DNA of 64,000 bases from the NCBI RefSeq assembly GCF_003478035.1, contig NZ_QUEP01000005.1, positions 62,001-126,000 of the forward strand. Reading direction: 5' to 3'. Below, one piece after another: positions 1-64,000 of this stretch. Origin of the DNA: Clostridium sp. OF03-18AA (GTDB taxonomy: Bacteria > Bacillota > Clostridia > Lachnospirales > Lachnospiraceae). A program made the translations under genes and the position numbers. Below the pieces are notes generated by a model. That model had not been told where the DNA came from and searched no databases. It was given only the letters and a program-made list of their open reading frames with translations. Every line of letters starts with the position of its first letter. Within the stretch, counting starts at the first letter, position 1.

Positions 1-549
1 CATGGAGCAGATGTTTTCGTCGATCTTTAAGTTCAGGGTGATCACTTTCTTTTCCTCATTTACCTTTAATTTTGCCTCTGTAACCGCATAGTTTACGCGG
101 TCGTGGATATCAAACGAGGCCATCTCCTTCTGGCGGACGCGGTTTCTGCGTACATCCGTCTTGTCGGCGATGATAAGCGCCGCGGAGATCGGATCTACAG
201 CTCCGCCCGTTGACTCATCATGGTTTCCGATCGCGGAGACGATGATCGCGCGGTCTGTGATCGGAAGATCCGTCTTTTCCAGGATCTGGGATGCCAGAAG
301 GGCACCATACTCCGCATGGGCATGCCGGTTGATCGCATTTCCCATATCATGCATGAAACCGGCGATCTTCACCAGCTCGATATCGTGATCTGAGTAACCG
401 AATTTCTTTAAGATCATTGCTGCCCGCTCCGCAACCATCGCGCAGTGCGCGTCCGAATGATCTGTAAATCCCATAGTCCCCAGATTGTCGTTTCCTTTTT
501 TCAGGTAAGCTAAAACTTCCTCGTTTTTCTTGATTTCCTTATATGTCAT
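1..549 (-). CDS. HD-domain phosphohydrolase (3' end outside window)
   Basis: The reading frame starts at an ATG at 549 (N-terminus MTYKEIKKNEEVLAYL), preceded by an AGAGG ribosome binding site, and runs off the left edge after 183 codons without a stop. It shows HD-superfamily metal ligands: an early TDHSDAHC segment, then GFMHDMGNAIN (the HD pair), H-x-H in NRHAHAEYG, and SAIGNHDE further on, then a DKTDVRR segment. HD proteins are metal-dependent phosphohydrolases acting on nucleotides or related phosphoesters. The substrate cannot be told from the sequence. The C-terminus is missing, so an extra domain cannot be excluded. Confidence 0.8.
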   Translation of the reverse strand, partial: MTYKEIKKNEEVLAYLKKGNDNLGTMGFTDHSDAHCAMVAERAAMILKKFGYSDHDIELVKIAGFMHDMGNAINRHAHAEYGALLASQILEKTDLPITDRAIIVSAIGNHDESTGGAVDPISAALIIADKTDVRRNRVRQKEMASFDIHDRVNYAVTEAKLKVNEEKKVITLNLKIDENICSM

Positions 550-730
550 ATTCTTTTTCCTCTGCCGCAGTCGACCCAGCTCGTGACTGCTCTTTCTTTT
601 CTCTCTCATTTTCACTTCTATATCATATAACAGAAAAAAGAAACGAACAATCACGCTCCGGTAAAAGAATGTAAAATCTGTGTAAAAACTCATTCTGTGA
701 GATTTCCATCTTAATTCGAGGCGAACCTCC

Positions 731-859
731 GTGAGGCAGGACGCAAAGTTCATATCTGTGAGACTGGATGCGAAGTTCTTCCGTGGGACAGTATGCAAAG
801 TTCATATCTGTGAGGCTGGATGCGAAGTTCATACCGTGAGACAGTATGCAAAGTTTTTC
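731..859 (+). repeat. Five imperfect tandem repeats of 24-27 bp
   Basis: Units begin at 731, 758, 783, 810 and 836 and follow GTGAGRCNGKATGCRAAGTT plus a short variable tail such as CATATCT. The array ends directly at the -35 box of the MATE promoter. A 137-codon frame crosses it but has no family resemblance, so it is treated as non-coding. It could be a regulator-binding array or a degenerate mobile repeat. Confidence 0.7.
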
Positions 860-888
860 TTGACATATGTATGTAATCGTACTATGAT
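860..888 (+). promoter_or_regulatory. Promoter of the MATE gene
   Basis: TTGACA at 860-865 and TATGAT at 883-888 are separated by exactly 17 bp, a near-consensus sigma-A promoter about 100 bp upstream of the MATE start at 990. Confidence 0.8.
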
Positions 889-907
889 TCTACGTACGAT
901 TTCGTAC
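875..907 (+). promoter_or_regulatory. Probable operator overlapping the MATE promoter
   Basis: A perfect palindrome GTACGATTTCGTAC lies at 894-907, just past the -10 box. An inverted pair AATCGTAC (875-882) and GTACGATT (894-901) flanks the -10. The nearby MarR-family gene is the obvious candidate to bind here; this is inferred from position only. Confidence 0.55.
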
Positions 908-989
908 ATCAACAGCTGCAAAACTGTCGATAGGAAAAACATGAATTTTCCCTCGGGCAGACACAGTAAAAAAACTGAAAGGGCACACG

Positions 990-2320
990 ATGAATATTTC
1001 ACTTTCCGACCACTTTACCTACAAAAAACTCCTGCGGTTCACGTTTCCGTCTATCGTCATGATGATTCTCACGTCCATCTACGGAGTTGTGGACGGTGTT
1101 TTCGTCTCGAACTTTGTGGGTTCCGAGGCCTTCGCCTCCATTAATATCATTATGCCGTTTCTCATGATCCTCGGTGCCATCGGCTTTATGACCGGCAGCG
1201 GCGGCAGTGCCCTGGTGGCTCTGACCTTCGGAACCGGGAATGAAAAAAAGCAAAGGAGATCTTTTCCCTCCTCGTCTACGTTCTGATCGCGGTGGGCTTC
1301 CTCTTTACGGTAGGCGGTGAGATTCTTTTAGCCCCGATGGCAAGACTCTTAGGTGCTGATGAGATCCTTCTCCCCTACTGCGTCCGTTACGGCCGGATCA
1401 TCCTGCTGGCTCTGATTCCCTTCATGCTGCAGAATGTATTCCAGAGCTTTCTCGTTGTAGCGGAACGCCCGCAGCTCGGACTCCTGATCACCATCGCGGC
1501 AGGACTCACAAACATGATCCTCGATGCTTATTTTATCGCTGTTCTGCGTCTCGGTGTCGTGGGAGCGGCCGCCGCAACGGCGATCAGTCAGTCCATCGGC
1601 GGACTGATCCCCCTGCTCTACTTTATCTTTCCAAACAGGAGCCGACTCCGTCTCGGAAGGACCCATATGGACTTTAGTGCCCTGTTGAAGACCTGTACAA
1701 ACGGCGCTTCCGAGTTTATGACGAACATCTCCATGTCCATCGTGAACATGCTCTACAACTGGCAGCTCATGCGCCTTTCCGGTTCCGATGGTGTTGCCGT
1801 ATACGGCGTCATCATGTACGTGAGCTTTATCTTTGCGGCGCTCTTTATCGGCTACTCTATGGGAAGTGCCCCGATCGTGGGCTATCACTGCGGTGCAGGA
1901 AATAAGAGCGAGTTAAAGAATCTGCTCGGAAAAAGCTTCCGGCTGATCCTGACCTTTCAGATCATCCTGACGATCGTGGCAGAAGCGGGTGCCCCGTTTC
2001 TTGCGGGAATTTTCGTCCGCTATAACACGAACCTCTTAGACATGACGGTCCATGCATTCCGCTCATACTCGATCTCTTTCCTGTTCATGGGCTTCAGCAT
2101 CTACGCATCGTCCTTCTTTACGGCACTCAACGACGGATTTGTCTCCGCTGTGATCTCCTTCTGCCGTACCATGATCTTTGAAACAGGGGCTGTGATCATA
2201 CTGCCGTTTTTCCTCGGTGTCTCCGGGATCTGGTATTCCATCATCGCGGCGGAATTTATGGCGGTATGCCTGTCGCTCTTCTTCCTGATCCGGAAGGCAA
2301 AGAAGTACGGATACACATAG
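990..2320 (+). pseudogene. MATE family multidrug exporter, frameshifted in an A7 run
   Basis: MATE proteins are 12-helix Na+ or H+ antiporters that export drugs and cations. The first frame (990-1286) reads MNISLSDHFTYKKLL and the family-typical GSGGSALVAL, then ends in an unrelated tail. The rest of the protein continues in the -1 frame (…IAVGFLFTVGG…) up to 2320. The shift lies at seven A's (1243-1249); one more A, or a -1 slip on A-AAA-AAG, would give NEKKAKEIFSLLVYVL and a normal protein of about 443 residues. The break may be a true mutation, a homopolymer sequencing error, or programmed slippage. A MarR gene follows 72 bp downstream on the same strand, suggesting a self-regulated efflux locus. 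Confidence 0.8.
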
Positions 2321-2392
2321 ACTGATAACCCGTGCAGGCGGATGCAAAGCCCTGCACTGCCCCCATACACTTATATTTTCAGGAGATCTGCC

Positions 2393-2818
2393 ATGTACTC
2401 TGCATTTAAAGAATTCTACAACCTACTCAGCCAGGTCAACAGTGTCTACCATGACGCTGCATTAAAGCTCGGTCTCACGGACAGCGAGCTTGATATTCTC
2501 TACTCCCTCAATGAACACGGCTCCGGCTGCAATCAAAGTATTTTTTACAAAGAGACCGGCACCACAAAATCCACGATCAACTCTGCAGTACGCAGGATGG
2601 AACAAGCCGGTTATCTGTACCTGAAACCCGGAACTGGGAGGAACACCTGCGTTTTTCTCACGGAAAAAGGAGAGGAACTCATGAAAAATACCGCCCATCG
2701 CCTGATCTCCATCGAAAATGCGATTTTTGAGAGCTGGTCTCCCGAGGAGCAGCAGCTCTTCATGAAACTGAACCGGGATTTCGCGGTCAAATTCACGGAG
2801 GAGACGAAAGCCTTATAA
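2393..2818 (+). CDS. MarR family transcriptional regulator
   Basis: A winged-helix repressor of 141 residues. The ATG at 2393 is chosen because AGGAG stands 7 bp upstream. The fold markers are a helical N-terminus, LGLTDSELDILYSL, the recognition region TGTTKSTINSAVRRMEQAGYLY, and the wing with TGRNTCVFLTEKGEEL. MarR proteins bind palindromic operators as dimers and are released by small lipophilic ligands. It follows the broken MATE gene and probably controls it through the palindrome at 894-907. The ligand is unknown. Confidence 0.85.
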   Translation: MYSAFKEFYNLLSQVNSVYHDAALKLGLTDSELDILYSLNEHGSGCNQSIFYKETGTTKSTINSAVRRMEQAGYLYLKPGTGRNTCVFLTEKGEELMKNTAHRLISIENAIFESWSPEEQQLFMKLNRDFAVKFTEETKAL

Positions 2819-2852
2819 GCTCTGATAAAACAGAATTTCCCATTACGCAAAA

Positions 2853-2892
2853 ATCAGCGCCTCTGAAAAATGTTTTCAGGCGCTGATCTTTT
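2853..2892. terminator. Bidirectional terminator between marR and ribH
   Basis: A 10-bp stem, ATCAGCGCCT (2853-2862) with AGGCGCTGAT (2878-2887), is flanked by A's on the left and T's on the right. It separates the convergent marR and rib transcripts. Confidence 0.8.
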
Positions 2893-2911
2893 ACGTCTAT
2901 ATGATCTGAAA

Positions 2912-3385
2912 TTAGAACTGTCTCATAAGATTTACCATCTCGATCGCGGAAAGTGCACAGTCATATCCCTTATTTCCGCCTTTGCTTCCGGCACGGGCGA
3001 TGGCCTGCTCGATGTTCTCGGTTGTCAGGACGCCGAAGAGTACCGGCATCTTCTCTGCCAGTCCCACCTGCGCGATTCCCTTGGAGACCTCACTGCACAC
3101 ATAATCGTAGTGTGTGGTATCACCGCGGATCACAGCGCCGACGCAGATGATCGCGTCGTACTTGCCGGACTTTGCCATGGCAGATGCCGCAACCGGGATC
3201 TCGAACGCGCCCGGAACCCAGGCCGCCGTGATATTTTCTTCCTCCACACCGTGGCGGACAAGTCCGTCAACTGCTCCGCCTAAAAGCTTATTTACGATGA
3301 TCTCGTTGAAACGGGAAGCTACGATCCCCACTTTCATGCCTTCCGGTGCTACAACTTTTCCTTCTAATACTTTGATCTCTTTCAT
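2912..3385 (-). CDS. ribH: 6,7-dimethyl-8-ribityllumazine synthase
   Basis: RibH condenses 5-amino-6-ribitylaminouracil with 3,4-dihydroxy-2-butanone 4-phosphate to give lumazine, the penultimate step of riboflavin synthesis. It usually forms a 60-mer or pentamer in the cytosol. The 157-residue length is typical. Family marks include [17 protein letters not shown], the [13 protein letters not shown] loop, [16 protein letters not shown] with the catalytic His region, and [15 protein letters not shown]. It is the last gene of the leftward rib operon, 213 bp after ribBA, and ends before a bidirectional terminator. Confidence 0.97.
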
Positions 3386-3465
3386 GATGTTTCTCCTTTT
3401 CTTATGCTTACTGCTATTCAGAAGTCTTCATAATTACATGCAAAATTCTATTTCCAATTGCCCAT

Positions 3466-3558
3466 CACTTCCATCCGTGCGGGATGCATGCCCGTAGATC
3501 TGTGCCGCCTGCGCGGCTGTAATCATCTCAGCACTTCCGTCCGTGCGGGATGCATGCC
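3466..3558. repeat. 27-bp direct repeat pair between ribBA and ribH
   Basis: CACTTCCRTCCGTGCGGGAT followed by GCATGCC occurs at 3466-3492 and again at 3532-3558 with one mismatch, 66 bp apart. The unit contains the palindromic core GCATGC. No coding function is seen in the gap between the two rib genes. Confidence 0.7.
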
Positions 3559-3598
3559 GCCGGTGTACAGGACTTTCAGCAATGGACGTTCCATCCTA

Positions 3599-4810
3599 TC
3601 ACACTTTAATTTTTGTAAAGATGTGTCCCATCTTGTCCTGCTTCGTCTTCAGATAGAAGCTGTCGTACTGCTGCGGATCGATCTCGATCGGCACGCGCTC
3701 ATGAATCTCAAGTCCGAAGCCGGAAAGTCCGTAGATCTTCTCCGGATTATTCGTGAGAAGTCTCAAGGACTTCACGCCGAGATCCCTTAAGATCTGTGCC
3801 CCGATCCAGTATTCCCTGAGATCCGGAGCAAAACCAAGCTTGATATTGGCCTCCACCGTGTCAAAGCCTTGCTCCTGAAGCACATACGTCTTCAGTTTGT
3901 TGATCAGACCGATGCCGCGGCCTTCCTGGCGCATGTAGAGGATGATGCCACGGCCTTCCGCCTCCACCTGGCGCATCGCGGTCTGGAGCTGTTTTCCGCA
4001 GTCACAGCGCATGGAACCGAACACATCTCCGGTCAGGCACTCGGAATGCACGCGGCAGAGCACATCCTCGCCGTCCCCGATATCCCCCTTCACAAGAGCC
4101 ACATGGTGCTCGCCGGTAATATCGTTCACATAGCCGTAGATCTTAAAGTGTCCGTACTGGGTCGGCATGTCCGCGCAGGCTTCCTGCACCACATGTTTTT
4201 CATGGACACGGCAGTAATCCTGCAGTTCCTTGATCGTGATAAATTTCAGTCCGTACTCCTTCGCCAGCTTCCATAGATTCGTGGTCCGCATCATGGTTCC
4301 GTCTTCCTCCATGATCTCACAGCACACGCCGCACTCGGAAAGTCCCGCCAGACGCATGAGGTCCACAGTTGCCTCGGTATGGCCGTTTCTCACGAGCACT
4401 CCGCCCCGTCTTGCTACAAGCGGGAATACGTGTCCCGGTCTTCTGAGATCCTGGGGCTTTGTCGCCGGATCCACACACTTCATCATCGTGTAAGAGCGCT
4501 CCGCCGCAGAAATTCCTGTTGTCGTGTCCACATGGTCAATGGAGACCGTGAATGCCGTGCAGTGGTTATCCGTGTTCTCGGATACCATCTGCGGAAGTCC
4601 CAGCCGCTCTGCCACTGCCGCGCTCATCGGCGTACAGATCAGTCCCTTTGCGTGGCTTGCCATGAAATTGATATTTGCCTGTGTCGCGAACTCTGCCGCG
4701 CAGATCATATCTCCCTCATTCTCCCGGTCCGGGTCATCTGTCACGAGAATGATCTTTCCCGCCCGCAGATCTTCGATCGCTTCTTCGATTGTGTTGTATT
4801 GCTCGTTCAT
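3599..4810 (-). CDS. ribBA: Bifunctional 3,4-dihydroxy-2-butanone 4-phosphate synthase / GTP cyclohydrolase II
   Basis: A 403-residue fusion of two riboflavin enzymes. The N-terminal RibB half (about 1-200) has the acidic metal loop [30 protein letters not shown] and GVCCEIM, and makes the four-carbon unit from ribulose 5-phosphate. The C-terminal RibA half (about 205-400) opens the GTP ring. It carries the zinc cysteines in [18 protein letters not shown], the RQEGRGIGL segment, and LTNNPEKI. The fusion is normal in Firmicutes. It lies between ribE and ribH in the riboswitch-controlled operon. Confidence 0.97.
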
Positions 4811-4936
4811 ATTTTCCTGCCTTTCCAGAGCCTTTTATTAAAAGTTTTTCTTTCAGCAGGATTCCTACTGCTGAAACTTTAACTGCTCTGATCTCATATT
4901 TTCTGGATGTTTCTAAATATCTTCAAAGCATCTGTT

Positions 4937-5635
4937 TTAAAATCCATATTTCTGAAGGAACTCCATGCTGAGACCGGAGTTTCCTTTCGTGCTGTCCCCG
5001 GCATCCTTGCCGTCCTCCGCTTTTCCCCTGTCCGCACCGGAATTTCTTCCGATATCCACAAATTTCTGAATATATTTCCCCACAATGTCGTTTTCCAGAT
5101 TGACCGCATCTCCTGCTTTTTTCTTCAAAAGCGTTGTCTCCTCGCCGGTATGTGGGATCACCGACACTGAAAAGTTCCGCTTTGTCACCGCCGCCACCGT
5201 GAGGCTGATCCCGTCGATGCAGATTGAACCTTTTTCCACGATCAGATCCAGGATCTTATCTGTACATGCGATCGTGACCCAGACTGCATTCTCTTCCCGT
5301 CTCATCGATTCGATCTGACCGGTTCCGTCAATGTGACCGGAAACAATATGACCGCCGAATCTGCCGTCCGCCGCCATGGCCCGCTCCAGGTTTACATAAC
5401 TTCCATCACGCAGTGCTCCAAGGCTGCTTCTCCTCACCGTCTCCGCCATCACATCGGCGGAAAACTCGTTATTTTTCATATTCGTGACCGTAAGGCAGAC
5501 ACCATTGACCGCGATGCTGTCACCGATTTTTGTTCCTTCCAGAACTTTTTTCGCTTTTACCGTCAGCGTACCGGAATTTCCGCGCAGGGAAAGTGCCTTC
5601 ACCTGTCCGAGTTCTTCTACAATCCCTGTAAACAT
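4937..5635 (-). CDS. ribE: Riboflavin synthase, alpha subunit
   Basis: The enzyme dismutates two lumazine molecules into riboflavin and the pyrimidine that RibH reuses. The start MFTGIVEELG is the family hallmark. Two lumazine-binding barrels follow (about 1-90 and 95-190), each with a G-DSIAVNGVCLTV or GSICIDGISLTV motif, and the HIVSGHIDGTG junction. At 232 residues it carries a longer charged tail than most homologues (from about residue 195). It lies 22 bp after ribD and 126 bp before ribBA. Confidence 0.96.
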   Translation of the reverse strand: MFTGIVEELGQVKALSLRGNSGTLTVKAKKVLEGTKIGDSIAVNGVCLTVTNMKNNEFSADVMAETVRRSSLGALRDGSYVNLERAMAADGRFGGHIVSGHIDGTGQIESMRREENAVWVTIACTDKILDLIVEKGSICIDGISLTVAAVTKRNFSVSVIPHTGEETTLLKKKAGDAVNLENDIVGKYIQKFVDIGRNSGADRGKAEDGKDAGDSTKGNSGLSMEFLQKYGF

Positions 5636-5657
5636 GCTCTCATTTCCTTTCCCATTT

Positions 5658-6776
5658 TCAATCTACCGAATATCTGAGCATCAGATCATCCCCGATCGTC
5701 TCCATCTGTTTTAACGTCAACATCACGGCTTCCGCCGGATGCGCCACACCGATCCCGGAAACCGGAGTCTTCGCACCGGCACCGCCGAAGATCTTCGGTG
5801 CGATAAACGCGCAGATCTCGTTTACGATCCCGGCTGACAGCGCCGCGTCATTTAAGGTACCGCCGCCCTCTAAAAGTACACTGTCGATACCCTGGCTTCC
5901 GAGATATTCCATGAGCTTTCCAAGATCCACACGCCCGTCTGCGTCCGGGACCGACACAGTCTCCACGCCGGCCGCGTGAAGCTGTTCCTCTTTCTCTTCC
6001 GCTTCTTTACAGCCTTCCCCGGAATGCTCCCCCGCATACGCTACGATGGTCCGGTACTCCTTTGCCGTCTTCACGATCTGTGAATCCATCGGGATCCTGA
6101 GTCCGCTGTCGCAGATGATCCGCACCGGGCTCTTCAGCCCGGGGATCCGGACGTTCAACATCGGATCGTCTGCCAGGACCGTGCCGATCCCCGCCATGAT
6201 CCCCATATACTGGTGGCGCAGCTCCTGCACCTTTTTCCTTGCACTCTCTCCTGTGATCCACTTGGAGTCACCGGTCCGCGCAGCGATCTTTCCGTCCGCC
6301 GTCATGGCGTATTTCATGACCACATAGGGCGTTTTCTTTGTGATATAGTGGAAGAACACCGGATTTAACGCATCGCATTCCTCCCGCATAAAGTCCTCTT
6401 CCACCCGGACTCCCGCTGCTCTTAAGATCGCCGCGCCTTTTCCTGCCACCAGGGGATTCGGATCTCTTGAACCGATCACAACTCTTGCGATCTTCTGCTC
6501 GAGGATCGCCTCCGTGCAGGGAGGTGTCTTTCCGTAATGGCAGCACGGCTCCAACGTCACATAGAGTGTCGCGCCCTCCGCGCTTTCCGTGAGCGACGCA
6601 ATGGCATTTCGCTCCGCGTGGAGTTTTCCGCACCGCTCATGATAACCTTCCCCTATGATCCTTCCGTCTTTCACGATCACAGCTCCCACGAGGGGATTCG
6701 GGCTCGTCCAGCCAAGTCCCCCCTTTGCAAGCTCAATGGCCCGCAGCATATAATCCCGGTCCGTCATCTTTTTCAC
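5658..6776 (-). CDS. ribD: Bifunctional diaminohydroxyphosphoribosylaminopyrimidine deaminase / reductase
   Basis: First gene of the rib operon, 372 residues. The N-terminal deaminase has the zinc ligands HAERNAI and PCCHYGKTPPC. The C-terminal reductase (from about residue 145) contains PYVVMKYAMTADGKIA, DSKWITGESAR and a late LLEGGGTLN nucleotide-binding loop. Together they convert the RibA product into the ribitylaminopyrimidine. A GAGGAG site stands 8 bp before the ATG. Expression depends on the FMN riboswitch and the hairpins upstream. Confidence 0.97.
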   Translation of the reverse strand: MKKMTDRDYMLRAIELAKGGLGWTSPNPLVGAVIVKDGRIIGEGYHERCGKLHAERNAIASLTESAEGATLYVTLEPCCHYGKTPPCTEAILEQKIARVVIGSRDPNPLVAGKGAAILRAAGVRVEEDFMREECDALNPVFFHYITKKTPYVVMKYAMTADGKIAARTGDSKWITGESARKKVQELRHQYMGIMAGIGTVLADDPMLNVRIPGLKSPVRIICDSGLRIPMDSQIVKTAKEYRTIVAYAGEHSGEGCKEAEEKEEQLHAAGVETVSVPDADGRVDLGKLMEYLGSQGIDSVLLEGGGTLNDAALSAGIVNEICAFIAPKIFGGAGAKTPVSGIGVAHPAEAVMLTLKQMETIGDDLMLRYSVD

Positions 6777-6839
6777 TCCTCTTTCCGCAAACCTGCCTTA
6801 CAGGCACAATCAGAAAGTTCCATAGGAATTTTCTGTTAA

Positions 6840-6872
6840 AAAAACCTGTAAAGTAGATGCCTACAGGGTTTT
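6840..6872 (-). terminator. Second hairpin in the rib leader
   Basis: Read leftward, CCTGTA and TACAGG form a short stem followed by seven T's, about 65 bp before ribD. It is weaker than the hairpin at 6944-6981 and may be a back-up attenuator. Confidence 0.4.
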
Positions 6873-6943
6873 CCATATTCGGTCCGTTGTTTCATCCGGA
6901 AATATAAATTTCCGTTATTCCCAGCTTTTCCCGGATCCTTTTC

Positions 6944-6981
6944 ATTAAAAAAGCCCTGAAACAGTTTCCTATTTCAGAGCT
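6944..6981 (-). terminator. Rho-independent attenuator of the FMN riboswitch
   Basis: Read leftward, AGCTCTGAAA (6981-6972) pairs with TTTCAGGGCT (6961-6952) and is followed by a T tract. It lies about 95 bp after the aptamer and is the likely expression platform that stops rib transcription when FMN is bound. Confidence 0.75.
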
Positions 6982-7074
6982 ACTGATCCGATCTTCCGCG
7001 ATACGGAATCTCTCGATCCTGTCCTCTTTTTCGAACACCGGATCGCTTCCGCATATCACAAACAAACCTGAAAT

Positions 7075-7180
7075 TCTTCTTTCATCCAGACTATACTGTC
7101 GGCCCCGGAATCTCACCGGATCATGCCTCTCGGCTCGCGGGCTTTACCGCCGGTAGGGACTTGCACCCTGCCCTGAAGAC
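7075..7180 (-). ncRNA. FMN riboswitch (RFN element)
   Basis: Read leftward the aptamer has the conserved blocks in order: TCTTCAGGGCAGGGTG, CCCTACCGGCGGTAAAGCCC, GCGAGCC, GATCCGGTGAGATTCCGG, and GGCCGACAGTATAGTCTGGA followed by TGAAAGAAG. These match the RFN consensus upstream of riboflavin operons. FMN binding is expected to favour the hairpin at 6944-6981 and shut off ribD-ribE-ribBA-ribH. Confidence 0.97.
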
Positions 7181-7229
7181 TTATTATTGAATTGTCCTAT
7201 CGCTGACCGTCATTTCCATCAGCGGTTGT

Positions 7230-7982
7230 TTACAATATACTCCCGTTCTCCGTATTTGTAAAGTATTTTCGATAGGAATTTTTGTCATTGCCAGACAATA
7301 TTTCCAGACAGCCCAATCCATATCCCTGACCGGCTCCGCAGTCCAGAAAGATCTTATCGTCCCTTATGATCATATCTCCCGCGTACTGTGTTCCATATTT
7401 GAATGTCGGCGTGTGTCCCACTATGGCAGTCATTCCCGCTGGAAGCCGGTTATCCGCGTCTGGTGATTCATATCGGTTTATGAGGACATCATAATCCGCT
7501 GTTTTTCTTTTCCCACCGGGATCTTTTTGCACTGCTAGAAGTTCTTTTTTCATTTCATCATCCGGCGCTCCGTGAATCAACACATACTTTCTGCCGCAGA
7601 TCTCCATGGCTGCCCAGAGCGGCATCGTTTCGATAAACTCCAGAACCTTCCTGCGTCCTGTCTCTGACAGCATATTCATCTGCCTGATGATCCCCGCCCC
7701 GTCTCCGGCCACCCAGGGCCGCATCGTGGAATCCGGGATCCCGGCCGCGCGGTCTGTTCCAAAATACTGTAAGAGCCGCTGTTCATGATTCCCTCTCAGC
7801 GCCAGAATATTCTTATGTTCCATCACAAAGCACAAAAGTCCCAGGGAATCCGGTCCTTTCGCCACAAGATCCCCCAGGATCACCATCCGATTCGCATCCG
7901 TAAACCGGATCTTTTTCAGTATTTGCAGAAAGGGAATAAAATATCCATGAATGTCACTCATCAGATACAGGTTCCCGCTCAT
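7230..7982 (-). CDS. Calcineurin-like metallophosphoesterase
   Basis: A 250-residue cytosolic phosphoesterase of the PrpE/ApaH-like type. The dinuclear metal motifs are clear: SDIHG (residues 9-13), GDLVAKGPDS, GNHEQRL, a mid-domain LIHGAPD, and GHTPTF near the end. Family members hydrolyse phosphoproteins, dinucleoside tetraphosphates or phosphodiesters; the substrate here is not evident. The ATG overlaps the stop of the ABC ATPase in an ATGA, so the two are translationally coupled. This suggests it acts on something the importer brings in, but that is inference. Confidence 0.85.
   Translation of the reverse strand: MSGNLYLMSDIHGYFIPFLQILKKIRFTDANRMVILGDLVAKGPDSLGLLCFVMEHKNILALRGNHEQRLLQYFGTDRAAGIPDSTMRPWVAGDGAGIIRQMNMLSETGRRKVLEFIETMPLWAAMEICGRKYVLIHGAPDDEMKKELLAVQKDPGGKRKTADYDVLINRYESPDADNRLPAGMTAIVGHTPTFKYGTQYAGDMIIRDDKIFLDCGAGQGYGLGCLEILSGNDKNSYRKYFTNTENGSIL
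7234..7262 (-). promoter_or_regulatory. Promoter of the rib operon
   Basis: On the minus strand TTTACA (7262-7257) and TATATT (7239-7234) are 17 bp apart. They lie inside the last codons of the upstream metallophosphoesterase gene, about 50 bp before the aptamer. Confidence 0.6.
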
Positions 7983-9067
7983 GCCGCTGTCTCCGGGCCG
8001 TACACATAGAGACGGTCCCCTTCCACATTCACGTAGCCTTCCGTGCCTTTTTCCAGATAGTTACGGCTTAAGAAGCAGAGCGGTTCTCCCATTCCCATCT
8101 TCGCCATAACGCGGTAATAATCCCCCTCGAAGGAGGAATACTCGACCGCCACCGGAAAACTGTTCTCCTGCCGCTCGCTTCCGGTCCACACCGTGTTCTC
8201 CGCGCGGAAGCGGACAGTCACCATGTCATCTTTGCGGATTCCGTTTCTTCCGAGTGTTCCGCAGACACTGCCACCGAGATCGATCTGCGTGCCGCCATCC
8301 TTCCTCGCGTATCCATGTACCCGGTTTCCGGCACCTAAAAGAGCCGCCACCGACTCCGTTCCCGGATTCCTGTAACAGTTTTTCGGGGAATCGATCTGGT
8401 CGATATTTCCCTTGTTCATGATCACGATCCGGTCCGCCATCGCGAACGCCTCCGACGGGTCATGGGTGACGTGAAAGACGGTCGTCCCAAGCTTCCGGAA
8501 CAAGAACGCCATTTCGGTTCTCATCTCCACACGGAGCTGGACATCCAGATTGCAGAGCGGCTCATCCATCAGGAGAATATCCGGCTTCGTGATCAGTGCC
8601 CGGGCGATCGCGACTCTCTGCTGCTGACCGCCGGAAAGCTCCGCCGGATACCGTTTTTCCAGTCCCTCCAGATGCAGAAGCTTTAAGAGCTCCTGTACCC
8701 GCTCCTCGATCTCCTCTTTTCCGGTTTTGCTCCGCTTTAAGCCGTAAGCGATGTTATCATACGCTGTCATATGTGGCCACAGTGCAAAATCCTGAAACAC
8801 CATGTTCATATGGCGTTTCTCCGGCGGTAGGACTTTTCCCGCCTCAGAGATCATCTGCCCGTTCATAGTCACGCGTCCGCCATCGGGAGCCAGCATGCCT
8901 GCGATAATGTTCAGCAAGGTGGACTTTCCGCAGCCGGACGGACCCAATACGCTGATGATCTCGTTTTTATGGACTTCCATGCTGATTCCCTTAAGCACTT
9001 CCGTCTTTCCAAAGCTTTTTGTCAGATCTTCTATTTTTAAGATGACTTCCTGTTTCTGAATCTCCAT
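7979..9067 (-). CDS. ABC transporter ATPase, Fe3+/2-aminoethylphosphonate type
   Basis: A 362-residue ATPase of the CysA/FbpC/PotA class that drives the two-domain permease encoded upstream. Motifs in order: Walker A GPSGCGKST, Q-loop FQDFALWPHM, signature LSGGQQQR, Walker B ILLMDEPLCNLD and the switch His in HVTHDPSEA. A TOBE-like regulatory domain fills the last 120 residues. The ATG at 9067 is used because GGAGG lies just upstream; an in-frame TTG four codons earlier overlaps that site. Substrate is probably ferric iron or an organophosphonate, judged from the family of the whole operon. Confidence 0.85.
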   Translation of the reverse strand: MEIQKQEVILKIEDLTKSFGKTEVLKGISMEVHKNEIISVLGPSGCGKSTLLNIIAGMLAPDGGRVTMNGQMISEAGKVLPPEKRHMNMVFQDFALWPHMTAYDNIAYGLKRSKTGKEEIEERVQELLKLLHLEGLEKRYPAELSGGQQQRVAIARALITKPDILLMDEPLCNLDVQLRVEMRTEMAFLFRKLGTTVFHVTHDPSEAFAMADRIVIMNKGNIDQIDSPKNCYRNPGTESVAALLGAGNRVHGYARKDGGTQIDLGGSVCGTLGRNGIRKDDMVTVRFRAENTVWTGSERQENSFPVAVEYSSFEGDYYRVMAKMGMGEPLCFLSRNYLEKGTEGYVNVEGDRLYVYGPETAA

Positions 9068-9138
9068 ATATTCCTCCAAAAGCAGTTAGCGTGTACCCTA
9101 TAAAGTCTCCCACTGTATCTGCTTTATTTCCTGATCGT

Positions 9139-10941
9139 CTAACTATTCTGTACCTTCATCGTTACCCGCTTATTTTCTTTCTGCCCCCGGAAGAGCTTCA
9201 CCACAGATCCGGCTGCTCTTCTTCTCTGGAACAGCTGAGAATAAAGCGGTAAAAGCTCCATCAGTAAAATGAGAAGGACCACGATTCCGCCGCCAAACAC
9301 CGTTGCCGCCGCAGAATATCCGAATTTCAGATTTTCCACTCCTTTGCTGATGTAGACCGGCAGTGTCTGATAGTTCGGCGGATAGAGGATCGTATTGATC
9401 GCAAGGTTGAACACGCTTCCGCCAAATGCGGATAAAAATGCGGACAAAACGGTTGCTTTTAAGAGCGGCCAGAGAATCGTCCGAATCCGCGTGATAAGAC
9501 CGGCGCCGGAAAGCCGGGCCGCAAACAGGATCGGTCTCGGGATCTTTGCCATACCGCCGGTCAGAACTCTCGTGATGACCGGAATCGCCGCCGCAACGCT
9601 GGCAAGGACAATGATCCTGGGCGTTCCGTACATCTTAACCCCCATGGATTCGATCCATCGCTGGTTCCATACAAAGATATAGCCGATACCTAAAACGACT
9701 CCCGGCACTGCTAACGCAACCAGGGACAGCACATCGATCACGCGCTTTAAAACGAAGTCTGAATAGTTCAGCACATAGGAAACGAAAAATCCGAGAACCA
9801 GCCCAATGATGGCTGCCGCAAAGGCAATCATCAAGGAGTGTTCCAGACCATTTAAGAGCTCTTTGCTGTCTACGATGACCTTCTCATAATTCTTTAACGT
9901 GAAACTGAAATTTGCAACGGAGATCGAGTCGGAGAAGGACATGACCACTGTGGAACCAAGCGGCACAAACAGTGTGATAAATGCCAGAAATGCCCCTAAG
10001 AAATCGAGGATGATCCCGACTCCAAATGCAGGGCGGACCGGCACCGCCTTCACGGTTCCCGTATCAAAGAAATCGTACCGCTTTTTACCAATGATCCTGT
10101 ACTGGACGATCATGGCTGCGATGATGATCAGTACCAGATAGAAGGATAACACACCTGCCATATCCAGGCGGATCGGGGAACTGTAAAGCGCCGTATAGAT
10201 CGCGTATGGCAATGTCGGGAAGCGATATACTCCGGAGATCGCTGCCGGAAGTCCGAAATCACCGATCGTATCCATAAAGATCAAGATCGCCGCGGAACAA
10301 TAGGCCGGAATGCATAAAGGTGCCTGCACAGTCTTCCACTCTTCCCACGGAGATGCCCCATTCATTCTTGCTGCCAGAGACAGCCGTTCCGGTTTCCACT
10401 CCAGGGCCGCCTTGATCGTCACATAAGCAAAGGGGAACTTGTTGAGTACCATGATAAACACCAGCCCCGGAAAGCTGAATACCAGACTGTTTATGTTGTT
10501 CCAGTGAAGCCAGGACCTCGCGATCCCGTTTCCGGAAGCGAAATAGACCCAGCCCTGGGCAATGATGAAGGACGGCATGATCATCAGGATCCACGCCGCG
10601 ATGTCTAAAAGTTTCGCTGTCTTAAACTCCCATTTTACCCGGAAATTTGCAAGAAACGCCCCAAACACCGTGCCAAAAAATGTTGTCCAGATGCCAAGAG
10701 ACATGGAATTTCCGAGTGCCTTATACCAGAGCGGTTTTTCAAAGACCTCAAAGAGCAGGCTCATTCCATCTGCTTTTTCCGTATTTCCAAAAAATCCGGG
10801 ACTTACGATCTGTAAAAGAACGGCCCCTAGCGGCAAGATAATTAAAACAGCAAGCACGGAAAGGATGATCCAGCCGATCGCCCCTTCTGCCTGTCCTCTA
10901 TGTGCTGCGCTTCTTAATTTTCCACTATTTCGCGGACTCAT
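9139..10941 (-). CDS. ABC transporter permease, fused FbpB type (two permease domains)
   Basis: About 600 residues with two tandem permease domains of roughly six helices each, the layout of FbpB/AfuB ferric-iron and PhnU/V-like phosphonate permeases. Each half has a coupling-helix loop: AARMNGASPWEEWKTVQAPL in the first and AARLSGAGLITRIRTILWPL in the second. The ATG at 10941 is preferred over an earlier one at 11013: AAGGAG lies 10 bp upstream and the overlap with the binding-protein gene falls to 17 bp. It sits in the cytoplasmic membrane and pairs with the ATPase gene 71 bp downstream. Confidence 0.88.
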   Translation of the reverse strand: MSPRNSGKLRSAAHRGQAEGAIGWIILSVLAVLIILPLGAVLLQIVSPGFFGNTEKADGMSLLFEVFEKPLWYKALGNSMSLGIWTTFFGTVFGAFLANFRVKWEFKTAKLLDIAAWILMIMPSFIIAQGWVYFASGNGIARSWLHWNNINSLVFSFPGLVFIMVLNKFPFAYVTIKAALEWKPERLSLAARMNGASPWEEWKTVQAPLCIPAYCSAAILIFMDTIGDFGLPAAISGVYRFPTLPYAIYTALYSSPIRLDMAGVLSFYLVLIIIAAMIVQYRIIGKKRYDFFDTGTVKAVPVRPAFGVGIILDFLGAFLAFITLFVPLGSTVVMSFSDSISVANFSFTLKNYEKVIVDSKELLNGLEHSLMIAFAAAIIGLVLGFFVSYVLNYSDFVLKRVIDVLSLVALAVPGVVLGIGYIFVWNQRWIESMGVKMYGTPRIIVLASVAAAIPVITRVLTGGMAKIPRPILFAARLSGAGLITRIRTILWPLLKATVLSAFLSAFGGSVFNLAINTILYPPNYQTLPVYISKGVENLKFGYSAAATVFGGGIVVLLILLMELLPLYSQLFQRRRAAGSVVKLFRGQKENKRVTMKVQNS

Positions 10942-12031
10942 CTGCAAACCACTCCTTGATCTCTGCTTCGTGTTCAGATGCCCAGGATGCCTCTGCATAG
11001 ACAAGCTTTCCATCTTTCTCGCGATCTTCTTTTTCGTTTACGCCTGCAACGGACGGTTCAAAATATCCTTCATCTCCCGCATCCACCAGCTGCTGCTGTG
11101 TCTCCGGCTGTAAAAGGAATTCGATGAATTTCTTCGCAACCTCCGGCTGATCCGTCTTCGCGCTGATCGCTGCCACACGTACAGATGCCGGTGCGCCTTC
11201 TTCCGGCCAGATGATGCTGATCGGCTCTCCGGAAGCGATCATGCCGTATGCGTTGCTCTCCTGAAGTCCTGCCACCGCGATCTCACCGCTGGCAAGCGCC
11301 TGAACCACCTGCGGGTTCTTTGGGTAGACCTTTAAGCCATTTTCGAATAATGAGCCGAAGTACTCTTTTCCGCTATCCATTCCCTTCGAGTTGAAGAAGT
11401 ATGACACGAAGGGATATGCCGGAGCCGCTACGCTCGGATCTGCGATTCCGATCTTATCTTTATATTCCGGTTTTGCGAAGTCTTCCCAGGTCTTCGGAGC
11501 TGTTTCTTCTGTGAAAACATCATTCCTGTACGCGATCACGCCTGCCGCGTGTGCCCCGGTCGGATAGTATGCCTTGTCCGCCGGAACGATCTCCTTAAAG
11601 AAATCGGTGAGGTTTCCCGCATTAGATGGTTCCCAGTCCGTGAGAAGCATTCCCTTCTTTCCGAGAGAGTTGATACTTGGCATGGAATCCAGCCATACGA
11701 TATCCCACTGTGGGTTGTCGCCCTCCGTCTCGATCCTTGCAAGTGTCTCCGCACCGTTTCCTGCTACGACTTCCACGTCATATCCGGTCGCCTTTTTAAA
11801 CATCTCCGGAATAATATCATCGAAGTCGTTTAAATATACTACAAGCGGTTTGGTCTGGGACACCTTCCCAGCCGTCTCCGCCACAGTTGTTGTCTCTGCC
11901 GCCATCGTCCCTGCTGCTGTCGTTGTCTCCGAAGCCGCTGTGGTCTCCGCTGTTTTCGCACCGCAGCCGGTCATGGATGCCGCCGCCATCAGTCCCGCCA
12001 TGGTAAGTGCTGTCAGTCTTATTTTTTTCAT
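10925..12031 (-). CDS. ABC transporter substrate-binding lipoprotein, Fe3+/phosphonate type
   Basis: A 368-residue lipoprotein with a signal peptide ending in SMTGCG (lipobox cysteine near residue 23) and a Thr/Ala-rich linker to about residue 58. The binding fold follows (PLVVYLNDFDDIIPEMF… WDIVWLDSMPSI… ENGLKVYPKNPQVVQALASGE…), as in the AfuA/FbpA/PhnS family. It catches substrate outside the membrane and delivers it to the fused permease. It is the first gene of the operon. The C-terminal codons overlap the permease start. Ferric iron and 2-aminoethylphosphonate cannot be separated by eye. Confidence 0.85.
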   Translation of the reverse strand: MKKIRLTALTMAGLMAAASMTGCGAKTAETTAASETTTAAGTMAAETTTVAETAGKVSQTKPLVVYLNDFDDIIPEMFKKATGYDVEVVAGNGAETLARIETEGDNPQWDIVWLDSMPSINSLGKKGMLLTDWEPSNAGNLTDFFKEIVPADKAYYPTGAHAAGVIAYRNDVFTEETAPKTWEDFAKPEYKDKIGIADPSVAAPAYPFVSYFFNSKGMDSGKEYFGSLFENGLKVYPKNPQVVQALASGEIAVAGLQESNAYGMIASGEPISIIWPEEGAPASVRVAAISAKTDQPEVAKKFIEFLLQPETQQQLVDAGDEGYFEPSVAGVNEKEDREKDGKLVYAEASWASEHEAEIKEWFADESAK

Positions 12032-12203
12032 AATGTGTTTCCTCCTGCAGATCGTCTCTGCCTTTTTCTTTTATGCCTGTCTGTCAGTTTCTGTCTTTAT
12101 CCTATGCGTCCTCTGTAAAATCTGGTGCCGTCATCACCTAAAGCCTGTGTAAAATCTGTGTCAGGTATGCTTCCGAAAATCCGGAAAGTTCCAGAGGTAT
12201 TTC

Positions 12204-12232
12204 TTGCAGATCACTGCAATTCTTAGTATACT
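12204..12232 (+). promoter_or_regulatory. Promoter of the alcohol dehydrogenase gene
   Basis: TTGCAG (12204-12209) and TATACT (12227-12232) are 17 bp apart, ending 22 bp before the start codon at 12255. Confidence 0.65.
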
Positions 12233-12254
12233 TGATCTATCAGGAGGGTGTCTT

Positions 12255-13439
12255 ATGTTTAATTTTAATTTCTATACCCCGACCCGCGTCGTATTCGGAA
12301 AAGAAACCGAATACCGGATCGGAAAGCTTGTAAAAAATGTCAACTGTAAAAAAGTCCTGCTCCACTACGGAAGCGGCAGTGTGATCCGCTCCGGTCTTCT
12401 CGGACGGATCAAAGAGTCCCTGGACGCGTCCGGAGTCACCTATGTGGAGCTTGGCGGTGTTGTCCCAAACCCACGTCTTTCCTTAGTCCGCAAGGGGATC
12501 GAGCTCTGCCGAAAGGAGGGCGTTGATTTTCTCCTTGCGGTAGGCGGCGGCAGTGTCATCGACTCCGCGAAAGCCATCGGTTACGGTCTCGCGAACGACG
12601 GTGATGTCTGGGATTTCTATGAGCACACCCGTCAGGCATCCGCATGCCTTCCGATCGGCGTTGTTCTGACCATCGCGGCTTCCGGAAGTGAGATGAGCAA
12701 CAGCTCTGTTATCACAAACGATGAAACACTGGAAAAACGCGGCTACAACAATGATATCTCCCGCCCTGTATTCGCTGTCATGAATCCGGAGATCACAATG
12801 ACTCTCCCGCCGTACCAGACAGCCTGCGGCTGCACCGATATTCTGATGCATACCATGGAGCGCTATTTCACAAACGGCGGAAATATGGAGATCACCGACG
12901 CCATTGCGGAAGGTCTTATGCGCACCGTGATCACGAACGCGAAGATCCTTGTGGACGATCCAGACAACTATAACGCGAGAGCCGAGGTGATGTGGTCCGG
13001 AAGTCTCTCTCACAATGGCCTCACCGGCTGCGGAAACGACGGCGGAGACTTCGCCTCCCACCTCTTAGAGCATGAGATCGGCGGAATGTTCGACGTTGCC
13101 CACGGTGCGGGACTGGCGGCGATCTGGGGCAGCTGGGCGAGATATGTGATCGACAGCTGCACTCCGCGTTTTGCGAAATTCGCAGTGAATGTCATGGGTG
13201 TTGAACCTGGAAAAGATGATATGGAGACGGGTTTAAAGGGGATCGAGGCCATGGAAGACTTCTACCGTGCCATCAGTATGCCGACAAACTTAAAGGAACT
13301 CGGGATCGATCCGACAGAAGAACAGCTTGAGACCATGGCGAAAAACGCGAGAATCGCTGCAGGCGGCCCGAAGGGATCCGCGAAGAAGCTGGAAGCGGAA
13401 GATATGCTTAAGATCTATCAGATGGCTGCAGGAAAATAG
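12255..13439 (+). CDS. Iron-containing alcohol dehydrogenase (butanol dehydrogenase type)
   Basis: A 394-residue group III dehydrogenase that reduces aldehydes with NAD(P)H in fermentation. The ATG at 12255 follows AGGAGGG. The nucleotide site is AVGGGSVIDSAKAIG (about residue 97). The metal site is built from LMHTMERY and the late HGAGLAAIWGSW. The N-terminus MFNFNFYTPTRVVFG is typical of the YqhD/BdhA branch. It stands alone, divergent from the ABC operon, with its own promoter and terminator. Substrate preference, butyraldehyde or broader, is not visible. Confidence 0.92.
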   Translation: MFNFNFYTPTRVVFGKETEYRIGKLVKNVNCKKVLLHYGSGSVIRSGLLGRIKESLDASGVTYVELGGVVPNPRLSLVRKGIELCRKEGVDFLLAVGGGSVIDSAKAIGYGLANDGDVWDFYEHTRQASACLPIGVVLTIAASGSEMSNSSVITNDETLEKRGYNNDISRPVFAVMNPEITMTLPPYQTACGCTDILMHTMERYFTNGGNMEITDAIAEGLMRTVITNAKILVDDPDNYNARAEVMWSGSLSHNGLTGCGNDGGDFASHLLEHEIGGMFDVAHGAGLAAIWGSWARYVIDSCTPRFAKFAVNVMGVEPGKDDMETGLKGIEAMEDFYRAISMPTNLKELGIDPTEEQLETMAKNARIAAGGPKGSAKKLEAEDMLKIYQMAAGK

Positions 13440-13465
13440 CAGAAATCTATCAAAATCGCATGAAG

Positions 13466-13506
13466 AAAACCGGGATGCCGCCTATCTGCGCAGCATCCCG
13501 GTTTTC
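13466..13506 (+). terminator. Terminator after the alcohol dehydrogenase
   Basis: AAAACCGGGATGC pairs with GCATCCCGGTTTT in a strong stem, 26 bp after the stop codon. Confidence 0.85.
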
Positions 13507-13571
13507 ATATAATACCATGAATCCTTGTTTTTTATAAAAAACGTGCCTTGGCACATTCTCGCACCTCGCGC

Positions 13572-13617
13572 GGTCGCTTGCGACAATCTACATCTTCGCG
13601 TGAGTGCGCATCTTTGG
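13572..13617. repeat. 46-bp interspersed repeat, copy 1
   Basis: The segment from GGTCGCTTGCGACA to GTGCGCATCTTTGG recurs at 19276-19321 with about two differences. In both places CCTGTTACATAAAA follows shortly. It contains the small palindrome TCGCTTGCGA. Probably a non-autonomous dispersed element. Confidence 0.75.
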
Positions 13618-13642
13618 AATTCCTCGGAATTTCCTGTTACAT

Positions 13643-13690
13643 AAAATAAGACTGCCGTCCAGCATAAGCCTACTGATACGGCAGTCAATT
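13643..13690 (-). terminator. Terminator of the PH-like membrane protein gene
   Basis: Read leftward, GACTGCCGT pairs with ACGGCAGTC, followed by TTATTTTAT. The stem lies 8 bp after the stop at 13698. Confidence 0.75.
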
Positions 13691-13697
13691 TTTTCAT

Positions 13698-14708
13698 CTA
13701 CACGTAATCTCTGACCAGAAAGACCGGCTTGATCGCCATGATCTCATCGAATTCCTCCTGGGTGACGGATACATCCGCGTTGGTCTTTTTCAGATCATTT
13801 TTTACAACGTCAAACGCGTCCTCCACAGACTCGGCACGCCCCTCACGGACAGCACGCTGCATCCGCTCTACAGTCACCGGATGAAGGTAACAGGCCGGAA
13901 CCGGAAGTCCGAGATGGAGGCTGTCCACATAACCCGTAACGGCTTCTTCCGCCGCCGCAAGACGTTTTTCGATAGCTTTCCGGTTATTCGTACTCGTCGG
14001 CATGACATTCGCTCCGGAGAACAGAAAGATCGCCGCCATTCCAAAGAGGACAAAGTATACGGCAAACGCATCGTGATTCATAAAGGAGAATACGCCATAT
14101 GCAAGCGCCGCCACCCCCATGACTACCATGAATAAAGCGAGCCATTTGTAAAACGGCTTTGTCTTCTCATACGTTCTCTTTTTCTTTGCCGCGTTGGTGA
14201 GCTCTGTGAACAGGGACAGACGCTTCGTGAGGGCTGCTTTTGCCTGCTCCAGAACATTTACCGTCTCCTTCGCCTGCTCTGAGAGAGGAATGAGACGTTT
14301 CTCCGCCTGCTTTTTCTCAGCTTCCGCAAGGCGCTTTTCCGCCGCTTCACTCACGGTCTTTATCTGCGGGAACCGTTCCTTCACGGATGCCACGAAAGCG
14401 TCCACCTGATCCTCATATTTAAAGTTGCACTGCTTTTCCTTACCGTCCTCATAGACAACCACCAGATACGGCATGGTGGCAAACAGGCCTTTTCCAGTAA
14501 ATCCGCCTTTGCTCATCGCCACGCGCTTAAAGACACGGGAGACGGAAGATACCGGGATGTAGAAGCGCCGCTCCAGATAAAAGCTGTTGAGGTATAATGC
14601 CTCTTTTCCGATTCCGCAGGGACCGATTTTCTTACAGTGCTTTTTGTCCTCTGAAAGAATACTCTCCGGAATCTCTTTTTCTCCAAGTTTTGCCGGTTTT
14701 AAGAACAT
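13698..14708 (-). CDS. Uncharacterised membrane protein with PH-like N-terminal region
   Basis: Not recognised as a named family. The 336-residue product has three parts. The first (about 1-120) looks like a bacterial PH-type beta domain (ALYLNSFYLERRFYIPVSSV … MPYLVVVYEDGKEKQC). A charged Ala/Glu/Lys-rich coiled coil follows (about 120-180). Next comes a helical hairpin of two membrane segments (WLALFMVVMGVAALAYG and VYFVLFGMAAIFLFSG), then a soluble C-terminus. A GGGAGG site precedes the ATG. It is probably a single-gene unit between two stem-loops. Confidence 0.7.
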   Translation of the reverse strand: MFLKPAKLGEKEIPESILSEDKKHCKKIGPCGIGKEALYLNSFYLERRFYIPVSSVSRVFKRVAMSKGGFTGKGLFATMPYLVVVYEDGKEKQCNFKYEDQVDAFVASVKERFPQIKTVSEAAEKRLAEAEKKQAEKRLIPLSEQAKETVNVLEQAKAALTKRLSLFTELTNAAKKKRTYEKTKPFYKWLALFMVVMGVAALAYGVFSFMNHDAFAVYFVLFGMAAIFLFSGANVMPTSTNNRKAIEKRLAAAEEAVTGYVDSLHLGLPVPACYLHPVTVERMQRAVREGRAESVEDAFDVVKNDLKKTNADVSVTQEEFDEIMAIKPVFLVRDYV

Positions 14709-14738
14709 AACTCTCGCCTCCCAAATACTGAATAACCA

Positions 14739-14778
14739 GTATAAGCTGCCCTCAGCCTTTCACCGGGGCAGCTTATAC
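14739..14778. terminator. Stem-loop between cstA and the membrane-protein gene
   Basis: GTATAAGCTGCCC pairs with GGGCAGCTTATAC in a 13-bp stem. The T tract is poor on both strands, so it is only a probable terminator for cstA. Confidence 0.5.
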
Positions 14779-14847
14779 TTTCTGCATCATCTGCAGTCAG
14801 ACACTCCCAGCTTTGCAGCCTGTCTTTCGTGTCATTATAATCTTACA

Positions 14848-16284
14848 TTATGCTGTCTGTTTCTTCGTTGCGCGGATGAAGATTCCAAGGAATACGACCG
14901 CAAGTACGATACCTACCGGGTACGCAACTGCAGTACCGAGGTTTAAGCACTCTTTTGCACAGAAGAAATATGTCATGGAAACAGCGCTCATGAAGGTTGC
15001 CGGAACTGCTGTGAGCCAGTAGTTCTTCTTTGCCTTGTAGAGGTACATGCTTGCTGTCCAGAGAACGATCATAGCCAGTGTCTGGTTTGTCCAGCTGAAA
15101 TATCTCCATACGATGCTGTAATCCATATGTCCAACGATAGCGCCGATTCCAAGTAACGGTACGCAGAGAATCAGACGGTTCTTCCAGTTCTTCTGGTCAA
15201 CCTTGAACCAGTCAGCAAGTGTTAAACGTGCGCTTCTGAATGCTGTATCACCGGAAGTGATCGGGCAGGCGATAACACCTAACATGGCAAGAGCAATGCC
15301 GACACCACCCATGGTCTTCTGGCAGACATCATAGATGGCTGCGGACTGACCGTTCTTCATGATCTCTGCGAGACCTGTGTTTAAACCACCTGTCACTTCG
15401 TAGAGAGAGCATCCTGCTGCTGCCCAGATCAGGGCGATAATACCTTCACATACCATTGCGCCGTAGAATACGAAATGACCCTGTTTCTCAGATTTCATAC
15501 AACGCGCCATAAGAGGTGACTGTGTTGCGTGGAAACCAGAGATCGCACCGCAGGCAACGGTGATGAACATGAAGCTCCATACCGGTGTTCCGCTCGGATG
15601 CATGTTTCTGAAATTGCTCCAGATCTCCGGGATCACATATTCCGGTTTTGTGAAGATACCAAAAGCAACACCGAGTGCCATAATGATCAGGCAGATACCA
15701 AAGATCGGATAGACCTTACCGATGATCTTGTCGATAGAAATAAAGGTCGCGATAAAGTAGTAAGCCAGAATGATCCAGAGCCACATCTCTTTGTTTACGA
15801 CCAGACCCTGTGCTCCGCCATTGCTGAACAGAGTTACGATCAGACCGGCCGGACCAACTGCGAAAACAGTACCAACCATGACAAGAAGTACAACACTGAA
15901 TACACGCATCACGTTCTGCATCAGGCCGCCGAGGTAGATTCCGCATACCTCTGAGATCGAAGCACCATCATTTCTCTCGGACATCATGCCGGAGAAGAAG
16001 TCATGAACACCGCCGGCAAAGATCGTACCGAAGGTGATCCACAGGAATACGATCGGTCCCCACAATGCACCCTGCATGGCTCCGAAGATCGGGCCCAGAC
16101 CAGCGATATTAAGAAGCTGGATCAGAAAGAGTTTCCATTGGGGCATAACTACATAGTCGACACCATCGTTGATTCTGACTGCCGGTGTCTCTCTGTCATC
16201 CGGACTGAAAATGTTATTTACGAGGTTGCCGTAAACAAAGTAACCTCCGATCAAAAGTGCCAGACAGACGAGAAAACTAATCAT
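14848..16284 (-). CDS. cstA: CstA family carbon starvation / pyruvate transporter
   Basis: A 478-residue membrane carrier of the CstA/BtsT family, shorter than the roughly 700-residue E. coli members but normal for Firmicutes. The ATG at 16284 is chosen for its GGAGGG site; the frame is open further upstream but without a site. Family marks include FLVCLALLIGGYFVYGNLV at the N-terminus, PQWKLFLIQLLNIAGLGPIF, FVLWITFGTIFAGGVHDFF-like text and the TTG-free long hydrophobic helices after it. Established work shows that E. coli BtsT imports pyruvate under a LytS/LytT-type pair; the same pair is encoded just upstream here, so pyruvate or peptide uptake is the likely role. Confidence 0.9.
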   Translation of the reverse strand: MISFLVCLALLIGGYFVYGNLVNNIFSPDDRETPAVRINDGVDYVVMPQWKLFLIQLLNIAGLGPIFGAMQGALWGPIVFLWITFGTIFAGGVHDFFSGMMSERNDGASISEVCGIYLGGLMQNVMRVFSVVLLVMVGTVFAVGPAGLIVTLFSNGGAQGLVVNKEMWLWIILAYYFIATFISIDKIIGKVYPIFGICLIIMALGVAFGIFTKPEYVIPEIWSNFRNMHPSGTPVWSFMFITVACGAISGFHATQSPLMARCMKSEKQGHFVFYGAMVCEGIIALIWAAAGCSLYEVTGGLNTGLAEIMKNGQSAAIYDVCQKTMGGVGIALAMLGVIACPITSGDTAFRSARLTLADWFKVDQKNWKNRLILCVPLLGIGAIVGHMDYSIVWRYFSWTNQTLAMIVLWTASMYLYKAKKNYWLTAVPATFMSAVSMTYFFCAKECLNLGTAVAYPVGIVLAVVFLGIFIRATKKQTA

Positions 16285-16339
16285 ACAAATCCCTCCTTGA
16301 ACATACATTATGCTTAGTTCTTTTTCTTCAAGCAAATGC

Positions 16340-16393
16340 ATTATAGTATATTTTGCACAATATTTAAAGGTGGTCTGCATGAACAGCATGGTT
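16340..16393 (-). promoter_or_regulatory. cstA promoter with possible LytTR boxes
   Basis: On the minus strand a consensus -10 TATAAT (16345-16340) has only a weak -35 (TTTAAA) 17 bp upstream, as expected for an activated promoter. ACC-type half sites ACCATG (16393-16388) and ACCACC (16374-16369) lie just upstream, in direct orientation, about 19 bp apart. They are candidate binding sites for the LytTR regulator. Confidence 0.45.
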
Positions 16394-16406
16394 ATCTGCA
16401 CAAACG

Positions 16407-16437
16407 GCACTCCATTCGTCATGAACGGAGTGCCGCA
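16407..16437 (-). terminator. Stem-loop after lytT
   Basis: CGGCACTCC and GGAGTGCCG form a stem 14 bp after the lytT stop, followed leftward by a short TTTG. A probable weak terminator. Confidence 0.55.
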
Positions 16438-16450
16438 GCTTCTCTTTCTG

Positions 16451-17266
16451 TCAGCTGATCTTCAACAGCTGTTTTAATGTTTTCAGTTTTTCTCTTCCCA
16501 CCGGGAGTTCCCGGCTCTCATACCCCTTCATATGTACGGAAAGTCCGTTTCCGCTGCCTGCGAAAAGTTCCGAAATAAATGACAGATTTATAAGATAGCT
16601 CTTATGGATCCGGAAGAATCCGAAGTCCGCCAGCTTTTTCTCAAGTTCTCCCAAAAGCTGGTTGACCTCATAGGATCTCGATGTGGTATGGACCACACAC
16701 CCGTGTCCGTCGGTCTCCGCATACACGATCTGGGCGATCTCCAGAAACAGGATTCCGTGGCTGGCCGTCGCAGGGATCTTGCCGAATACCGTTGCTTCGC
16801 GCCTCTCTTCCACACCTGCGTTTTCCTGCTCTGCCCCCTGTTTTTCTGCTGCTGCCGGTTCCGTTTTTTCCTCCTGCTCCTCCATTTTCCCCGCGGAATC
16901 ACGTTTTCCTTCCCCAATGCATTTTTTCACAACATGGTGCACCCGCTCCGGATCGAACGGTTTTAAAATATAATCATCGATCTCCATCTCGTATGCTTTC
17001 GCAGCATACTGGGAATAGGCGGTGGCAAAGACGATCTTCGCCCCGGGAAACAGTCTTTTTGCCGTGGCCGCCAGCGTCGTCCCCTCCATGTCCCCGAGGT
17101 CCATATCCACAAAGATCAGATCAAACGAATCCGCCTCATTAAACATCTTTAAGGCGTCCGATCCGCTCTCTGCTTCCGTGATCTCACAGTCCGGACGCAC
17201 TTCCTTCACCCTGCGGATCAACATTTTTCTTGCCGGTCTCTCATCATCGATCACTGCGATCTTCAA
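16451..17266 (-). CDS. lytT: LytTR family response regulator
   Basis: A 271-residue two-domain regulator. The receiver (1-120) has the acidic pair in VIDDE, phospho-acceptor Asp54 in FVDMDLGD, and Lys in ILKPF. An unusual Glu/Ala/Gln-rich linker (about 122-160) leads to a LytTR DNA-binding domain (about 165-271; IVYAETDGHGCVVHT … FFRIHKSYLIN). The start is a TTG, placed by GGGGGAG 6 bp upstream. It pairs with the LytS kinase encoded before it and most likely activates cstA. Confidence 0.9.
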   Translation of the reverse strand: MKIAVIDDERPARKMLIRRVKEVRPDCEITEAESGSDALKMFNEADSFDLIFVDMDLGDMEGTTLAATAKRLFPGAKIVFATAYSQYAAKAYEMEIDDYILKPFDPERVHHVVKKCIGEGKRDSAGKMEEQEEKTEPAAAEKQGAEQENAGVEERREATVFGKIPATASHGILFLEIAQIVYAETDGHGCVVHTTSRSYEVNQLLGELEKKLADFGFFRIHKSYLINLSFISELFAGSGNGLSVHMKGYESRELPVGREKLKTLKQLLKIS

Positions 17267-17312
17267 AACATCTCCCCCTGTCTCTCATAATTTCCCCAAT
17301 GTATAAAATAGT

Positions 17313-17457
17313 CCGGTCGTAACTGTTCAGTAGGTCTGCGCACTTGCTGCGCTGACCGTAAGAAAACATAGGCTGGAAGGCAAAAATCCCATCAGCGAAG
17401 CTGATCTGGAATGGATTTTTGCACGTAACTATGAAGGTACTGAATAGTTACGTCCGG
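17313..17457. repeat. 145-bp cruciform element with 20-bp terminal inverted repeats
   Basis: CCGGTCGTAACTGTTCAGTA (17313-17332) is matched by its inverse at 17438-17457 with two differences. Inside are a hairpin GGTCTGCGCA … TGCGCTGACC, a second stem of AAAAATCC and GGATTTTT, and a tight ATCAGC-GAA-GCTGAT hairpin. The whole folds like a small cloverleaf. It sits between lytS and lytT and resembles the shorter element at 22878-22972. It could be a MITE-like insertion or a structured RNA. Confidence 0.75.
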
Positions 17458-17473
17458 TCACAGTATTTTCCTG

Positions 17474-19171
17474 TCAGCTCTCTGCCTGATACGGAATACA
17501 GAACGAAACATCCGCCCCGTCATCCGTATTCCGGATCTCCAGCCCATAACGCTTTCCGTATGTACTCTTCAAACGCTCATTCACATTTTTTAATCCCACG
17601 CTGCCGGTCTTGTTTCCGGTCAGGATCCTCTCTGCCTCTTCCGGTTCAAAACCTTTTCCATGATCCCTGACTCCGATCCTCACCAGCTCCTCCCCGGGCC
17701 CGCTTTGCACCCGTTTTGCTGAGATCTCCACTCTGCGCACCCCGTCCGCGCTGTTTCCATACCGGACAGCATTCTCCACGATGGGCTGCAGGATAAAGGA
17801 CGGGACCTGACAGGAGAGACCGTCTTCCACGTTGATCTCCACCCGGAGCTTCTCCTCAAATCTCGCCTTCTCGATCTCCAGATACGTCCGGACATGGTTG
17901 ATCTCCGTATCGATATCCAGCATGTACTGGTCGTTCTCCAGAGTCTGACGGTAGTAGGACGCTAACGTTAAGATCAGGTCACTGGCCTTTCCCGCATCCT
18001 CATCGCAGATGCAGGAGATCGTATTCAGCGCGTTGTAAAGAAAATGCGGGTTTACCTGAGACTGCAGCGCCTTAAACTCCGCTTTTTTCCGTAATTTTTT
18101 CTGATATTCCACATTGTAGACCCCTAACTGTGTGGAAAACATCTTCGCGAGTTCCTCCAGAAAATCCCCGATGCTTCGTTCCACACGGCGTCTCTTTTTC
18201 ACGACAATGGACAGACTTCCGATCTTCTCATCTCCGGTCATGACCGGAACTGTCACCGTCACGAGGGAGTGAAACAGCGACCGTATATCCTCATCGAGAT
18301 CTTCCTCCCAGATACATTCTGCTTTCATTCCTTTTGCCGGTCCTGTCAGATGTTCCAGAAACTTTTCCCGGCGGAAACGGCTGTCATCGATCAGGGAACT
18401 CACCGCCAGAACTTCCTTTTCATCCGTGATGATCACCGCCTGACATGGGATCTCACCAAAAATGATATCAGTCACAGCTTCCATATTTTCCCGCTTTCCG
18501 AAACCTTTTCTCAGATAGACGAGACTCTTGTCCGCGATCCCCATGGAAAGACGCATCCGCTCCGCAAACAGACTGTCCTCTCGCATATATACCATATCAA
18601 AGGTCTTGAAAAAGAGCACCATTCCCACAGAATTCATGACGATCATCGGGACGGCAATCTTTCCCACAAGCTCCATGGCCGCGCCGAGAGGCTTCGAGAT
18701 CATCAGAATGATCAACATCTGCAGGATCTCCGCCTCGGCAGTCAGGAAAAACAGATCAATGCTGTCCATCTCTCCTGCCTTGTACTTTTTATAGACCAGA
18801 CTTCCCAGCACGCCTTCCACCAGGGTCGAGACCGCGCAGGAAGCTGCTGTAAAGCCGCCAATATCAAACAGGAACCGGTGGGCTCCGGCGATGAGTGCCG
18901 TCATCATTCCGACAAACGGTCCTCCCAGGATCCCTGCTGTCAGGACGCCGATGACGCGGGTATTGACGATGGCCCCGCCGGTCTTTGTCCCTGTGTAGGT
19001 CGACACGATGCTGATGGCACCGAAGATCACTGCCAACGCCATCTTCTGGATGATCGTGCTGCTCTCTCCCCGGAACAGCTTCCGCACCGATGCCATATTG
19101 GTGAGCAGCGTTGCCAGAAGCACCAGCAGTCCGATATTTAAAAGCATGTTGAAAAACATGGTTCCTGTCAT
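17474..19171 (-). CDS. lytS: LytS-type sensor histidine kinase
   Basis: A 565-residue membrane kinase. Residues up to about 190 hold the 5TM-5TMR_LYT sensor with GTKTGGAIVNTRVIGVLTAG and GGPFVGMMTALIAGAHRFL. A GAF-like region follows, then the His-kinase box SQVNPHFLYNALNTI and an ATPase lid with VRDHGKGFEP and GSVGLKNVNERL. The ATG at 19171 follows GGGGGAG. BtsS, which senses pyruvate in E. coli, has this layout. It is separated from lytT by the cruciform element at 17313-17457. Confidence 0.9.
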   Translation of the reverse strand: MTGTMFFNMLLNIGLLVLLATLLTNMASVRKLFRGESSTIIQKMALAVIFGAISIVSTYTGTKTGGAIVNTRVIGVLTAGILGGPFVGMMTALIAGAHRFLFDIGGFTAASCAVSTLVEGVLGSLVYKKYKAGEMDSIDLFFLTAEAEILQMLIILMISKPLGAAMELVGKIAVPMIVMNSVGMVLFFKTFDMVYMREDSLFAERMRLSMGIADKSLVYLRKGFGKRENMEAVTDIIFGEIPCQAVIITDEKEVLAVSSLIDDSRFRREKFLEHLTGPAKGMKAECIWEEDLDEDIRSLFHSLVTVTVPVMTGDEKIGSLSIVVKKRRRVERSIGDFLEELAKMFSTQLGVYNVEYQKKLRKKAEFKALQSQVNPHFLYNALNTISCICDEDAGKASDLILTLASYYRQTLENDQYMLDIDTEINHVRTYLEIEKARFEEKLRVEINVEDGLSCQVPSFILQPIVENAVRYGNSADGVRRVEISAKRVQSGPGEELVRIGVRDHGKGFEPEEAERILTGNKTGSVGLKNVNERLKSTYGKRYGLEIRNTDDGADVSFCIPYQAES

Positions 19172-19275
19172 AAAGCTCCCCCTGTCCCCGCAGACTGAAT
19201 GTTCTTGTCTGCCTCTTTCACATGTTTTTATCATATCACATTTTTCTGTTTATTTGTTCAGAAAATGTGAAGCGT

Positions 19276-19380
19276 GGTCGCTTGCGACAGTCTACATCTT
19301 CGCGCGAGTGCGCATCTTTGGCACGTCAGTGCCTTTTTATGTAACAGGGAATTCCCCGGGATTTCCTGTTACATAAAAAA
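19276..19380. repeat. 46-bp interspersed repeat, copy 2, with an adjoining long hairpin
   Basis: Positions 19276-19321 match the copy at 13572-13617. Directly after it TTTTTATGTAACAGG (19334 on) and CCTGTTACATAAAAA form a near-perfect inverted repeat ending about 19380, which could act as a terminator. Confidence 0.75.
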
Positions 19381-19426
19381 ACTCCGGAAGACCTGGGCTT
19401 CTTCCCTCAGGTCTTCCGGAGCTTTG
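19379..19426 (-). terminator. Terminator of the DAACS symporter gene
   Basis: CTCCGGAAGACCTG pairs with CAGGTCTTCCGGAG; read leftward it is followed by TTTTTT. Confidence 0.85.
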
Positions 19427-19458
19427 CACACCGACCGTAAACCAGGCCGGTATTTTCC

Positions 19459-20796
19459 TTATGAATTGTAGATATCCTCGTTTAACATTCCCTCGGATTT
19501 CGCAACGTAGATTGCAGTTGCGGAGTCGCCGACAACGTTAAGCGCCGTTACTAACATCTCGATCGGGCGGTTGATCGCAAGGATCAGGCTGTATGCTAAG
19601 AGTGCACCGTCGTTGATGTAGCCAAGACCGGAAAGGATCGTGAACAGGATGATCGCGCCTGCGCCCGGAGCTGCCGGTGTACCGGCGGATGCGATCAGGG
19701 CTAAGAGAGCGATCACAATGAGCTGGGACAGGGTTACATTGTAGCCTGCGCAGCCTGCGATGAACAGAGTCGCAACGACCTGCATGATCGCGGTACCGTT
19801 CATGTTGATGGTCATACCGAGCGGAAGTACGAAGGAAGCGATCTTCTCATCAACACCGAGCTCCTCTGTGGTCGTCTTCACGTTAAGCGGAAGAGCAGCC
19901 GCACTGGAGGAAGTGGAGAATCCGAATACTGCTACACGGAAGATCTTCTTTGCGAACTTCACCGGATTCTGCTTTGTTGTAACTGCTACAAAGATCGGGT
20001 ATCCTACGAAGAGGAATAAGAGAAGCAGGATAACGGTTACGACAACGTATGCCAGAGCCGGTTTTAAGTGATTGATTCCGTATGTCGCGAATGTTCTTGC
20101 AAGGAGAACGAAAATTGCGAACGGACCGAACTTTGTAACAACGTAGTTTAAGAATACAACAACGATATCGTTTACTTCTGTGATGAGCTTCTTTAATGTT
20201 GCGCTCTTCTCGTCGCCGACTGCCTTCATGCAGAGACCGAGGGAAACCGCTAAGAACACGATCGCGAGAACGGAAGTGTTTGTGCTGAATACCGCTGTGA
20301 TATTGGACGGAACAATGTTAAGGATCACATTTAACGGGTTGGAACCGGTAGATCCGGCGGAACCTTCAAGACCCTCCACCTGAATATTGAATACACCTGC
20401 ATTGTAGATCATGATTCCGACTACGCATGCCATAAGTAATGCGAAGAAAGAGCAGATCAGGAAACCTGCGATCGTTTTTACGGAAATTCTGCCGAGAGTT
20501 CTTGTATCGGAAATCTGTCCGATCGCAAGTGTGATGGATGTGAATACCATCGGTACGATGACAAGCTGTAAAGAACGGATAAACAACTGACCGATAATAT
20601 AGAAGATACCGAGTGCCTTTTCAGCGCCTGCAGCTGTGATATCCTGGAACAGGATGCTGTTGATCGTTGCCCATACGGCTTCCTTGCCTGTGCTGTTGAG
20701 GTTTTCTCTTAAGAACATTAACAGAAGACCTGCTACCAGACCGCAGACGAGGGAAATACTCATTCTGACAGCGAGTGAACTTTTCTTTTTCTCCAT
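19459..20796 (-). CDS. Dicarboxylate/amino acid:cation symporter (DAACS family)
   Basis: A 445-residue carrier that couples uptake of glutamate, aspartate or C4-dicarboxylates to Na+ or H+. It shows the Ser-rich reentrant loop FSTSSSAAALPLN, the NMNGTAIMQ cation motif and the second loop ASAGTPAAPGAG. Eight hydrophobic segments can be traced. AAGGAGG precedes the ATG. It is a single-gene unit. The GTPAAPGAG tip differs from the classic GIPGG form, and this makes the exact substrate uncertain. Confidence 0.9.
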   Translation of the reverse strand: MEKKKSSLAVRMSISLVCGLVAGLLLMFLRENLNSTGKEAVWATINSILFQDITAAGAEKALGIFYIIGQLFIRSLQLVIVPMVFTSITLAIGQISDTRTLGRISVKTIAGFLICSFFALLMACVVGIMIYNAGVFNIQVEGLEGSAGSTGSNPLNVILNIVPSNITAVFSTNTSVLAIVFLAVSLGLCMKAVGDEKSATLKKLITEVNDIVVVFLNYVVTKFGPFAIFVLLARTFATYGINHLKPALAYVVVTVILLLLFLFVGYPIFVAVTTKQNPVKFAKKIFRVAVFGFSTSSSAAALPLNVKTTTEELGVDEKIASFVLPLGMTINMNGTAIMQVVATLFIAGCAGYNVTLSQLIVIALLALIASAGTPAAPGAGAIILFTILSGLGYINDGALLAYSLILAINRPIEMLVTALNVVGDSATAIYVAKSEGMLNEDIYNS

Positions 20797-20904
20797 GTAA
20801 TCCTCCTTTTTTTACCGCGCAACACACCCGGAAACATAAGCTTTGGGGCGGCTCTCCAAAACATTCCTGATATGCGGATACAGGCTTAGACTCATTGCCC
20901 GCAT

Positions 20905-20963
20905 AAAAATCTCCGGGACACTGACAGGTTTTTCTCGATCCCTGTCAAACTATCCCGGAGATT
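20905..20963 (-). terminator. Terminator of the secreted glycosidase gene
   Basis: A two-part stem, AATCTCCGGGA with TCCCGGAGATT outside and TGACAGG with CCTGTCA inside, is followed leftward by TTTTTAT. It lies between the glycosidase and the symporter; the rest of this 234-bp gap shows nothing else. Confidence 0.8.
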
Positions 20964-21030
20964 ATATCGTAGTCTGAGCAATTCCGCAAGTAGGAATTTC
21001 AAATTTCTTTATGTTTTTTTTACAGAAATT

Positions 21031-22692
21031 TTATTTACTGGAATCGGCTGCCGGAACAGGCTCCAAAGTCTGTGTCTGATCCAGTGCCGCATTTAACTCC
21101 CGGAACGCCGCCGCGAGATCCTGCTCGTTGCCGTCTGTGTCATAGATCCTGCCGTACTGCTCGTGGGAATACATTTTAATATTGTCCAGTGTCACGCTTC
21201 GGTCTGTCGTGATCGAGAGATTGTAGTTTTCCTGCCACGGGATGGAACACTCATAATTTCCCGCTTCCGTCACCTGGACCGACTTTTTAGCGTCACCGAT
21301 CTGGAAGGTGACCTTCGCTGCACCGTTCTTCGGTGCCGCCCAGAATTTTACATAGATCTTGTCCCTTTTTCCAAGACGTCCATGAACATTCTGGCTGAGC
21401 ACACTGTCTTTTGCCAGAGTGACTGCCTTTGATCCGTCATGTTCCGTTTTCTCAACCTTTCCGGTGGTATCCCAGCCTGTCAGTCCCAGAGCGAACTGGC
21501 CATTGTATACACAATCATTTACATAATTCCGGTATACCCAGAGACCGTAGCCGCAGGTAGTATCCTTTAAGATCGGAGCGGTATTCTTCACAAAGTCCGC
21601 CACCTGGGACTCCTCGATCTGGGTATTGTAGGAGAATGCCTCTGTGGAATCCATATAGAGGAACTGCTCCATAAAATACTTCTTTCCGCTCTTTTCCACC
21701 AGACCGTTCATGCTGTTCTGCATGGATGCCAGCGCTGTTTCCGCGGAAATATGGTCTCCTACGTTCTGCTGTCCGAGGGACACGCTGTACATAAGAGCGG
21801 AGTACTCGGCATCGGCACACGGATACGTGGCGGAGTGGGAATAGTAGGTATAGCTTCCGTCCAGCTGGTAGATCGGGTCTCCGTCGGACCGGACCTCCAT
21901 GGATAGTCCGGGGAACACTTCCTGACTCTCGGAAAGGAGCTTATTTAAAAAGCTGTCATAGAACTCAAAAAACAGCTTCGCCTCCGGGCGCTTTCTCTCC
22001 GGGATCCAGATCTCGGAATAATCCTGGAATGTCTTTCCGTAGACCGCGCCGACCTCCGCAAGGGAATAGTGGGCCTTCAGGTAATCCTGATATCCGCATC
22101 TGGATGCCAGACGGATACTGAGGGCTCTTGTGAGATCCCGGTCCATGTTTGACGTATAGTCCCAGAAGTCCTCCCAGGTAATAAATCCACCCTGAAAGTT
22201 CCCGTAGTCGGATACCCGGTCATAGATCGTCTTACAGTAATCTATCCACATCTTCCTGTCATTGCTTCCGTCCTGCACCACACCGGCATATCGCTCCGGA
22301 AGGGACGCTTCACCGCTGTAATCCCAGCAGTAACCGATCCGCAGCGTCACCATAAGTCCGTGGTCATCCGCACACTTCATGACCTGATCGAGCTTGGCGA
22401 AAGCAGCCTCATTGTACATATTTCCCATATCCCCCGGCTGAAACTCTCTCCACGGGATCACGAGAATGATGCTGTTGAAGCCGTCCGCCTTGATGCGGGC
22501 AAAATTTGCCCCCATGTTATCATCTTCAGTTCCCCAGTAGTTGATCGGCCAGGCATCACCGAAGTAGGTCACGGATTTTAAGTATTCCGGAAACGCCGCC
22601 TGCGCTTCCATCCGAAGTTCAGGGATCCCCGCCATCAGGGCTGCGGCGGCCAAAAGCGCTGCCGCTGGTCTTGCCAGTTTTCTTATGTTCAT
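21031..22692 (-). CDS. Secreted glycoside hydrolase-like protein
   Basis: A 553-residue exported protein. The signal peptide (KLARPAAALLAAAALMAG) ends near AQAAF. Residues 35-400 read like a TIM-barrel glycosidase of the GH5/GH42 clan: ADGFNSIILVIPWREFQPG, an early acidic FITWEDFWDY, LRIGYCWDYSG, and a late KYFMEQFLYMDS whose Glu could be the nucleophile. A beta-sandwich carbohydrate-binding-like region follows (about 405-510). No anchor motif is seen. Substrate and exact GH family are not known. It has its own promoter and terminator. Confidence 0.7.
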   Translation of the reverse strand: MNIRKLARPAAALLAAAALMAGIPELRMEAQAAFPEYLKSVTYFGDAWPINYWGTEDDNMGANFARIKADGFNSIILVIPWREFQPGDMGNMYNEAAFAKLDQVMKCADDHGLMVTLRIGYCWDYSGEASLPERYAGVVQDGSNDRKMWIDYCKTIYDRVSDYGNFQGGFITWEDFWDYTSNMDRDLTRALSIRLASRCGYQDYLKAHYSLAEVGAVYGKTFQDYSEIWIPERKRPEAKLFFEFYDSFLNKLLSESQEVFPGLSMEVRSDGDPIYQLDGSYTYYSHSATYPCADAEYSALMYSVSLGQQNVGDHISAETALASMQNSMNGLVEKSGKKYFMEQFLYMDSTEAFSYNTQIEESQVADFVKNTAPILKDTTCGYGLWVYRNYVNDCVYNGQFALGLTGWDTTGKVEKTEHDGSKAVTLAKDSVLSQNVHGRLGKRDKIYVKFWAAPKNGAAKVTFQIGDAKKSVQVTEAGNYECSIPWQENYNLSITTDRSVTLDNIKMYSHEQYGRIYDTDGNEQDLAAAFRELNAALDQTQTLEPVPAADSSK

Positions 22693-22770
22693 ACGATCAC
22701 CTTTTATAACTGTTCTTCACAGCTTCCTTTTTTGTTTCTGGTATGCATCGGCACACACCGATTCCCGTTT

Positions 22771-22799
22771 ACTATACCACAATGTAAAAATTTCTGCAA
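22771..22799 (-). promoter_or_regulatory. Promoter of the glycosidase gene
   Basis: On the minus strand TTGCAG (22799-22794) and TATAGT (22776-22771) are 17 bp apart, about 75 bp before the start codon. Confidence 0.65.
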
Positions 22800-22836
22800 A
22801 ATTTATCCTTAAAAAAATTCCGCAAAATTTATCCTT
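22796..22836. repeat. Direct repeat GCAAAATTTATCCTT between divergent promoters
   Basis: The 15-mer occurs identically at 22796-22810 and 22822-22836, 26 bp apart. The first copy overlaps the glycosidase -35 and the second abuts the DUF362 -35. It is a likely binding site for a shared regulator. Confidence 0.6.
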
Positions 22837-22863
22837 GACTAATTTAAGACTTACGGGGATACT
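22835..22863 (+). promoter_or_regulatory. Promoter of the DUF362 gene
   Basis: TTGACT (22835-22840) and GATACT (22858-22863) are 17 bp apart and place transcription start near 22870, just before the structured element at 22878. Confidence 0.6.
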
Positions 22864-22877
22864 TTCATTAGAAAGAT

Positions 22878-22972
22878 CGTAACGGTTCAGCAAGCTGCGC
22901 GCTGACCGCACTGGTCGCGCCGGCCGTACTCGCCGCAGTAAAACGCAGACTTTACGGTACTGGAGCGTTGCG
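22878..22972 (+). repeat. 95-bp structured element in the DUF362 leader
   Basis: It begins CGTAACGGTTCAGCA and ends TACTGGAGCGTTGCG. Both ends resemble those of the 145-bp element at 17313-17457 and pair with each other. The interior has different hairpins (CGCGCTGACC, GGTCGCGCCGG). It would be part of the 5' untranslated RNA. Confidence 0.55.
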
Positions 22973-23002
22973 AAGTATTTATTAAAGGAGGACCTTATAA
23001 GC

Positions 23003-24124
23003 ATGGAAAAATCAACGGTTTATTTTACCGATTTCCGGTGTTCGGTTGGAACCAGCCAGTTGGACAAGCTGAAAAAGCTCTGCGTTACTGCAGGGATCAA
23101 AAACATTGACATGGACGGAAAATTCGTCGCGATCAAAATGCATTTCGGTGAACTTGGAAACCTCGCCTTCCTTCGTCCGAACTACGCAAAAGCGGTAGCA
23201 GATCTCTGTAAGGAACAGGGCGGCATGCCGTTTCTGACCGACTGCAACACCCTGTATCCGGGCAGCAGAAAAAATGCTCTGGATCATTTAGACTGTGCAA
23301 ACCTCAATGGCTTCAACCCGATCTCCACCGGCTGCCAGATCATCATCGGTGACGGTCTTCGCGGAACTGACGAGGTGGAGGTTCCGGTCGTGAACGGAGA
23401 ATACTGCAAGACGGCCTTCATCGGCCACGCGGTTATGGATGCCGACGTCTTTATCAGCCTGACCCATTTCAAAGGTCATGAATCCACCGGTTTCGGTGGT
23501 GCCATCAAAAACATCGGTATGGGCTGCGGAAGCCGTGCCGGAAAAATGCAGCAGCATGCAAGCGGAAAGCCGTCCGTCCGTGAGAAGCTCTGCCGCGGCT
23601 GCAGACGCTGTGCGAAGGAGTGCGGAAGCGATGCTATTACATATGTAAATAAGAAAGCCGTCATCGATTATGACAAGTGTAAAGGTTGCGGCCGCTGTAT
23701 CGGTGCCTGCAGCTTTGATGCTATCTACAACCCGAACTACAATGCCAACGAGCTTTTAGACCGCAAGATGGCAGAGTACGCGCAGGCTGTCTGTTATGAC
23801 CGCCCGTGCTTCCATATTTCCCTTGTGCAGGATATCAGCCCGAACTGTGACTGCCACGTTGAAAATGATGCCCCGATCCTTCCGGATATCGGAATGTTCG
23901 CGAGCTTCGATCCGGTGGCTCTGGACCAGGCCTGCGCGGATGCCTGTCTGAAGGCAGCTCCAATCGCCAATAGCCAGCTCGGGGAACATCTCTCCCAGCC
24001 GGGATGGCACTGCCACCACGATCACTTCAAGGATTCCAATCCGAATATCGAATGGCAGGCAACTCTCGATCAGGCGGAAAAGATCGGTCTCGGCACAAGA
24101 CAGTATGAGCTGAAACGGATCTGA
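23003..24124 (+). CDS. DUF362 domain protein with two [4Fe-4S] ferredoxin motifs
   Basis: A 373-residue cytosolic protein. The DUF362 domain surrounds a ferredoxin insert at about residues 195-245 with two cysteine sets: CRGCRRCAKEC and CKGCGRCIGAC. Nearby features are THFKGHESTGFGGAIKNIGMGCGSR, a conserved DUF362 stretch, and the late C/H-rich PGWHCHHDHF. DUF362 proteins are thought to be electron-transfer or metal-binding proteins; the partner is not known. A GGAGG site lies before the ATG. It is transcribed alone, ending at a strong bidirectional terminator. Confidence 0.85.
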   Translation: MEKSTVYFTDFRCSVGTSQLDKLKKLCVTAGIKNIDMDGKFVAIKMHFGELGNLAFLRPNYAKAVADLCKEQGGMPFLTDCNTLYPGSRKNALDHLDCANLNGFNPISTGCQIIIGDGLRGTDEVEVPVVNGEYCKTAFIGHAVMDADVFISLTHFKGHESTGFGGAIKNIGMGCGSRAGKMQQHASGKPSVREKLCRGCRRCAKECGSDAITYVNKKAVIDYDKCKGCGRCIGACSFDAIYNPNYNANELLDRKMAEYAQAVCYDRPCFHISLVQDISPNCDCHVENDAPILPDIGMFASFDPVALDQACADACLKAAPIANSQLGEHLSQPGWHCHHDHFKDSNPNIEWQATLDQAEKIGLGTRQYELKRI

Positions 24125-24138
24125 TCGGGATTTTTCAT

Positions 24139-24187
24139 AAAAAATGGGGAGAAGTTCCATTTTACGGAACTTCTCCCCACTTTTTAT
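24139..24187. terminator. Bidirectional terminator
   Basis: TGGGGAGAAGTTCC pairs with GGAACTTCTCCCCA, with A's on the left and T's on the right. It ends the DUF362 transcript and probably the convergent amidohydrolase one. Confidence 0.9.
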
Positions 24188-24262
24188 GTACGATTACAAT
24201 GCGTCATTCCTTTCACGTTCGCCGGAAAGATCTATTCACGCTCAATCGCATCCATCAATTTT

Positions 24263-25711
24263 TTACATCTTCATTCCAAGCGCTCTCGGCTTGCAGCCGT
24301 CCGGGATCGGGCAGTGATAGGTGTCGCCATCCAGCTCCTCCTCCATCTCCGCTTTCGCCTTCGCGATGATCTCCGGATCCTCATACATATCGATCGCTGC
24401 GCCTGCCATTGCCTTCGCCGCGTAGATCAGTCCCTTGTGTGCCAGTCCGCTCTTGCCCTGGGAAACGACCTGCCAGGAGTGACCAGGTGTTCCAGCCGCC
24501 CATGTAGCAACGTAGGCCTGAGCAGTCGGACAATTCCAGCTCACATCACCGACGTCCGTGGAACCGAAGGACATGATTCCGTCCGGGTTGAACGGAGCGA
24601 CAAAGCGGTACATGCTCTCGCCCTTATGAGAAAGGACTTCCGCCTTAGCTGCTTTGTCCTTGCAGTTCTTTGCGATCTTCTCTAAGGACTCAAAACGGCT
24701 GTCGCCAACGCCCTCACTGATGGCTTTGGCAAACTTCATCTCCTCTTCCGTGTACTCCGGAGCGCCAAGCTCCACAAGGTTGTCCCAGAGTTCCTTCGCG
24801 ATCACCTTGTTGCTCATGAGGTTCGAGCAGCCCTTTACGAAATCGATTTCCACACGGGTCTCTGTCATATGGGCAGCGCCCTCAGCGATCTTGTTGACAC
24901 GCTGATAGATCTCCTCCACCTGGCTGTTCTTCGGTGCACGGATCAGATACAGAACCTCCGCGTACGGCTGTACAACGTTCGGGGAGTATCCGCCGGTGTT
25001 TGTGATCGCGTAGTGGATTCTCGCCTCCGGAACCACATGCTCTCTTAAGAACTGTACACCCATGTTCATAAGCTCCAGCGCGTCAAGGGCGCTTCGTCCA
25101 AGATGCGGTGCGCCGCCTGCGTGGGCGCTCTTTCCATAGAATTTATACGCTACCTGATAGTTTGCGAGGGAGCTTCCCGTGTCGGCCTGCGTTAAATCTC
25201 CCGGATGCCATGTGATCGCGGCGTCAAGGTTTGCGAACACTCCGCCTTTCGCCATAAATGCCTTTCCGGATCCGCCTTCCTCACCCGGGCAGCCAAAATA
25301 GATCACGGTTCCCGGTTTTCCGCTTTCTTCCAGATACTTTTTGATTCCGATCGCCGCAGAGAGAGACGCTGTGCCGAGCATGTTATGTCCGCAGCCGTGT
25401 CCGCTGGCGCCATCATGCACAACGATCTTCTCGGTAGCTCCCGCTTCCTGATCCAGTCCGGACAGGGCATCGAACTCGCCTAAGATACCGATCACAGGTT
25501 TTCCGGAACCGAATGTGCCCTTAAATGCTGTCTTTACGTCCGCAAGACCTGTCTCAACTGTAAAACCTTCTGCTTTCAGAACATCGCAGAGGATCTTCAT
25601 CGACTTTTCTTCCGTGAAGGCAGTCTCCGCGCAGCCCCAGATCTCGTCGCTGGCGGTAAAGATCTCGCTGGATTTCTTATCAATTTCTTCCCAAGCTGTC
25701 TGTTTTCCCAT
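24263..25711 (-). CDS. M20 family amidohydrolase (AbgB-like)
   Basis: A 482-residue zinc hydrolase of the AbgB branch, which cleaves p-aminobenzoyl-glutamate and related amides. The ATG at 25711 fits AAGGTG 8 bp upstream. Seen are GVLGEFDALSG-like GILGEFDALSGLDQEA, the metal loop GHGCGHNMLGTAS, GCPGEEGGSGKAFM with the catalytic Glu pair, and the dimerisation part (KSAHAGGAPHLGRSALDAL). The late STDVGDVSWNCP metal segment is present. No abgA partner is nearby, so it may act alone as a peptidase or acyl-amino-acid hydrolase. Confidence 0.88.
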   Translation of the reverse strand: MGKQTAWEEIDKKSSEIFTASDEIWGCAETAFTEEKSMKILCDVLKAEGFTVETGLADVKTAFKGTFGSGKPVIGILGEFDALSGLDQEAGATEKIVVHDGASGHGCGHNMLGTASLSAAIGIKKYLEESGKPGTVIYFGCPGEEGGSGKAFMAKGGVFANLDAAITWHPGDLTQADTGSSLANYQVAYKFYGKSAHAGGAPHLGRSALDALELMNMGVQFLREHVVPEARIHYAITNTGGYSPNVVQPYAEVLYLIRAPKNSQVEEIYQRVNKIAEGAAHMTETRVEIDFVKGCSNLMSNKVIAKELWDNLVELGAPEYTEEEMKFAKAISEGVGDSRFESLEKIAKNCKDKAAKAEVLSHKGESMYRFVAPFNPDGIMSFGSTDVGDVSWNCPTAQAYVATWAAGTPGHSWQVVSQGKSGLAHKGLIYAAKAMAGAAIDMYEDPEIIAKAKAEMEEELDGDTYHCPIPDGCKPRALGMKM

Positions 25712-26149
25712 CTCCATATCACCTTTCTTGTACATGATTTCCGGCCGTTGTCCACGCTGCCCTTTCATTTTCCGATCAGGCAGCTCTCAAAATTTAATTT
25801 TCGAGTTGTTCTGAATTTTTATATAAATCCCAACCAGTTATCAATAATTATACTATCGCATCCGTCAATGCGCAACCTTTTTCATGTTTTGTGCCTAAAG
25901 TAAATGTATCATTTCGGATGTCCGCAAATTTTCCCTCTATTTATTTTGGTTTTCTCAGCTTTCCCTGCCGCACATATTTTCTGTTCTGACTGCGCGAAGA
26001 GGGGTGGAATTTAATTTTGCAGGTGGGGCTTCTTACTGTTGGCACATCCTCTTCTTGAAAACTGCTTGCGCTTTTATACCTGCGATGGTATAATTCATAG
26101 GTAATGCCCTGTGATACAGGGCGAACGTGAACACACTGGAGGTATCCAC
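25712..26149. other. 438-bp gap with one clear promoter
   Basis: The left two thirds is AT-rich and holds no gene or repeat that I can support. At the right end a promoter (TTGCGC at 26066-26071, 17 bp, TATAAT at 26089-26094) drives the small anchored-protein gene. A hairpin CCCTG-TGATA-CAGGG follows in the leader near 26107-26121. Confidence 0.6.
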
Positions 26150-26611
26150 ATGAACTGGAGTATCGTAGCAAATGTCATTCTTGTCATTCTCCTGATCCTT
26201 GTCGTTGTCCTCGCTGTGCTTTACTTCCTCGGACGTAAGATGGAAAAGCGCCAGGTAGAACAGCAGAGCGCGATCGATGCCGCTAAGCAGACCGTGAGTC
26301 TGATGGCGATCGACAAGAAAAAGTTGAAAATAAAGGAAGCCGGACTCCCGCCGATCGTTTATGAGCAGACTCCATGGTATGCAAAGCGGATGAAGGTTCC
26401 GGTAGTAAAAGCAAAGATCGGCACAAAGATCATGACCATGATCGCCGATGAGAAAGTTTTCCTTCAGCTCCCGTTAAAGACTGAGGTCAAAGTTGTGATC
26501 AGCGGTCTCTATATCACAGAGATCAAATCCGTTCCGCGCGGAGGACTGATCCCGCTTCCGAAAAAGAAAACTCTCGGTCAGCGTATCAAAGGAATTTTCA
26601 AAAAAGACTAA
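26150..26611 (+). CDS. Small membrane-anchored protein of unknown function
   Basis: Not recognised. The 153-residue protein has one N-terminal membrane helix (ANVILVILLILVVVLAVLYFLG, about residues 7-28) followed by a short coiled coil (MEKRQVEQQSAIDAAKQ). Then comes a compact basic domain with GLPPIVYEQTPWYAKRMKVPVVKAK and a Lys-rich tail GQRIKGIFKKD. The start at 26150 follows GGAGG. It is a single gene with its own promoter and terminator, so it is probably expressed; homologues are likely in related Clostridia. Confidence 0.7.
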   Translation: MNWSIVANVILVILLILVVVLAVLYFLGRKMEKRQVEQQSAIDAAKQTVSLMAIDKKKLKIKEAGLPPIVYEQTPWYAKRMKVPVVKAKIGTKIMTMIADEKVFLQLPLKTEVKVVISGLYITEIKSVPRGGLIPLPKKKTLGQRIKGIFKKD

Positions 26612-26635
26612 ATCGACAAGAACAGACGAAACAAA

Positions 26636-26690
26636 AGATCCGCTCACGGAATGGCTGGACAAGCCATCCGATGGGCGGATCTTTTTCTAT
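26636..26690 (+). terminator. Terminator after the small anchored protein
   Basis: AAAGATCCGC pairs with GCGGATCTTT, with an inner stem GGATGGC/GCCATCC-like, followed by TTTTCTAT. Confidence 0.8.
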
Positions 26691-26734
26691 CTGCCGGCTT
26701 CTTCCTTCCCCTGCCTTTCAGACATACCGACAGC

Positions 26735-26787
26735 AAAATACCCGGTGAGACACGAGCGTAAAAAGCTCATGTTTCATCGGGTATTTC
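26735..26787 (-). terminator. Terminator of the AEC transporter gene
   Basis: AAATACCCG at 26736 pairs with CGGGTATTT at 26778-26786, enclosing a smaller GAGC/GCTC hairpin. Confidence 0.7.
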
Positions 26788-26805
26788 ATACATCTTATCA
26801 TTTAC

Positions 26806-27747
26806 TTAGATCAGTCCTACCGACTTCATAAAGAAGATCCACAGGAATAATGTAAACATGGACACCGCCGTACTGATCACGACAAACTGTCCGGCGAGTT
26901 CTCCGTCTCCGCCCATGTTCTGGGCCATCGGATAGGAAGCCGCAGCGACCGGTGTCGCGTAGACTGCGATCAGAAGGAATAACTCAAGACCACGAAGGCC
27001 AAATGCGTATGCGATCGCAATAATGATCGCCGGAAGAAAAAACAGCTTGCAGGTAAGCGTCGGAACCAGGTACTTGAGGTTCTTCCGGATCGCACGGAAC
27101 TGCAGCGTTCCGCCGAGTACATAGATCGCCAGTGGGGAAGTCATATTGGAAAATGCTGCGATCGGAGTCACAAGACTTCCCGGAAGCTTGATCCCAAGGA
27201 AAAAGAAGATCAGTCCGACAACCGCACCCTGCAGCAACGGGTTTGTCACCACCGCCTTCAGGGTCTTTTTGATATCCGATTTTCCCTCTCCGTTGAACAT
27301 CTCAAGAATAAACACGGAAGTCGTGTTGTAGATCGATACGACAACGGTTACCATCATCGCGGCGATAGATGCCGCGGAGTCTCCGAATACTGCGATCGTG
27401 AGCGGGAGTCCGAACAATACGAAGTTGCTTCGGAAGATTGCCTGAATGATAACGCCTCTTCTCGGGTTCTCCTTTACGATCTTCGGAACGATCACGATCA
27501 GGATCGCCTCCACGATCAGGATGCTGGCACCTGTAAAGATCAGCAGCAGCGGACGCGGCAGAGATTCCGCATCCGCCTTATAGATATTGTAGAAAGTCAT
27601 GAACGGATAAAATACCCGGAAAACCATCTGGTTCAGCTTCTGCAGAAATTCTTCCGATACAACACCTTTGATCTTCATCGTGTATCCAAGAGCCAGATAA
27701 CAGAAAAACGGGATGACTGCGTTGACCGCGACTAAAAAACTCTCCAT
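26806..27747 (-). CDS. Auxin efflux carrier (AEC) family transporter
   Basis: About 313 residues and ten hydrophobic segments in the 5+5 pattern of the AEC family. Bacterial members carry organic acids such as malate or malonate. Marks are VNAVIPFFCYLALGY at the start, VFYPFMTFYNIY, RSNFVLFGLPLTIAVFG and the late TPVAAASYPMAQNMGGD. The ATG at 27747 gives the usual family N-terminus. An in-frame GTG at 27768 is possible and the AGAGG spacing does not settle it. Single-gene unit; substrate unknown. Confidence 0.85.
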   Translation of the reverse strand: MESFLVAVNAVIPFFCYLALGYTMKIKGVVSEEFLQKLNQMVFRVFYPFMTFYNIYKADAESLPRPLLLIFTGASILIVEAILIVIVPKIVKENPRRGVIIQAIFRSNFVLFGLPLTIAVFGDSAASIAAMMVTVVVSIYNTTSVFILEMFNGEGKSDIKKTLKAVVTNPLLQGAVVGLIFFFLGIKLPGSLVTPIAAFSNMTSPLAIYVLGGTLQFRAIRKNLKYLVPTLTCKLFFLPAIIIAIAYAFGLRGLELFLLIAVYATPVAAASYPMAQNMGGDGELAGQFVVISTAVSMFTLFLWIFFMKSVGLI

Positions 27748-27905
27748 ACCTCTTTTGAATCCTCTCACAGCCGGACTGTACTGTTGGATCTGCGAGCATA
27801 CAGATCGCTAGTCAGCTGCGCCCTTTCTTATTTATTTGTGTGAACAGCCCGGATCTCATCTTCCGCGCCGTTCCATCCGCTATAGCTGCAACCCCCATTT
27901 CCTTT

Positions 27906-27937
27906 CCGGTCCGGCACGATGCCAGAATACCGGACCG
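27906..27937. other. Stem-loop in the gap before the AEC gene
   Basis: CCGGTCCGG and CCGGACCG form a strong stem without a T tract on either strand. Its role is not clear. Confidence 0.4.
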
Positions 27938-27969
27938 CTGTGCAAACCGCAATATGCAAAGAACTTCTT

Positions 27970-27999
27970 TTCAGGAAATTCCTATCCGTGAAAAGTAAC
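27970..27999. repeat. Interspersed repeat (TACCCGTGAAAARTAAC family), copy 1
   Basis: TTCAGGAAATTCCTATCCGT continuing GAAAAGTAAC recurs, nearly unchanged, at 29815-29850 (inverted) and 59783-59818. All three copies are in gaps near gene ends. Confidence 0.7.
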
Positions 28000-28010
28000 A
28001 AATAACGTTC

Positions 28011-28463
28011 TTAGTCTTTTACCACGATTCCCAGAACCTCATCCTTTTTTGAAGATGCCAAGATCTCCGTACTGCAGTCAAATGCGTACTGCCCGTTCAT
28101 CTCCATCGAATATTTGATCTTCAGAAGGATTGATTCCTCGTCCTCCGCAATCTCGAGAAACGAAGTTGTGATCCCCATCAGAAACAGTCCCATCGGAGTC
28201 CGGTAATTTGCCGTCGTCCGTTTTCCCGGCTCAAAGATCATGTGGCTGTCCACAAGTCCCCTTTTTGTCACTTCGATCCGGTTTTCCATGATCTTCACCG
28301 TATTGTGGGTCGGCTCCCCCGTCTCGTCAAGCGATTCATCGTAGATGAAATACTGCTTGCCGTTCTTCTCATAATACGTCCCCGGAGTGATCATCTCGAC
28401 CGTGTCCTCTTCCTCACCGATCGTCTGAGTTCCCCGGACACGGACAAGAATATCCTTTGTCAT
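28011..28463 (-). CDS. DUF1934 (calycin-like) protein
   Basis: A 150-residue small beta-barrel protein of the DUF1934/YwiB type, whose role is unknown. It reads ILVRVRGTQTIGEEEDTVEMI, then GTYYEKNGKQYFIYDE and FEPGKRTTANYRTPMG, all typical of the family. The ATG at 28463 follows GGGGAG; an earlier ATG has no such site. It lies 99 bp after ddl on the same strand and is probably co-transcribed with it. Confidence 0.8.
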   Translation of the reverse strand: MTKDILVRVRGTQTIGEEEDTVEMITPGTYYEKNGKQYFIYDESLDETGEPTHNTVKIMENRIEVTKRGLVDSHMIFEPGKRTTANYRTPMGLFLMGITTSFLEIAEDEESILLKIKYSMEMNGQYAFDCSTEILASSKKDEVLGIVVKD

Positions 28464-28562
28464 ATAAAACTCCCCTGATATATTGTTTTCGCAGATCTCA
28501 CCATGATCCGGAATCGTCTGCGTGACTGATAACATCTGGACTTTCTGAATGATCCAGTCGTT

Positions 28563-29624
28563 TTATCTCTCGTATCTCTTAAAAGCATGGTTGATCAGAT
28601 CATCGATCAGCTGCTTCTTATTTACGCCTCTTGCCTCCCATAACATCGGGTACATACTGATGGCGGTGAAGCCCGGAAGCGTGTTGATCTCATTGAATAC
28701 GACCGTTCCGTCTGCCTTCACAAAGAAATCCACGCGGGATAAGCCGTAGCCGTCCACCGCATTGAAGATCTTGACCGCCGCCTCACGGACGCGCTCGGTT
28801 GCTCCGTTCGGAAGTTCCGGATCAACAACCGTCTTGGACTCTGCATTGTAATACTTTGCATCAAAATCATAGAACTCAGCCGCAGCCAGAATCTCACCGA
28901 CTCCGGATGCCTTAGTGGAAGCGCCGTCACCGAATACGCCGCACTCGATCTCACGGCCGACGATCATCTCCTCGACAAGCATTCTGCGGTCATTTGCTGC
29001 TGCTTCCTTTAAGCCTGCGATCAACTCTTCCCTGTTATCCGCGCGGGTCACGCCTCTGGAAGAACCTGCATTTGACGGTTTTACGAATACCGGATACGGG
29101 ATCTCTTTCTCGATCTTTGCGACAACAGCATCTATATCCTTTAACTCTTCCTTCAATACCGGAACATATGCCGCCTGGCAGATTCCGAGTCCGTTTACCA
29201 TGCGCTTTGTGGAAAGCTTATCCATGGAGACTGCGGAAGCGAGAACGCCGCAGCCGACATACGGGATCTTCGCAAGTTCCAGGATTCCCTGAACCGTTCC
29301 GTCTTCCCCGTAAAGTCCGTGAAGGACCGGGAATACAACATCAACCGGAACTTTCTCGAATTTTCCGTTTTCTGTGACAATGAGACATTTCTCCTTTGCG
29401 TCCGGGGACAGGACTGCGCCCGCCTTTGCCTCTCTCCAGGTATCGTCCTTGATCTGAGCTAAAGAATCTACCTTTAACCAGTGACCATCCTCTGTGATTC
29501 CGACAAGGATGACGTTATATTTCTCCTGATCGATGTTTGCTGCCACATTCTGTACAGACATACAGGATACTACATGTTCTGATGACTGTCCGCCAAACAG
29601 GACAACGATATTTTTCTTTTCCAT
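28563..29624 (-). CDS. ddl: D-alanine--D-alanine ligase
   Basis: A 353-residue ATP-grasp ligase that makes the D-Ala-D-Ala dipeptide for peptidoglycan. Seen are VVLFGGQSSEHVVS at the N-terminus, the Glu-Ser pair region, PVFVKPSNAGSSRGVTR for ATP, REIECGVFG, and the metal-binding FNEINTLPGFT. The omega-loop reads FYDFDAKYYN, with the Tyr expected of D-Ala rather than D-lactate ligases. It is followed by the DUF1934 gene. No other cell-wall genes are adjacent. Confidence 0.95.
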   Translation of the reverse strand: MEKKNIVVLFGGQSSEHVVSCMSVQNVAANIDQEKYNVILVGITEDGHWLKVDSLAQIKDDTWREAKAGAVLSPDAKEKCLIVTENGKFEKVPVDVVFPVLHGLYGEDGTVQGILELAKIPYVGCGVLASAVSMDKLSTKRMVNGLGICQAAYVPVLKEELKDIDAVVAKIEKEIPYPVFVKPSNAGSSRGVTRADNREELIAGLKEAAANDRRMLVEEMIVGREIECGVFGDGASTKASGVGEILAAAEFYDFDAKYYNAESKTVVDPELPNGATERVREAAVKIFNAVDGYGLSRVDFFVKADGTVVFNEINTLPGFTAISMYPMLWEARGVNKKQLIDDLINHAFKRYER

Positions 29625-29814
29625 GATGATTTGATTCCTCTCTGATTTTCTAATAAATTTCTAAAAGTCCCGGTCAGCGCCTGTGCACCCGAATGTGTTT
29701 TCAGATGTACAGGCACTGGACGGGCAGTTTTCTCATGTTATCGTTTAGATTATAGCACAACTGGGAATAATTACAAATAGGAAATAAAAGCAATTCTGAA
29801 GCGGAAAAATTCAC

Positions 29815-29850
29815 GTTACTTTTCACGGGTAGGAATTTTCTGTTCAGAAA
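29815..29850. repeat. Interspersed repeat (TACCCGTGAAAARTAAC family), copy 2, inverted
   Basis: GTTACTTTTCACGGGTAGGA followed by ATTTTCTGTTCAGAAAAT is the reverse complement of the copies at 27970 and 59783. It lies about 36 bp before the spoIIR start and includes the hairpin ATTTTCTGTTCAGAAAAT. Confidence 0.7.
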
Positions 29851-29885
29851 ATATATGTTTATAAAAGTAAAAAGAAGGGCGTGTC

Positions 29886-30575
29886 ATGAATCGAACCAAC
29901 CAATTTTCCCTCTCCATTTTATGTTTTTTCATCTGTTTTCTCCTCGCCATGTCCGGAATCCGGGCAAGGGATGAGGCACTGGCGGCGGATATTGCCCCGA
30001 AGATCCTGCGGTTCCATGTTCTTGCGAACAGTGACTCTGCTGAAGATCAGGCGTTAAAGCTCTGCGTAAAGGATCTTCTGCTGAAAAAGATCCGGGACGA
30101 TGCCGCCGCAGATCAGATTGCCGGAAAAGAGGATCTGAAAGCATATATCCTGTCTGAATCTTCCACACTGAAAACCGCCGCAGAAGACTTTATCCACAGC
30201 TTCGGGTATGATTACGGTGTACGTGTGGGGATTGAGACCTGCAGGTTTCCGGTGCGCACCTATGGGGACATGACATTTCCCGCCGGAATGTATGAAGCCG
30301 TCCGGGTGACCATCGGAAACGGTGCCGGGCACAACTTCTGGTGCGTCCTGTATCCATCCCTATGCTACACGGACAGCATTCATGCATCAATGCCGGAAGG
30401 ATCGAAGGAGACGTTGAAAAGCCTGATCCCGGAGAACGATTATGAAGCGTTGCTGCGCTCCGGACCACAACGCTCGCCATCTGATGAGGAATCGTCTGTA
30501 AAAAAAAGTGAGCAGGAAACTGTTTCCCTGCCCACTGTAAAGATCCGTTTCCGGATCGCCGAACTGTTTTCATAA
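29886..30575 (+). CDS. spoIIR: Stage II sporulation protein R
   Basis: A 229-residue secreted signalling protein. In spore formers it is made in the forespore under sigma-F and triggers SpoIIGA to process pro-sigma-E in the mother cell. The N-terminal signal helix is FSLSILCFFICFLLAMSG. The domain carries the hallmark ILRFHVLANSDSAEDQALKL, then VETCRFPVRTYGD-like IETCRFPVRTYGDMTFPAG and GNGAGHNFWCVLYPSLCY. The C-terminal 50 residues are variable. It is transcribed alone. It shows that the lineage has sporulation genes. Confidence 0.95.
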   Translation: MNRTNQFSLSILCFFICFLLAMSGIRARDEALAADIAPKILRFHVLANSDSAEDQALKLCVKDLLLKKIRDDAAADQIAGKEDLKAYILSESSTLKTAAEDFIHSFGYDYGVRVGIETCRFPVRTYGDMTFPAGMYEAVRVTIGNGAGHNFWCVLYPSLCYTDSIHASMPEGSKETLKSLIPENDYEALLRSGPQRSPSDEESSVKKSEQETVSLPTVKIRFRIAELFS

Positions 30576-30603
30576 AGGACGGCCTTCTTTGGCCGCTCCC
30601 GGA

Positions 30604-31878
30604 TCACTGGCTGAGCTTTAAATTTCCTTTTACCGCCCAGTCATAGGTCTCCATCGCCTGAAACAGCGCGAGATCACCTGTTTTCACTGCGATCTCCTTT
30701 GTCTTTAAGGAGTTCTGCTGCTGCATATACTCAAGGCGTCCGATGGTTCCTAACTGCCATTTTCTCTCGGCAGTCTCCATCTTCGTCTTTTCCAGCTCGT
30801 AAGCTGCCTTTGCGGTCTGAATCTCGTTCCTCTTCTGGAGAACATCGTTATAGAGATTTACGAGGGAGGAGGAGACTTCTTCCTTCTCCTGCTTGATCGT
30901 GCGCTGTAAATTCTGGTACTCGACGGACCCGGCGTCCTTATTATCGAGATCCAGCACATTGTAGCGGATCGTGAAGTTATTGTCCTGTGCCGCCTGCTTA
31001 TCTTTCTCCGGATTCATTCCGTCGATCCTTGCAAGATCTGCCGCCGGAACATCCCTGATCTCCGGCACTGCGTCGTACTTCCAGCCAAGCATCGTGCAGA
31101 GTGTCTGGCGCAGCTTCTGCTCATTCGCTGTCAATGTCAGCTTTGTCGCCTGAGTAGACTCCAACTGCTGTCTCGCGGAAAGAACCTGACTCTGGGTCGC
31201 AAGGCCGTTGGCCGCCTGATTCTGGGTAGACTGATACACTGCGTTAAGAAGCGTAAGACCACTCTCTAAACTCTCCTCATTAAGCAGCAGCTGCTTATAA
31301 CCGATCATGGCACTCTGGGCGCCGGCCTCCAGCGCTGCACGGTTCGCATCGATCACCTTGATATGCATCTGCTCCGGGGAGATCTGGGTCAGACTGTCAC
31401 CCATTAAAAGTACCTGCTCCGCCTGATAGTCCAGAAGCTCGGAATTGTAGACTAACTGGGCATATGTCGTCGGAGCCGTCGGGAGCATACCGATCAGGTC
31501 CTTCATCTGGTCTGTCATCCCGTTCATCTGATCCGCGGCATCCAGGATCGATGCCGATTTATCTGATAACTGGGATTTCAATTTTGCGACATCCTTGGAT
31601 GCATCCTTTTTGTCGGAATAGGTCTCCTTCAACGTCTTAAACGTCGGGCTGTACACCTCAACAAGCTTCCCGATCTCGTCATATTCCAGCACATTATCCG
31701 CGAGCTTCTTCATCGTCGCGTCATCGTACTCATTTCCCGGCTGGGATACAAATCCATTCTCATCCGCGACTCCGGTCGCCTCGACCGCCTTTGTCTTTGC
31801 AAACGAAGTCACAGGCGCTGCCGCAAGCGCAAGCGCAAGTGCCGCCGGGATCACACGTCCTGTCAAATTTCTTTTCAT
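30604..31878 (-). CDS. TolC-like coiled-coil protein of the RND operon (distal)
   Basis: A 424-residue exported protein with a signal peptide ending near SFAKTKA. Long helices with heptad character dominate (about 60-130, 165-265 and 335-415), in the two-repeat pattern of outer-membrane efflux proteins. Examples are NGLATQSQVLSARQQLESTQ and GTIGRLEYMQQQNSLKTKE. The parallel QxLRQTLCTMLGW segment matches the sister gene. Gram-negative TolC forms an outer-membrane channel; here the host seems to be monoderm and no clear beta-barrel strands are seen. Last gene of the operon, 12 bp after its paralogue. Confidence 0.75.
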   Translation of the reverse strand: MKRNLTGRVIPAALALALAAAPVTSFAKTKAVEATGVADENGFVSQPGNEYDDATMKKLADNVLEYDEIGKLVEVYSPTFKTLKETYSDKKDASKDVAKLKSQLSDKSASILDAADQMNGMTDQMKDLIGMLPTAPTTYAQLVYNSELLDYQAEQVLLMGDSLTQISPEQMHIKVIDANRAALEAGAQSAMIGYKQLLLNEESLESGLTLLNAVYQSTQNQAANGLATQSQVLSARQQLESTQATKLTLTANEQKLRQTLCTMLGWKYDAVPEIRDVPAADLARIDGMNPEKDKQAAQDNNFTIRYNVLDLDNKDAGSVEYQNLQRTIKQEKEEVSSSLVNLYNDVLQKRNEIQTAKAAYELEKTKMETAERKWQLGTIGRLEYMQQQNSLKTKEIAVKTGDLALFQAMETYDWAVKGNLKLSQ

Positions 31879-31890
31879 TCTGCTTCTCCT

Positions 31891-33129
31891 TTAGCTCTGT
31901 GATGAGGAAACGATATCGAGAAGTCCCTCAAGCGCCCACTGATAATTTTCGATCGCTCCTGTGAGGTCCAGCTTCGCCGCCGTGTGGGATGCTTCACTGG
32001 AAAGCCATGCAGACTCTGCCTGAAGGTATTCCTGACGGCTCAACATCCCCAGCTCATTCTTCCGGTCAGCAGCCGCTTTATCGGCCTTTGCCGCCTCATA
32101 GAGCGTTTCCGATGCCTCATAGGCTTTCTGTTTCTGTTTCAGGTCCTTATACATAAGATCCAGAGAAGAACGGACGGAATCTTCCTGATCCTTGATATTT
32201 CTTGCCTTCGTGACTGCTCCGCCCGCCGATTTGGAACTCGTCATCCTTGTATCATACAGAGTGTAGTTCATCTCGATGGCCTTCGCCTCATCCTTCTTCG
32301 GATCAAAGGACGCGATCACGGAAAGATCCGGCTCCGGAACCTTCGCGATCTCCGGATCAGCGTTGTAATCCCAGCCCAACATTGTGATCAGCGTCTGTTT
32401 CTGGGTATTGAGGCCGGACGCTGCCTGAAGAGCACTTCCGTTCGCGGAATTCAGTGCGTCCTCCACGGTCAGAACATCCTCCTTCGACATCATTCCAAGA
32501 TCCTTTTTCTTTAACGCCGCCTCGTAATTCTGCTTTGCGATCTCCTGATTTAAAAGGGCGATCTCATACTGGTCCTTTAAGGTCTCATAGGTCCGCATTG
32601 CTTCCCTCGCGGTCTTTGTCTTCTCATTTCTCGTGATGCGGAGTCCGCGGAGTGCAGAGGAACCACCGGCTCCCTTTCCCTTTGCGGCATCCTCCAGCTG
32701 CTGCGCATATGCCCGCAGAGCATGCATATTTGCTTTATATCCTTTATACACGTCGCGGGATACTGTCTCGTCATACTGAACATCATTCGCATCCCGTTCC
32801 ATTTCATCCGCCTCCGCGCGCAGATCCGCCGCCATCGCTAACATCTGATCCTTCGTAAGACCCGTGGATCCGCCCGGATTGTAATAATACTTCTGCAGCT
32901 GGTTCTGATAATCGGTATTGTAGCGCTCAATGAGTCCGGGGAGTTCCCAGTATTCCAGCGTGTTGTCCTTAAACTTTTCAAGCGCTGCTTCGTCATATTC
33001 TGTGACCGCGACGTCCTTCGTCGCAGCTAACGCAGGTATTCCGGTATCCGCTGCCGCTATGGAAAGACTTCCCACAAAAACGGCTGAGAGCATGATCAGA
33101 CCTGCTTTTTTCCATTTATTTCGTCTCAT
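31891..33129 (-). CDS. TolC-like coiled-coil protein of the RND operon (proximal)
   Basis: A 412-residue exported paralogue of the next gene. The ATG at 33129 follows GGAGGG. A basic start (MRRNKWKKAG) leads to a signal helix ending around AAADTGIPALA. Two helical repeats follow, with KKDLGMMSKEDVLTVEDALN and KNELGMLSRQEYLQAESAWL as matching turns, the typical internal duplication of TolC-like proteins. TLITMLGWDYNADPEIAKVP matches the sister's TLCTMLGWKYDAVPEIRDVP. Probably periplasm-equivalent or wall-zone partner of the pump. Confidence 0.75.
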   Translation of the reverse strand: MRRNKWKKAGLIMLSAVFVGSLSIAAADTGIPALAATKDVAVTEYDEAALEKFKDNTLEYWELPGLIERYNTDYQNQLQKYYYNPGGSTGLTKDQMLAMAADLRAEADEMERDANDVQYDETVSRDVYKGYKANMHALRAYAQQLEDAAKGKGAGGSSALRGLRITRNEKTKTAREAMRTYETLKDQYEIALLNQEIAKQNYEAALKKKDLGMMSKEDVLTVEDALNSANGSALQAASGLNTQKQTLITMLGWDYNADPEIAKVPEPDLSVIASFDPKKDEAKAIEMNYTLYDTRMTSSKSAGGAVTKARNIKDQEDSVRSSLDLMYKDLKQKQKAYEASETLYEAAKADKAAADRKNELGMLSRQEYLQAESAWLSSEASHTAAKLDLTGAIENYQWALEGLLDIVSSSQS

Positions 33130-33360
33130 AGGTTTCCCTCCGTCTATGAGCATAACGATTTCATCGCAGAAACGCAATAACGTTTCTCTTACATTTTCTT
33201 TCCAAATACGGCAATCCGGTGGCAATTTTTATCCCCTGACTGCCGCCTCCAAAAGCAGGAAGCCCCGCAGAGCATTCCGCATTCCGGCTGACCGCCTCCC
33301 GACCGGGCAGCGGCCGTCTCTTGCAGACTCTGCAGGGATCCGCTTTCAATGTTCAAAGCT

Positions 33361-36300
33361 TTAATCTACGTCAATGATCTCTTTCTTATCCTGATTCTTT
33401 CCGCTCATGATCACATAGAAGACCGGAAGAACAAGAAGTGCCATCGCTGTAGAGACGATCAGTCCACCGACATCCACAAGGGCGAGTCCCTGCATCGTCT
33501 TACCGGCATTTCCATAAGCCGCCGCCATCGGGATCATTGCCACGATCGTCGTGAGTGTTGTCATGAACATAGGGCGCATACGGGTCGCGCCGGCTTCAAT
33601 GACTGCCTCCTTAAAGTCCATTGTTGCCCGGTACTGGTTCGCCGTATCAACGTACAAAATACCGTTGTTTACTACCGTTCCGACTAACATTAAGAAGCCT
33701 AACAGGGAGGTCATGCTGATCGGGCAATCCACTAACCATAAGAACAGGAAGGAACCGATCAGGGCGAACGGGATCGTCGTCATCACCATGATGGAGAACT
33801 TCGGCGACTCGAACTGTGCAGCCATTACAATAAATACAAGGAATACGGCTGTGGCGATCGCCTGTCCCAGGGAAGCAAACTCTTCGTTCATCATCTTTGT
33901 GGATGTGCTTTCCTGCATGGAGATCGTGCCGGATAAGTACTTATCGATGACCTCCTTCTGGATCTTATCCTTCGTGGTGCTGTCCGCGCCCTCTGTCAGA
34001 GTACCGGTGATGGTCACCTGATACTGCTTATCACTCTTTGTAATGCTCTGCGGGCTGTCCTTGAAGCCGATATCCGCGATATCCATAAGAGCTACGGATC
34101 CGCCGGTCGCTGTCGGAAGAACGATTCCCTGGAGCTTATCGATCGTATCGTACTCATCATCCGCGTACTCAACCTTTACATCGATATCATTTCCGTCAAC
34201 ATTCAGGGTCGTTGCCGTCGTTCCACTGACCATCATGTATACCTGGGAAGCAACGGCGGTCGGGGAAAGTCCCTCCGCTGCCGCCTTGACCGGATCTACA
34301 TTGATCTTTACAAGTGGAGCGCTGTTTTCAAGGGAAGAGTGGATGTTTGTCGCCTCCGGGCGTTTCTGGAGCTCGGAAACGATCTCATCCGATACCTTCT
34401 TTAAGTCATCGTACTGTGTGCTGACAAGAACATATTCGAGATCCTCCGCATTTCCCATGGACATCCCACTGCCCAGAGAGCTCTGGCTTTCCAGACTGAC
34501 CGAACAATCCGACCATTTCTGCATGTCACGTTTCCATTCCTTGAGCACCTGATCCGTCTTTCTGCCTCTGTCATCCTTTAAATATGCCGTCAGGGTCGCT
34601 CCGCTTCCGCCCATATTCATGGAAAGTCCGGAACTTCCGTAGGAGAGCATGTAGGAATCAAGATCCGGATCCTGAGTCACATAGTCCTCTGCTCTCTGGA
34701 GGATCTTATCGACCTCCTCGATCTTAAGACCCGGCTGGGTCTCGATCGTCACCGCGATCGTTCCCTGATCATCTGCCGGCATAAGCTCTGTCTTTAACTT
34801 TGTCGCAAGGAACAGGGAGAAGATCACAAGCACAACGGCGGTTCCCATGACCATCGCTTTTTTCTTTAAAAGCTTCTCCATCAGGGAACGGTATCCGTTC
34901 TGCAGAGCTCTCATGATGCCGGAGGCCGGGGTATTTTCCTTCTCCTTCGGACGGTAGTACACGTAGCAGAGCGGTACAAGCGTCATCGCGGAGATCAGGG
35001 ACGCGATCATACAGAATACGATCGTGAAGCCCAGCGGCTTGAACATCTGTCCGCTCATTCCGGAGATCAGAGCTAACGGGATAAATACGACACAGGTCGT
35101 AACGGTACCACCGATGATGGATTCCAGCACAGCTGCAGTACCATCGATTGCGGCTTTTCTCGTTTCAACAAAGCCACCGCCCTTATCCGTAAAGCGGAAG
35201 CAGCTTTCCAGAACTACGATCGAGTTATCGACCATCATTCCGACACCGAGAACCAGACTCGACAGGGTGATGACGTTTAGCGTAAAGCCTATGGCTTTCA
35301 TGAGGATGAGGGCAGCTAAAATTGATACCGGGATGGAAGTTCCGACGATCAGGGATGCCTTGATATCCCCGAAGAACAGCCAGATGATGAGCATCGCGAT
35401 AATGACTGCCATGATCATGGTCTGGAATACGCTGTTTAAGGAATCGCTGATCTGATCACTGTAATCATTGACAACGACGTACTCCAGAGACGGATCCTGT
35501 GCTTTTAACGTTTGCATTGTCTCCTGGACTGCCTTGGAAACGGTAATGTGGTCGCTGTCCTGATTTTTCTTGACACCGATCGTCATCGTGTCTTTGCCGT
35601 CGTAACGTCCGATACTGTCCTTTGCCTCAACGGTATTGTAGATATTGGCAACATCTTCCATATAGATGATATTTCCGTTGCCCAGTGTGATCGGGATCTT
35701 CTTTAAAAGCTCCATCGTGTCAAAGGATGTTCCGGATGTCACGGAAAGATCCTTGTTTCCAACGGAGGTACTTCCGATTGGCATGGAAAAGTCCGCAGAC
35801 TTTAATGCCGCAACGATGGTATTCATGTTTACATGATACTGGCTTAATTTTTCCGGGATCAGCTCCGCCTTGATATAAGCCTCCTGACCACCAGATACGT
35901 CGACACTGGCTACGGAGGTCAGCTTTTCGATTTCCGGAACGATATCGTCATTTACGTAGTTATAGAGGTTATCCACGCTGTCATTGTTGACCGCGAGGGT
36001 GATGGACGGCGTACTGTTGATATCCATCTCGATGATCGTCGGGGTATCGACATCATCCGGGAGATCCGACTTGATCCCATCCAGCTTTTTCTTTAAGTCA
36101 TCGTAAGCTTTATCGATATCCTGGTCATAGTCATACTGGACCAGGACCATTCCGAAGTTTTCCGAAGACATGCTGGTGACGGAATCGACACCGGAAAGCG
36201 TTCCGATCTCATCCTCTATCTTACTGATCACAAGCTGATCCACGTCATCCGGGCTTGCTCCCGGGTAGACCGCGCTGACGATCAGCATCGGCATCTCCAT

Positions 36301-36417
36301 TTCCGGGATCAGCTCAAGCTGGGATGAAAAGATCGAGCTGAGACCGAATACGATCAGGCAGAGCACAACAAGAACGGTTGTGACCGGCCGTTTTAAGACC
36401 TTTTTGGTAAGTCCCAT
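33361..36417 (-). CDS. RND family efflux pump (HAE1/AcrB-like)
   Basis: A 1018-residue proton-driven transporter. The fold is a duplicated set of six helices with two large outside loops. Marks: RPVTTVLVVLCLIVFGLSS in helix 1, VYPGASPDDVDQLV, the helix-4 relay LGVGMMVDNSIVVLES, where Asp-Asn replaces the Asp-Asp of AcrB, and the second-half FLMLVGTVVNNGILYVD. It is the pump of a TetR-controlled operon with an adaptor and two TolC-like partners. RND pumps of this size occur in Clostridia but are poorly studied there; drugs, lipids or lipopeptides are possible cargo. Confidence 0.92.
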   Translation of the reverse strand: MGLTKKVLKRPVTTVLVVLCLIVFGLSSIFSSQLELIPEMEMPMLIVSAVYPGASPDDVDQLVISKIEDEIGTLSGVDSVTSMSSENFGMVLVQYDYDQDIDKAYDDLKKKLDGIKSDLPDDVDTPTIIEMDINSTPSITLAVNNDSVDNLYNYVNDDIVPEIEKLTSVASVDVSGGQEAYIKAELIPEKLSQYHVNMNTIVAALKSADFSMPIGSTSVGNKDLSVTSGTSFDTMELLKKIPITLGNGNIIYMEDVANIYNTVEAKDSIGRYDGKDTMTIGVKKNQDSDHITVSKAVQETMQTLKAQDPSLEYVVVNDYSDQISDSLNSVFQTMIMAVIIAMLIIWLFFGDIKASLIVGTSIPVSILAALILMKAIGFTLNVITLSSLVLGVGMMVDNSIVVLESCFRFTDKGGGFVETRKAAIDGTAAVLESIIGGTVTTCVVFIPLALISGMSGQMFKPLGFTIVFCMIASLISAMTLVPLCYVYYRPKEKENTPASGIMRALQNGYRSLMEKLLKKKAMVMGTAVVLVIFSLFLATKLKTELMPADDQGTIAVTIETQPGLKIEEVDKILQRAEDYVTQDPDLDSYMLSYGSSGLSMNMGGSGATLTAYLKDDRGRKTDQVLKEWKRDMQKWSDCSVSLESQSSLGSGMSMGNAEDLEYVLVSTQYDDLKKVSDEIVSELQKRPEATNIHSSLENSAPLVKINVDPVKAAAEGLSPTAVASQVYMMVSGTTATTLNVDGNDIDVKVEYADDEYDTIDKLQGIVLPTATGGSVALMDIADIGFKDSPQSITKSDKQYQVTITGTLTEGADSTTKDKIQKEVIDKYLSGTISMQESTSTKMMNEEFASLGQAIATAVFLVFIVMAAQFESPKFSIMVMTTIPFALIGSFLFLWLVDCPISMTSLLGFLMLVGTVVNNGILYVDTANQYRATMDFKEAVIEAGATRMRPMFMTTLTTIVAMIPMAAAYGNAGKTMQGLALVDVGGLIVSTAMALLVLPVFYVIMSGKNQDKKEIIDVD

Positions 36418-36432
36418 GTTCCTTGTGCCTCC

Positions 36433-37575
36433 TTATTTTGCTGCCGTTTCCGCGGCTTCTGTAGTCTCTTCTGCTGTTGTCTCACTGCTGTCGGCTGTCG
36501 TTTCCGCACTGTCATCACTGCCCTGAATATTTACCGCGGCGCCGTCATAAAGCTCCTTGGACCAGCTTGTGATGACCTCGTCGTCGTAGGAAAGTCCGGA
36601 AACGATCTGAATCTTGTCAGAATCGATGAGTCCGTCTTCCACCGGAGTCTTTTTCGCCGTTGCTGTCGCGGCATCATATGTATACACGTAAGCGTCTCCA
36701 TTGCTGTAGTTCACACAATCTGCCGGAACGACCATGACGTTGTCCGCCTTCTCTGCTGTCACATAAACCTTTACCATCGTTCCGCTGGCAAGTCCGTCCG
36801 CGTCACCCAGGGTCGCTTTCACCTTGAAAAGTCCTGTGGACGCGTCCACCATGCTGCCGATCTCAGAGATCGCGCCGCTGTAGTCCGTTCCGTTCTTCTC
36901 CACCGTCACAGGATCACCGATATTTAATCCCTTCATGACACGCTCCGACACGTTGAAGGTCAGTGTTTTTCCGCCTGCACCGGATACAACGCCTGCGACA
37001 GAACCGCCCGCAGACATATCATGTACCTGCACGCCAAACTGTTCTAAGACACCGGCGATCGGCGCGGTAACGACCGTGTTCTCGCTCTGGGTATCATAGT
37101 TTAATTTTGCGGAATCATACTGGAGCTTCGCCATGGACAGACCGCTTACCGCCTGCTCGTAGGCCTGAGCGGAAATATCCCCGCTCTCGTAGAGCGCCTT
37201 CATCCTGTTTACAGATGTCTGGGCATCATTTAAGGATACCTGAGTCGTATTTAACGTGATCCTTGCCGCGTCTAACTGCTTGTTGTCGATGCGGAACAGC
37301 TTCTGTCCCTTCTGTACGGTATCGCCCTGATTTACATAAACCTCCAGTACTTCTCCGCTTCCCTTCGGGATAATGTATACCTGATCTGCCGGTTCCACGG
37401 TACCTGTCAGTCCTGTGGAAAGTTCAATATTTCCTGTCTCCGGTGTCTGGACGACGACGGTCGGGTTCGGAACGGCCTCGATCGGCTCTTCTTTTTTCGT
37501 AAATCTTGTGAACATCAGGACTCCAAATGCGCCGACGCATACAAGTCCGATTACGATCTTACCTGCTTTCTTCAT
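36433..37575 (-). CDS. RND pump adaptor (membrane fusion protein, HlyD/AcrA-like)
   Basis: A 380-residue adaptor anchored by one N-terminal helix (AGKIVIGLVCVGAFGVLMF). It shows the split lipoyl halves (VYIIPKGSGEVLEVYVNQGDTVQKGQKLFRID and VTAPIAGVLEQFGVQVHD, read about 70-100 and 170-190), the coiled-coil hairpin between them (LNDAQTSVNRMKALYESG), a beta-barrel domain, and a Thr/Glu-rich tail. It joins the RND pump, encoded 15 bp downstream, with the TolC-like proteins. Confidence 0.9.
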   Translation of the reverse strand: MKKAGKIVIGLVCVGAFGVLMFTRFTKKEEPIEAVPNPTVVVQTPETGNIELSTGLTGTVEPADQVYIIPKGSGEVLEVYVNQGDTVQKGQKLFRIDNKQLDAARITLNTTQVSLNDAQTSVNRMKALYESGDISAQAYEQAVSGLSMAKLQYDSAKLNYDTQSENTVVTAPIAGVLEQFGVQVHDMSAGGSVAGVVSGAGGKTLTFNVSERVMKGLNIGDPVTVEKNGTDYSGAISEIGSMVDASTGLFKVKATLGDADGLASGTMVKVYVTAEKADNVMVVPADCVNYSNGDAYVYTYDAATATAKKTPVEDGLIDSDKIQIVSGLSYDDEVITSWSKELYDGAAVNIQGSDDSAETTADSSETTAEETTEAAETAAK

Positions 37576-37632
37576 GGTTCCTCCTCATTTTCTGTAACAT
37601 GCTGCTGTGGTACGACTCCGGTTGTTCTGTTT

Positions 37633-38295
37633 TTATGAACGTCCCTCGTCTGTTTTCTTCCTGCTGCCCTCTGTTTTATATCCACATATGCCATAATGGA
37701 GCATATGGATATGACGTTTGTAATATTCGGAAGCTTCCGTTCTCGACTCGCCGTCCCGGAAAAAACGTTTGAGTGACATGATGAATACGATCATGTGCAT
37801 CTCGATCAGCTCGAAAAACTCCTGATGATCCAGATCACATTTCTCTTTGTTGACATGTTCATACAACAGTTTTAAAAATTTCCGGTTTGCCTCCATCGCC
37901 TCCGGGTTCGAATCCGATCCGCCTTTGAATAGTTCTACCAGTCTTGCGCTGTTGACCAGGTTGTGAAAGATCGCTGACAACCCTGAATCCTCAAGCCGGT
38001 CCATCCCGAGATCAAAGATCTGCTCCAGGACCTCCCAGAGGTCTCCGCCGTTTTCGTCCAGCATCGTGATGTACGATGTGAAATGCTGTTCCGCCTGGTT
38101 GCAGATCAGCCATTTTAACAGATCCTGTTTATCTTCAAAATATGTGTAAAAGCTTCCTCTCGATATATCCGCGTCGTGAACGATCCGGTTGATCGATACT
38201 TCCTCCGGAGCTACCCTCATAAATTCCTTTGCCGCCGCAGCCCGAATTGCTTCGATCTTTTCCTTCGGAAGCCGCATAAACCGTTCGGTCGGCAT
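37633..38295 (-). CDS. TetR family transcriptional regulator
   Basis: A 220-residue repressor, first gene of the RND operon. The N-terminal HTH reads VSINRIVHDADISRGSFYTYFEDKQDLL (about residues 33-60). The rest is a helical ligand domain. GGGGAG lies 8 bp before the ATG. It probably represses its own operon at two palindromes around the promoter and is released by a pump substrate. Confidence 0.9.
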   Translation of the reverse strand: MPTERFMRLPKEKIEAIRAAAAKEFMRVAPEEVSINRIVHDADISRGSFYTYFEDKQDLLKWLICNQAEQHFTSYITMLDENGGDLWEVLEQIFDLGMDRLEDSGLSAIFHNLVNSARLVELFKGGSDSNPEAMEANRKFLKLLYEHVNKEKCDLDHQEFFELIEMHMIVFIMSLKRFFRDGESRTEASEYYKRHIHMLHYGICGYKTEGSRKKTDEGRS

Positions 38296-38334
38296 AATTC
38301 CATCTCCCCTCTTCTATAAAAACGGGTTCAAAAA

Positions 38335-38379
38335 GTGACAACCCGTCACCATTATAGTGACACCCTGTCATTCTGTCAA
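38335..38379 (-). promoter_or_regulatory. RND operon promoter with two TetR-type operators
   Basis: On the minus strand a perfect promoter, TTGACA (38379-38374), 17 bp, TATAAT (38356-38351). A palindrome TGACAGGGTGTCA (38370-38358) fills the spacer and a second, GTGACGGGTTGTCAC (38349-38335), follows the -10. A dimer bound at either would block RNA polymerase. Confidence 0.85.
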
Positions 38380-38623
38380 TATCTGTTTTTCCAGTTTATA
38401 ATGATTTTATATTTTCGTAAGGTTTGCAAAATTTCTGTATAGAAACTCCTGCCTCCGGTCCGATCCCGTCTGTGATTTCCGCTGTTTTGCTCAGCCTATC
38501 ATGCCCATGTTTCAGAATTGTTTTCCGATTGTTGCAGTTTCATGAATCCTGCAGATTTTGCCGGAAATATCGGATTGTACAGGAATAAATACCAATTCAT
38601 AGCATGTTTGTAGGAATTGCTTC

Positions 38624-38652
38624 TTGCATATTTTTCTCAATACATGTATAAT
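38624..38652 (+). promoter_or_regulatory. Promoter of the suf operon
   Basis: TTGCAT (38624-38629) and TATAAT (38647-38652) are 17 bp apart, about 150 bp before sufC. The gap from 38384 to 38620 shows no other feature. Confidence 0.8.
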
Positions 38653-38663
38653 ATCATTGAATC

Positions 38664-38682
38664 ACCTAGTAAGTAACTAGGT
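38664..38682 (+). promoter_or_regulatory. 19-bp perfect palindrome at the suf transcription start
   Basis: ACCTAGTAAGTAACTAGGT (7-bp arms, 5-bp centre) begins 12 bp after the -10 and so covers the start point. It is a probable repressor site, for example for an IscR/Rrf2-type Fe-S sensor; the regulator is not encoded here. Confidence 0.7.
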
Positions 38683-38799
38683 TTAGTCCCGGCAGACGGA
38701 ACGTATCCCGGAGATCAGCTCCGGTGCCGGTTCATATCTGTCCGGAAATTGCTGAAACTTACATTTTTACCTTATATAAAATACATGGAGGAATCCGAT

Positions 38800-39570
38800 A
38801 TGTCAGAACTATTATTAAATGTAAAAAATCTCTCCGTGAATGTGGAAGAGAAATCCATTCTTCACGGGATCAACTTAACGATCAACAAAGGCGAGACCCA
38901 CGTACTCATGGGACCGAACGGTGCCGGAAAATCCACACTCGGCTGCACCCTGATGGGGAACCCGAACTATCATGTGACAGACGGTGAGATCTTCTTCGGA
39001 GGCGAGAACATCACAAAAGAAGCCGCTGACAAGCGTGCAAAGCTCGGCATGTTCCTCTCCTTCCAGAATCCGCTTGAGGTTCCGGGGATCTCCCTCTCCA
39101 ACTTTATCCGCAGCGCTCTCTCCGCGAGAACCGGAAAGAATGTCCGCATCTGGGATTTCAATAAAGAACTCCAGAAAGCGATGGAGGTTCTCGACATGGA
39201 TCCGTCCTATGGCTTCCGTGATCTGAACGTCGGCTTCTCCGGCGGTGAGAAAAAGAAAGCGGAGATCCTGCAGCTTCTCCTCTTAAATCCGTCCTTAGCG
39301 ATCCTCGATGAGACAGACTCCGGTCTCGATGTCGACGCGGTCCGCACCGTTTCCAAGGGAATCGAGGAGTACCAGAAGAGCAAGGACGGCGCTCTCCTCA
39401 TCATCACCCACAGCACAAGGATCCTGGAGTCTCTCCATGTGGACAAGACCCATGTTCTCGTAGACGGCCGCCTGGTTGCCGAGGGCGATGGTTCTCTCGT
39501 CGATGAGATCAATGAGAACGGCTTCGAGCAGTTTATCGCTTCCGCAAATGAGAAGGGAGAGAACGATTAA
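38800..39570 (+). CDS. sufC: Fe-S cluster assembly ATPase SufC
   Basis: A 256-residue ABC-type ATPase that binds SufB and SufD and drives their rearrangement during Fe-S cluster assembly in the cytosol. Walker A is GPNGAGKSTL, followed by FLSFQNPLEVPG, signature VGFSGGEKKKAEILQ, Walker B LAILDETDSGLD and the switch ITHSTRIL. The ATG at 38800 has GGAGG 8 bp upstream. First gene of the operon; it overlaps sufB by one base. Confidence 0.97.
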   Translation: MSELLLNVKNLSVNVEEKSILHGINLTINKGETHVLMGPNGAGKSTLGCTLMGNPNYHVTDGEIFFGGENITKEAADKRAKLGMFLSFQNPLEVPGISLSNFIRSALSARTGKNVRIWDFNKELQKAMEVLDMDPSYGFRDLNVGFSGGEKKKAEILQLLLLNPSLAILDETDSGLDVDAVRTVSKGIEEYQKSKDGALLIITHSTRILESLHVDKTHVLVDGRLVAEGDGSLVDEINENGFEQFIASANEKGEND

Positions 39571-40976
39571 TGAAGGAAAAGACGTATGTTGAGGACGTTG
39601 ACCGCAACATGTACGACTTCCGCAATGACGAGAAGGACGCTTACCGTATTAAAAACGGTCTCACCGAGGACATTGTGGAAAAGATCTCCGAGGAGAAACA
39701 TGACCCGGAGTGGATGCATGATTTCCGGTTGAACTCCTTAAAAATATATCATGAAATGAAGGTTCCGGACTGGGGCCCGTCCATCGAAGGATTAAACATG
39801 GACAACATCGCCACCTACGTCCGTGCCAACACAAAGATGAAAGGGGACTGGTCCGAGGTTCCGGAAGAGATCAAGGACACCTTCGAAAAGCTCGGGATCC
39901 CGCAGGCGGAGCGCACCTCCCTCGCCGGCGTGGGTGCCCAGTACGACTCCGAGCTCGTCTACCATAATGTCCGCAAGGAGGTCGCAGAGCAGGGCGTCAT
40001 CTACACCGATATGGAGAGTGCTCTGACCGGTGAATATGCCGATATGGTAAAGGACCACTTTATGAAGCTCGTGACACCCCATGACCATAAATTCGCAGCC
40101 CTGCACGGCGCTGTCTGGTCCGGCGGTTCCTTCGTCTATGTTCCGAAGGGAGTTTCCGTCGAGATCCCGCTGCAGTCCTACTTCCGTTTAAATGCCGCAG
40201 GTGCCGGACAATTTGAGCACACCCTGATCATCGTCGATGAGGGCGCGTCCTTACATTTCATCGAAGGATGTTCCGCTCCGAAGTACAACGTGGCAAACCT
40301 CCATGCCGGCTGTGTCGAGCTTTACATCGGAAAAAACGCAAAGCTCCGCTACTCTACGATCGAAAACTGGTCGAAAAATATGTACAATTTAAACACAAAA
40401 CGGGCGAAGGTCGAGGAGGGCGGAGTCATCGAGTGGGTATCCGGTTCCTTCGGTTCCCATGTTTCTTACCTCTACCCGATGAGCGTGTTAAACGGTGAGG
40501 GCGCAAGATCCGAGTTCACCGGAATCACATTCGCGGGCAAAGGACAGAACCTCGATACCGGATGTAAGGTCGTCCACAACGCACCGAAAACTTCTTCCTA
40601 TGTAAATACGAGATCAATCTCCAAGGATGGCGGGATCAGCACCTTCCGAAGCTCCGTTGTCGTATCCGCAAAGGCAAAGGGCAGCAAATCCGCTGTCTCC
40701 TGCCAGTCCCTGATGCTCGACGATATCTCCCGTTCCGACACGATCCCGGCGATGGATATCCGCACAAAGGACGCCGATGTCGGACATGAGGCAAAGATCG
40801 GTCGCATCAGCGATGACGCCGTCTTCTATCTGATGTCCCGCGGTATCTCCGAGGAGGACGCGAGAGCCCTGATCGTCAGCGGCTTCGCCGACAATGTCTC
40901 GAAGGAGCTTCCGCTTGAATACGCGGTGGAGATGAACAATCTGATCCACCTGGAAATGAAAGGAAGTATTGGATGA
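39570..40976 (+). CDS. sufB: Fe-S cluster scaffold SufB
   Basis: A 468-residue scaffold on which the nascent [4Fe-4S] cluster is built. Strings typical of SufB are VGAQYDSELVYHNVRKEV, the KLVTPHDHKFAALHGAVWSG run, FEHTLIIVDEGASLHFIEGCSAP, and the late GRISDDAVFYLMSRGISEEDA. The length agrees with the family. Its start shares a base with the sufC stop and its end overlaps sufD in an ATGATG, which indicates tight coupling. Confidence 0.97.
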   Translation: MKEKTYVEDVDRNMYDFRNDEKDAYRIKNGLTEDIVEKISEEKHDPEWMHDFRLNSLKIYHEMKVPDWGPSIEGLNMDNIATYVRANTKMKGDWSEVPEEIKDTFEKLGIPQAERTSLAGVGAQYDSELVYHNVRKEVAEQGVIYTDMESALTGEYADMVKDHFMKLVTPHDHKFAALHGAVWSGGSFVYVPKGVSVEIPLQSYFRLNAAGAGQFEHTLIIVDEGASLHFIEGCSAPKYNVANLHAGCVELYIGKNAKLRYSTIENWSKNMYNLNTKRAKVEEGGVIEWVSGSFGSHVSYLYPMSVLNGEGARSEFTGITFAGKGQNLDTGCKVVHNAPKTSSYVNTRSISKDGGISTFRSSVVVSAKAKGSKSAVSCQSLMLDDISRSDTIPAMDIRTKDADVGHEAKIGRISDDAVFYLMSRGISEEDARALIVSGFADNVSKELPLEYAVEMNNLIHLEMKGSIG

Positions 40977-42070
40977 TGGAGAATATGAAGATCAACCAGC
41001 TCCCTTCAAAGACATGGAACTGGCTCAAAATGAATGAAACCGCGATCTCCGGGATCACTGTATCCGGAGCGCATGAAATAAAAGCTGAGATCCCGGCGGG
41101 GATCTCAAAAACAAACTGCCCTGCCGGCCTTCCGGATCAGTTCCGGGAGATCGCAGGCGGAATGGGACCGGATATGGATGTTCTCGTCAGAGAGTCCGCA
41201 GCCGGTGCCGTCCTGCTCTCGACGGATGGAGACCTCGCAGAGACACCGGTGCGCATCGGCTTCACATACGGCTCTTCCGAGCATAGCTTAAATACGTTCG
41301 GAATCTTCGCAAAAGAAGGAAGTAAGATGACCGTCATCATGGATATGGCGGCTGAGGCCGACGGTACTTCGGGTGCAGACCACACTGCTCTCTCCGGCGT
41401 CCAGACAAAACTGATCCTCGAAAAAGACGCCGAAGTGACTCTCGTCCAGATCATCCGCAATGACAATGCAAAAACCGTCTTAAACGACATCGGTGCAAAG
41501 GTTGCTGACGGAGCAAAATTCTCCGTGATCCACCTCTTCCTCTCCGGTGGTCATGTATACAACGGCTGTAAGGCAGATCTCGTCGGCAAAAAGAGTACGT
41601 TCACCGCGGACATCGCCTACACGGTCGGAAACGATGCAGTTCTTGATATGAACTACGTCGCTCTCCACGAAGGAAAGAAATCCGTCAGCGAGATCAAGAC
41701 CGACGGCGTGCTTCATGAAAATTCGAAGAAACTCTTCCGCGGAACGATCGACTTTAAGAAAGGCGCGGCAGGCGCTGTCGGAAACGAGAAAGAGGACGTT
41801 CTTCTTCTCGACGATGACGTTGTAAACCAGACGATTCCGCTGATCCTCTGCGCGGAGGAAGATGTCGAAGGAAACCACGGTGCAACGATCGGAAAGCTTG
41901 ACGATGACATGGTCTTCTATCTGGAAAGCCGCGGCATGGAGCTTCCAAAGATCTACAAGATGATGGCGAAGGCACGGATCGACGCCGTTCTCCGTCTGGT
42001 ACCTGATGAAAAGACAAAGGCAGATGTTGCCTCTTATTTAGAAAGTGAGGCCACCAATGGACGTATCTAA
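40973..42070 (+). CDS. sufD: Fe-S cluster assembly protein SufD
   Basis: A 365-residue SufB-like beta-helix protein that completes the SufBCD complex. Weakly conserved in its first half, it has the SufD-type core with LDMNYVALHEGKKSVSEIKTDGVL and FRGTIDFKKGAAGAVGNEKE, then HGATIGKLDDDMVFYLESRGM, which parallels SufB. Its start is one of two overlapping ATGs (40973 or 40976). The stop overlaps sufS by 14 bp. Confidence 0.93.
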   Translation: MMENMKINQLPSKTWNWLKMNETAISGITVSGAHEIKAEIPAGISKTNCPAGLPDQFREIAGGMGPDMDVLVRESAAGAVLLSTDGDLAETPVRIGFTYGSSEHSLNTFGIFAKEGSKMTVIMDMAAEADGTSGADHTALSGVQTKLILEKDAEVTLVQIIRNDNAKTVLNDIGAKVADGAKFSVIHLFLSGGHVYNGCKADLVGKKSTFTADIAYTVGNDAVLDMNYVALHEGKKSVSEIKTDGVLHENSKKLFRGTIDFKKGAAGAVGNEKEDVLLLDDDVVNQTIPLILCAEEDVEGNHGATIGKLDDDMVFYLESRGMELPKIYKMMAKARIDAVLRLVPDEKTKADVASYLESEATNGRI

Positions 42071-43271
42071 GATCCGGGAAGATTTCCCGCTTCTCAAAAA
42101 CCGTGACATCATTTACCTGGACAATGCGGCAACTTCCCAGAAGCCCGCAGCTGTCCTGGATGCTGAAAAGCAGTTTTATGAGAAATACAATGCAAACCCG
42201 TTCCGCGGTCTCTATGAGCTGAGCGAAGAAGCAACGGAATGTTATGAAGAAGCAAGAAAAACGGTCGCTGATTTTCTCCACGCATCCTGTCCGGAAGAGA
42301 TCATTTTCACGAGAAATGCGACTGAGAGCTTGAATCTCGCCGCTTACACACTCTCCGAGTACCTGTTAAAACCGGGTGACGAGATCATCGTCAGCATCAT
42401 GGAACATCACAGCAACATTCTTCCATGGCAGCAGGCCGCAAAGCGTTACGGTGCGACCGTGAAATACCTGGAATGCGACATGGACGGCACGATCCCGGCA
42501 GAGCGCCTCGAGAACATGATCACCCCGCACACAAAGATCGCGGCGATCACCCAGATTTCCAACGTGCTCGGATGCAAGAATGACTTAAAGACCTTCGCTG
42601 AGATCTGCCACCGCCACGGTGTGATCCTGGTCGGCGACGGCGCACAGAGCGTTCCGCACATCAAAGTCGATGTCCAGGACCTCGGAGTCGATTTTCTCTC
42701 CTTCTCCGGACATAAGATGCTGGCTCCGATGGGGATCGGCGCTCTCTACGGAAAGAAAGAGCTGTTAGAGCAGCTCCCGCCATTTCTCACCGGCGGCGAG
42801 ATGATCGAATCCGTCACAAGAGAAGGTGCTGTCTGGGCAGAAGTTCCGCATAAATTTGAGGCGGGAACCGTCAATGCCGGCGGCGCTTATGCACTTGCCG
42901 AGGCGATCCGCTACATGAACACGATCGATTTTGATGCGATCGAGGAACAGGAAAACAAGCTCACAAGGATCGCTTATGAGGGCATGACAAAGATCCCGGG
43001 GATCCGTGTTCTCGGAAGTTCCGATCCAGACAATCATCACGGGATCCTCTCCTTCGCCGTTGACGGGGTTCATCCGCATGATGTCGCTGAGATCTTAAAT
43101 GCCGATAATATCTGCGTCCGCGCCGGTCATCACTGCGCGCAGCCGCTCTTACAGTACCTTGGGACCGCCTCTACGACCCGTGTGAGTCTCGCATTCTACA
43201 ATACTGAGGATGAGATCCGGGCGTTCCTCACAAGTCTTGGCGGATTAAGGAGAAAAATGGGATATGAGTAA
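42057..43271 (+). CDS. sufS: Cysteine desulfurase SufS
   Basis: A 404-residue PLP enzyme that takes sulfur from cysteine and passes it to SufU. The ATG at 42057 has GAGG upstream and sits inside the end of sufD. Marks: IYLDNAATSQKP, MEHHSNILPWQ, the PLP lysine in FLSFSGHKMLAPMG, and the active-site Cys in RAGHHCAQPLL near residue 360. It overlaps sufU by 8 bp. Confidence 0.97.
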   Translation: MDVSKIREDFPLLKNRDIIYLDNAATSQKPAAVLDAEKQFYEKYNANPFRGLYELSEEATECYEEARKTVADFLHASCPEEIIFTRNATESLNLAAYTLSEYLLKPGDEIIVSIMEHHSNILPWQQAAKRYGATVKYLECDMDGTIPAERLENMITPHTKIAAITQISNVLGCKNDLKTFAEICHRHGVILVGDGAQSVPHIKVDVQDLGVDFLSFSGHKMLAPMGIGALYGKKELLEQLPPFLTGGEMIESVTREGAVWAEVPHKFEAGTVNAGGAYALAEAIRYMNTIDFDAIEEQENKLTRIAYEGMTKIPGIRVLGSSDPDNHHGILSFAVDGVHPHDVAEILNADNICVRAGHHCAQPLLQYLGTASTTRVSLAFYNTEDEIRAFLTSLGGLRRKMGYE

Positions 43272-43722
43272 TACATTTTATAATGAAATTTTAATCGAGC
43301 ACAACCTTCATCCGACCCACAAGCATGATCTGCCGGATGCAAATCTCGTCCTTGAGGGCGTAAACCCGAGCTGCGGCGATGATATCTGGCTGAAATTAAA
43401 AGTTGAAAACGATGAGATCGTTGACGGGGCGTTCGTCGGGGATGGCTGCGCCATCTCCCAGGCTTCCGCAGATATGATGCTGGACCTGATCATCGGAAAG
43501 AAAAAAGACGAGGCACTCCGCCTCGCAAACCTCTTCCTCGAGATGATCAAAGGAAATGTCAAAGGCGATGACCTCGAGCCGCTCGAAGAAGCCTCCATCC
43601 TCCAGGATGTCTCCCATATGCCGGCGCGTGTCAAATGCGCGGTCCTTGGGTGGCATACGATGGAAGAAATGTTTAAGAAAGCTGCAGATGGAAAAATGAT
43701 TCCAGCCAGCTATTCCAAGTAG
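43264..43722 (+). CDS. sufU: Sulfur relay / scaffold protein SufU
   Basis: A 152-residue Zn-dependent sulfurtransferase partner of SufS in Gram-positives. The three conserved cysteines are in NPSCGDD, DGCAIS and ARVKCAVLGW, with the Asp in the first. The 18-residue insert typical of SufU over IscU fits the length. It is the last gene of the operon; structured repeats follow. Confidence 0.95.
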   Translation: MSNTFYNEILIEHNLHPTHKHDLPDANLVLEGVNPSCGDDIWLKLKVENDEIVDGAFVGDGCAISQASADMMLDLIIGKKKDEALRLANLFLEMIKGNVKGDDLEPLEEASILQDVSHMPARVKCAVLGWHTMEEMFKKAADGKMIPASYSK

Positions 43723-43855
43723 GTATTTTCGGCACCGAAAATACTGTAATATAATGTCCGGGATGCGGATTTTGCCGATTTAGGATGCAAAGCATCGGCA
43801 AAATCCCGTTACTGTTTACGCAAAGCGTAAGCAGTAACGCCGGGGTTGTCGGTGA
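43723..43855. repeat. Cluster of three or four stem-loops after sufU
   Basis: Starting at the sufU stop are GTATTTTCGG-CA-CCGAAAATAC (43723-43744), GGATTTTGCCGAT with ATCGGCAAAATCC (43767-43806), GTTACTG-TTTACGC with GCGTAAG-CAGTAAC (43808-43838), and GGTTGTC-GGT-GACGACC. The second recurs inverted at 59711-59759. No T tract follows, so they may shape or protect RNA ends more than stop transcription. Confidence 0.65.
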
Positions 43856-43875
43856 CGACCGAAGGGAAATAGTGC

Positions 43876-43904
43876 TTGAATTCGATTTGGGAATATGATA
43901 GACT
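43876..43904 (+). promoter_or_regulatory. Promoter of the antisense antitoxin RNA
   Basis: TTGAAT (43876-43881) and TAGACT (43899-43904) are 17 bp apart. Other -10-like strings overlap (TATGAT, TATAGA), so the exact start is uncertain. Confidence 0.5.
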
Positions 43905-43910
43905 ATAGAT

Positions 43911-44013
43911 ACAAAAAAGGGAAAGTCAGATACACACGGCCTACCCTTTACAAGTAATCTGTTATAGTATAACAGCCGTCACTATTGGGGTAGTGGCGGC
44001 TATTTTCTTTTTC
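43911..44013 (+). ncRNA. Putative antisense RNA antitoxin (RatA-like position)
   Basis: A roughly 100-nt RNA is predicted from the promoter at 43876-43904 to an intrinsic terminator: stem AGCCGTCACTA with TAGTGGCGGCT, then ATTTTCTTTTT (to about 44013). It converges on the toxin gene and covers its last codons and 3' untranslated part, as in the txpA/ratA type I system. It would pair with the toxin mRNA and promote decay. Confidence 0.65.
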
Positions 44014-44092
44014 CGAAGATCGTGTAACACAATCCTACGAGAGCTACAATGAAGATACCTATCTGGATCAAGTCCGAATATGTAACATACAT
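44000..44092 (-). CDS. Holin-like type I toxin, 30 residues
   Basis: A tiny membrane peptide beginning MYVTYSDLIQIGIFIVALVG and ending TIFGKRK, the pattern of the putative holin-like toxin (TxpA/Hol_Tox) group: a short N-terminal stretch, one membrane helix, and a basic tail. The ATG at 44092 has AGGAGG 9 bp upstream; the earlier ATG at 44098 is too close. CCCTCC at 44124-44119 can pair with this GGAGGG, so the ribosome site may be masked in the full mRNA. Family toxins insert in the cell's own membrane. Confidence 0.8.
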   Translation of the reverse strand: MYVTYSDLIQIGIFIVALVGLCYTIFGKRK

Positions 44093-44186
44093 TGGCATCG
44101 CCCTCCTTTCTTTCGTCCGGAGGGGGAAGCCCCTCCTTTTATGGAGGGCAGGCCGCCTTTTATGTATTCTGCTTTCCCATAAATTC

Positions 44187-44215
44187 ATTATATATTTCGA
44201 ATATTTGTTCGCCAA
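44187..44215 (-). promoter_or_regulatory. Promoter of the toxin gene
   Basis: On the minus strand TTGGCG (44215-44210) and TATAAT (44192-44187) are 17 bp apart. They lie in the last codons of the yjjB-like gene and imply a leader of about 88 nt that can fold through alternating CCTCC/GGAGG blocks. Confidence 0.7.
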
Positions 44216-44667
44216 TGTTTTTTCTTAGCTACTATGTGCACCAGCGCCTCGATCGGCCGCCTTAACGACGTCACGATCATGATCCCCGCCGCAAGCGCGA
44301 TCGCAAGTCCGATCGCCGCCTGACCCTTTACGATAAACTGCGGCATGTCACGCCGGAGAGCCGCGTCCATCGCATAGTACAGGGAACCTCCCGGGATCAG
44401 CGGGATGACCGTCGGCATCAGGACCGTCGTTGCCGGTGTCTTTAAGATCCTCGCCCAGATCTCCGAGTAGATCGTGATCAGGATCGCCACAACGAAAAAT
44501 CCCAGATATTCATTATTCACAAAATGTAAAAATACAAGATACACTGCCCAGAAAACTGCCCCGCCGATCGCCGGGATCCAGACTCTGCGCCCGCGGATGT
44601 TGTAAATGATCGCAAATCCGAGCGACCCGAAAAACGATGCGATGACTGAAAGAACATCCTGACTCAT
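44188..44667 (-). CDS. Threonine/serine exporter, small subunit (YjjB/DUF3815-like)
   Basis: A 159-residue protein of four or five membrane helices, equal to the C-terminal half of ThrE. It includes GSLGFAIIYNIRGRRVWIPAIGG and the conserved VIPLIPGGSLYYAM. With its partner it forms a split exporter, as YjjP/YjjB, reported for amino acids or succinate. Its ATG overlaps the partner's stop in an ATGA. The last codons hold the toxin promoter. Confidence 0.87.
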   Translation of the reverse strand: MSQDVLSVIASFFGSLGFAIIYNIRGRRVWIPAIGGAVFWAVYLVFLHFVNNEYLGFFVVAILITIYSEIWARILKTPATTVLMPTVIPLIPGGSLYYAMDAALRRDMPQFIVKGQAAIGLAIALAAGIMIVTSLRRPIEALVHIVAKKKHWRTNIRNI

Positions 44668-45464
44668 AACATCCCTCCAAGAAGTATTTTAGAAAGAATA
44701 AACCCGGCTGCCACACAGACGGCTGTGATCATCGCCTCCGAAAAATGCAGAAGTCCGCTGATCATGTCCCCGCTGATGAAATCCCGGAATGAGTTCGTCA
44801 TCAGGACTCCCGGGATCAGGAGCATGATATTCCCGATCATGATCATCTCGACATGCTGTCCGATCCCGAGATAGCAGACAAGAATACATGCCATACCTGA
44901 GATCAGAGAGCAGAGGATATTGGAGAAGATTGCCTTCAGCTTGATCGCGGAGAGCGCATATAAGGTCACGCGGATCAGCGCCCCGACAAACAGGGACGCA
45001 AATCCATCCCACAGATTTCCTCCAAAGAAAATGGCAAACGCCCCGGCTGTCATTGCATAGATCCCGCACTGCACCGCCGGGGAATATGTCGGTCCCTTTA
45101 AGATCTTTTCATATTCCTGATCGATCACCGCAAACGACGGCTGCGTCGCGCAGATCCGCCTCGAAAGGTCATTCAGCCGGTCCAGCTTCCACATATCCGT
45201 CCCGTAACTTAAAATTCTTCGCGTCTGCGTGATCCACTTCCGCTCCTTCGTCTCCAGCGTCACGATGATACACGACGCGATCGAGAAAATATGGCTCTGC
45301 CGGATCCCGTAGGCATTGCAGATCCTCCGGATCGTATCCTCCACACGGCTGATCTCCGCCCCGCTCACGAGGAGCTGCTCCCCGATATTGATCGCGCAGG
45401 TCAGGACTTCTTCCCCCGTCATCGGGTCCGCCGCCTGTGCGCCTGTTTTCTGGTCTGTCTGCAC
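44664..45464 (-). CDS. Threonine/serine exporter, large subunit (YjjP/DUF1212-like)
   Basis: A 266-residue protein equal to the N-terminal half of ThrE. It begins with a cytosolic region (NIGEQLLVSGAEISRVEDTIRRIC) and continues with five hydrophobic helices, including LLIPGVLMTNSFRDFISGDMISG near the end. The start at 45464 is a GTG with a modest AAAAGGTG site; an ATG 14 codons later is an alternative. It is translationally coupled to the small subunit. Confidence 0.87.
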   Translation of the reverse strand: MQTDQKTGAQAADPMTGEEVLTCAINIGEQLLVSGAEISRVEDTIRRICNAYGIRQSHIFSIASCIIVTLETKERKWITQTRRILSYGTDMWKLDRLNDLSRRICATQPSFAVIDQEYEKILKGPTYSPAVQCGIYAMTAGAFAIFFGGNLWDGFASLFVGALIRVTLYALSAIKLKAIFSNILCSLISGMACILVCYLGIGQHVEMIMIGNIMLLIPGVLMTNSFRDFISGDMISGLLHFSEAMITAVCVAAGFILSKILLGGML

Positions 45465-45621
45465 CTTTTTTCACCTTTTCCATTAAAATGTTTTCCTGGA
45501 AATCATGTTTCCATTTCCTGACTTTTATTATACGGGGCGGTGATTTCTTTTACAAGTATCTTGTCAAAAATATCGTTTTCGTCCGGTAGCTGGATCGTTC
45601 TTCTTTTCGTCAGGTCCTTTG

Positions 45622-45650
45622 TTGACCTTTCTTCTCCGGTTCGCTACAAT
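45622..45650 (+). promoter_or_regulatory. Promoter of the M42 peptidase gene
   Basis: TTGACC (45622-45627) and TACAAT (45645-45650) are 17 bp apart, about 35 bp before the ATG. Confidence 0.75.
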
Positions 45651-45685
45651 AGTAATCAGAAATATCCTTCAGGAGGAATGTAGAC

Positions 45686-46705
45686 ATGAACTCTCATATG
45701 AATTTTATCAAAGAGCAGTTATACACCTTAACTTCTATCCCGAGTCCGTCCAGCTTTACAGCAAAAGTGACTGATTACCTGTTGTCCGAATTATCTTCTC
45801 TGGGGTATTCCCCGGAGCGCAGCAATAAGGGGAACGTATTCGTTACCCTGGGTGGTTCCGGCTCTCCTCTGGTACTGGCAGCCCATGTTGATACACTGGG
45901 GGCTATGGTTCGCTCCATCAAGGAAAACGGACGTCTGCGGCCCACAACCATCGGAGGTCATCAGTGGTCCACGGCGGACGGCGAGAACTGCACCATTCAC
46001 ACCCGTGACGGCAGAGTTTACACCGGTGTAGTGCTGAACAAGGAGCCTTCTTCCCACGTTGCTGATCAGAAGACCGAGCTGATCGAAGAAAATATGGAGA
46101 TCCTGCTGGATGAAAATGTCGCTTCCGATCAGGATACTCTGGCGCTTGGGATCCAGACCGGTGACATCATCGCCATGGACCCGCGCACGGTTGTGACAGA
46201 AAGCGGATACATCAAAAGCCGTTTTCTTGATGACAAGCTTTCCGCAGCTATCCTGCTGGGTCTCGCCAGAGCCGTACGTGAAGATGCCTGGAAGCTGAAC
46301 CGCAAGGTTTCTTTATTATTTACAGTATATGAAGAAGTAGGGCACGGCGGAAGTGTCGTACCGGATGATACAGAGGAGATGATTTCTGTCGATATGGGTT
46401 GTGTCGGCAGCGACCTTGGCTGCACTGAACGGATGGTTTCGATCTGTGCCAAAGATTCCGGTGGCCCTTATAACTATGATCTGATCACGGCTCTTTCCAA
46501 CCTTGCGAAGGAGAAAAAGTTGGATTATGCCATTGATGTTTATCCGCATTATGGCTCCGATGTGGAGACTACCCTGCGCGCCGGATATGATATCCGTCAC
46601 GGTCTCATCGGTCCTGGAGTCTATGCTTCCCATAATTACGAACGCTCCCATATGGACGGAGTTCACAATACCTTTGAGCTGTTGAAGGCTTATATCACAA
46701 GATAG
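45686..46705 (+). CDS. M42 family metallopeptidase (glutamyl aminopeptidase / endoglucanase M type)
   Basis: A 339-residue cytosolic di-zinc aminopeptidase that usually forms dodecamers. The metal and catalytic motifs are LAAHVDTLG, FLDDKLSAAILLGL, TVYEEVGHGG with the paired Glu, VDMGCVG and the late YASHNYERSHMDGV. A PDZ-like insert domain lies between (about 70-165). AGGAGG precedes the ATG. It is a single-gene unit; natural substrates would be short peptides. Confidence 0.92.
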   Translation: MNSHMNFIKEQLYTLTSIPSPSSFTAKVTDYLLSELSSLGYSPERSNKGNVFVTLGGSGSPLVLAAHVDTLGAMVRSIKENGRLRPTTIGGHQWSTADGENCTIHTRDGRVYTGVVLNKEPSSHVADQKTELIEENMEILLDENVASDQDTLALGIQTGDIIAMDPRTVVTESGYIKSRFLDDKLSAAILLGLARAVREDAWKLNRKVSLLFTVYEEVGHGGSVVPDDTEEMISVDMGCVGSDLGCTERMVSICAKDSGGPYNYDLITALSNLAKEKKLDYAIDVYPHYGSDVETTLRAGYDIRHGLIGPGVYASHNYERSHMDGVHNTFELLKAYITR

Positions 46706-46711
46706 CTTCTT

Positions 46712-46762
46712 TGTAACTGTGAACAGATCTGTACACTTGCTGCGCTGACTGGTTACCGTTCA
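46712..46762. repeat. Degenerate relative of the cruciform repeat
   Basis: CACTTGCTGCGCTGAC here matches the left hairpin of the element at 17313-17457, flanked by GTAAC and GTTAC that can pair. It looks like a decayed copy. Confidence 0.45.
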
Positions 46763-46776
46763 TTTCCATCTTCGTA

Positions 46777-46805
46777 TTGACATTCCTTTTCTAAAATGTC
46801 ATAAT
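46777..46805 (+). promoter_or_regulatory. Promoter of the panD-panC-panS operon
   Basis: TTGACA (46777-46782) and CATAAT (46800-46805) are 17 bp apart. The spacer is bounded by GACATT and AATGTC, an inverted pair that could be an operator. The leader to panD is about 210 nt long. Confidence 0.7.
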
Positions 46806-46956
46806 ACCCGCGGAGATAGTATTTGGAATACTACAAAACTATACTCTGACTGAATCACAACAATTTCATATTGAAAAGTTACCCCGCCGGAACCGGTGGA
46901 AATCAAGCTTATATTTATCAAGACATAAAATAAGACTCAGGGAATACGAAGAATAG

Positions 46957-47005
46957 CAAAAGCATTTGCAGGGACAAGTATGCCTTGACGAATGCTTTTT
47001 TTATA
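46957..47005 (+). terminator. Hairpin with T tract just before panD (possible attenuator)
   Basis: AAAAGCATT pairs with AATGCTTTT with a partly paired inside (GGGACAAG … CTTGAC), followed by seven T's, and lies only about 17 bp before panD. A terminator inside the leader suggests transcript-level control; a pan-motif RNA in the region 46815-46990 is possible but was not verified. Confidence 0.55.
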
Positions 47006-47021
47006 AGGAGACCAATAAGAA

Positions 47022-47414
47022 ATGACTGTTGAGATGTTAAAAGGAAAAATTCATCGTGCTACCGTAGTACAGGCCGAACTGGATTATGTCGGAAGTATTA
47101 CTGTCGATGAAGAGCTGCTGGAAGCAGCAGGAATTATGGAATATGAAAAAGTTCAGATCGTGGATGTGAACAACGGAAGCCGGTTTGAAACTTATACGAT
47201 CTGCGGCAAGCGCGGAAGCGGAATGATCTGCCTGAATGGTGCTGCGGCAAGATGCGTAAGCAATGGTGATAAGATCATTATCATGTGTTATGCACAATAT
47301 GAGGCCGAAGAAGCCAAAAAACATAAACCACAGGTTGTGTTTGTAGATGATACGAATAAGATCAGCCGTGTTACAAACTATGAAAAGCACGGATTACTGA
47401 AAGATATGGCATAA
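47022..47414 (+). CDS. panD: Aspartate 1-decarboxylase proenzyme
   Basis: A 130-residue pyruvoyl enzyme that converts aspartate to beta-alanine, one half of pantothenate. It self-cleaves between Gly24 and Ser25 ([10 protein letters not shown]). [16 protein letters not shown], the early Lys9 region, and [17 protein letters not shown] are typical. AAGGAG lies upstream. First gene of a three-gene pantothenate unit. Confidence 0.96.
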
Positions 47415-47509
47415 CGATAAGATTGACTGTAGCTTATCAATAAAAACGAAATTTGTTGAATTCAGGACAAGAGACTATCTCCTAATTTATTTTTTAAAAG
47501 GAGAACATC

Positions 47510-48349
47510 ATGCAGGTAACAAAAACAGTACAGGAAACAAGAGCTTTAATCAAGAACTGGAAAAAAGAAGGAAAAACAATCGGACTTGTGCCGACAATGG
47601 GCTTCCTGCACGAAGGACATGCAAGTCTGATCAAACGGTGCCGCGAAGAGAATGATATCGTCGTCGTATCCGATTTTGTAAACCCAACACAGTTTGGACC
47701 GACCGAAGATCTGGAAGCATACCCAAGAGATTTCAAACGTGACAGCGAACTCTGCGAGAGCCTTGGAGCCGATCTCATCTTTCATCCGGAACCAACAGAT
47801 ATGTACCATGATCCGCATGCATTTGTAAGCATTGATACCTTATCCGATACCCTGTGCGGTAAAACAAGACCCATTCATTTTAAAGGTGTTTGTACGGTCG
47901 TTTCCAAGTTATTCAACATTGTAGCACCGGACAGAGCGTATTTTGGTCAGAAGGATGCACAGCAGCTGGCGATCATCCGCAAAATGGTACAGGATCTGAA
48001 TTTTGATATCCAGATCGTAGGATGCCCGATCATCCGCGAAGAAGACGGCCTTGCCAAATCATCCAGAAATACATATTTAAGTGAAAAAGAAAGAACAGCC
48101 GCTCTTTGTCTTTCAAGAGCCGTAAAAGCCGGTCAGGATACTATCTGTAAGGGAATCAAGGCAGAAGAAGTATTAGCAAAAATGCGTGGGATCATTGAAG
48201 CTGAGCCTCTGGCAAAGATCGATTATGTATCTATGGTAGATGCACTGGATATGCAGCCGGTAGAAAGCGTAGAAAAAGATGTTCTGGTCGCTATGGCAGT
48301 CTATATCGGAAAAACCAGACTGATCGATAACTTCAGCTACGAGGTATAA
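47510..48349 (+). CDS. panC: Pantoate--beta-alanine ligase (pantothenate synthetase)
   Basis: A 279-residue enzyme that joins pantoate to beta-alanine with ATP. Marks are GLVPTMGFLHEGHASLI with the HIGH-type motif, VSDFVNPTQFGPTEDLEAYPRD, DRAYFGQKDAQQLAIIRKM and the KSSRNTYLS loop. It lies 95 bp after panD and 3 bp before the transporter gene. PanB and panE, needed to make pantoate, are absent from the window. Confidence 0.97.
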   Translation: MQVTKTVQETRALIKNWKKEGKTIGLVPTMGFLHEGHASLIKRCREENDIVVVSDFVNPTQFGPTEDLEAYPRDFKRDSELCESLGADLIFHPEPTDMYHDPHAFVSIDTLSDTLCGKTRPIHFKGVCTVVSKLFNIVAPDRAYFGQKDAQQLAIIRKMVQDLNFDIQIVGCPIIREEDGLAKSSRNTYLSEKERTAALCLSRAVKAGQDTICKGIKAEEVLAKMRGIIEAEPLAKIDYVSMVDALDMQPVESVEKDVLVAMAVYIGKTRLIDNFSYEV

Positions 48350-48352
48350 GGG

Positions 48353-49327
48353 ATGGAACACTTAATGAAAAAAGCAGGGAAAGCCAGCTCTTTCCTTACA
48401 AAACATATTGGAATTATCATTATCTGTTTCTCTGTGATCGCATTTTTCTGGCATGACGGATTCGCATGGACAACCAAATATACCTCCACCTTTTTAGGTG
48501 TTGCCATGTTCGGCATGGGACTGACCATTAAGATCGAAGATTTTAAACGGGTTTTTTCAAGACCCAAAGAAATCGTTATCGGATTTGTTGCACAATATAC
48601 GATCATGCCGGTTGTGGCATGGGGCTTATGCAGGCTGATGCAGCTTCCGACCGATCTTGCACTTGGCGTTATTCTGGTGGGATGTTGTCCCGGCGGAACA
48701 GCAAGCAACGTCATTACATATATTGCCGGAGGTGATGTAGCGCTTTCGGTTGGAATGACGATCACTTCCACGCTTGCAGCTCCACTGATGACACCATTAC
48801 TCGTGTATCTGCTTGCCGATGCCTGGGTAGAAGTATCTTTCCTCGCAATGGTAATTTCTGTCGTGAAGGTTGTACTTGTTCCGGTTCTTCTTGGTATTCT
48901 GATCAATTGCTGCTTCGGAAAGCAGATCCAGAAAATATCAGAAGTACTCCCTCTGATTTCTGTTGTGTCGATCGTCATGATCATCAGCGGAATCGTCTCT
49001 GTCAATTTAGAGAAGATTATAAGCTGTGGTCTGCTCGTGCTTGGAGTTGTGGCACTTCACAATCTCTGCGGAATGGGGATCGGACTTGGCGCCGCAAAAC
49101 TTTTACATATCGAATATAATAAAGCCACCGCGATTGCAATTGAAGTCGGAATGCAGAACAGCGGACTTGCCATTTCCCTTGCAGCCGCTAATTTTGCAGC
49201 AAATCCACTGGCTACGCTTCCCGGAGCGATCTTCAGCGTATGGCACAATATATCAGGCTCATTATTTGCCGGAATCCGCAAAGACGGAACCGATATGACA
49301 GAAGCCTATCAGAAAGTTACTGTATAA
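48353..49327 (+). CDS. panS: BASS family transporter, PanS-like
   Basis: A 324-residue membrane carrier of the bile acid:sodium symporter family with about ten helices. Marks are LGVAMFGMGLTIKIEDF, VGCCPGGTASNVITYIAGGD and VGMQNSGLAISLA. In Salmonella, PanS of this family imports ketopantoate and pantoate. Its place 3 bp after panC, with no panB, fits uptake of pantoate that PanC then uses. The symbol rests on this context and is not certain. Confidence 0.82.
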   Translation: MEHLMKKAGKASSFLTKHIGIIIICFSVIAFFWHDGFAWTTKYTSTFLGVAMFGMGLTIKIEDFKRVFSRPKEIVIGFVAQYTIMPVVAWGLCRLMQLPTDLALGVILVGCCPGGTASNVITYIAGGDVALSVGMTITSTLAAPLMTPLLVYLLADAWVEVSFLAMVISVVKVVLVPVLLGILINCCFGKQIQKISEVLPLISVVSIVMIISGIVSVNLEKIISCGLLVLGVVALHNLCGMGIGLGAAKLLHIEYNKATAIAIEVGMQNSGLAISLAAANFAANPLATLPGAIFSVWHNISGSLFAGIRKDGTDMTEAYQKVTV

Positions 49328-49384
49328 ATAAATCTGTTATGATTCACCATATGAACGTGCCGGGAAGATTATCCGGCTAAGGCA

Positions 49385-49430
49385 ACTCCCCCCGCAGAGC
49401 CTTTTTACGAGGATCTGCGGGGGGAGTTTA
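49385..49430 (+). terminator. Terminator of the pan operon
   Basis: AACTCCCCCCGCAGA (in part) pairs with TCTGCGGGGGGAGTT, a very strong stem. A second, weaker hairpin with a T tract follows near 49445-49478. Confidence 0.9.
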
Positions 49431-49550
49431 TTGGCTTTGTTCATTCAAACTCTTTTTCAGAGTGAATTTTTCTTATCCTCTTTTTGCTGTCAAAATAGAC
49501 TGTATAATTTTTTAATGGTTCCATAAATACATCTCCACACGGCTGATCTA

Positions 49551-49636
49551 AAATCTTGTTTTTGTGTAAATTGAATTCTAGAAAATTCTTGTTTTCGTGT
49601 ATAATGCTTGATATAAAAATCTCGTTTTCGTGTTTA
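49551..49636 (+). repeat. Three direct repeats at exact 33-bp period
   Basis: The core CTTGTTTTCGTGT occurs from 49555, 49588 and 49621 (with CTTGTTTTTGTGT and CTCGTTTTCGTGT variants), each preceded by AAAT. The period equals about three helical turns. A TATAAT follows the middle copy. The array stands right before the ATPase remnant and is a likely operator array or phase-ordered binding site. Confidence 0.7.
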
Positions 49637-49651
49637 CGGAGGTGCTTCCAT

Positions 49652-50032
49652 ATGAAAAGAAAACTCTATGACTCTTTAATGCAGTGGAAAACAGAGGAAA
49701 ACGGCAGAACAGCCCTCCTCATGGAAAATATCGTCGCCCAGATGCTCGCCGCCAGCGGTCATAAGCTCTATTTCTACTACAATGCATCCCGCGATGATGC
49801 CTCCAGCCGTATGAAGATCGACTTTCTGATCGCCAAAAGCAAGACCAGCAACCGCCACAATATCTCACCGATCGAGGTGAAGTCCAGTAAAAATTATACG
49901 ATTTCTTCTCTTCAGAAATTTAAAGCCAAATATGATGAACAGCTCCTTGTTCCGTATGTGCTGCATACTGGGGATCTGAAGGAAGAAAATGGGATTTTTT
50001 ATTTGCCGGTGTATATGACGATGCTGCTATAA
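49652..50032 (+). pseudogene. DUF4143-type AAA ATPase with large internal in-frame deletion
   Basis: The 126-residue frame joins two ends of a normally 400-plus-residue protein. Residues 1-23 (MKRKLYDSLMQWKTEENGRT…) are the usual start, just before where Walker A should be. They run directly into MENIVAQMLAASGHKLYFYYN and the C-terminal nuclease-like DUF4143 part (KIDFLI, ISPIEVKSSKNYTISSL, LPVYMTMLL). The whole ATPase core is missing. GGAGG precedes the ATG, so a small protein may still be made. I read it as a deletion remnant. Confidence 0.75.
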
Positions 50033-50078
50033 GCTGAACAATTTCTCAAAGTTTACCCAAAAATTTCTATTATACGTC

Positions 50079-50120
50079 AACAGCCGCCATAGTCAGTTCC
50101 TTTGACCACAGCGGCTGTTG
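50079..50120. terminator. Terminator between the remnant and the next gene
   Basis: CAACAGCCGC pairs with GCGGCTGTTG, followed by ATAATTTTTTC on the plus strand; also at the end of the leftward gene at 50124. Confidence 0.75.
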
Positions 50121-50123
50121 GCA

Positions 50124-50315
50124 TTATAATTTTTTCTTTCTCTTCTCCATGAACCTTTTCACCTCATCTGCTCCATGTAAATATGTGATTTCAAAATCGA
50201 GGCTTTCTTTACGGTGAAGAGACTCCTGATAGGAATCTTCAATTGCATTCGCAAATTTTTCAGTCTGTTCTTTCCCTAATACGATAAAGGTTTTCGTGAT
50301 ACCCGAAGTTGGCAT
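50124..50315 (-). CDS. Small protein of unknown function (63 residues)
   Basis: Not recognised. The product begins MPTSGITKTFIVLGKEQTEK and ends in a Lys-rich tail (FMEKRKKKL). The ATG at 50315 is chosen for GGAG 9 bp upstream; two earlier in-frame ATGs lack a site. The shape, an alpha-beta N-terminus and charged helical end, is like many small antitoxins, but no partner toxin is recognised, so that is only a guess. It is followed by a terminator. Confidence 0.5.
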   Translation of the reverse strand: MPTSGITKTFIVLGKEQTEKFANAIEDSYQESLHRKESLDFEITYLHGADEVKRFMEKRKKKL

Positions 50316-50380
50316 TTTTAACATCTCCATTTATCATATCGCACGTCTAATCATATGCTCCGCTTTTCGGATACTTGTTT

Positions 50381-50800
50381 CTAAGCCCTCTCTTTCCTTT
50401 TACTCTTCACAAAATCATAAATTTTTTCCGCATCATTATAATCCGGAATTGCTGATAAGACAGTACTATAAATTGGCTCAAGCGTTTTCGGAGAGCTCTC
50501 CAGCGCATCTGCAATCTGCTCCAATGACTGGTCTTTTTCTACCTTCTTCATTATCAGGGAAATCCGATATATCTCTCGTCCCTCTTCTTTCCACCGATTC
50601 TCTTCTGTACGAATTTTCATTCGCTTTCCAATCTCTATTCCCTCTGCCCGCGCATCTCTCCGGTCCAATCGTCTCTGATCTTCAATGCTATATTCCATTA
50701 ATAGACACTTTTTTATATCTTTTATACGTTGATTGTCCTGCCAATCCACCAGTTTCTTTAAGCATTTTGCTATCAACTTATCAATTATTTCAAAATACAT
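50381..50800 (-). CDS. C-terminal fragment resembling Rpn / PD-(D/E)XK family transposase-type proteins
   Basis: A 139-residue protein with an AGAGGGG site before its ATG. The helical N-terminus leads to a charged hinge (RRDARAEGIEIGKRMKI) and a tail with SLEQIADALESSPKTLEPIYS, as at the C-terminus of Rpn/YhgA-like nucleases. The catalytic PD-(D/E)XK half is absent, so it is either a truncated copy or a free-standing relative. It lies 65 bp upstream of the 63-residue gene on the same strand. Confidence 0.45.
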   Translation of the reverse strand: MYFEIIDKLIAKCLKKLVDWQDNQRIKDIKKCLLMEYSIEDQRRLDRRDARAEGIEIGKRMKIRTEENRWKEEGREIYRISLIMKKVEKDQSLEQIADALESSPKTLEPIYSTVLSAIPDYNDAEKIYDFVKSKRKERA

Positions 50801-50902
50801 ATCTTTATCCCCTCTTTTATTTCATTATGGATTTTTTGCGCTTCAACCTCAAGCGTGTCCGGTATAAAAAAGGATAAAATTTTTATAAAATAAAACGAGA
50901 AT

Positions 50903-50936
50903 GCCAGAGATCAGCAGCTAATCACTGATCTCTGGC
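50903..50936 (-). terminator. Terminator of the GTPase cassette
   Basis: GCCAGAGATCAG pairs with CTGATCTCTGGC; leftward a T-rich tract follows (CGTTTTATTTTAT). It lies 8 bp after the stop at 50945 and ends the long leftward cassette. Confidence 0.85.
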
Positions 50937-50944
50937 ACCCATTA

Positions 50945-51550
50945 TTATTCATCTACATAAATAAAATCTATCGGTGACAATTTCCTATAACGCACCAGCG
51001 GAATCTTCTTCTCTAACTTCTCAATCTTTTCCCGAATCTCTTTATCCTCATAATTTTCCCACAATCCATTATCCAGATCCCGGTACTTATACCGCTGCAC
51101 CTGAAGTTCCTTCATCTCTTTCAGGATTTCCATCGTCTCGATCGGGAATTTCTTTTGGCACTGGGAGCACTGGCATTCGGTGTCTGAAATAGGACGTATG
51201 TAGTTGTTCATGACTCCGCGGAATTTCGCATACTTCAAATGCAACATAGGAATCTCTACATGAATCAGTGTTCCTCCTATAGCATTCATTCCCGGAAGCA
51301 CTACTCCTATGCATCTTGGAACTTCCAACGGTCCATCTAGTGTCGGTGTGTTCCAGGGATAAGGACTAAGATCCTTGGAATATTCCCATTCGCAATCATA
51401 CGCCTTAGGAACTAATGTATAATGAGGACATGTATGGATTCTCCTGCCCCGCTTGGAATCCGGTGATGCTTTTCCCTTTGCACTTTCCAATGACAAGCGT
51501 TCTGCTTTTTCGCGTTGGAGTTTGCGGGATTTTTTGCTGTCTTTTTTCAT
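50945..51550 (-). CDS. Conserved hypothetical protein with a CxxC zinc-ribbon-like pair
   Basis: Not recognised. The 201-residue product has a very basic start (MKKDSKKSRKLQREKAERL), a C-P-H motif (RRIHTCPHYTLVP), a middle with GVVLPGMNAIGGTLIHVEIPML, and SDTECQCSQCQKKFP, which could bind zinc. It ends in a charged coiled-coil segment. The ATG at 51550 follows GGGGGA. It is the last gene before the cassette terminator, about 100 bp after the 113-residue gene. Confidence 0.6.
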   Translation of the reverse strand: MKKDSKKSRKLQREKAERLSLESAKGKASPDSKRGRRIHTCPHYTLVPKAYDCEWEYSKDLSPYPWNTPTLDGPLEVPRCIGVVLPGMNAIGGTLIHVEIPMLHLKYAKFRGVMNNYIRPISDTECQCSQCQKKFPIETMEILKEMKELQVQRYKYRDLDNGLWENYEDKEIREKIEKLEKKIPLVRYRKLSPIDFIYVDE

Positions 51551-51652
51551 AAGCAATTCCCCCTGGTATTTATTCCTTCCATAGCATTCTATGCAGATAT
51601 TTCATGCTATTTAATAAAGCTTATATCTCTTTCTGTTAAAACCATATTTTTA

Positions 51653-51994
51653 CTAAAACATGCCTCTAATTAACGCTTCCTTCCAGCCTTTTTCGATACA
51701 GATTAATGATTTTTTTCCACCTCTCCAATTAATAGAAACAAGATAAACTTCTTTTTTCTTTCCGCCGATTCCTGCTGCCCAACCTAAAAATGGAACGATC
51801 ATATTCCCCCACATGCCTTTCCAGACAGAGTAAGTTTTCTTATCTGTCTCATCAAGAATATCATAAGCTTGCACATTAGATTTATTGATGCTTATTTTCG
51901 AATTTTCCCCCTCAGTAATGATCTCAAGAAATGATCCTTTTTTTATCTTTTTCCCTTTGTATTCACCTTCAAGAACTACATTGAATTCTGACAT
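51653..51994 (-). CDS. Small protein of unknown function (113 residues)
   Basis: Not recognised. The N-terminal half reads as short beta strands (FNVVLEGEYKGKKIKKGSFLEI), then a stretch with VWKGMWGNMIVPFLGWAAGIGGKKKEV whose middle could touch a membrane, and a final VSINWRGGKKSLICIEKG. AGAGGAG precedes the ATG. It is AT-rich like the GTPase genes next to it and is read in the same direction, so it is likely part of the same unit. Confidence 0.6.
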   Translation of the reverse strand: MSEFNVVLEGEYKGKKIKKGSFLEIITEGENSKISINKSNVQAYDILDETDKKTYSVWKGMWGNMIVPFLGWAAGIGGKKKEVYLVSINWRGGKKSLICIEKGWKEALIRGMF

Positions 51995-52070
51995 ACTTAT
52001 CTCCTCTCTATTCCCTAATGATCAAACTCTATCAAATAATCATTGCTCTCTTGTTTTTATCCATCGCTAT

Positions 52071-53230
52071 TTATATAGCTAATTTTGATGCTTTTTTCAT
52101 TTGAGCTTTAAATTCATGCTGCATTTCTCTCTGAACTTTTTTAGTAGATAAATCCGCAAGACTAATTTTTCCCTTTGCGATTTGGCCTAAGATAACAATA
52201 TATGTTTCACCAAGAGCAGTTGTTAACGTTGCTGCTGTTGCTGCTGAAATTGCACCACCTGCAATCGTTCCAACTCCCGGAATCATTTTAAAAATATTAC
52301 TCACTATTTTTTTCCTGCACTCGTTGCTCCAGTTGTTCCAAGAATTGCATAGATAATAGTCATATACTTTTCTTTCTCAATTCTTAAGCCAAATGCTGCT
52401 GTGATTTTTGCTATCATATCCATCTGTACGGTCATAATAAGCGGAGCATCAGAAGTAGGTATAGGCAAACCTCCTATCACCATTACCGTTATGACTGTAC
52501 TTTTGATAACTATCCTTGCTTTTTCTTGTTTAAGCGCTATGCTAGCATCCTGAATGGATATAAAAGTTGCTTTCACATAGTCAGGAAGAATATCATTCAT
52601 TTCCCATGCGAGTTGCTCTATGCCATGTGCTTTTATTTCCATTCCACCATCAGTTGGAAAATTTTCCGATAGCACCGGGATGATTTTTTTAATTGGTAAA
52701 TTTTCCTTTTCAATTTCTTCTTTTATTTGTTTCACATTTTCCTTTAAAATGGATTTTGTCAAAATAACAACAAGAGGAACATTACAGTATTTTGTTTTTA
52801 TTGCAAGGTCTCTCAAAAATTGAATTTCCGTTGGTTCAATACGCCCGGATGATGCGTTAATACAATACCATACACAATGGATTGCCTGATTTACATCTCC
52901 TGTCTCAGTTCCATTATTAATCAAATCAACAACATCATCCAATAGATTTTGGGCCGTATTATCTCCCTTTAATTCCATCCCTGGTGTATCGTAAAGAACT
53001 AATGGAATATCTTTCTTTTCAATTTTTCTAATAGCTTGTGTAACAGGTTTTCCTATGCCCGTCTCTGCTAATTTCTGACCAAAAATAGTATTAATAAGTG
53101 TACTCTTTCCAACGCCTGTTTTACCAATTATCACAATATTTAAAGTCGTAAAGTTACTATATTCATCCTTTATTTTATTTCCTATATCCTGCAGTATCTC
53201 TAGATTCTCATATGAATCAGCCATTGTCAT
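52071..53230 (-). pseudogene. DUF697-type GTPase 1, interrupted by a -1 frameshift
   Basis: The first frame (53230-52304, 308 residues) has the G-protein loops GKTGVGKS (36-43), DTPGMEL (from 81) and LTKS in place of NKxD, then a hydrophobic DUF697-like region. It stops at SAGKK-TAG after seven A's (52307-52313 on the plus strand). The next frame (52304-52071) continues as VSNIFKMIPGVGTIAGGAIS, matching the paralogue at 53608. One extra A restores an unbroken protein of about 385 residues. A GTG overlapping the stop could also allow re-initiation. The start may be 53230 or 53224. Confidence 0.75.
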
Positions 53231-53549
53231 TGTGCTCCTTCCCTTTAGTTCTTTTAACTTTTACATATTCAGATGTCCAATCCTCATCAAAAATAGGTTT
53301 TTTTAGAGATGTTGTATATAGCTTTTCAGATAACACTGAAATTAATCTAGGTATTGCAAATATTATTCCTATGGTACATATCACTCTGTTGGTTATTCTC
53401 TCTGCTAATCTCTTTCTTTTTTGCGTTTGAATTAAATTTTTTAGTTCTTCTATTTTGGGCATAAGCTGTGTATTCATAGATATCTTCACAGTGTTTTCCA
53501 CCTCTGCTTTTATAAGATTTTCAAAAAATTCTTTCTCCTTGTCTTCCAT
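53217..53549 (-). CDS. Small membrane protein with coiled coil (110 residues)
   Basis: Not recognised. Charged helices (MEDKEKEFFENLIKAEVENT and MPKIEELKNLIQTQKRKRL) are followed by one hydrophobic segment (NRVICTIGIIFAIPRLISV, about residues 54-72) and a polar tail. It overlaps the start of GTPase 1 by about 14 bp, which suggests coupled translation and a shared complex. Ribosome site is GGAG-rich (CTGGAGGAATTAGT). Confidence 0.65.
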   Translation of the reverse strand: MEDKEKEFFENLIKAEVENTVKISMNTQLMPKIEELKNLIQTQKRKRLAERITNRVICTIGIIFAIPRLISVLSEKLYTTSLKKPIFDEDWTSEYVKVKRTKGKEHNDNG

Positions 53550-53607
53550 ACTAATTCCTCCAGTAATAACTTTTTTCTAAACAAAGTCTCTTTCTCCTTT
53601 TTCAATA

Positions 53608-54699
53608 TTATCTATCTCTTTTTTCCCTTAATTGTGTATTTAGTTCTTGTTTCAAAATTTTCTGTCCTTCTTTGGTTGTTAAATCACTTACCCGCATTTC
53701 ACCTTTACTAATTTTTATCAAAATTTTAATATATGCATTTCCTAATGCTGTAGTTAAAAATGCTGCTGTCGTTGCAGAAATTGCACCACCAGTCACTGTT
53801 CCTATTCCTGGAATCATTTTAAAAATATTAGACACCACTGTTTTTCCAATAAATGTTGTCCCCATTGTACCTATTGCCATTGTTGCAATAGTTGTTAATG
53901 CTGCTTTTTGAATCGGAATATGAAAAATTGTAGTGATATGCATCAACATTGTTACCTGTGTAGGTATTAAAAGTGCAGCGTCTGAAAATGGAATTGGGAC
54001 CGCACCTGTCGTAGCAGCTGCTGCAGCTGCGATTTTAACTGCTTTATATGCCGCCTTTTGTTTTAAATCTAGATTGGACATCTGAATCGCTGCAAACGTA
54101 TCCTTTTGATCATCTGGCAAAACACTAAACATTATATCTATTAGTTTATCTACTCCAAAAGCTTTAATTATCCCTTGCCCATCAACATGATAATCTTTCG
54201 CCAAAACCGGTATAACCTGTACGATTGAAAGCTTTTCCTGTTCAATTTCTCGCTTTAGTTCTGTTACACAATTTTTTTGAAGTGCCTGTGTAAGAACCAC
54301 AATTATCGGGATATTATATTTTTTAGTTTTTTCTATAAAATTTTTCAAGAATTCAAGTTCTGCCGGTTCTATTTTACTCAAAAGGGTATTTATACAATAG
54401 CAAACACAATGAATCATTTGACTCTGATCACCGCTAGTGTTACATGTCCTAACCAATTTAACCATTTCTTTAAGAAGATTATCTGCAGAATTATTTCCGC
54501 CTAATTCCAGACCTGGTGTATCATAAATCGAAATTGGCATTCCCATTTTTTCAATCTTATGAATCTTTTGTGTGACTGGTTTTCCAAGCCCTTCTTCTGT
54601 TATACTTTCTCCGAATATGCTATTAACTAAGGTACTTTTTCCAACCCCAGTCTTACCAATAATTAAAACATTCAGTTGTGCTAATTTATCATCCACCAT
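53608..54699 (-). CDS. DUF697-type GTPase 2
   Basis: A 363-residue GTPase with a hydrophobic C-terminal domain. G1 is GKTGVGKS (15-22), G3 is DTPGLEL, and the G4 position reads VLTQA rather than NKxD, so base specificity may be relaxed. From about residue 215 it has Ala-rich membrane-like segments (AVKIAAAAAATTGAVPIPFSD, then SNIFKMIPGIGTVTGGAISA), as in proteins of the YeeP/Era-like plus DUF697 class. It is an intact paralogue of GTPase 1. The close pairing suggests they work together, perhaps as a hetero-dimer at the membrane. Confidence 0.82.
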   Translation of the reverse strand: MVDDKLAQLNVLIIGKTGVGKSTLVNSIFGESITEEGLGKPVTQKIHKIEKMGMPISIYDTPGLELGGNNSADNLLKEMVKLVRTCNTSGDQSQMIHCVCYCINTLLSKIEPAELEFLKNFIEKTKKYNIPIIVVLTQALQKNCVTELKREIEQEKLSIVQVIPVLAKDYHVDGQGIIKAFGVDKLIDIMFSVLPDDQKDTFAAIQMSNLDLKQKAAYKAVKIAAAAAATTGAVPIPFSDAALLIPTQVTMLMHITTIFHIPIQKAALTTIATMAIGTMGTTFIGKTVVSNIFKMIPGIGTVTGGAISATTAAFLTTALGNAYIKILIKISKGEMRVSDLTTKEGQKILKQELNTQLREKRDR

Positions 54700-54700
54700 G

Positions 54701-56107
54701 TTAATTTCTCCCTTTGAAAAAATTTTTCAAACCATTTTTTCCTTCTCGTTCTCCAAATGTTTCATCCATCTCTTCAGGTGAATGCATAATCTTATCATGT
54801 TCCACTCCATCTGTCTCCACCAGTTTAGTAGATGCATCTGCCTTTCTCTTCTGGCTCGCCATCCTACTGTCAATCGTCCTCATCTGTACCAAAAAATAGC
54901 GATACTCTGCCTCCACACTTTCACAGTAGGCCACATATATTTCATTAAGTCTGATCTGATTCTGCTGCAGGCGTATCTCCATCTGGCGCAGATATTCTTT
55001 TTCTTCACCTTTTGAAGCTGCCATAATGTCCTTATAGAATTTAGCAATCTTCTGATCCAGCACAGCTCCAACACGGACATTAATTTCTCTCAGTACAAGA
55101 TAAGACAGTCGTAATGACGCCGCAAAGTTAAAATGCAGACAGAATGTCAATGCATTTCCACCGCTTCTAAGCGCTGCATCCCCAACGTCAATCAGACAAA
55201 GTGTTCCATTAGAAACCAACTGCATCATTCGGAAGCTGCCGTATGTATTAGATGGTATGCAGTCTTCCCATCGTTTTTTATCCACTAAATGGCGTTTGAT
55301 AGCCCAACATGCACTGGTCGCTAATTGCTGGAACACTACCGGAATCGCAGTTGCAGCGCCAAACCTTGCATCATATCCCTGCTGGAATGTTCTAGCCATA
55401 ACTTCTGCGAATGTCTGCCGATCCTTTCCTACCTGAAATCTTCCAAATTTACAAAACTGAGTCAGTTCCATAAACGGCATAGGTACGCCGCTTCCGCGTC
55501 CTCCGCTGCCTCGGCTTCCTGTACTTCCTGCTGCATCTGACATAATATGTCCCAGCCAGTTCGTAAAACCGGCAAAGAGCTTTGCGGCAAAATTTCCACC
55601 TCGTAACTCAAAATTCCCGTCCTGAGTATCAATGCGAATCAGACGTCCATTTGAAACATAACTTGCTTTATTCTGAAACTGATCTAAAATCGAGAAAAAT
55701 AATCCCACAATATCCGGTGAATGTGCCAACGATTTGAGATGATGATTTTGAGGGGAAATCGGGAATTTTCTTCCCACTTCTTCCATATTTTTCTGATCAT
55801 AATTGACTTTATATGTCCTCTCCAGAAAACCAATAGCGGAAGCTATACTGTTCTCATTCCCATCTTTGGGGTTCCACCCAGAGAACTTCGCAAATTTCTT
55901 TACCAAGGTATCCACCTGGTGATCTGTTAACTGGTTAAGCGCTGATTTTCTGCCCGGCATCTGCACAAAGAAAACATCAATGAATCCAGCCATCGCACCG
56001 CAAAATGCTGCTAAACCAAATTCATATTTATCACACCAGTCCATCTGTACATTTAATTCCGCTACACTCGTACAATAACGTGAATCTGAAATCTGTTTCT
56101 GCATCAT
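54701..56107 (-). CDS. Conserved hypothetical protein (468 residues) of the GTPase cassette
   Basis: Not assigned to a named family. Segments that look conserved are FCGAMAGFIDVFFV near residue 35, HSPDIVGLFFSILDQFQNKASYVSNGR, LFAGFTNWLGHIMSDAAGSTG, a Gly/Ser/Arg-rich loop, MPFMELTQFCKFGRF, and a C-terminal coiled coil (about 370-430) with a charged end. Two or three amphipathic hydrophobic stretches suggest membrane contact, but no signal peptide. It ends 1 bp before the ATG region of GTPase 2. Confidence 0.7.
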   Translation of the reverse strand: MMQKQISDSRYCTSVAELNVQMDWCDKYEFGLAAFCGAMAGFIDVFFVQMPGRKSALNQLTDHQVDTLVKKFAKFSGWNPKDGNENSIASAIGFLERTYKVNYDQKNMEEVGRKFPISPQNHHLKSLAHSPDIVGLFFSILDQFQNKASYVSNGRLIRIDTQDGNFELRGGNFAAKLFAGFTNWLGHIMSDAAGSTGSRGSGGRGSGVPMPFMELTQFCKFGRFQVGKDRQTFAEVMARTFQQGYDARFGAATAIPVVFQQLATSACWAIKRHLVDKKRWEDCIPSNTYGSFRMMQLVSNGTLCLIDVGDAALRSGGNALTFCLHFNFAASLRLSYLVLREINVRVGAVLDQKIAKFYKDIMAASKGEEKEYLRQMEIRLQQNQIRLNEIYVAYCESVEAEYRYFLVQMRTIDSRMASQKRKADASTKLVETDGVEHDKIMHSPEEMDETFGEREGKNGLKNFFKGRN

Positions 56108-56135
56108 ATCACCTCTTCTACACCATATACTCTGC

Positions 56136-56984
56136 CTATCTGCTTATTGGAATTAACTCATTTATTCTCACTGCAAGTGACTGTGAATTATTTATCATCG
56201 TTTGCAATTTGAGAACTTCCCGATTAGAAAATCTGCTATAATCCTGGGCTTTCATTTTTTGCAGTTCAGTTAATTCTCTTTTTACCGTCTGATCGAGTTT
56301 TTCAGTTTCAATTTTGAGCACATCCACTCTCTTCTGAATGCCCTGCAGCCGCGTCATATCTATTCTCATCTTCGTAATCTCCACTTCTGCATTCTGTGCT
56401 TTCTTTTTATTATCTGAAACCATCTTAACTCCCGCCGCTACAGCACCGCTGATTCCTATCGCAATACCAACTGGACCTGCCAGCGCAAGAAGTGCTTGTC
56501 CACCTACGACACCAGCCCCACCAACTGTCAATGCCCCACCTCCCAGCCATGCAAGCGCAGCATTTGCAGCAGCAGCCCCACTAAGAGAGCTGATTGCGGC
56601 TCCGGTTGATGCTGTACCAAATGTAGTTGCTGCTGCCAATGCTACATTAGGTCCAAGCAGCGCAACTCCTGCTCCTGCGGCAGTACTCCTTCCTAACATC
56701 ATTCCAGATTTATTCCGAGGTGATTTGTATTTATATTTTTTGAGCTGTTTTTCAAATTTCTGATAATCCTGATTTATTTTTTTGCTTTTTAAATCGTACT
56801 CATATGGACGATTCGATATAGCCTGTATGTACTCTTCACAACTATGGAGCGTTGCTACCGCCCCTTTTCTGACTTCGCACAACACTTCACAGTGGCTCAA
56901 CGTCTCCTGAAAGACCTTCTGATACTCTTTTCTCTCCTGCTCCAATTTCTCTTCCATCTGATTCTTTGCATCCGAAAAGAACAT
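56136..56984 (-). CDS. Coiled-coil protein with Ala/Gly-rich membrane hairpin (282 residues)
   Basis: Not assigned to a named family. Coiled coils at both ends (about 8-100 and 195-270) surround a long Ala/Gly-rich hydrophobic core (about 105-190) with GTASTGAAISSLSGAAAANA, LAWLGGGALTVGGAGVVGG and ALAGPVGIAIGISG. Such glycine-zipper cores resemble those of pore-forming or membrane-inserting proteins. The ATG at 56984 follows GGAGGAG. It lies 28 bp before the 468-residue gene and 35 bp after the WYL regulator, so it probably belongs to one unit with both. Confidence 0.75.
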   Translation of the reverse strand: MFFSDAKNQMEEKLEQERKEYQKVFQETLSHCEVLCEVRKGAVATLHSCEEYIQAISNRPYEYDLKSKKINQDYQKFEKQLKKYKYKSPRNKSGMMLGRSTAAGAGVALLGPNVALAAATTFGTASTGAAISSLSGAAAANAALAWLGGGALTVGGAGVVGGQALLALAGPVGIAIGISGAVAAGVKMVSDNKKKAQNAEVEITKMRIDMTRLQGIQKRVDVLKIETEKLDQTVKRELTELQKMKAQDYSRFSNREVLKLQTMINNSQSLAVRINELIPISR

Positions 56985-57019
56985 TATAATTCTCCTCCCG
57001 TTTTCTGCTCGCAGCCATT

Positions 57020-57964
57020 TTATTCGCTGATCATTTCCACTGCACTCCCCTGCCCCTTCAACCACATATCCACCCCATCACCACCAAACACCTCCGCCTC
57101 AATCACCTTGCCACCCTCGCCATCTCTAATCACCTTCGCCGTCGGCAGCCGGTCCAGTATCGCCTCCACCGACATCCCCGTATACTTAAACCGGATTTTC
57201 TTCAACTTCCCGCCATACATAAACTGCACCCGTTTCCGGAATTCTCCTTCCTCGAAGCGGTCTTTATACGGCACATTAAAATGTTCGTCGGTGATTTTAA
57301 AGGACTTGATGCGGTCGATCCGGTAGATGGTTGGGTAGATATCATCTTTATTAGTGAATTCCTTTTCCCGGTCGATATTCCGCAGGAATGCCGCCAGATA
57401 AAAATAGTACTCCGAGAACAGGATCCCAACCGGCTCGATGGTCCTCTTGACAAATCTGGGCTCTTTCATTCGCTCGTACTTGATCTCCATGACATAGTGA
57501 TTCTGTACGGCCTGCGCGATGTCCCAGAGGCCGGGGATGATGAATTTTCCGTGATGTGGTTCGATGTAGTGAAATTTTTCGTTAGATATGAGTGAGTCAA
57601 CTGCTGCCCTGCTCTTTTGCGGGACACAGCTTGCTGTCAGTTTTTCGAGGATCGGAAACATTTCCTCTCTCCTCATGGAGCGGCTTTCCAGAAGGATCTT
57701 GCACACAGCCAGGATCTCCCCGTTATTTAACAGAGGTTTTTCCTCCCGCTGCAGACGGTATCCGCCGGCTTTCCGGTCGTGGATGACATTCTGGTTTAGG
57801 CCCTGTTCCTGAAAAAAGCACCTCAGAGCTTCCACGTCTCGCTGAACGCTGCGCTCAGTGATATGAAACTTGTCCGCCATTTCCTTTTTTGACAGGACTT
57901 CTCCGTTCACAAGTCTGGAATAGATCTGAAGCAGACGGTCTGACTTACCTGTTGTACTGTTCAT
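57020..57964 (-). CDS. WYL domain transcriptional regulator
   Basis: A 314-residue regulator with an N-terminal HTH (LLQIYSRLVNGEVLSKKEMA … ITERSVQRDVEAL) and a WYL domain (about 140-225; MEIKYERM, EPVGILFSEYYFYLAAF, YRIDRIKSFKIT) plus the WCX C-terminus (about 235-314). WYL proteins sense nucleic-acid ligands and often control defence or stress genes. The ATG at 57964 follows GGGAGGGAG. It is first in the leftward cassette and starts from a strong promoter. Confidence 0.9.
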   Translation of the reverse strand: MNSTTGKSDRLLQIYSRLVNGEVLSKKEMADKFHITERSVQRDVEALRCFFQEQGLNQNVIHDRKAGGYRLQREEKPLLNNGEILAVCKILLESRSMRREEMFPILEKLTASCVPQKSRAAVDSLISNEKFHYIEPHHGKFIIPGLWDIAQAVQNHYVMEIKYERMKEPRFVKRTIEPVGILFSEYYFYLAAFLRNIDREKEFTNKDDIYPTIYRIDRIKSFKITDEHFNVPYKDRFEEGEFRKRVQFMYGGKLKKIRFKYTGMSVEAILDRLPTAKVIRDGEGGKVIEAEVFGGDGVDMWLKGQGSAVEMISE

Positions 57965-58018
57965 ACTCCCTCCCATGCATTCTATGGCTTTATAAGCATA
58001 TAATACTATCTGTTAGTT

Positions 58019-58047
58019 ATAATATTATATTTTTCAGCTCATGTCAA
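58019..58047 (-). promoter_or_regulatory. Promoter of the WYL-GTPase cassette
   Basis: On the minus strand TTGACA (58047-58042) and TATTAT (58024-58019) are 17 bp apart, within an AT-rich region shared with the divergent XRE gene. Inverted TATAATATTATA text near the -10 may be an operator. Confidence 0.7.
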
Positions 58048-58092
58048 TTTTTGTCGTGATTCGCTATCATAAATATATTCGGAGGAAAATTC

Positions 58093-58329
58093 ATGAAATC
58101 GATTCACACTGAAAAATATCGCCAAATTGGCCTGAAGATCGCCTATTACCGCAAGCTCCGTGGTCTCACCCAGGAAGAGCTTGCTGAACAGGTCGGACTG
58201 ACTCCCGCTTACATCGGGCACCTCGAAGCGCCGAATATTTCCAAGGCACTGTCTTTAGATACCCTCTTCGATATCGCCGATGCCCTGCATGTCGAGGCTC
58301 AGAAGTTTCTTGTATTCGAGGAATCATGA
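58093..58329 (+). CDS. XRE family HTH regulator
   Basis: A 78-residue single-domain Cro/CI-type DNA-binding protein. The HTH is GLKIAYYRKLRGLTQEELAE, then VGLTPAYIGHLEAPN and the LDTLFDIADALHV helix. GGAGG precedes the ATG. It is divergent from the WYL regulator and could share the intergenic control region; no target is visible. Confidence 0.88.
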   Translation: MKSIHTEKYRQIGLKIAYYRKLRGLTQEELAEQVGLTPAYIGHLEAPNISKALSLDTLFDIADALHVEAQKFLVFEES

Positions 58330-58406
58330 TACTGTTATTATAGCATCTTATATGGACAAAAATTGTCATCGATGTCATTTATTGTCATTATTTCCAATTT
58401 TTTTGC

Positions 58407-58455
58407 AAAAAAAGGCTTTTCAGAGATTGTTCTCCAAAAAGCCTTTTTCTTTTTT
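58407..58455 (+). terminator. Terminator of the XRE gene
   Basis: AAAAAAGGCTTTT pairs with AAAAGCCTTTTT, with an inner GAGA/TCTC, followed by CTTTTTT. It probably also serves the convergent aldo/keto reductase gene. Confidence 0.85.
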
Positions 58456-58528
58456 GCACATTTCACTTTTCGAATGTGCAAAATTTGCATATGTAAGTTC
58501 CGAATATGCAGATCATTTCTTATTTGTC

Positions 58529-59566
58529 CTAGAAATTTCCCGGCAGGATCTCCTTACCCGCAAGAACCTCCTCATAATCCTTCAGGTTTCTCTGCAGCAA
58601 CTCCGGTGTATTCAGTCCATACGGGCATTTGCTCATGCAGTGGCCGCAGTGGAGACAGTCTTTGATCTTCATCATCTTCGCCTGGACTTCCGGTGTGAGC
58701 TGGAGGTGGGACGGGGATCTTCTGAGAAGAAGAGACATTCTCGCACAGGTGTTGATCTCGATGCCGGCCGGGCATGGCATGCAGTAGCCGCAGGCACGGC
58801 AGAAGCTGCCGAACAGTTGCTTTCTGTCATTCTCGATCAGGGCGCGGATCTCGTCATCCATCACCGGCGGATTGTCGATGTAGCTTAAGAATTCATCGAG
58901 TTCGCTCTCCTTCTGGACACCCCAGATCGGGAGCACACTGTCGTACTGTGCCTGGAATGCATAAGCCGCTTTCGAGTTATTGATAAGGCCGCCGGACAGC
59001 GCTTTCATCGCGATAAAGCCCATGTCCGCCTTCTTACATTTCTCCATGAGCGCCAGATCCGCATCGCTGCAGAGATAGCAGAACGGGAACTGTAAGGTCG
59101 CGTAAAGGCCGGAATCGACCGCCTCGTTTGCGACCGCGAGACGATGGTTCGTGATACTGATGAAACGGATCTTTCCCTGTTCTCTCGCTTTTAATGCCGC
59201 ATCGTAAAGGCCGGATTCATCGCCCGGCTTCGGACAGACTGCCGGGTTGTGGAACTGATATACATCGATGCAGTCCGTCTTTAACAGACGCAGGCTGGTC
59301 TCAAGATCTTTCCAGAATTCATCCGCTGTTTTTGCCGCGGTCTTTGTTGCGAGATAGATATGGTTTCTGACATCACTGAGCGCATAACCGATCTTCTCCT
59401 CACTGTCGGAGTAAGCTCTCGCCGTATCGAAATATGTAATTCCGCCGTCATATGCCTTTCTCAAAAGCTTTGCCGCCTCTTCCTTCGTGATCCTCTGGAT
59501 CGGAAGCGCGCCGAATCCGTTCTTGTTGACCGTGATCCCGGTCTTTCCAAGTGTAACTGTCGTCAT
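58529..59566 (-). CDS. Aldo/keto reductase with C-terminal [4Fe-4S] ferredoxin-like domain
   Basis: A 345-residue fusion. The barrel domain (about 1-255) carries catalytic-type residues in YFDTARAYSDSEEKIG and the KTDCIDVYQFHN strand. The tail has two cysteine clusters, CRACGYCMPCPAGI and CLHCGHCMSKCPYG, able to hold two Fe-S clusters. This fused type is common in anaerobes. The ATG at 59566 is chosen for GGGG 8 bp upstream. The substrate is unknown. Confidence 0.9.
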   Translation of the reverse strand: MTTVTLGKTGITVNKNGFGALPIQRITKEEAAKLLRKAYDGGITYFDTARAYSDSEEKIGYALSDVRNHIYLATKTAAKTADEFWKDLETSLRLLKTDCIDVYQFHNPAVCPKPGDESGLYDAALKAREQGKIRFISITNHRLAVANEAVDSGLYATLQFPFCYLCSDADLALMEKCKKADMGFIAMKALSGGLINNSKAAYAFQAQYDSVLPIWGVQKESELDEFLSYIDNPPVMDDEIRALIENDRKQLFGSFCRACGYCMPCPAGIEINTCARMSLLLRRSPSHLQLTPEVQAKMMKIKDCLHCGHCMSKCPYGLNTPELLQRNLKDYEEVLAGKEILPGNF

Positions 59567-59710
59567 GAAGATATCCCCTTTCCCGATATTGTACGGCCCT
59601 GCGGCCTGATCATGTTTTTTCACAGCTGAACATGCTGTCTTTTTTATGAATTGCCCGCAGACAGCTGACATTTCTGGTTACAGTACACGGTCACTCCATG
59701 CCCGCGCACT

Positions 59711-59818
59711 GTAACAGGATTTTGCCGATGCTTCGCATTCCAAATCGGCAAAATCCGCGGCCATAACGGTATCATACGGAATTTTCAGTTCAGAAAATTC
59801 CTACCCGTGAAAAATAAC
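59711..59818. repeat. Two interspersed repeats upstream of the aldo/keto reductase
   Basis: At 59711-59759 lies the inverted copy of the hairpin at 43765-43812 (GGATTTTGCCGAT with ATCGGCAAAATCC). At 59783-59818 lies a third copy of the TACCCGTGAAAARTAAC repeat, here with the hairpin GAATTTTC-AGTTCA-GAAAATTC. The rest of the 356-bp gap to 59922 shows nothing else that I can support. Confidence 0.7.
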
Positions 59819-59922
59819 CATTTCTGAACTGCGGGCAAATGATATTCCAGATTATAATACTTTCCGACTCACAGCAGGCAAAATACCGTCAAAAAACATT
59901 ATTTCATGCTTCACGCAGCTGC

Positions 59923-60117
59923 CTACTGCTTCCCTGCGTCCAGCATCTCCTTCAGAGCCTCATCCCCATCATCGATCCACGCGTCCTCTTCGTCCGCGTT
60001 GAGACCGAGGAATTTCGCCAGAGTCCGCTCATCGTCACTGTTGTTCCACTCATCGACATAGTCGTCGATCGCTTCAAATTCAATTTCTCCTGCCTGGTAC
60101 TTTTCTTTGAATGTCAT
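59923..60117 (-). CDS. Small acidic protein overlapping the GntR gene (64 residues)
   Basis: Not recognised. A very acidic protein starting MTFKEKYQAGEIEFEAIDDY and with DEWNNSDDERTLAKFLGLN, then an acidic tail. AAGGAG stands 7 bp before the ATG, and its first 38 bp overlap the end of gntR in another frame, which indicates deliberate coupling. It may be a small adaptor; similar acidic 60-70-residue proteins are common in Lachnospiraceae. Confidence 0.7.
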   Translation of the reverse strand: MTFKEKYQAGEIEFEAIDDYVDEWNNSDDERTLAKFLGLNADEEDAWIDDGDEALKEMLDAGKQ

Positions 60118-60790
60118 TTTCCTGCTCCTTCAGATTCTTGAGAATCGTGATCTCCTGATTATCGATGTGTTCCCGCACAGCCATCTTCGCCTCCTGGATA
60201 TGGCGCAGTGTCAGTGCCTTTAAAATGTGTTCATGCTCCACCATGAGGATCTGGCGCTTGTCCGCATCCTTGATATACTCCAGGCGGTAGCGGTACATCT
60301 GCTCTCTCAGGTTATTTAAGATCTGCACCAGCTTCTGATTCTTCGTGCTGTTGTAGATGATCTCATGGAAGCTCTCATCTGTCTGGGCGATCTGCATCGC
60401 ATCTCCGTTCTCGATCGCAGCCTTGAAGTCAACTTCCGCTTTGTTTAACTCATCAAGCTCTTCCTCGGTGATCCTCTGGCATGCGAGGTCGATCGCAAGC
60501 TCCTCTAAGGAACGGCGCACCTCCAGAACATCCCGAAGGTTGCTCTCGGAGATCTTTGCAACCTCCGCTCCCTTTCTCGGGATCATGAGGACCAGACCTT
60601 CCAGCTCCAGTTTCCGGATCGCCTCTCGGATCGGGGTACGGCTCACACCAAGCCGCTCCGCAAGCTGGATCTCCATCAGGCGCTCGCCCGGTTCCAGTTC
60701 TCCTTTTAAGATTGCCTGACGCAGGGTCTTGAATACGACATCCCTGAGCGGCAGATATTCATCCATATTTACTTCAAAATGATTTGTCAT
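60080..60790 (-). CDS. GntR family transcriptional regulator (FadR subfamily)
   Basis: A 236-residue regulator. The winged HTH is AILKGELEPGERLMEIQLAE, then LGVSRTPIREAIRKLELEGLV. An FCD ligand domain follows (about 85-220) with the metal-type His in FHEIIYN and EHEHILKAL and HIDNQE near the end. It lies 15 bp after ispE. The palindrome TTGTATACAA in the ispE promoter region is a plausible target, giving self-regulation. The ligand is unknown. Confidence 0.9.
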   Translation of the reverse strand: MTNHFEVNMDEYLPLRDVVFKTLRQAILKGELEPGERLMEIQLAERLGVSRTPIREAIRKLELEGLVLMIPRKGAEVAKISESNLRDVLEVRRSLEELAIDLACQRITEEELDELNKAEVDFKAAIENGDAMQIAQTDESFHEIIYNSTKNQKLVQILNNLREQMYRYRLEYIKDADKRQILMVEHEHILKALTLRHIQEAKMAVREHIDNQEITILKNLKEQENDIQRKVPGRRN

Positions 60791-60805
60791 CGTGTCTTTA
60801 CTCCT

Positions 60806-61702
60806 CTATCTGGCTTTCTTCCGGTTGTAGAATTCAGTCAGGTACACCTGGCGGGTCAGACGCCCGTCATCCGCCTCTTTAAGCGCCTGGCAGGTCTTTT
60901 CCGCGAGTTCCCTGTCCTTATAGATACCGAACACGGTAGGGCCGCTGCCGCTCATCAGGGAACCGCAGGCGCCGTTCTCCATCATCATACTCTTGATCCT
61001 TGCGATCTCCGGGTGATCCGGGATCGTCACCGTCTCGAGGACATTTCCAAGACGGCTGATCACGCCGTCAAGGTCGCCGTTTCTGATCGCCTCAGTCATT
61101 CCGTCGATATCCGGATGTTCCTCCGGTGCAAGCTCATTTACCCGCAGTTTTCCGTACACAGCTTTCGTCGAGACGGAGATCTGCGGCTTTGCGATCACGA
61201 GATGGCACTTCGGGGATGGCGGGAGCTCCGTTAAGATCTCGCCGATCCCCTCGGAAAGCGCCGTTCCGCGCATGATGCAGTACGGGACATCCGCACCGAG
61301 CTTTACGCCCCGCTCCATGAGTTCCTTCTTCGTAAATCCGAGATCAAACATCCGGTTCACGCCGACTAAAACAGCTGCCGCATCGGTACTTCCGCCGGCC
61401 ATGCCCGCCGCCACCGGGATATATTTGCGGATCCTGATGGTCACGCCGTCTTTGATCCCTGCCTCATCTAAAAGAAGCTTTGCCGCGCGCCACGCAAGGT
61501 TTCCTTCCCCGTCCGGCACGAACGGAAGGTTCGTCTCCGTCTTGATCACGCCGTCCTCCGTCCGGTCCATGTCGATCCGGTCATACAGGTTCACGGTCTG
61601 CATGATCATGCGGACTTCATGATAGCCGTCCTCTCTCTTCCGGACCACATCCAGCCCAAGGTTGATCTTTGCGTAGGCTTTCAGCTCTAAATGGTCTTTC
61701 AT
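60806..61702 (-). CDS. ispE: 4-diphosphocytidyl-2-C-methyl-D-erythritol kinase
   Basis: A 298-residue GHMP kinase of the MEP isoprenoid pathway. It phosphorylates the 2-OH of CDP-methylerythritol. Marks are AKINLGLDVVRKREDGYHEV, the ATP loop PVAAGMAGGSTDAAAVL and the late MSGSGPTVFGIY. AAGGTG precedes the ATG. First gene of ispE-gntR-small-protein. Confidence 0.96.
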   Translation of the reverse strand: MKDHLELKAYAKINLGLDVVRKREDGYHEVRMIMQTVNLYDRIDMDRTEDGVIKTETNLPFVPDGEGNLAWRAAKLLLDEAGIKDGVTIRIRKYIPVAAGMAGGSTDAAAVLVGVNRMFDLGFTKKELMERGVKLGADVPYCIMRGTALSEGIGEILTELPPSPKCHLVIAKPQISVSTKAVYGKLRVNELAPEEHPDIDGMTEAIRNGDLDGVISRLGNVLETVTIPDHPEIARIKSMMMENGACGSLMSGSGPTVFGIYKDRELAEKTCQALKEADDGRLTRQVYLTEFYNRKKAR

Positions 61703-61851
61703 CTTGTCACCTTCTATTTTCCATGTGTGTGATCCGGATCATGTCGCCTCTCACGCTCGCAGATCTTCGCTTACGCTCCATTCATCGCAAAAAAGGCACC
61801 ATCCGGATCAAATTCCTGCCGAAACAGGCTTACACATTGTATTTATGTTGT

Positions 61852-61861
61852 TTGTATACAA
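61852..61861. promoter_or_regulatory. GntR-type operator in the ispE promoter region
   Basis: A perfect TTGTATACAA palindrome, with a degenerate half site (ACATTGTATTTATG) beside it. On the minus strand a plausible promoter, TTAAAC, 17 bp, TAAATA, would span it. FadR-type GntR proteins often bind such sites. The rest of the 340-bp gap (61703-62042) shows no further feature. Confidence 0.55.
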
Positions 61862-62042
61862 TGTTTAATATACACGATGATGACACCATTTGACAAGAGA
61901 AATCTGAGAGAAATAAATGACTTTTTTTCCTATTTGCCGCTATATTTCGAATTCACGATCGGCAGGAACGGCGCCTGCCATTTCATTCGGAATTTTCCGC
62001 CCCGGCTCATCCGCAGCATGCCTCGATCGCAGGCGTGGTTCC

Positions 62043-62744
62043 TCACGCCGCCCTCACGAATCCAAGTCTCTCCGCCACCTTCTTCGACACGATATTATCC
62101 TTTTCGATCCGTGCGAGAAACTGAACTGTTCCGAATTCCTCTTTCGCATATTCAACAGCCGCCAGACATGCCTCTTTCGCATACCCCTGTCTCCGATATT
62201 CCGGAAAGATATGGTATCCGAGTTCCAGCGTGTCATCCAGGATATTTTCATCGTCAAAAGACAAAAGCCAGTCTTCCACATCCCCGGCCGCATCATCCTG
62301 CGGGATCCGGAATCCCACAACACCGGCGAGGTTTCCGCTCTTTTTTTCCTCGACCGCCCAGAATCCAAACTCAAACACTTCGTAGTGGCGCTTCGTGTAT
62401 CCGGCGATCTTCTCCGCCGTATCCAGACCGTCATCGACATGATTTTTCACGATCTCCTCATAGTCGCGCTCCGCGATCTCACGGAGAATGAGCCGCTCCG
62501 TCTCACAGATCGTCCAGGGCAGTCCCAGATGGCGCCTTGCGATCCGCTCCAGAAACTCTTCATCTGCATCCTCGACATCTGTGATCAATGTGTCCGCACA
62601 CCATTCATTTTCCTTCCCGTCTTCTCTCCATAATCCAACAATGGCTCTCCTTGCAGCTTTCGCCGCCTGGAGAGCCTCGTTTTCATCTGAGATCAGAACA
62701 GGAACTTTTTCACCGTCTACCATTGCGTAACGGATCTCCTGCAT
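62043..62744 (-). CDS. GNAT family N-acetyltransferase
   Basis: A 233-residue protein. The N-terminal 80 residues are an unassigned domain (MQEIRYAMVDGEKVPVLISD…). The GNAT domain is about 85-233, with ETERLILREIAERDYEEI, LELGYHIFPEYRRQGYAKEA (the acetyl-CoA loop is RRQGYA) and KVAERLGFVRAA. AAGGAG precedes the ATG. Substrate unknown; the RimJ/RimL-like pattern suggests protein N-termini or small molecules. It lies 18 bp after ppiB and is probably co-transcribed. Confidence 0.87.
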   Translation of the reverse strand: MQEIRYAMVDGEKVPVLISDENEALQAAKAARRAIVGLWREDGKENEWCADTLITDVEDADEEFLERIARRHLGLPWTICETERLILREIAERDYEEIVKNHVDDGLDTAEKIAGYTKRHYEVFEFGFWAVEEKKSGNLAGVVGFRIPQDDAAGDVEDWLLSFDDENILDDTLELGYHIFPEYRRQGYAKEACLAAVEYAKEEFGTVQFLARIEKDNIVSKKVAERLGFVRAA

Positions 62745-62762
62745 GGCCTCACTCCTTTTTTA

Positions 62763-63290
62763 TCAACACTTCTCCGGTTCCGGATACTCTACGCCGAAGG
62801 TCTCTGCTGTGATGGATTTGATTTTCTGTTCCTTCATCGGGCGGTCGCTGTAATCGGTGCGGACCTCAGCGATCTTGTTGACGATGTCCATACCGTCGAT
62901 AACCTGACCGAATGCCGCATACTCACCGTTTAAGTACGGAGCATCCTTGTGCATGATGAAGAACTGGGAACCTGCGGAGTTCGGGTTCATCGCGCGGGCC
63001 ATAGAGAGAACACCCTCGGTATGTGCCAGATCATTCTGGAAACCGTTGTGGGAGAACTCTCCCTTGATGCAGTATCCCGGGCCGCCCATTCCGTTGCCGT
63101 CCGGGCATCCGCCCTGGATCATGAAGCCTTTGATCACGCGATGGAAGATCAGTCCGTTATAGAATCCCTTATTTACAAGACTTAAAAAGTTATTTACCGT
63201 ATTCGGAGCAACGTCCGGGTAAAGCTCAGCTTTGATGATATCGCCGTTTGTCATTTCGATGGTAATGACCGGATTTTTCTTTTCTGCCAT
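62763..63290 (-). CDS. ppiB: Cyclophilin-type peptidyl-prolyl cis-trans isomerase
   Basis: A 175-residue cytosolic foldase. It has the catalytic FHRVIKGFMIQGG, GVLSMARAMNPNSAGSQFFI and AFGQVIDGMDIV motifs. No signal peptide. AAGGAG precedes the ATG. Transcribed from its own promoter. Confidence 0.95.
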   Translation of the reverse strand: MAEKKNPVITIEMTNGDIIKAELYPDVAPNTVNNFLSLVNKGFYNGLIFHRVIKGFMIQGGCPDGNGMGGPGYCIKGEFSHNGFQNDLAHTEGVLSMARAMNPNSAGSQFFIMHKDAPYLNGEYAAFGQVIDGMDIVNKIAEVRTDYSDRPMKEQKIKSITAETFGVEYPEPEKC

Positions 63291-63418
63291 TGTCTTTCTC
63301 CTTTTTCCTCAGACACGACCGCTGGCTCAGAAAACAGATTTTCTTCTTCCGCTGGCTGCGTCTTCATTCTTTTTTTACTGCAGCCGTCCAGGAATCTTCC
63401 GGCTGCCGATTACCCTAT

Positions 63419-63447
63419 ATTATACAGGGCATGGCCCCGGATGTCCA
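63419..63447 (-). promoter_or_regulatory. Promoter of ppiB
   Basis: On the minus strand TGGACA (63447-63442) and TATAAT (63424-63419) are 17 bp apart. The -10 lies in a CCCTGTATAATATAGGG palindrome. Confidence 0.75.
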
Positions 63448-63488
63448 CAATTTTTCATGGCAACATTTTATCTCTATGCCATACAGCA

Positions 63489-63622
63489 GCGGTGAGACTC
63501 CGAGCAGGAGCGCCTTAATTCAGGGATCTGGTTCCTCTTAGCCCGCGGCCTTTAGCAGTCACACGAAGGCTTAGCGGAAGCTTTCCTAAATTACCGAGTG
63601 CTCCTGATCGGATGCTCACCGC
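63489..63622. ncRNA. Rod-like structured RNA candidate (possibly 6S-like), strand uncertain
   Basis: The ends GCGGTGAG (63489-63496) and CTCACCGC (63615-63622) pair. Inward are GAGCAGGAGC with GCTCCTGATC, then TAATTCAGG with CCTAAATTA, then GGTTCC with GGAAGC and an apical GCCTT/AAGGC stem. This makes one long hairpin with asymmetric bulges over 134 nt and no coding frame. The rod with a central open part recalls 6S RNA, but no family consensus was checked and no T-tract terminator is seen. Confidence 0.4.
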
Positions 63623-63646
63623 GTACCCTCACCAATACACTACTTC

Positions 63647-64000
63647 TTAATCAACCATGGAGAACACGATCTTGATATTCGCATCAACTTCCATCTCTCC
63701 CGGCATCACGTTCATGTCCTCAACCGCATTCTCTGCTCCTGCTGCCATCGACACACTTTCTTTCTGCAGGTTCACGCCGCCGTCTATGTATCTGCCGTAC
63801 TGGTTGTCCGAATATTCCTCGATGCTGACCACATCTCCGAGTGTCCGTCCGCTGGCCTCTGCGAGCGCCTGTGCTTTTGTTCTCGCCAGCTCGACCGCTT
63901 TCTTTAACGCTTCCGCATACGCATCATCATATCCGCTGGAATAGTAGGATACGGAATAGATCTCATTTGCACCGGCGTTGACTCCGCCAGAAAGCAGCGT
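63647..64000 (-). CDS. SIMPL domain (DUF541) protein, 5' end outside window
   Basis: The last 117 codons of a gene entering from the right edge. The visible part reads LLSGGVNAGANEIYSVSYYSS, then AYAEALKKAVELARTKAQALAE, ASGRTLGDVVSIEEYSD and the final DANIKIVFSMVD. This is the C-terminal pattern of SIMPL/DUF541 proteins, exported or anchored proteins tied to stress. The start and any signal peptide are not seen. Confidence 0.75.
   Translation of the reverse strand, partial: TLLSGGVNAGANEIYSVSYYSSGYDDAYAEALKKAVELARTKAQALAEASGRTLGDVVSIEEYSDNQYGRYIDGGVNLQKESVSMAAGAENAVEDMNVMPGEMEVDANIKIVFSMVD

Follow-up and report, generated by a model that had tools for sequence, protein, structure and literature searches.

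A WYL-headed cassette joining a Bunzi/PDC-M09-type core to septin/GIMAP-like GTPases: a candidate membrane-acting immunity operon

Do the eight neighbouring genes of this locus act together in immunity, and to which of the known defence systems do they belong? In the window, which is the whole 64-kb stretch of DNA that was analysed, all eight genes lie on the minus strand, neighbours overlapping by up to 14 nt or standing up to about 100 nt apart, and the operon is bounded by a promoter-like site (58047-58019) and a good terminator (50940-50899). A preliminary description of the locus had named these genes on one strand, with small gaps or overlaps and a closing terminator, and this layout is indeed present. 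The features are:

58093..58329, plus strand: XRE-type HTH gene, divergent, possible second regulator (Pfam HTH_3, E 2e-12)
58019..58047, minus strand: sigma-70-like promoter, TTGACA-17-TATTAT (11 of 12 consensus positions match)
57020..57976, likely start 57964, minus strand: 318-aa transcription regulator with a WYL domain (WYL models of Pfam, E 2e-8 and above cut-off, and of PADLOC, E 2e-23)
56136..56984, minus strand: PDC-M09A protein, 282 aa, coiled coil, Gly/Ala-rich hydrophobic core, coiled coil (PADLOC PDC-M09A)
54701..56107, minus strand: BnzB-type protein, 468 aa (PADLOC BnzB, E 5e-126, profile 158-481 of 504)
53608..54699, minus strand: GTPase 1, 363 aa, G domain and DUF697 (MMR_HSR1, AIG1, Septin and DUF697 above Pfam cut-off; GKTGVGKS, DTPG)
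53217..53549, minus strand: small coiled-coil protein, 110 aa, one hydrophobic segment (52-78; hydropathy 2.17)
52304..53230, minus strand: N-terminal 308 aa of GTPase 2, comprising the G domain and the beginning of DUF697 (MMR_HSR1, Septin and AIG1 above cut-off)
52307..52313, minus strand: A7 run, frame break of GTPase 2 (TAG directly after seven A)
52071..52304, minus strand: remaining C-terminal 77 aa of GTPase 2, in another frame (56% identity with residues 289-359 of GTPase 1)
51653..51994, minus strand: 113-aa protein, loosely attached (no Pfam, PADLOC or NCBIfam match)
50945..51556, minus strand: 203-aa protein, loosely attached (no Pfam, PADLOC or NCBIfam match)
50899..50940, minus strand: intrinsic terminator, operon end (hairpin with an 18-pair stem, then a T-rich tail)

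Since the region holds 17 promoter-like sites compared with 20.4 in shuffles, the operon promoter is to be read as a consensus match only.

The 282- and 468-aa proteins had been taken as unknowns, which has to be corrected because both match defence models. The PADLOC candidate model PDC-M09A covers residues 2-279 of the 282-aa protein (E 4e-83; query without the start Met), and the alignment of its family (24 rows) contains 20 invariant columns, 19 of them inside the Gly/Ala core. We also considered an NheB/NheC-like pore former: the window protein matched at E 7e-7 (NCBIfam), but only one of the 24 family members did, so the similarity probably reflects shared coiled-coil composition. A PDB scan returned weak matches of the same NheB/NheC-like, coiled-coil sort only (best E 0.004).

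The 468-aa protein corresponds to the core of BnzB, the N-terminal third of the model (positions 1-157) being absent, and is probably an integral membrane protein, as judged from its sequence. Across 137 BnzB rows, D26, D44, E96, H122, H123, H129, H187, D191, D246, R248 and D307 are invariant. By eye the H/D motifs are like those of the membrane metal hydrolase YdjM, but this candidate was rejected because the profile comparison stayed within shuffled controls (hhalign score 17.5, compared with 11.9-21.5 for 30 column-shuffled controls and 24.7 for a reversed control). Structure prediction was poor with 27 sequences (pLDDT 50) and good with 137; fold searches with the latter model gave no relative among solved structures at E 0.001, with only middling VIA scores. 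When 27 BnzB proteins were compared with Pfam at a cut-off as lax as E 10, no family matched more than three of them. The protein database holds identical full-length copies of BnzB and GTPase 1 (P0001, P0121).

Bunzi, reportedly described by Millman et al. in 2022, is said to consist of BnzA and BnzB. One passage in the literature lists Bunzi together with TerB (PMC10952713), and another gives it as a phage defence system with its mechanism listed as unknown (PMC12926258). The cassette shares with Bunzi the strong BnzB match and differs in several respects: its BnzB is not full-length, no BnzA was found among nine window proteins at E 0.1 (the BnzA of locus L088 was recognised at E 4e-177), no TerB match was found among the window proteins scanned, and WYL, M09A and GTPase genes are added. 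TerB genes do recur in loci related to the cassette. With PDC-M09 it shares a full-length M09A, and an M09A-M09B operon elsewhere (L148) likewise carries a WYL and a DUF697 gene; the difference lies in the B slot, which is filled by BnzB and resembles PDC-M09B in a C-terminal stretch of 104 residues only (E 1e-5, profile 372-476). That no known system comes to mind, as the preliminary description put it, is thus only partly right: the core is to be grouped with Bunzi and PDC-M09, whereas neither GTPase has a good PADLOC model match and our literature searches showed no description of the WYL/M09/Bnz/GTPase combination.

By sequence, both GTPases are septin/GIMAP-like proteins with a DUF697 tail. 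Both carry the G1 motif GKTGVGKS and the G3 motif DTPG of septin/AIG1-class P-loop GTPases, with AIG1 scores of 39.1 and 33.1 bits (cut-off 27); G4 is atypical by eye. DUF697 (PF05128) scores 32.7 bits in GTPase 1, above the cut-off of 27.7, and 18.3 bits, below it, in the broken piece of GTPase 2. The second paralogous GTPase was rightly recognised as such (46% identical to GTPase 1), except that its frame is broken after the A7 run. GTPase 2 may therefore be inactive in this genome, in which case GTPase 1 alone may serve; as the break sits in a homopolymer, it may stem from an assembly error or from slippage. The 110-aa gene, which the GTPase 2 gene overlaps by 14 nt, has a related small ORF upstream of the GTPase 2-like gene in 11 of 17 close relatives. 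Its product is a conserved partner of GTPase 2 in terms of adjacency, and the two would be in contact.

The LeoABC bacterial dynamins are the system known as Eleos. The G domain of GTPase 2 matches LeoBC (E 4e-12, 59-180 of 601), and some M09A-like proteins weakly match the C-terminal part of LeoBC (E 4e-7 for the one in L019; 0.007 only for the window M09A); in contrast to Eleos, no window protein gave a full-length Leo match and the GTPases carry a DUF697 tail. Taken together, the window parts and the LeoBC similarities read like a dynamin split into separate parts. On the eukaryotic side, the G domain exceeds the Pfam AIG1 and Septin cut-offs, and the GTPase profile matches structures of septin, GIMAP7 (E 8e-8) and the IRG protein Irgb10 (E 1.5e-4). 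The window GTPases resemble in outline those that animal cells use against infection, but they are bacterial, end in DUF697 and lie in an operon with M09A and BnzB.

WYL regulators govern non-defence genes as well as defence genes. A divergent HTH gene similar to the one in the window accompanies 4 of the 20 WYL genes that precede such cassettes, at most 700 bp upstream (a few of the 20 being fragments or repeats of one locus). A motif common to the upstream regions of the WYL and 203-aa genes did not exceed chance (two matches, a number reached by 13 of 100 shuffles).

In the genome searches for further meetings of these parts, the best few candidates per genome were scored, so that the counts from them are lower bounds. 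Within 80 BnzB loci kept of 207, an M09A-like gene adjoins BnzB in 38 (6 before, 32 after). The order WYL-M09A-BnzB recurs in L003, next to two GmrSD genes (PADLOC), and WYL-BnzB-CxxCxxCC protein-M09A in six loci. Further restriction genes accompany relatives of the core: a type IV enzyme in L209 (PADLOC E 5e-202), a shorter frame of the same kind in L242, where M09B and M09A are also fused, and a type IIG enzyme in L243, where the M09B relative nearby is a weak one (PADLOC). The slot beside M09A is variable, being filled by BnzB, PDC-M09B, PDC-M40B (L216) or a peptidase M48-BnzB fusion (L225), an exchange of partners that may be likened to that in conflict systems. An HNH-like motif read by eye in L210, L211, L215 and L216 was dropped, as Pfam gave no confirmation in the two scanned (L210, L216).

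GTPases join these parts in several arrangements, namely WYL-M09A-M09B-DUF697 (L148), WYL-GTPase-GTPase-154 aa-BnzB (L150), M09B-three GTPases (L152), WYL-three GTPases-HerA (L153) and BnzB-GTPase (L026). Of the three strong matches to M09B in 319 genomes (E at most 1e-118), two adjoin GTPase/DUF697 genes. In a set not chosen for such neighbours (17 GTPase matches in 16 of 299 genomes), four matches have a WYL, M09A or M09B neighbour and in three a WYL gene lies upstream at a distance of at most four genes (P about 1e-5 by a binomial calculation, the 16 genomes containing 27 WYL domains and being taken to have 2,800 genes each). In the other 13 contexts the visible neighbours include no WYL, M09 or Bnz gene, and many of these GTPases are alone among unrelated genes. 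A search of 300 genomes of the family of genome G010 returned no GTPase at E 1e-60. Seen from the core, GTPases are scarce neighbours, such a GTPase standing beside M09A in 1 of 28 loci and beside BnzB in 1 of 80. The expected co-occurrence of all eight genes was not borne out: no other fetched locus carries the exact set, and the 113- and 203-aa genes have no relatives in the loci compared. Profile searches gave matches for WYL, M09A, BnzB and the GTPases and none for these last two.

A defence role, which had been suspected beforehand, is supported by homology and context, namely the strong M09A and BnzB matches, the GmrSD, type IV and type IIG neighbours of some relatives, and the recurring combinations of WYL, M09, Bnz and GTPase genes. 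We give about even chances to an immunity operon that acts at the membrane against phages or other mobile DNA under WYL control, its Bunzi/PDC-M09-type core (M09A and BnzB) being supplemented by an accessory module of the two GTPases and the small membrane partner. In such an operon the promoter would be controlled on infection by the WYL protein, as its family suggests, possibly together with the divergently encoded HTH protein. BnzB would sit in the inner membrane, where M09A, a coiled coil around its Gly/Ala-rich hydrophobic core, could oligomerise and insert beside it. The GTPases would be held at the membrane by the DUF697 tail, GTPase 2 also by the adjacent small coiled-coil protein. An infection cue might then lead to GTP binding and GTPase assembly, upon which M09A and BnzB would perturb or reseal the membrane and phage growth would end.

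Alternatively, an M09A-BnzB module and a mobile small-protein-GTPase module could be separate defence-type insertions that happen to be neighbours and have no joint mechanism. Third-position GC is a mosaic: 0.64 and host-like in WYL, 0.38-0.39 in the 282- and 468-aa genes, 0.22-0.27 in both GTPases and the 110-aa gene, 0.18 in the out-of-frame GTPase 2 tail, and 0.34 and 0.46 in the 113- and 203-aa genes. The GTPase part thus looks as if separately acquired, its base composition being unlike that of the M09A-BnzB part. Moreover, the small-protein-GTPase pair occurs alone behind recombinase-like genes (L107, L108) and behind a helicase-type restriction-like gene (L146), all named by eye, and GTPases are rare beside M09A or BnzB. 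We nevertheless hold this unlikely, if with a real chance, as the parts recur together in other gene orders (L148, L150, L152, L026), WYL adjacency to GTPases exceeds chance, and a single base separates the BnzB-type and GTPase 1 genes in the window.

A stress operon rather than an immunity operon, with GTPases that have a general role in maintaining the envelope or coping with stress, appears improbable. Several single GTPases of the family do adjoin ordinary genes, e.g. enolase (by eye), and the reach of WYL regulators beyond defence would fit, but the BnzB and M09A matches, the restriction-gene neighbours and the 37%-identical homologues, which viral contigs and plasmids of Klebsiella carry as accessory genes, argue otherwise. 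More improbable still is a decaying remnant, a formerly working system now inactive in this strain: the GTPase 2 frame break and the below-cut-off DUF4143-like frame nearby (49556-50032) would agree with decay, but all remaining frames of the cassette are open, full-length BnzB and GTPase 1 of identical sequence are on record, and the homopolymer break may be artefactual or slippage-prone.

Beyond the preferred immunity operon, it is conceivable, though we lean against it, that a single modular family of membrane immunity systems extends from Bunzi at one end to PDC-M09 at the other, its WYL-controlled M09A scaffolds combining with exchangeable partners (BnzB, M09B, PDC-M40B, protease fusions). 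In one branch, the switch triggered by infection would consist of GIMAP/IRG-like DUF697 GTPases that work in twos or threes alongside a small membrane protein dedicated to them, which would make it a bacterial counterpart, in split-dynamin form, of interferon-induced GTPase immunity. This would tie the separately catalogued candidates Bunzi, PDC-M09 and PDC-M40 into one family of constant scaffold and exchangeable partners, and the branch in which BnzB meets GTPases would give a handle on the Bunzi mechanism, as nucleotide-binding and membrane-assembly mutants can be made.

Around the cassette, no Rfam match was obtained at 46000-62000. The window contains no tRNA, and the direct repeats in 47000-61000, among the 20 of 27 families listed, are short and imperfect, so that no integration site was found. 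The short frame at 49556-50032 resembles the end of DUF4143, with a score below cut-off.

The cassette forms one minus-strand block between ordinary-looking chromosomal flanks (judged by eye) and encodes, in this order, a WYL regulator, proteins of 282 and 468 aa, GTPase 1, a 110-aa protein, GTPase 2 and proteins of 113 and 203 aa. The run of genes on a single strand closed by a terminator, as noted in the preliminary description, is borne out:

Features of the cassette
58047-58019, minus strand: promoter-like site, 11/12 matches
Cassette gene 2, minus strand: 282-aa protein, coiled coil with a Gly/Ala-rich hydrophobic core
Cassette gene 4, minus strand: GTPase 1, 363 aa
Cassette gene 5, minus strand: 110-aa one-segment membrane protein
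50940-50899, minus strand: terminator hairpin, 18-pair stem

Third-position GC is about 0.6 in most of the window, compared to which the cassette is AT-rich and a mosaic (WYL gene 0.64; genes of the 282- and 468-aa proteins 0.38-0.39; GTPases and small protein 0.22-0.27). The motif CATAGAATGC lies upstream of both the 203-aa gene (51579-51593) and the WYL gene (57972-57986), a sharing that is not above chance.

According to PADLOC, the 282-aa protein matches the PDC-M09A model nearly over its full length (E 4e-83; hereafter M09A), and the 468-aa protein matches the BnzB model of the Bunzi system (E 5e-126, model positions 158-481 of 504), its C-terminal stretch resembling PDC-M09B (E 1e-5). 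Neither protein has a Pfam family above cut-off, and the high-confidence AlphaFold2 model of the 468-aa protein (pLDDT 91.4) found no Foldseek relative in the PDB and viral libraries at E 0.001. The BnzB-type family is large (2161 relatives among 7998 candidates scored), and several of its H and D positions, which do not vary across 137 rows, suggest an enzyme or ion site. GTPase 1 is above the Pfam cut-off for MMR_HSR1, AIG1, Septin and DUF697, and the GTPase profile matches structures of septin, GIMAP and IRG proteins.

By defining parts the cassette is neither Bunzi (BnzA and BnzB) nor PDC-M09 (A and B), yet it is clearly kin of both. The earlier statement that no known defence system has this exact set is half right, the core being akin to both systems. 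Literature searches found nothing on PDC-M09, nothing joining DUF697 to phage defence and nothing on dynamin/GIMAP/Eleos; those on anti-phage GTPase/WYL (none with DUF697) and on DUF697/TerB/conflict systems/YkgJ/WYL showed nothing apparent on this gene combination, judged from listings.

The M09A-BnzB core recurs. Among the best 80 of 207 BnzB loci, kept for comparison and at most 55% identical to the window's BnzB (species collection), 38 carry an M09A-like gene within 1.2 kb, placed before BnzB as in the window in six and after it in 32. In the loci read, a CxxCxxCC protein of about 84 aa (PF03692 in both loci scanned) sits between BnzB and the downstream M09A-like gene. A WYL gene (E 1e-10 threshold) lies within three genes upstream of BnzB in 10 of the 80. 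In one family (centre G228), PDC-M09A matched at least 25 of 328 genomes; the 28 loci concerned were all examined (27 fetched plus L148), a few of them truncated at contig ends. The partner of M09A varies, its slot being taken by BnzB, M09B, PDC-M40B (L216, E 1e-37) or a peptidase M48-BnzB fusion (L225, 4769-7183); in L242, M09B is fused to M09A. In L210 (5936-7492), L211 (5858-7498), L215 (270-1997) and L216 (2539-4158, the PDC-M40B protein), the place of BnzB next to M09A and the CxxCxxCC gene is taken by a protein of 518-575 aa that has a hydrophobic part and, as read by eye, a stretch resembling HNH. TerB genes occur at L003, L211 and L219, and under the Pfam cut-off at L212. Defence neighbours, chosen by eye and PADLOC-checked in four loci and hence not a rate, comprise GmrSD genes (L003), type IV restriction enzymes (L209 and, as a shorter frame, L242) and a type IIG enzyme three genes away from a weak M09B relative (L243).

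GTPase 1 relatives at E 1e-30 were found in at least 16 of 299 genomes (family of G007; at least 17 matches, with up to six candidates scored per genome). All 17 contexts were read, some cut by contig ends, and WYL, M09A or M09B genes adjoin four (L148, L149, L152, L153):

Gene contexts of related loci
L148: WYL-M09A-M09B-DUF697, the DUF697 protein without G domain
L149: WYL, then DUF697 fused to a GNAT domain
L151: GTPase pair
L152: M09B, then three GTPases
L153: WYL-three GTPases-HerA-like
L228: three GTPases and HerA again, without WYL directly upstream
L150 (BnzB-selected genomes): WYL-GTPase-GTPase-154 aa-BnzB
L026 (BnzB-selected genomes): BnzB-GTPase

The other contexts are single GTPases, mostly amid unrelated genes. 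Given the 27 WYL domains in these 16 genomes and an assumed 2,800 genes per genome, the binomial probability of a WYL gene within four genes upstream of three of the 17 matches is near 1e-5. A GTPase match occurs in 5 of 18 genomes picked for having BnzB, near M09A in only one of 28 M09A loci and near BnzB in only one of 80 (L026; in L001 a weak match lies about 7 kb off). Because the link with M09A and BnzB recurs yet is uncommon, the GTPases are accessory to the core, not part of it. Searching 319 genomes for M09B gave at least seven matches in at least six genomes; GTPase/DUF697 genes adjoin two of the three strong ones.

In L149 (4082-9311), maybe another WYL-controlled cassette, the acetyltransferase fusion is followed by a protein resembling endonuclease/exonuclease/phosphatase enzymes and by an unknown one of 758 aa. 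The HerA-like ATPases behind the three tandem GTPases measure 1057-1131 aa (L153, 3926-11517; L228, 4657-12085).

The second paralogous GTPase of the preliminary description is present as a gene, but its frame is broken: a TAG ends it right behind seven A (52313-52307), and the remainder lies out of frame (52304-52071; 56% identical to the corresponding part of GTPase 1). Unbroken relatives of about 384 aa are known (e.g. the database protein P0165), and the break may be a recent loss, a homopolymer assembly error or slippage. Of 17 close relatives of GTPase 2 (E no worse than 1e-95), 11, possibly including near-identical strains, have a gene for a relative of the 110-aa protein directly upstream; of 20 weaker ones, none has. 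These 37 genes had sufficient upstream DNA, three more too little; queries were the window's protein and those of L107 and L108, which match each other and are themselves counted in the 11. Of the new pairings in this analysis, it has the best support. In L146 (1-4314), such a pair lies behind a gene that by eye looks like a helicase-type restriction gene.

The analysis shows the order of the genes, their homology and recurrence, the conservation of the small partner and the break in GTPase 2. As to the working, we envisage that the WYL protein would control the operon upon infection, that BnzB and M09A would be placed at the membrane and that GTP would drive assembly there, so that the infected cell would be killed or the infection blocked. 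Since some M09A-like proteins weakly resemble the C-terminal part of LeoBC and the GTPases its G domain, also weakly, sequence similarity suggests, as a lead, a dynamin divided over several proteins. The database protein P0123 (577 aa) combines what look by eye like two G domains with a single DUF697-like tail at the C-terminus, a layout that would be in keeping with paired working of these GTPases.

Viral contigs in IMG/VR carry GTPases of this type too, with 16 of 19 loci matching most of the query's length, and so do 73 plasmid records, of which Klebsiella accounts for 36; the one plasmid record examined has genes for thymidylate synthase and ribonucleotide reductase, as phage-plasmids do. 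In Klebsiella plasmid pX39-7 (L087) and IMG/VR contigs L109-L122, a lone DUF697 GTPase is an accessory gene, possibly serving superinfection exclusion.
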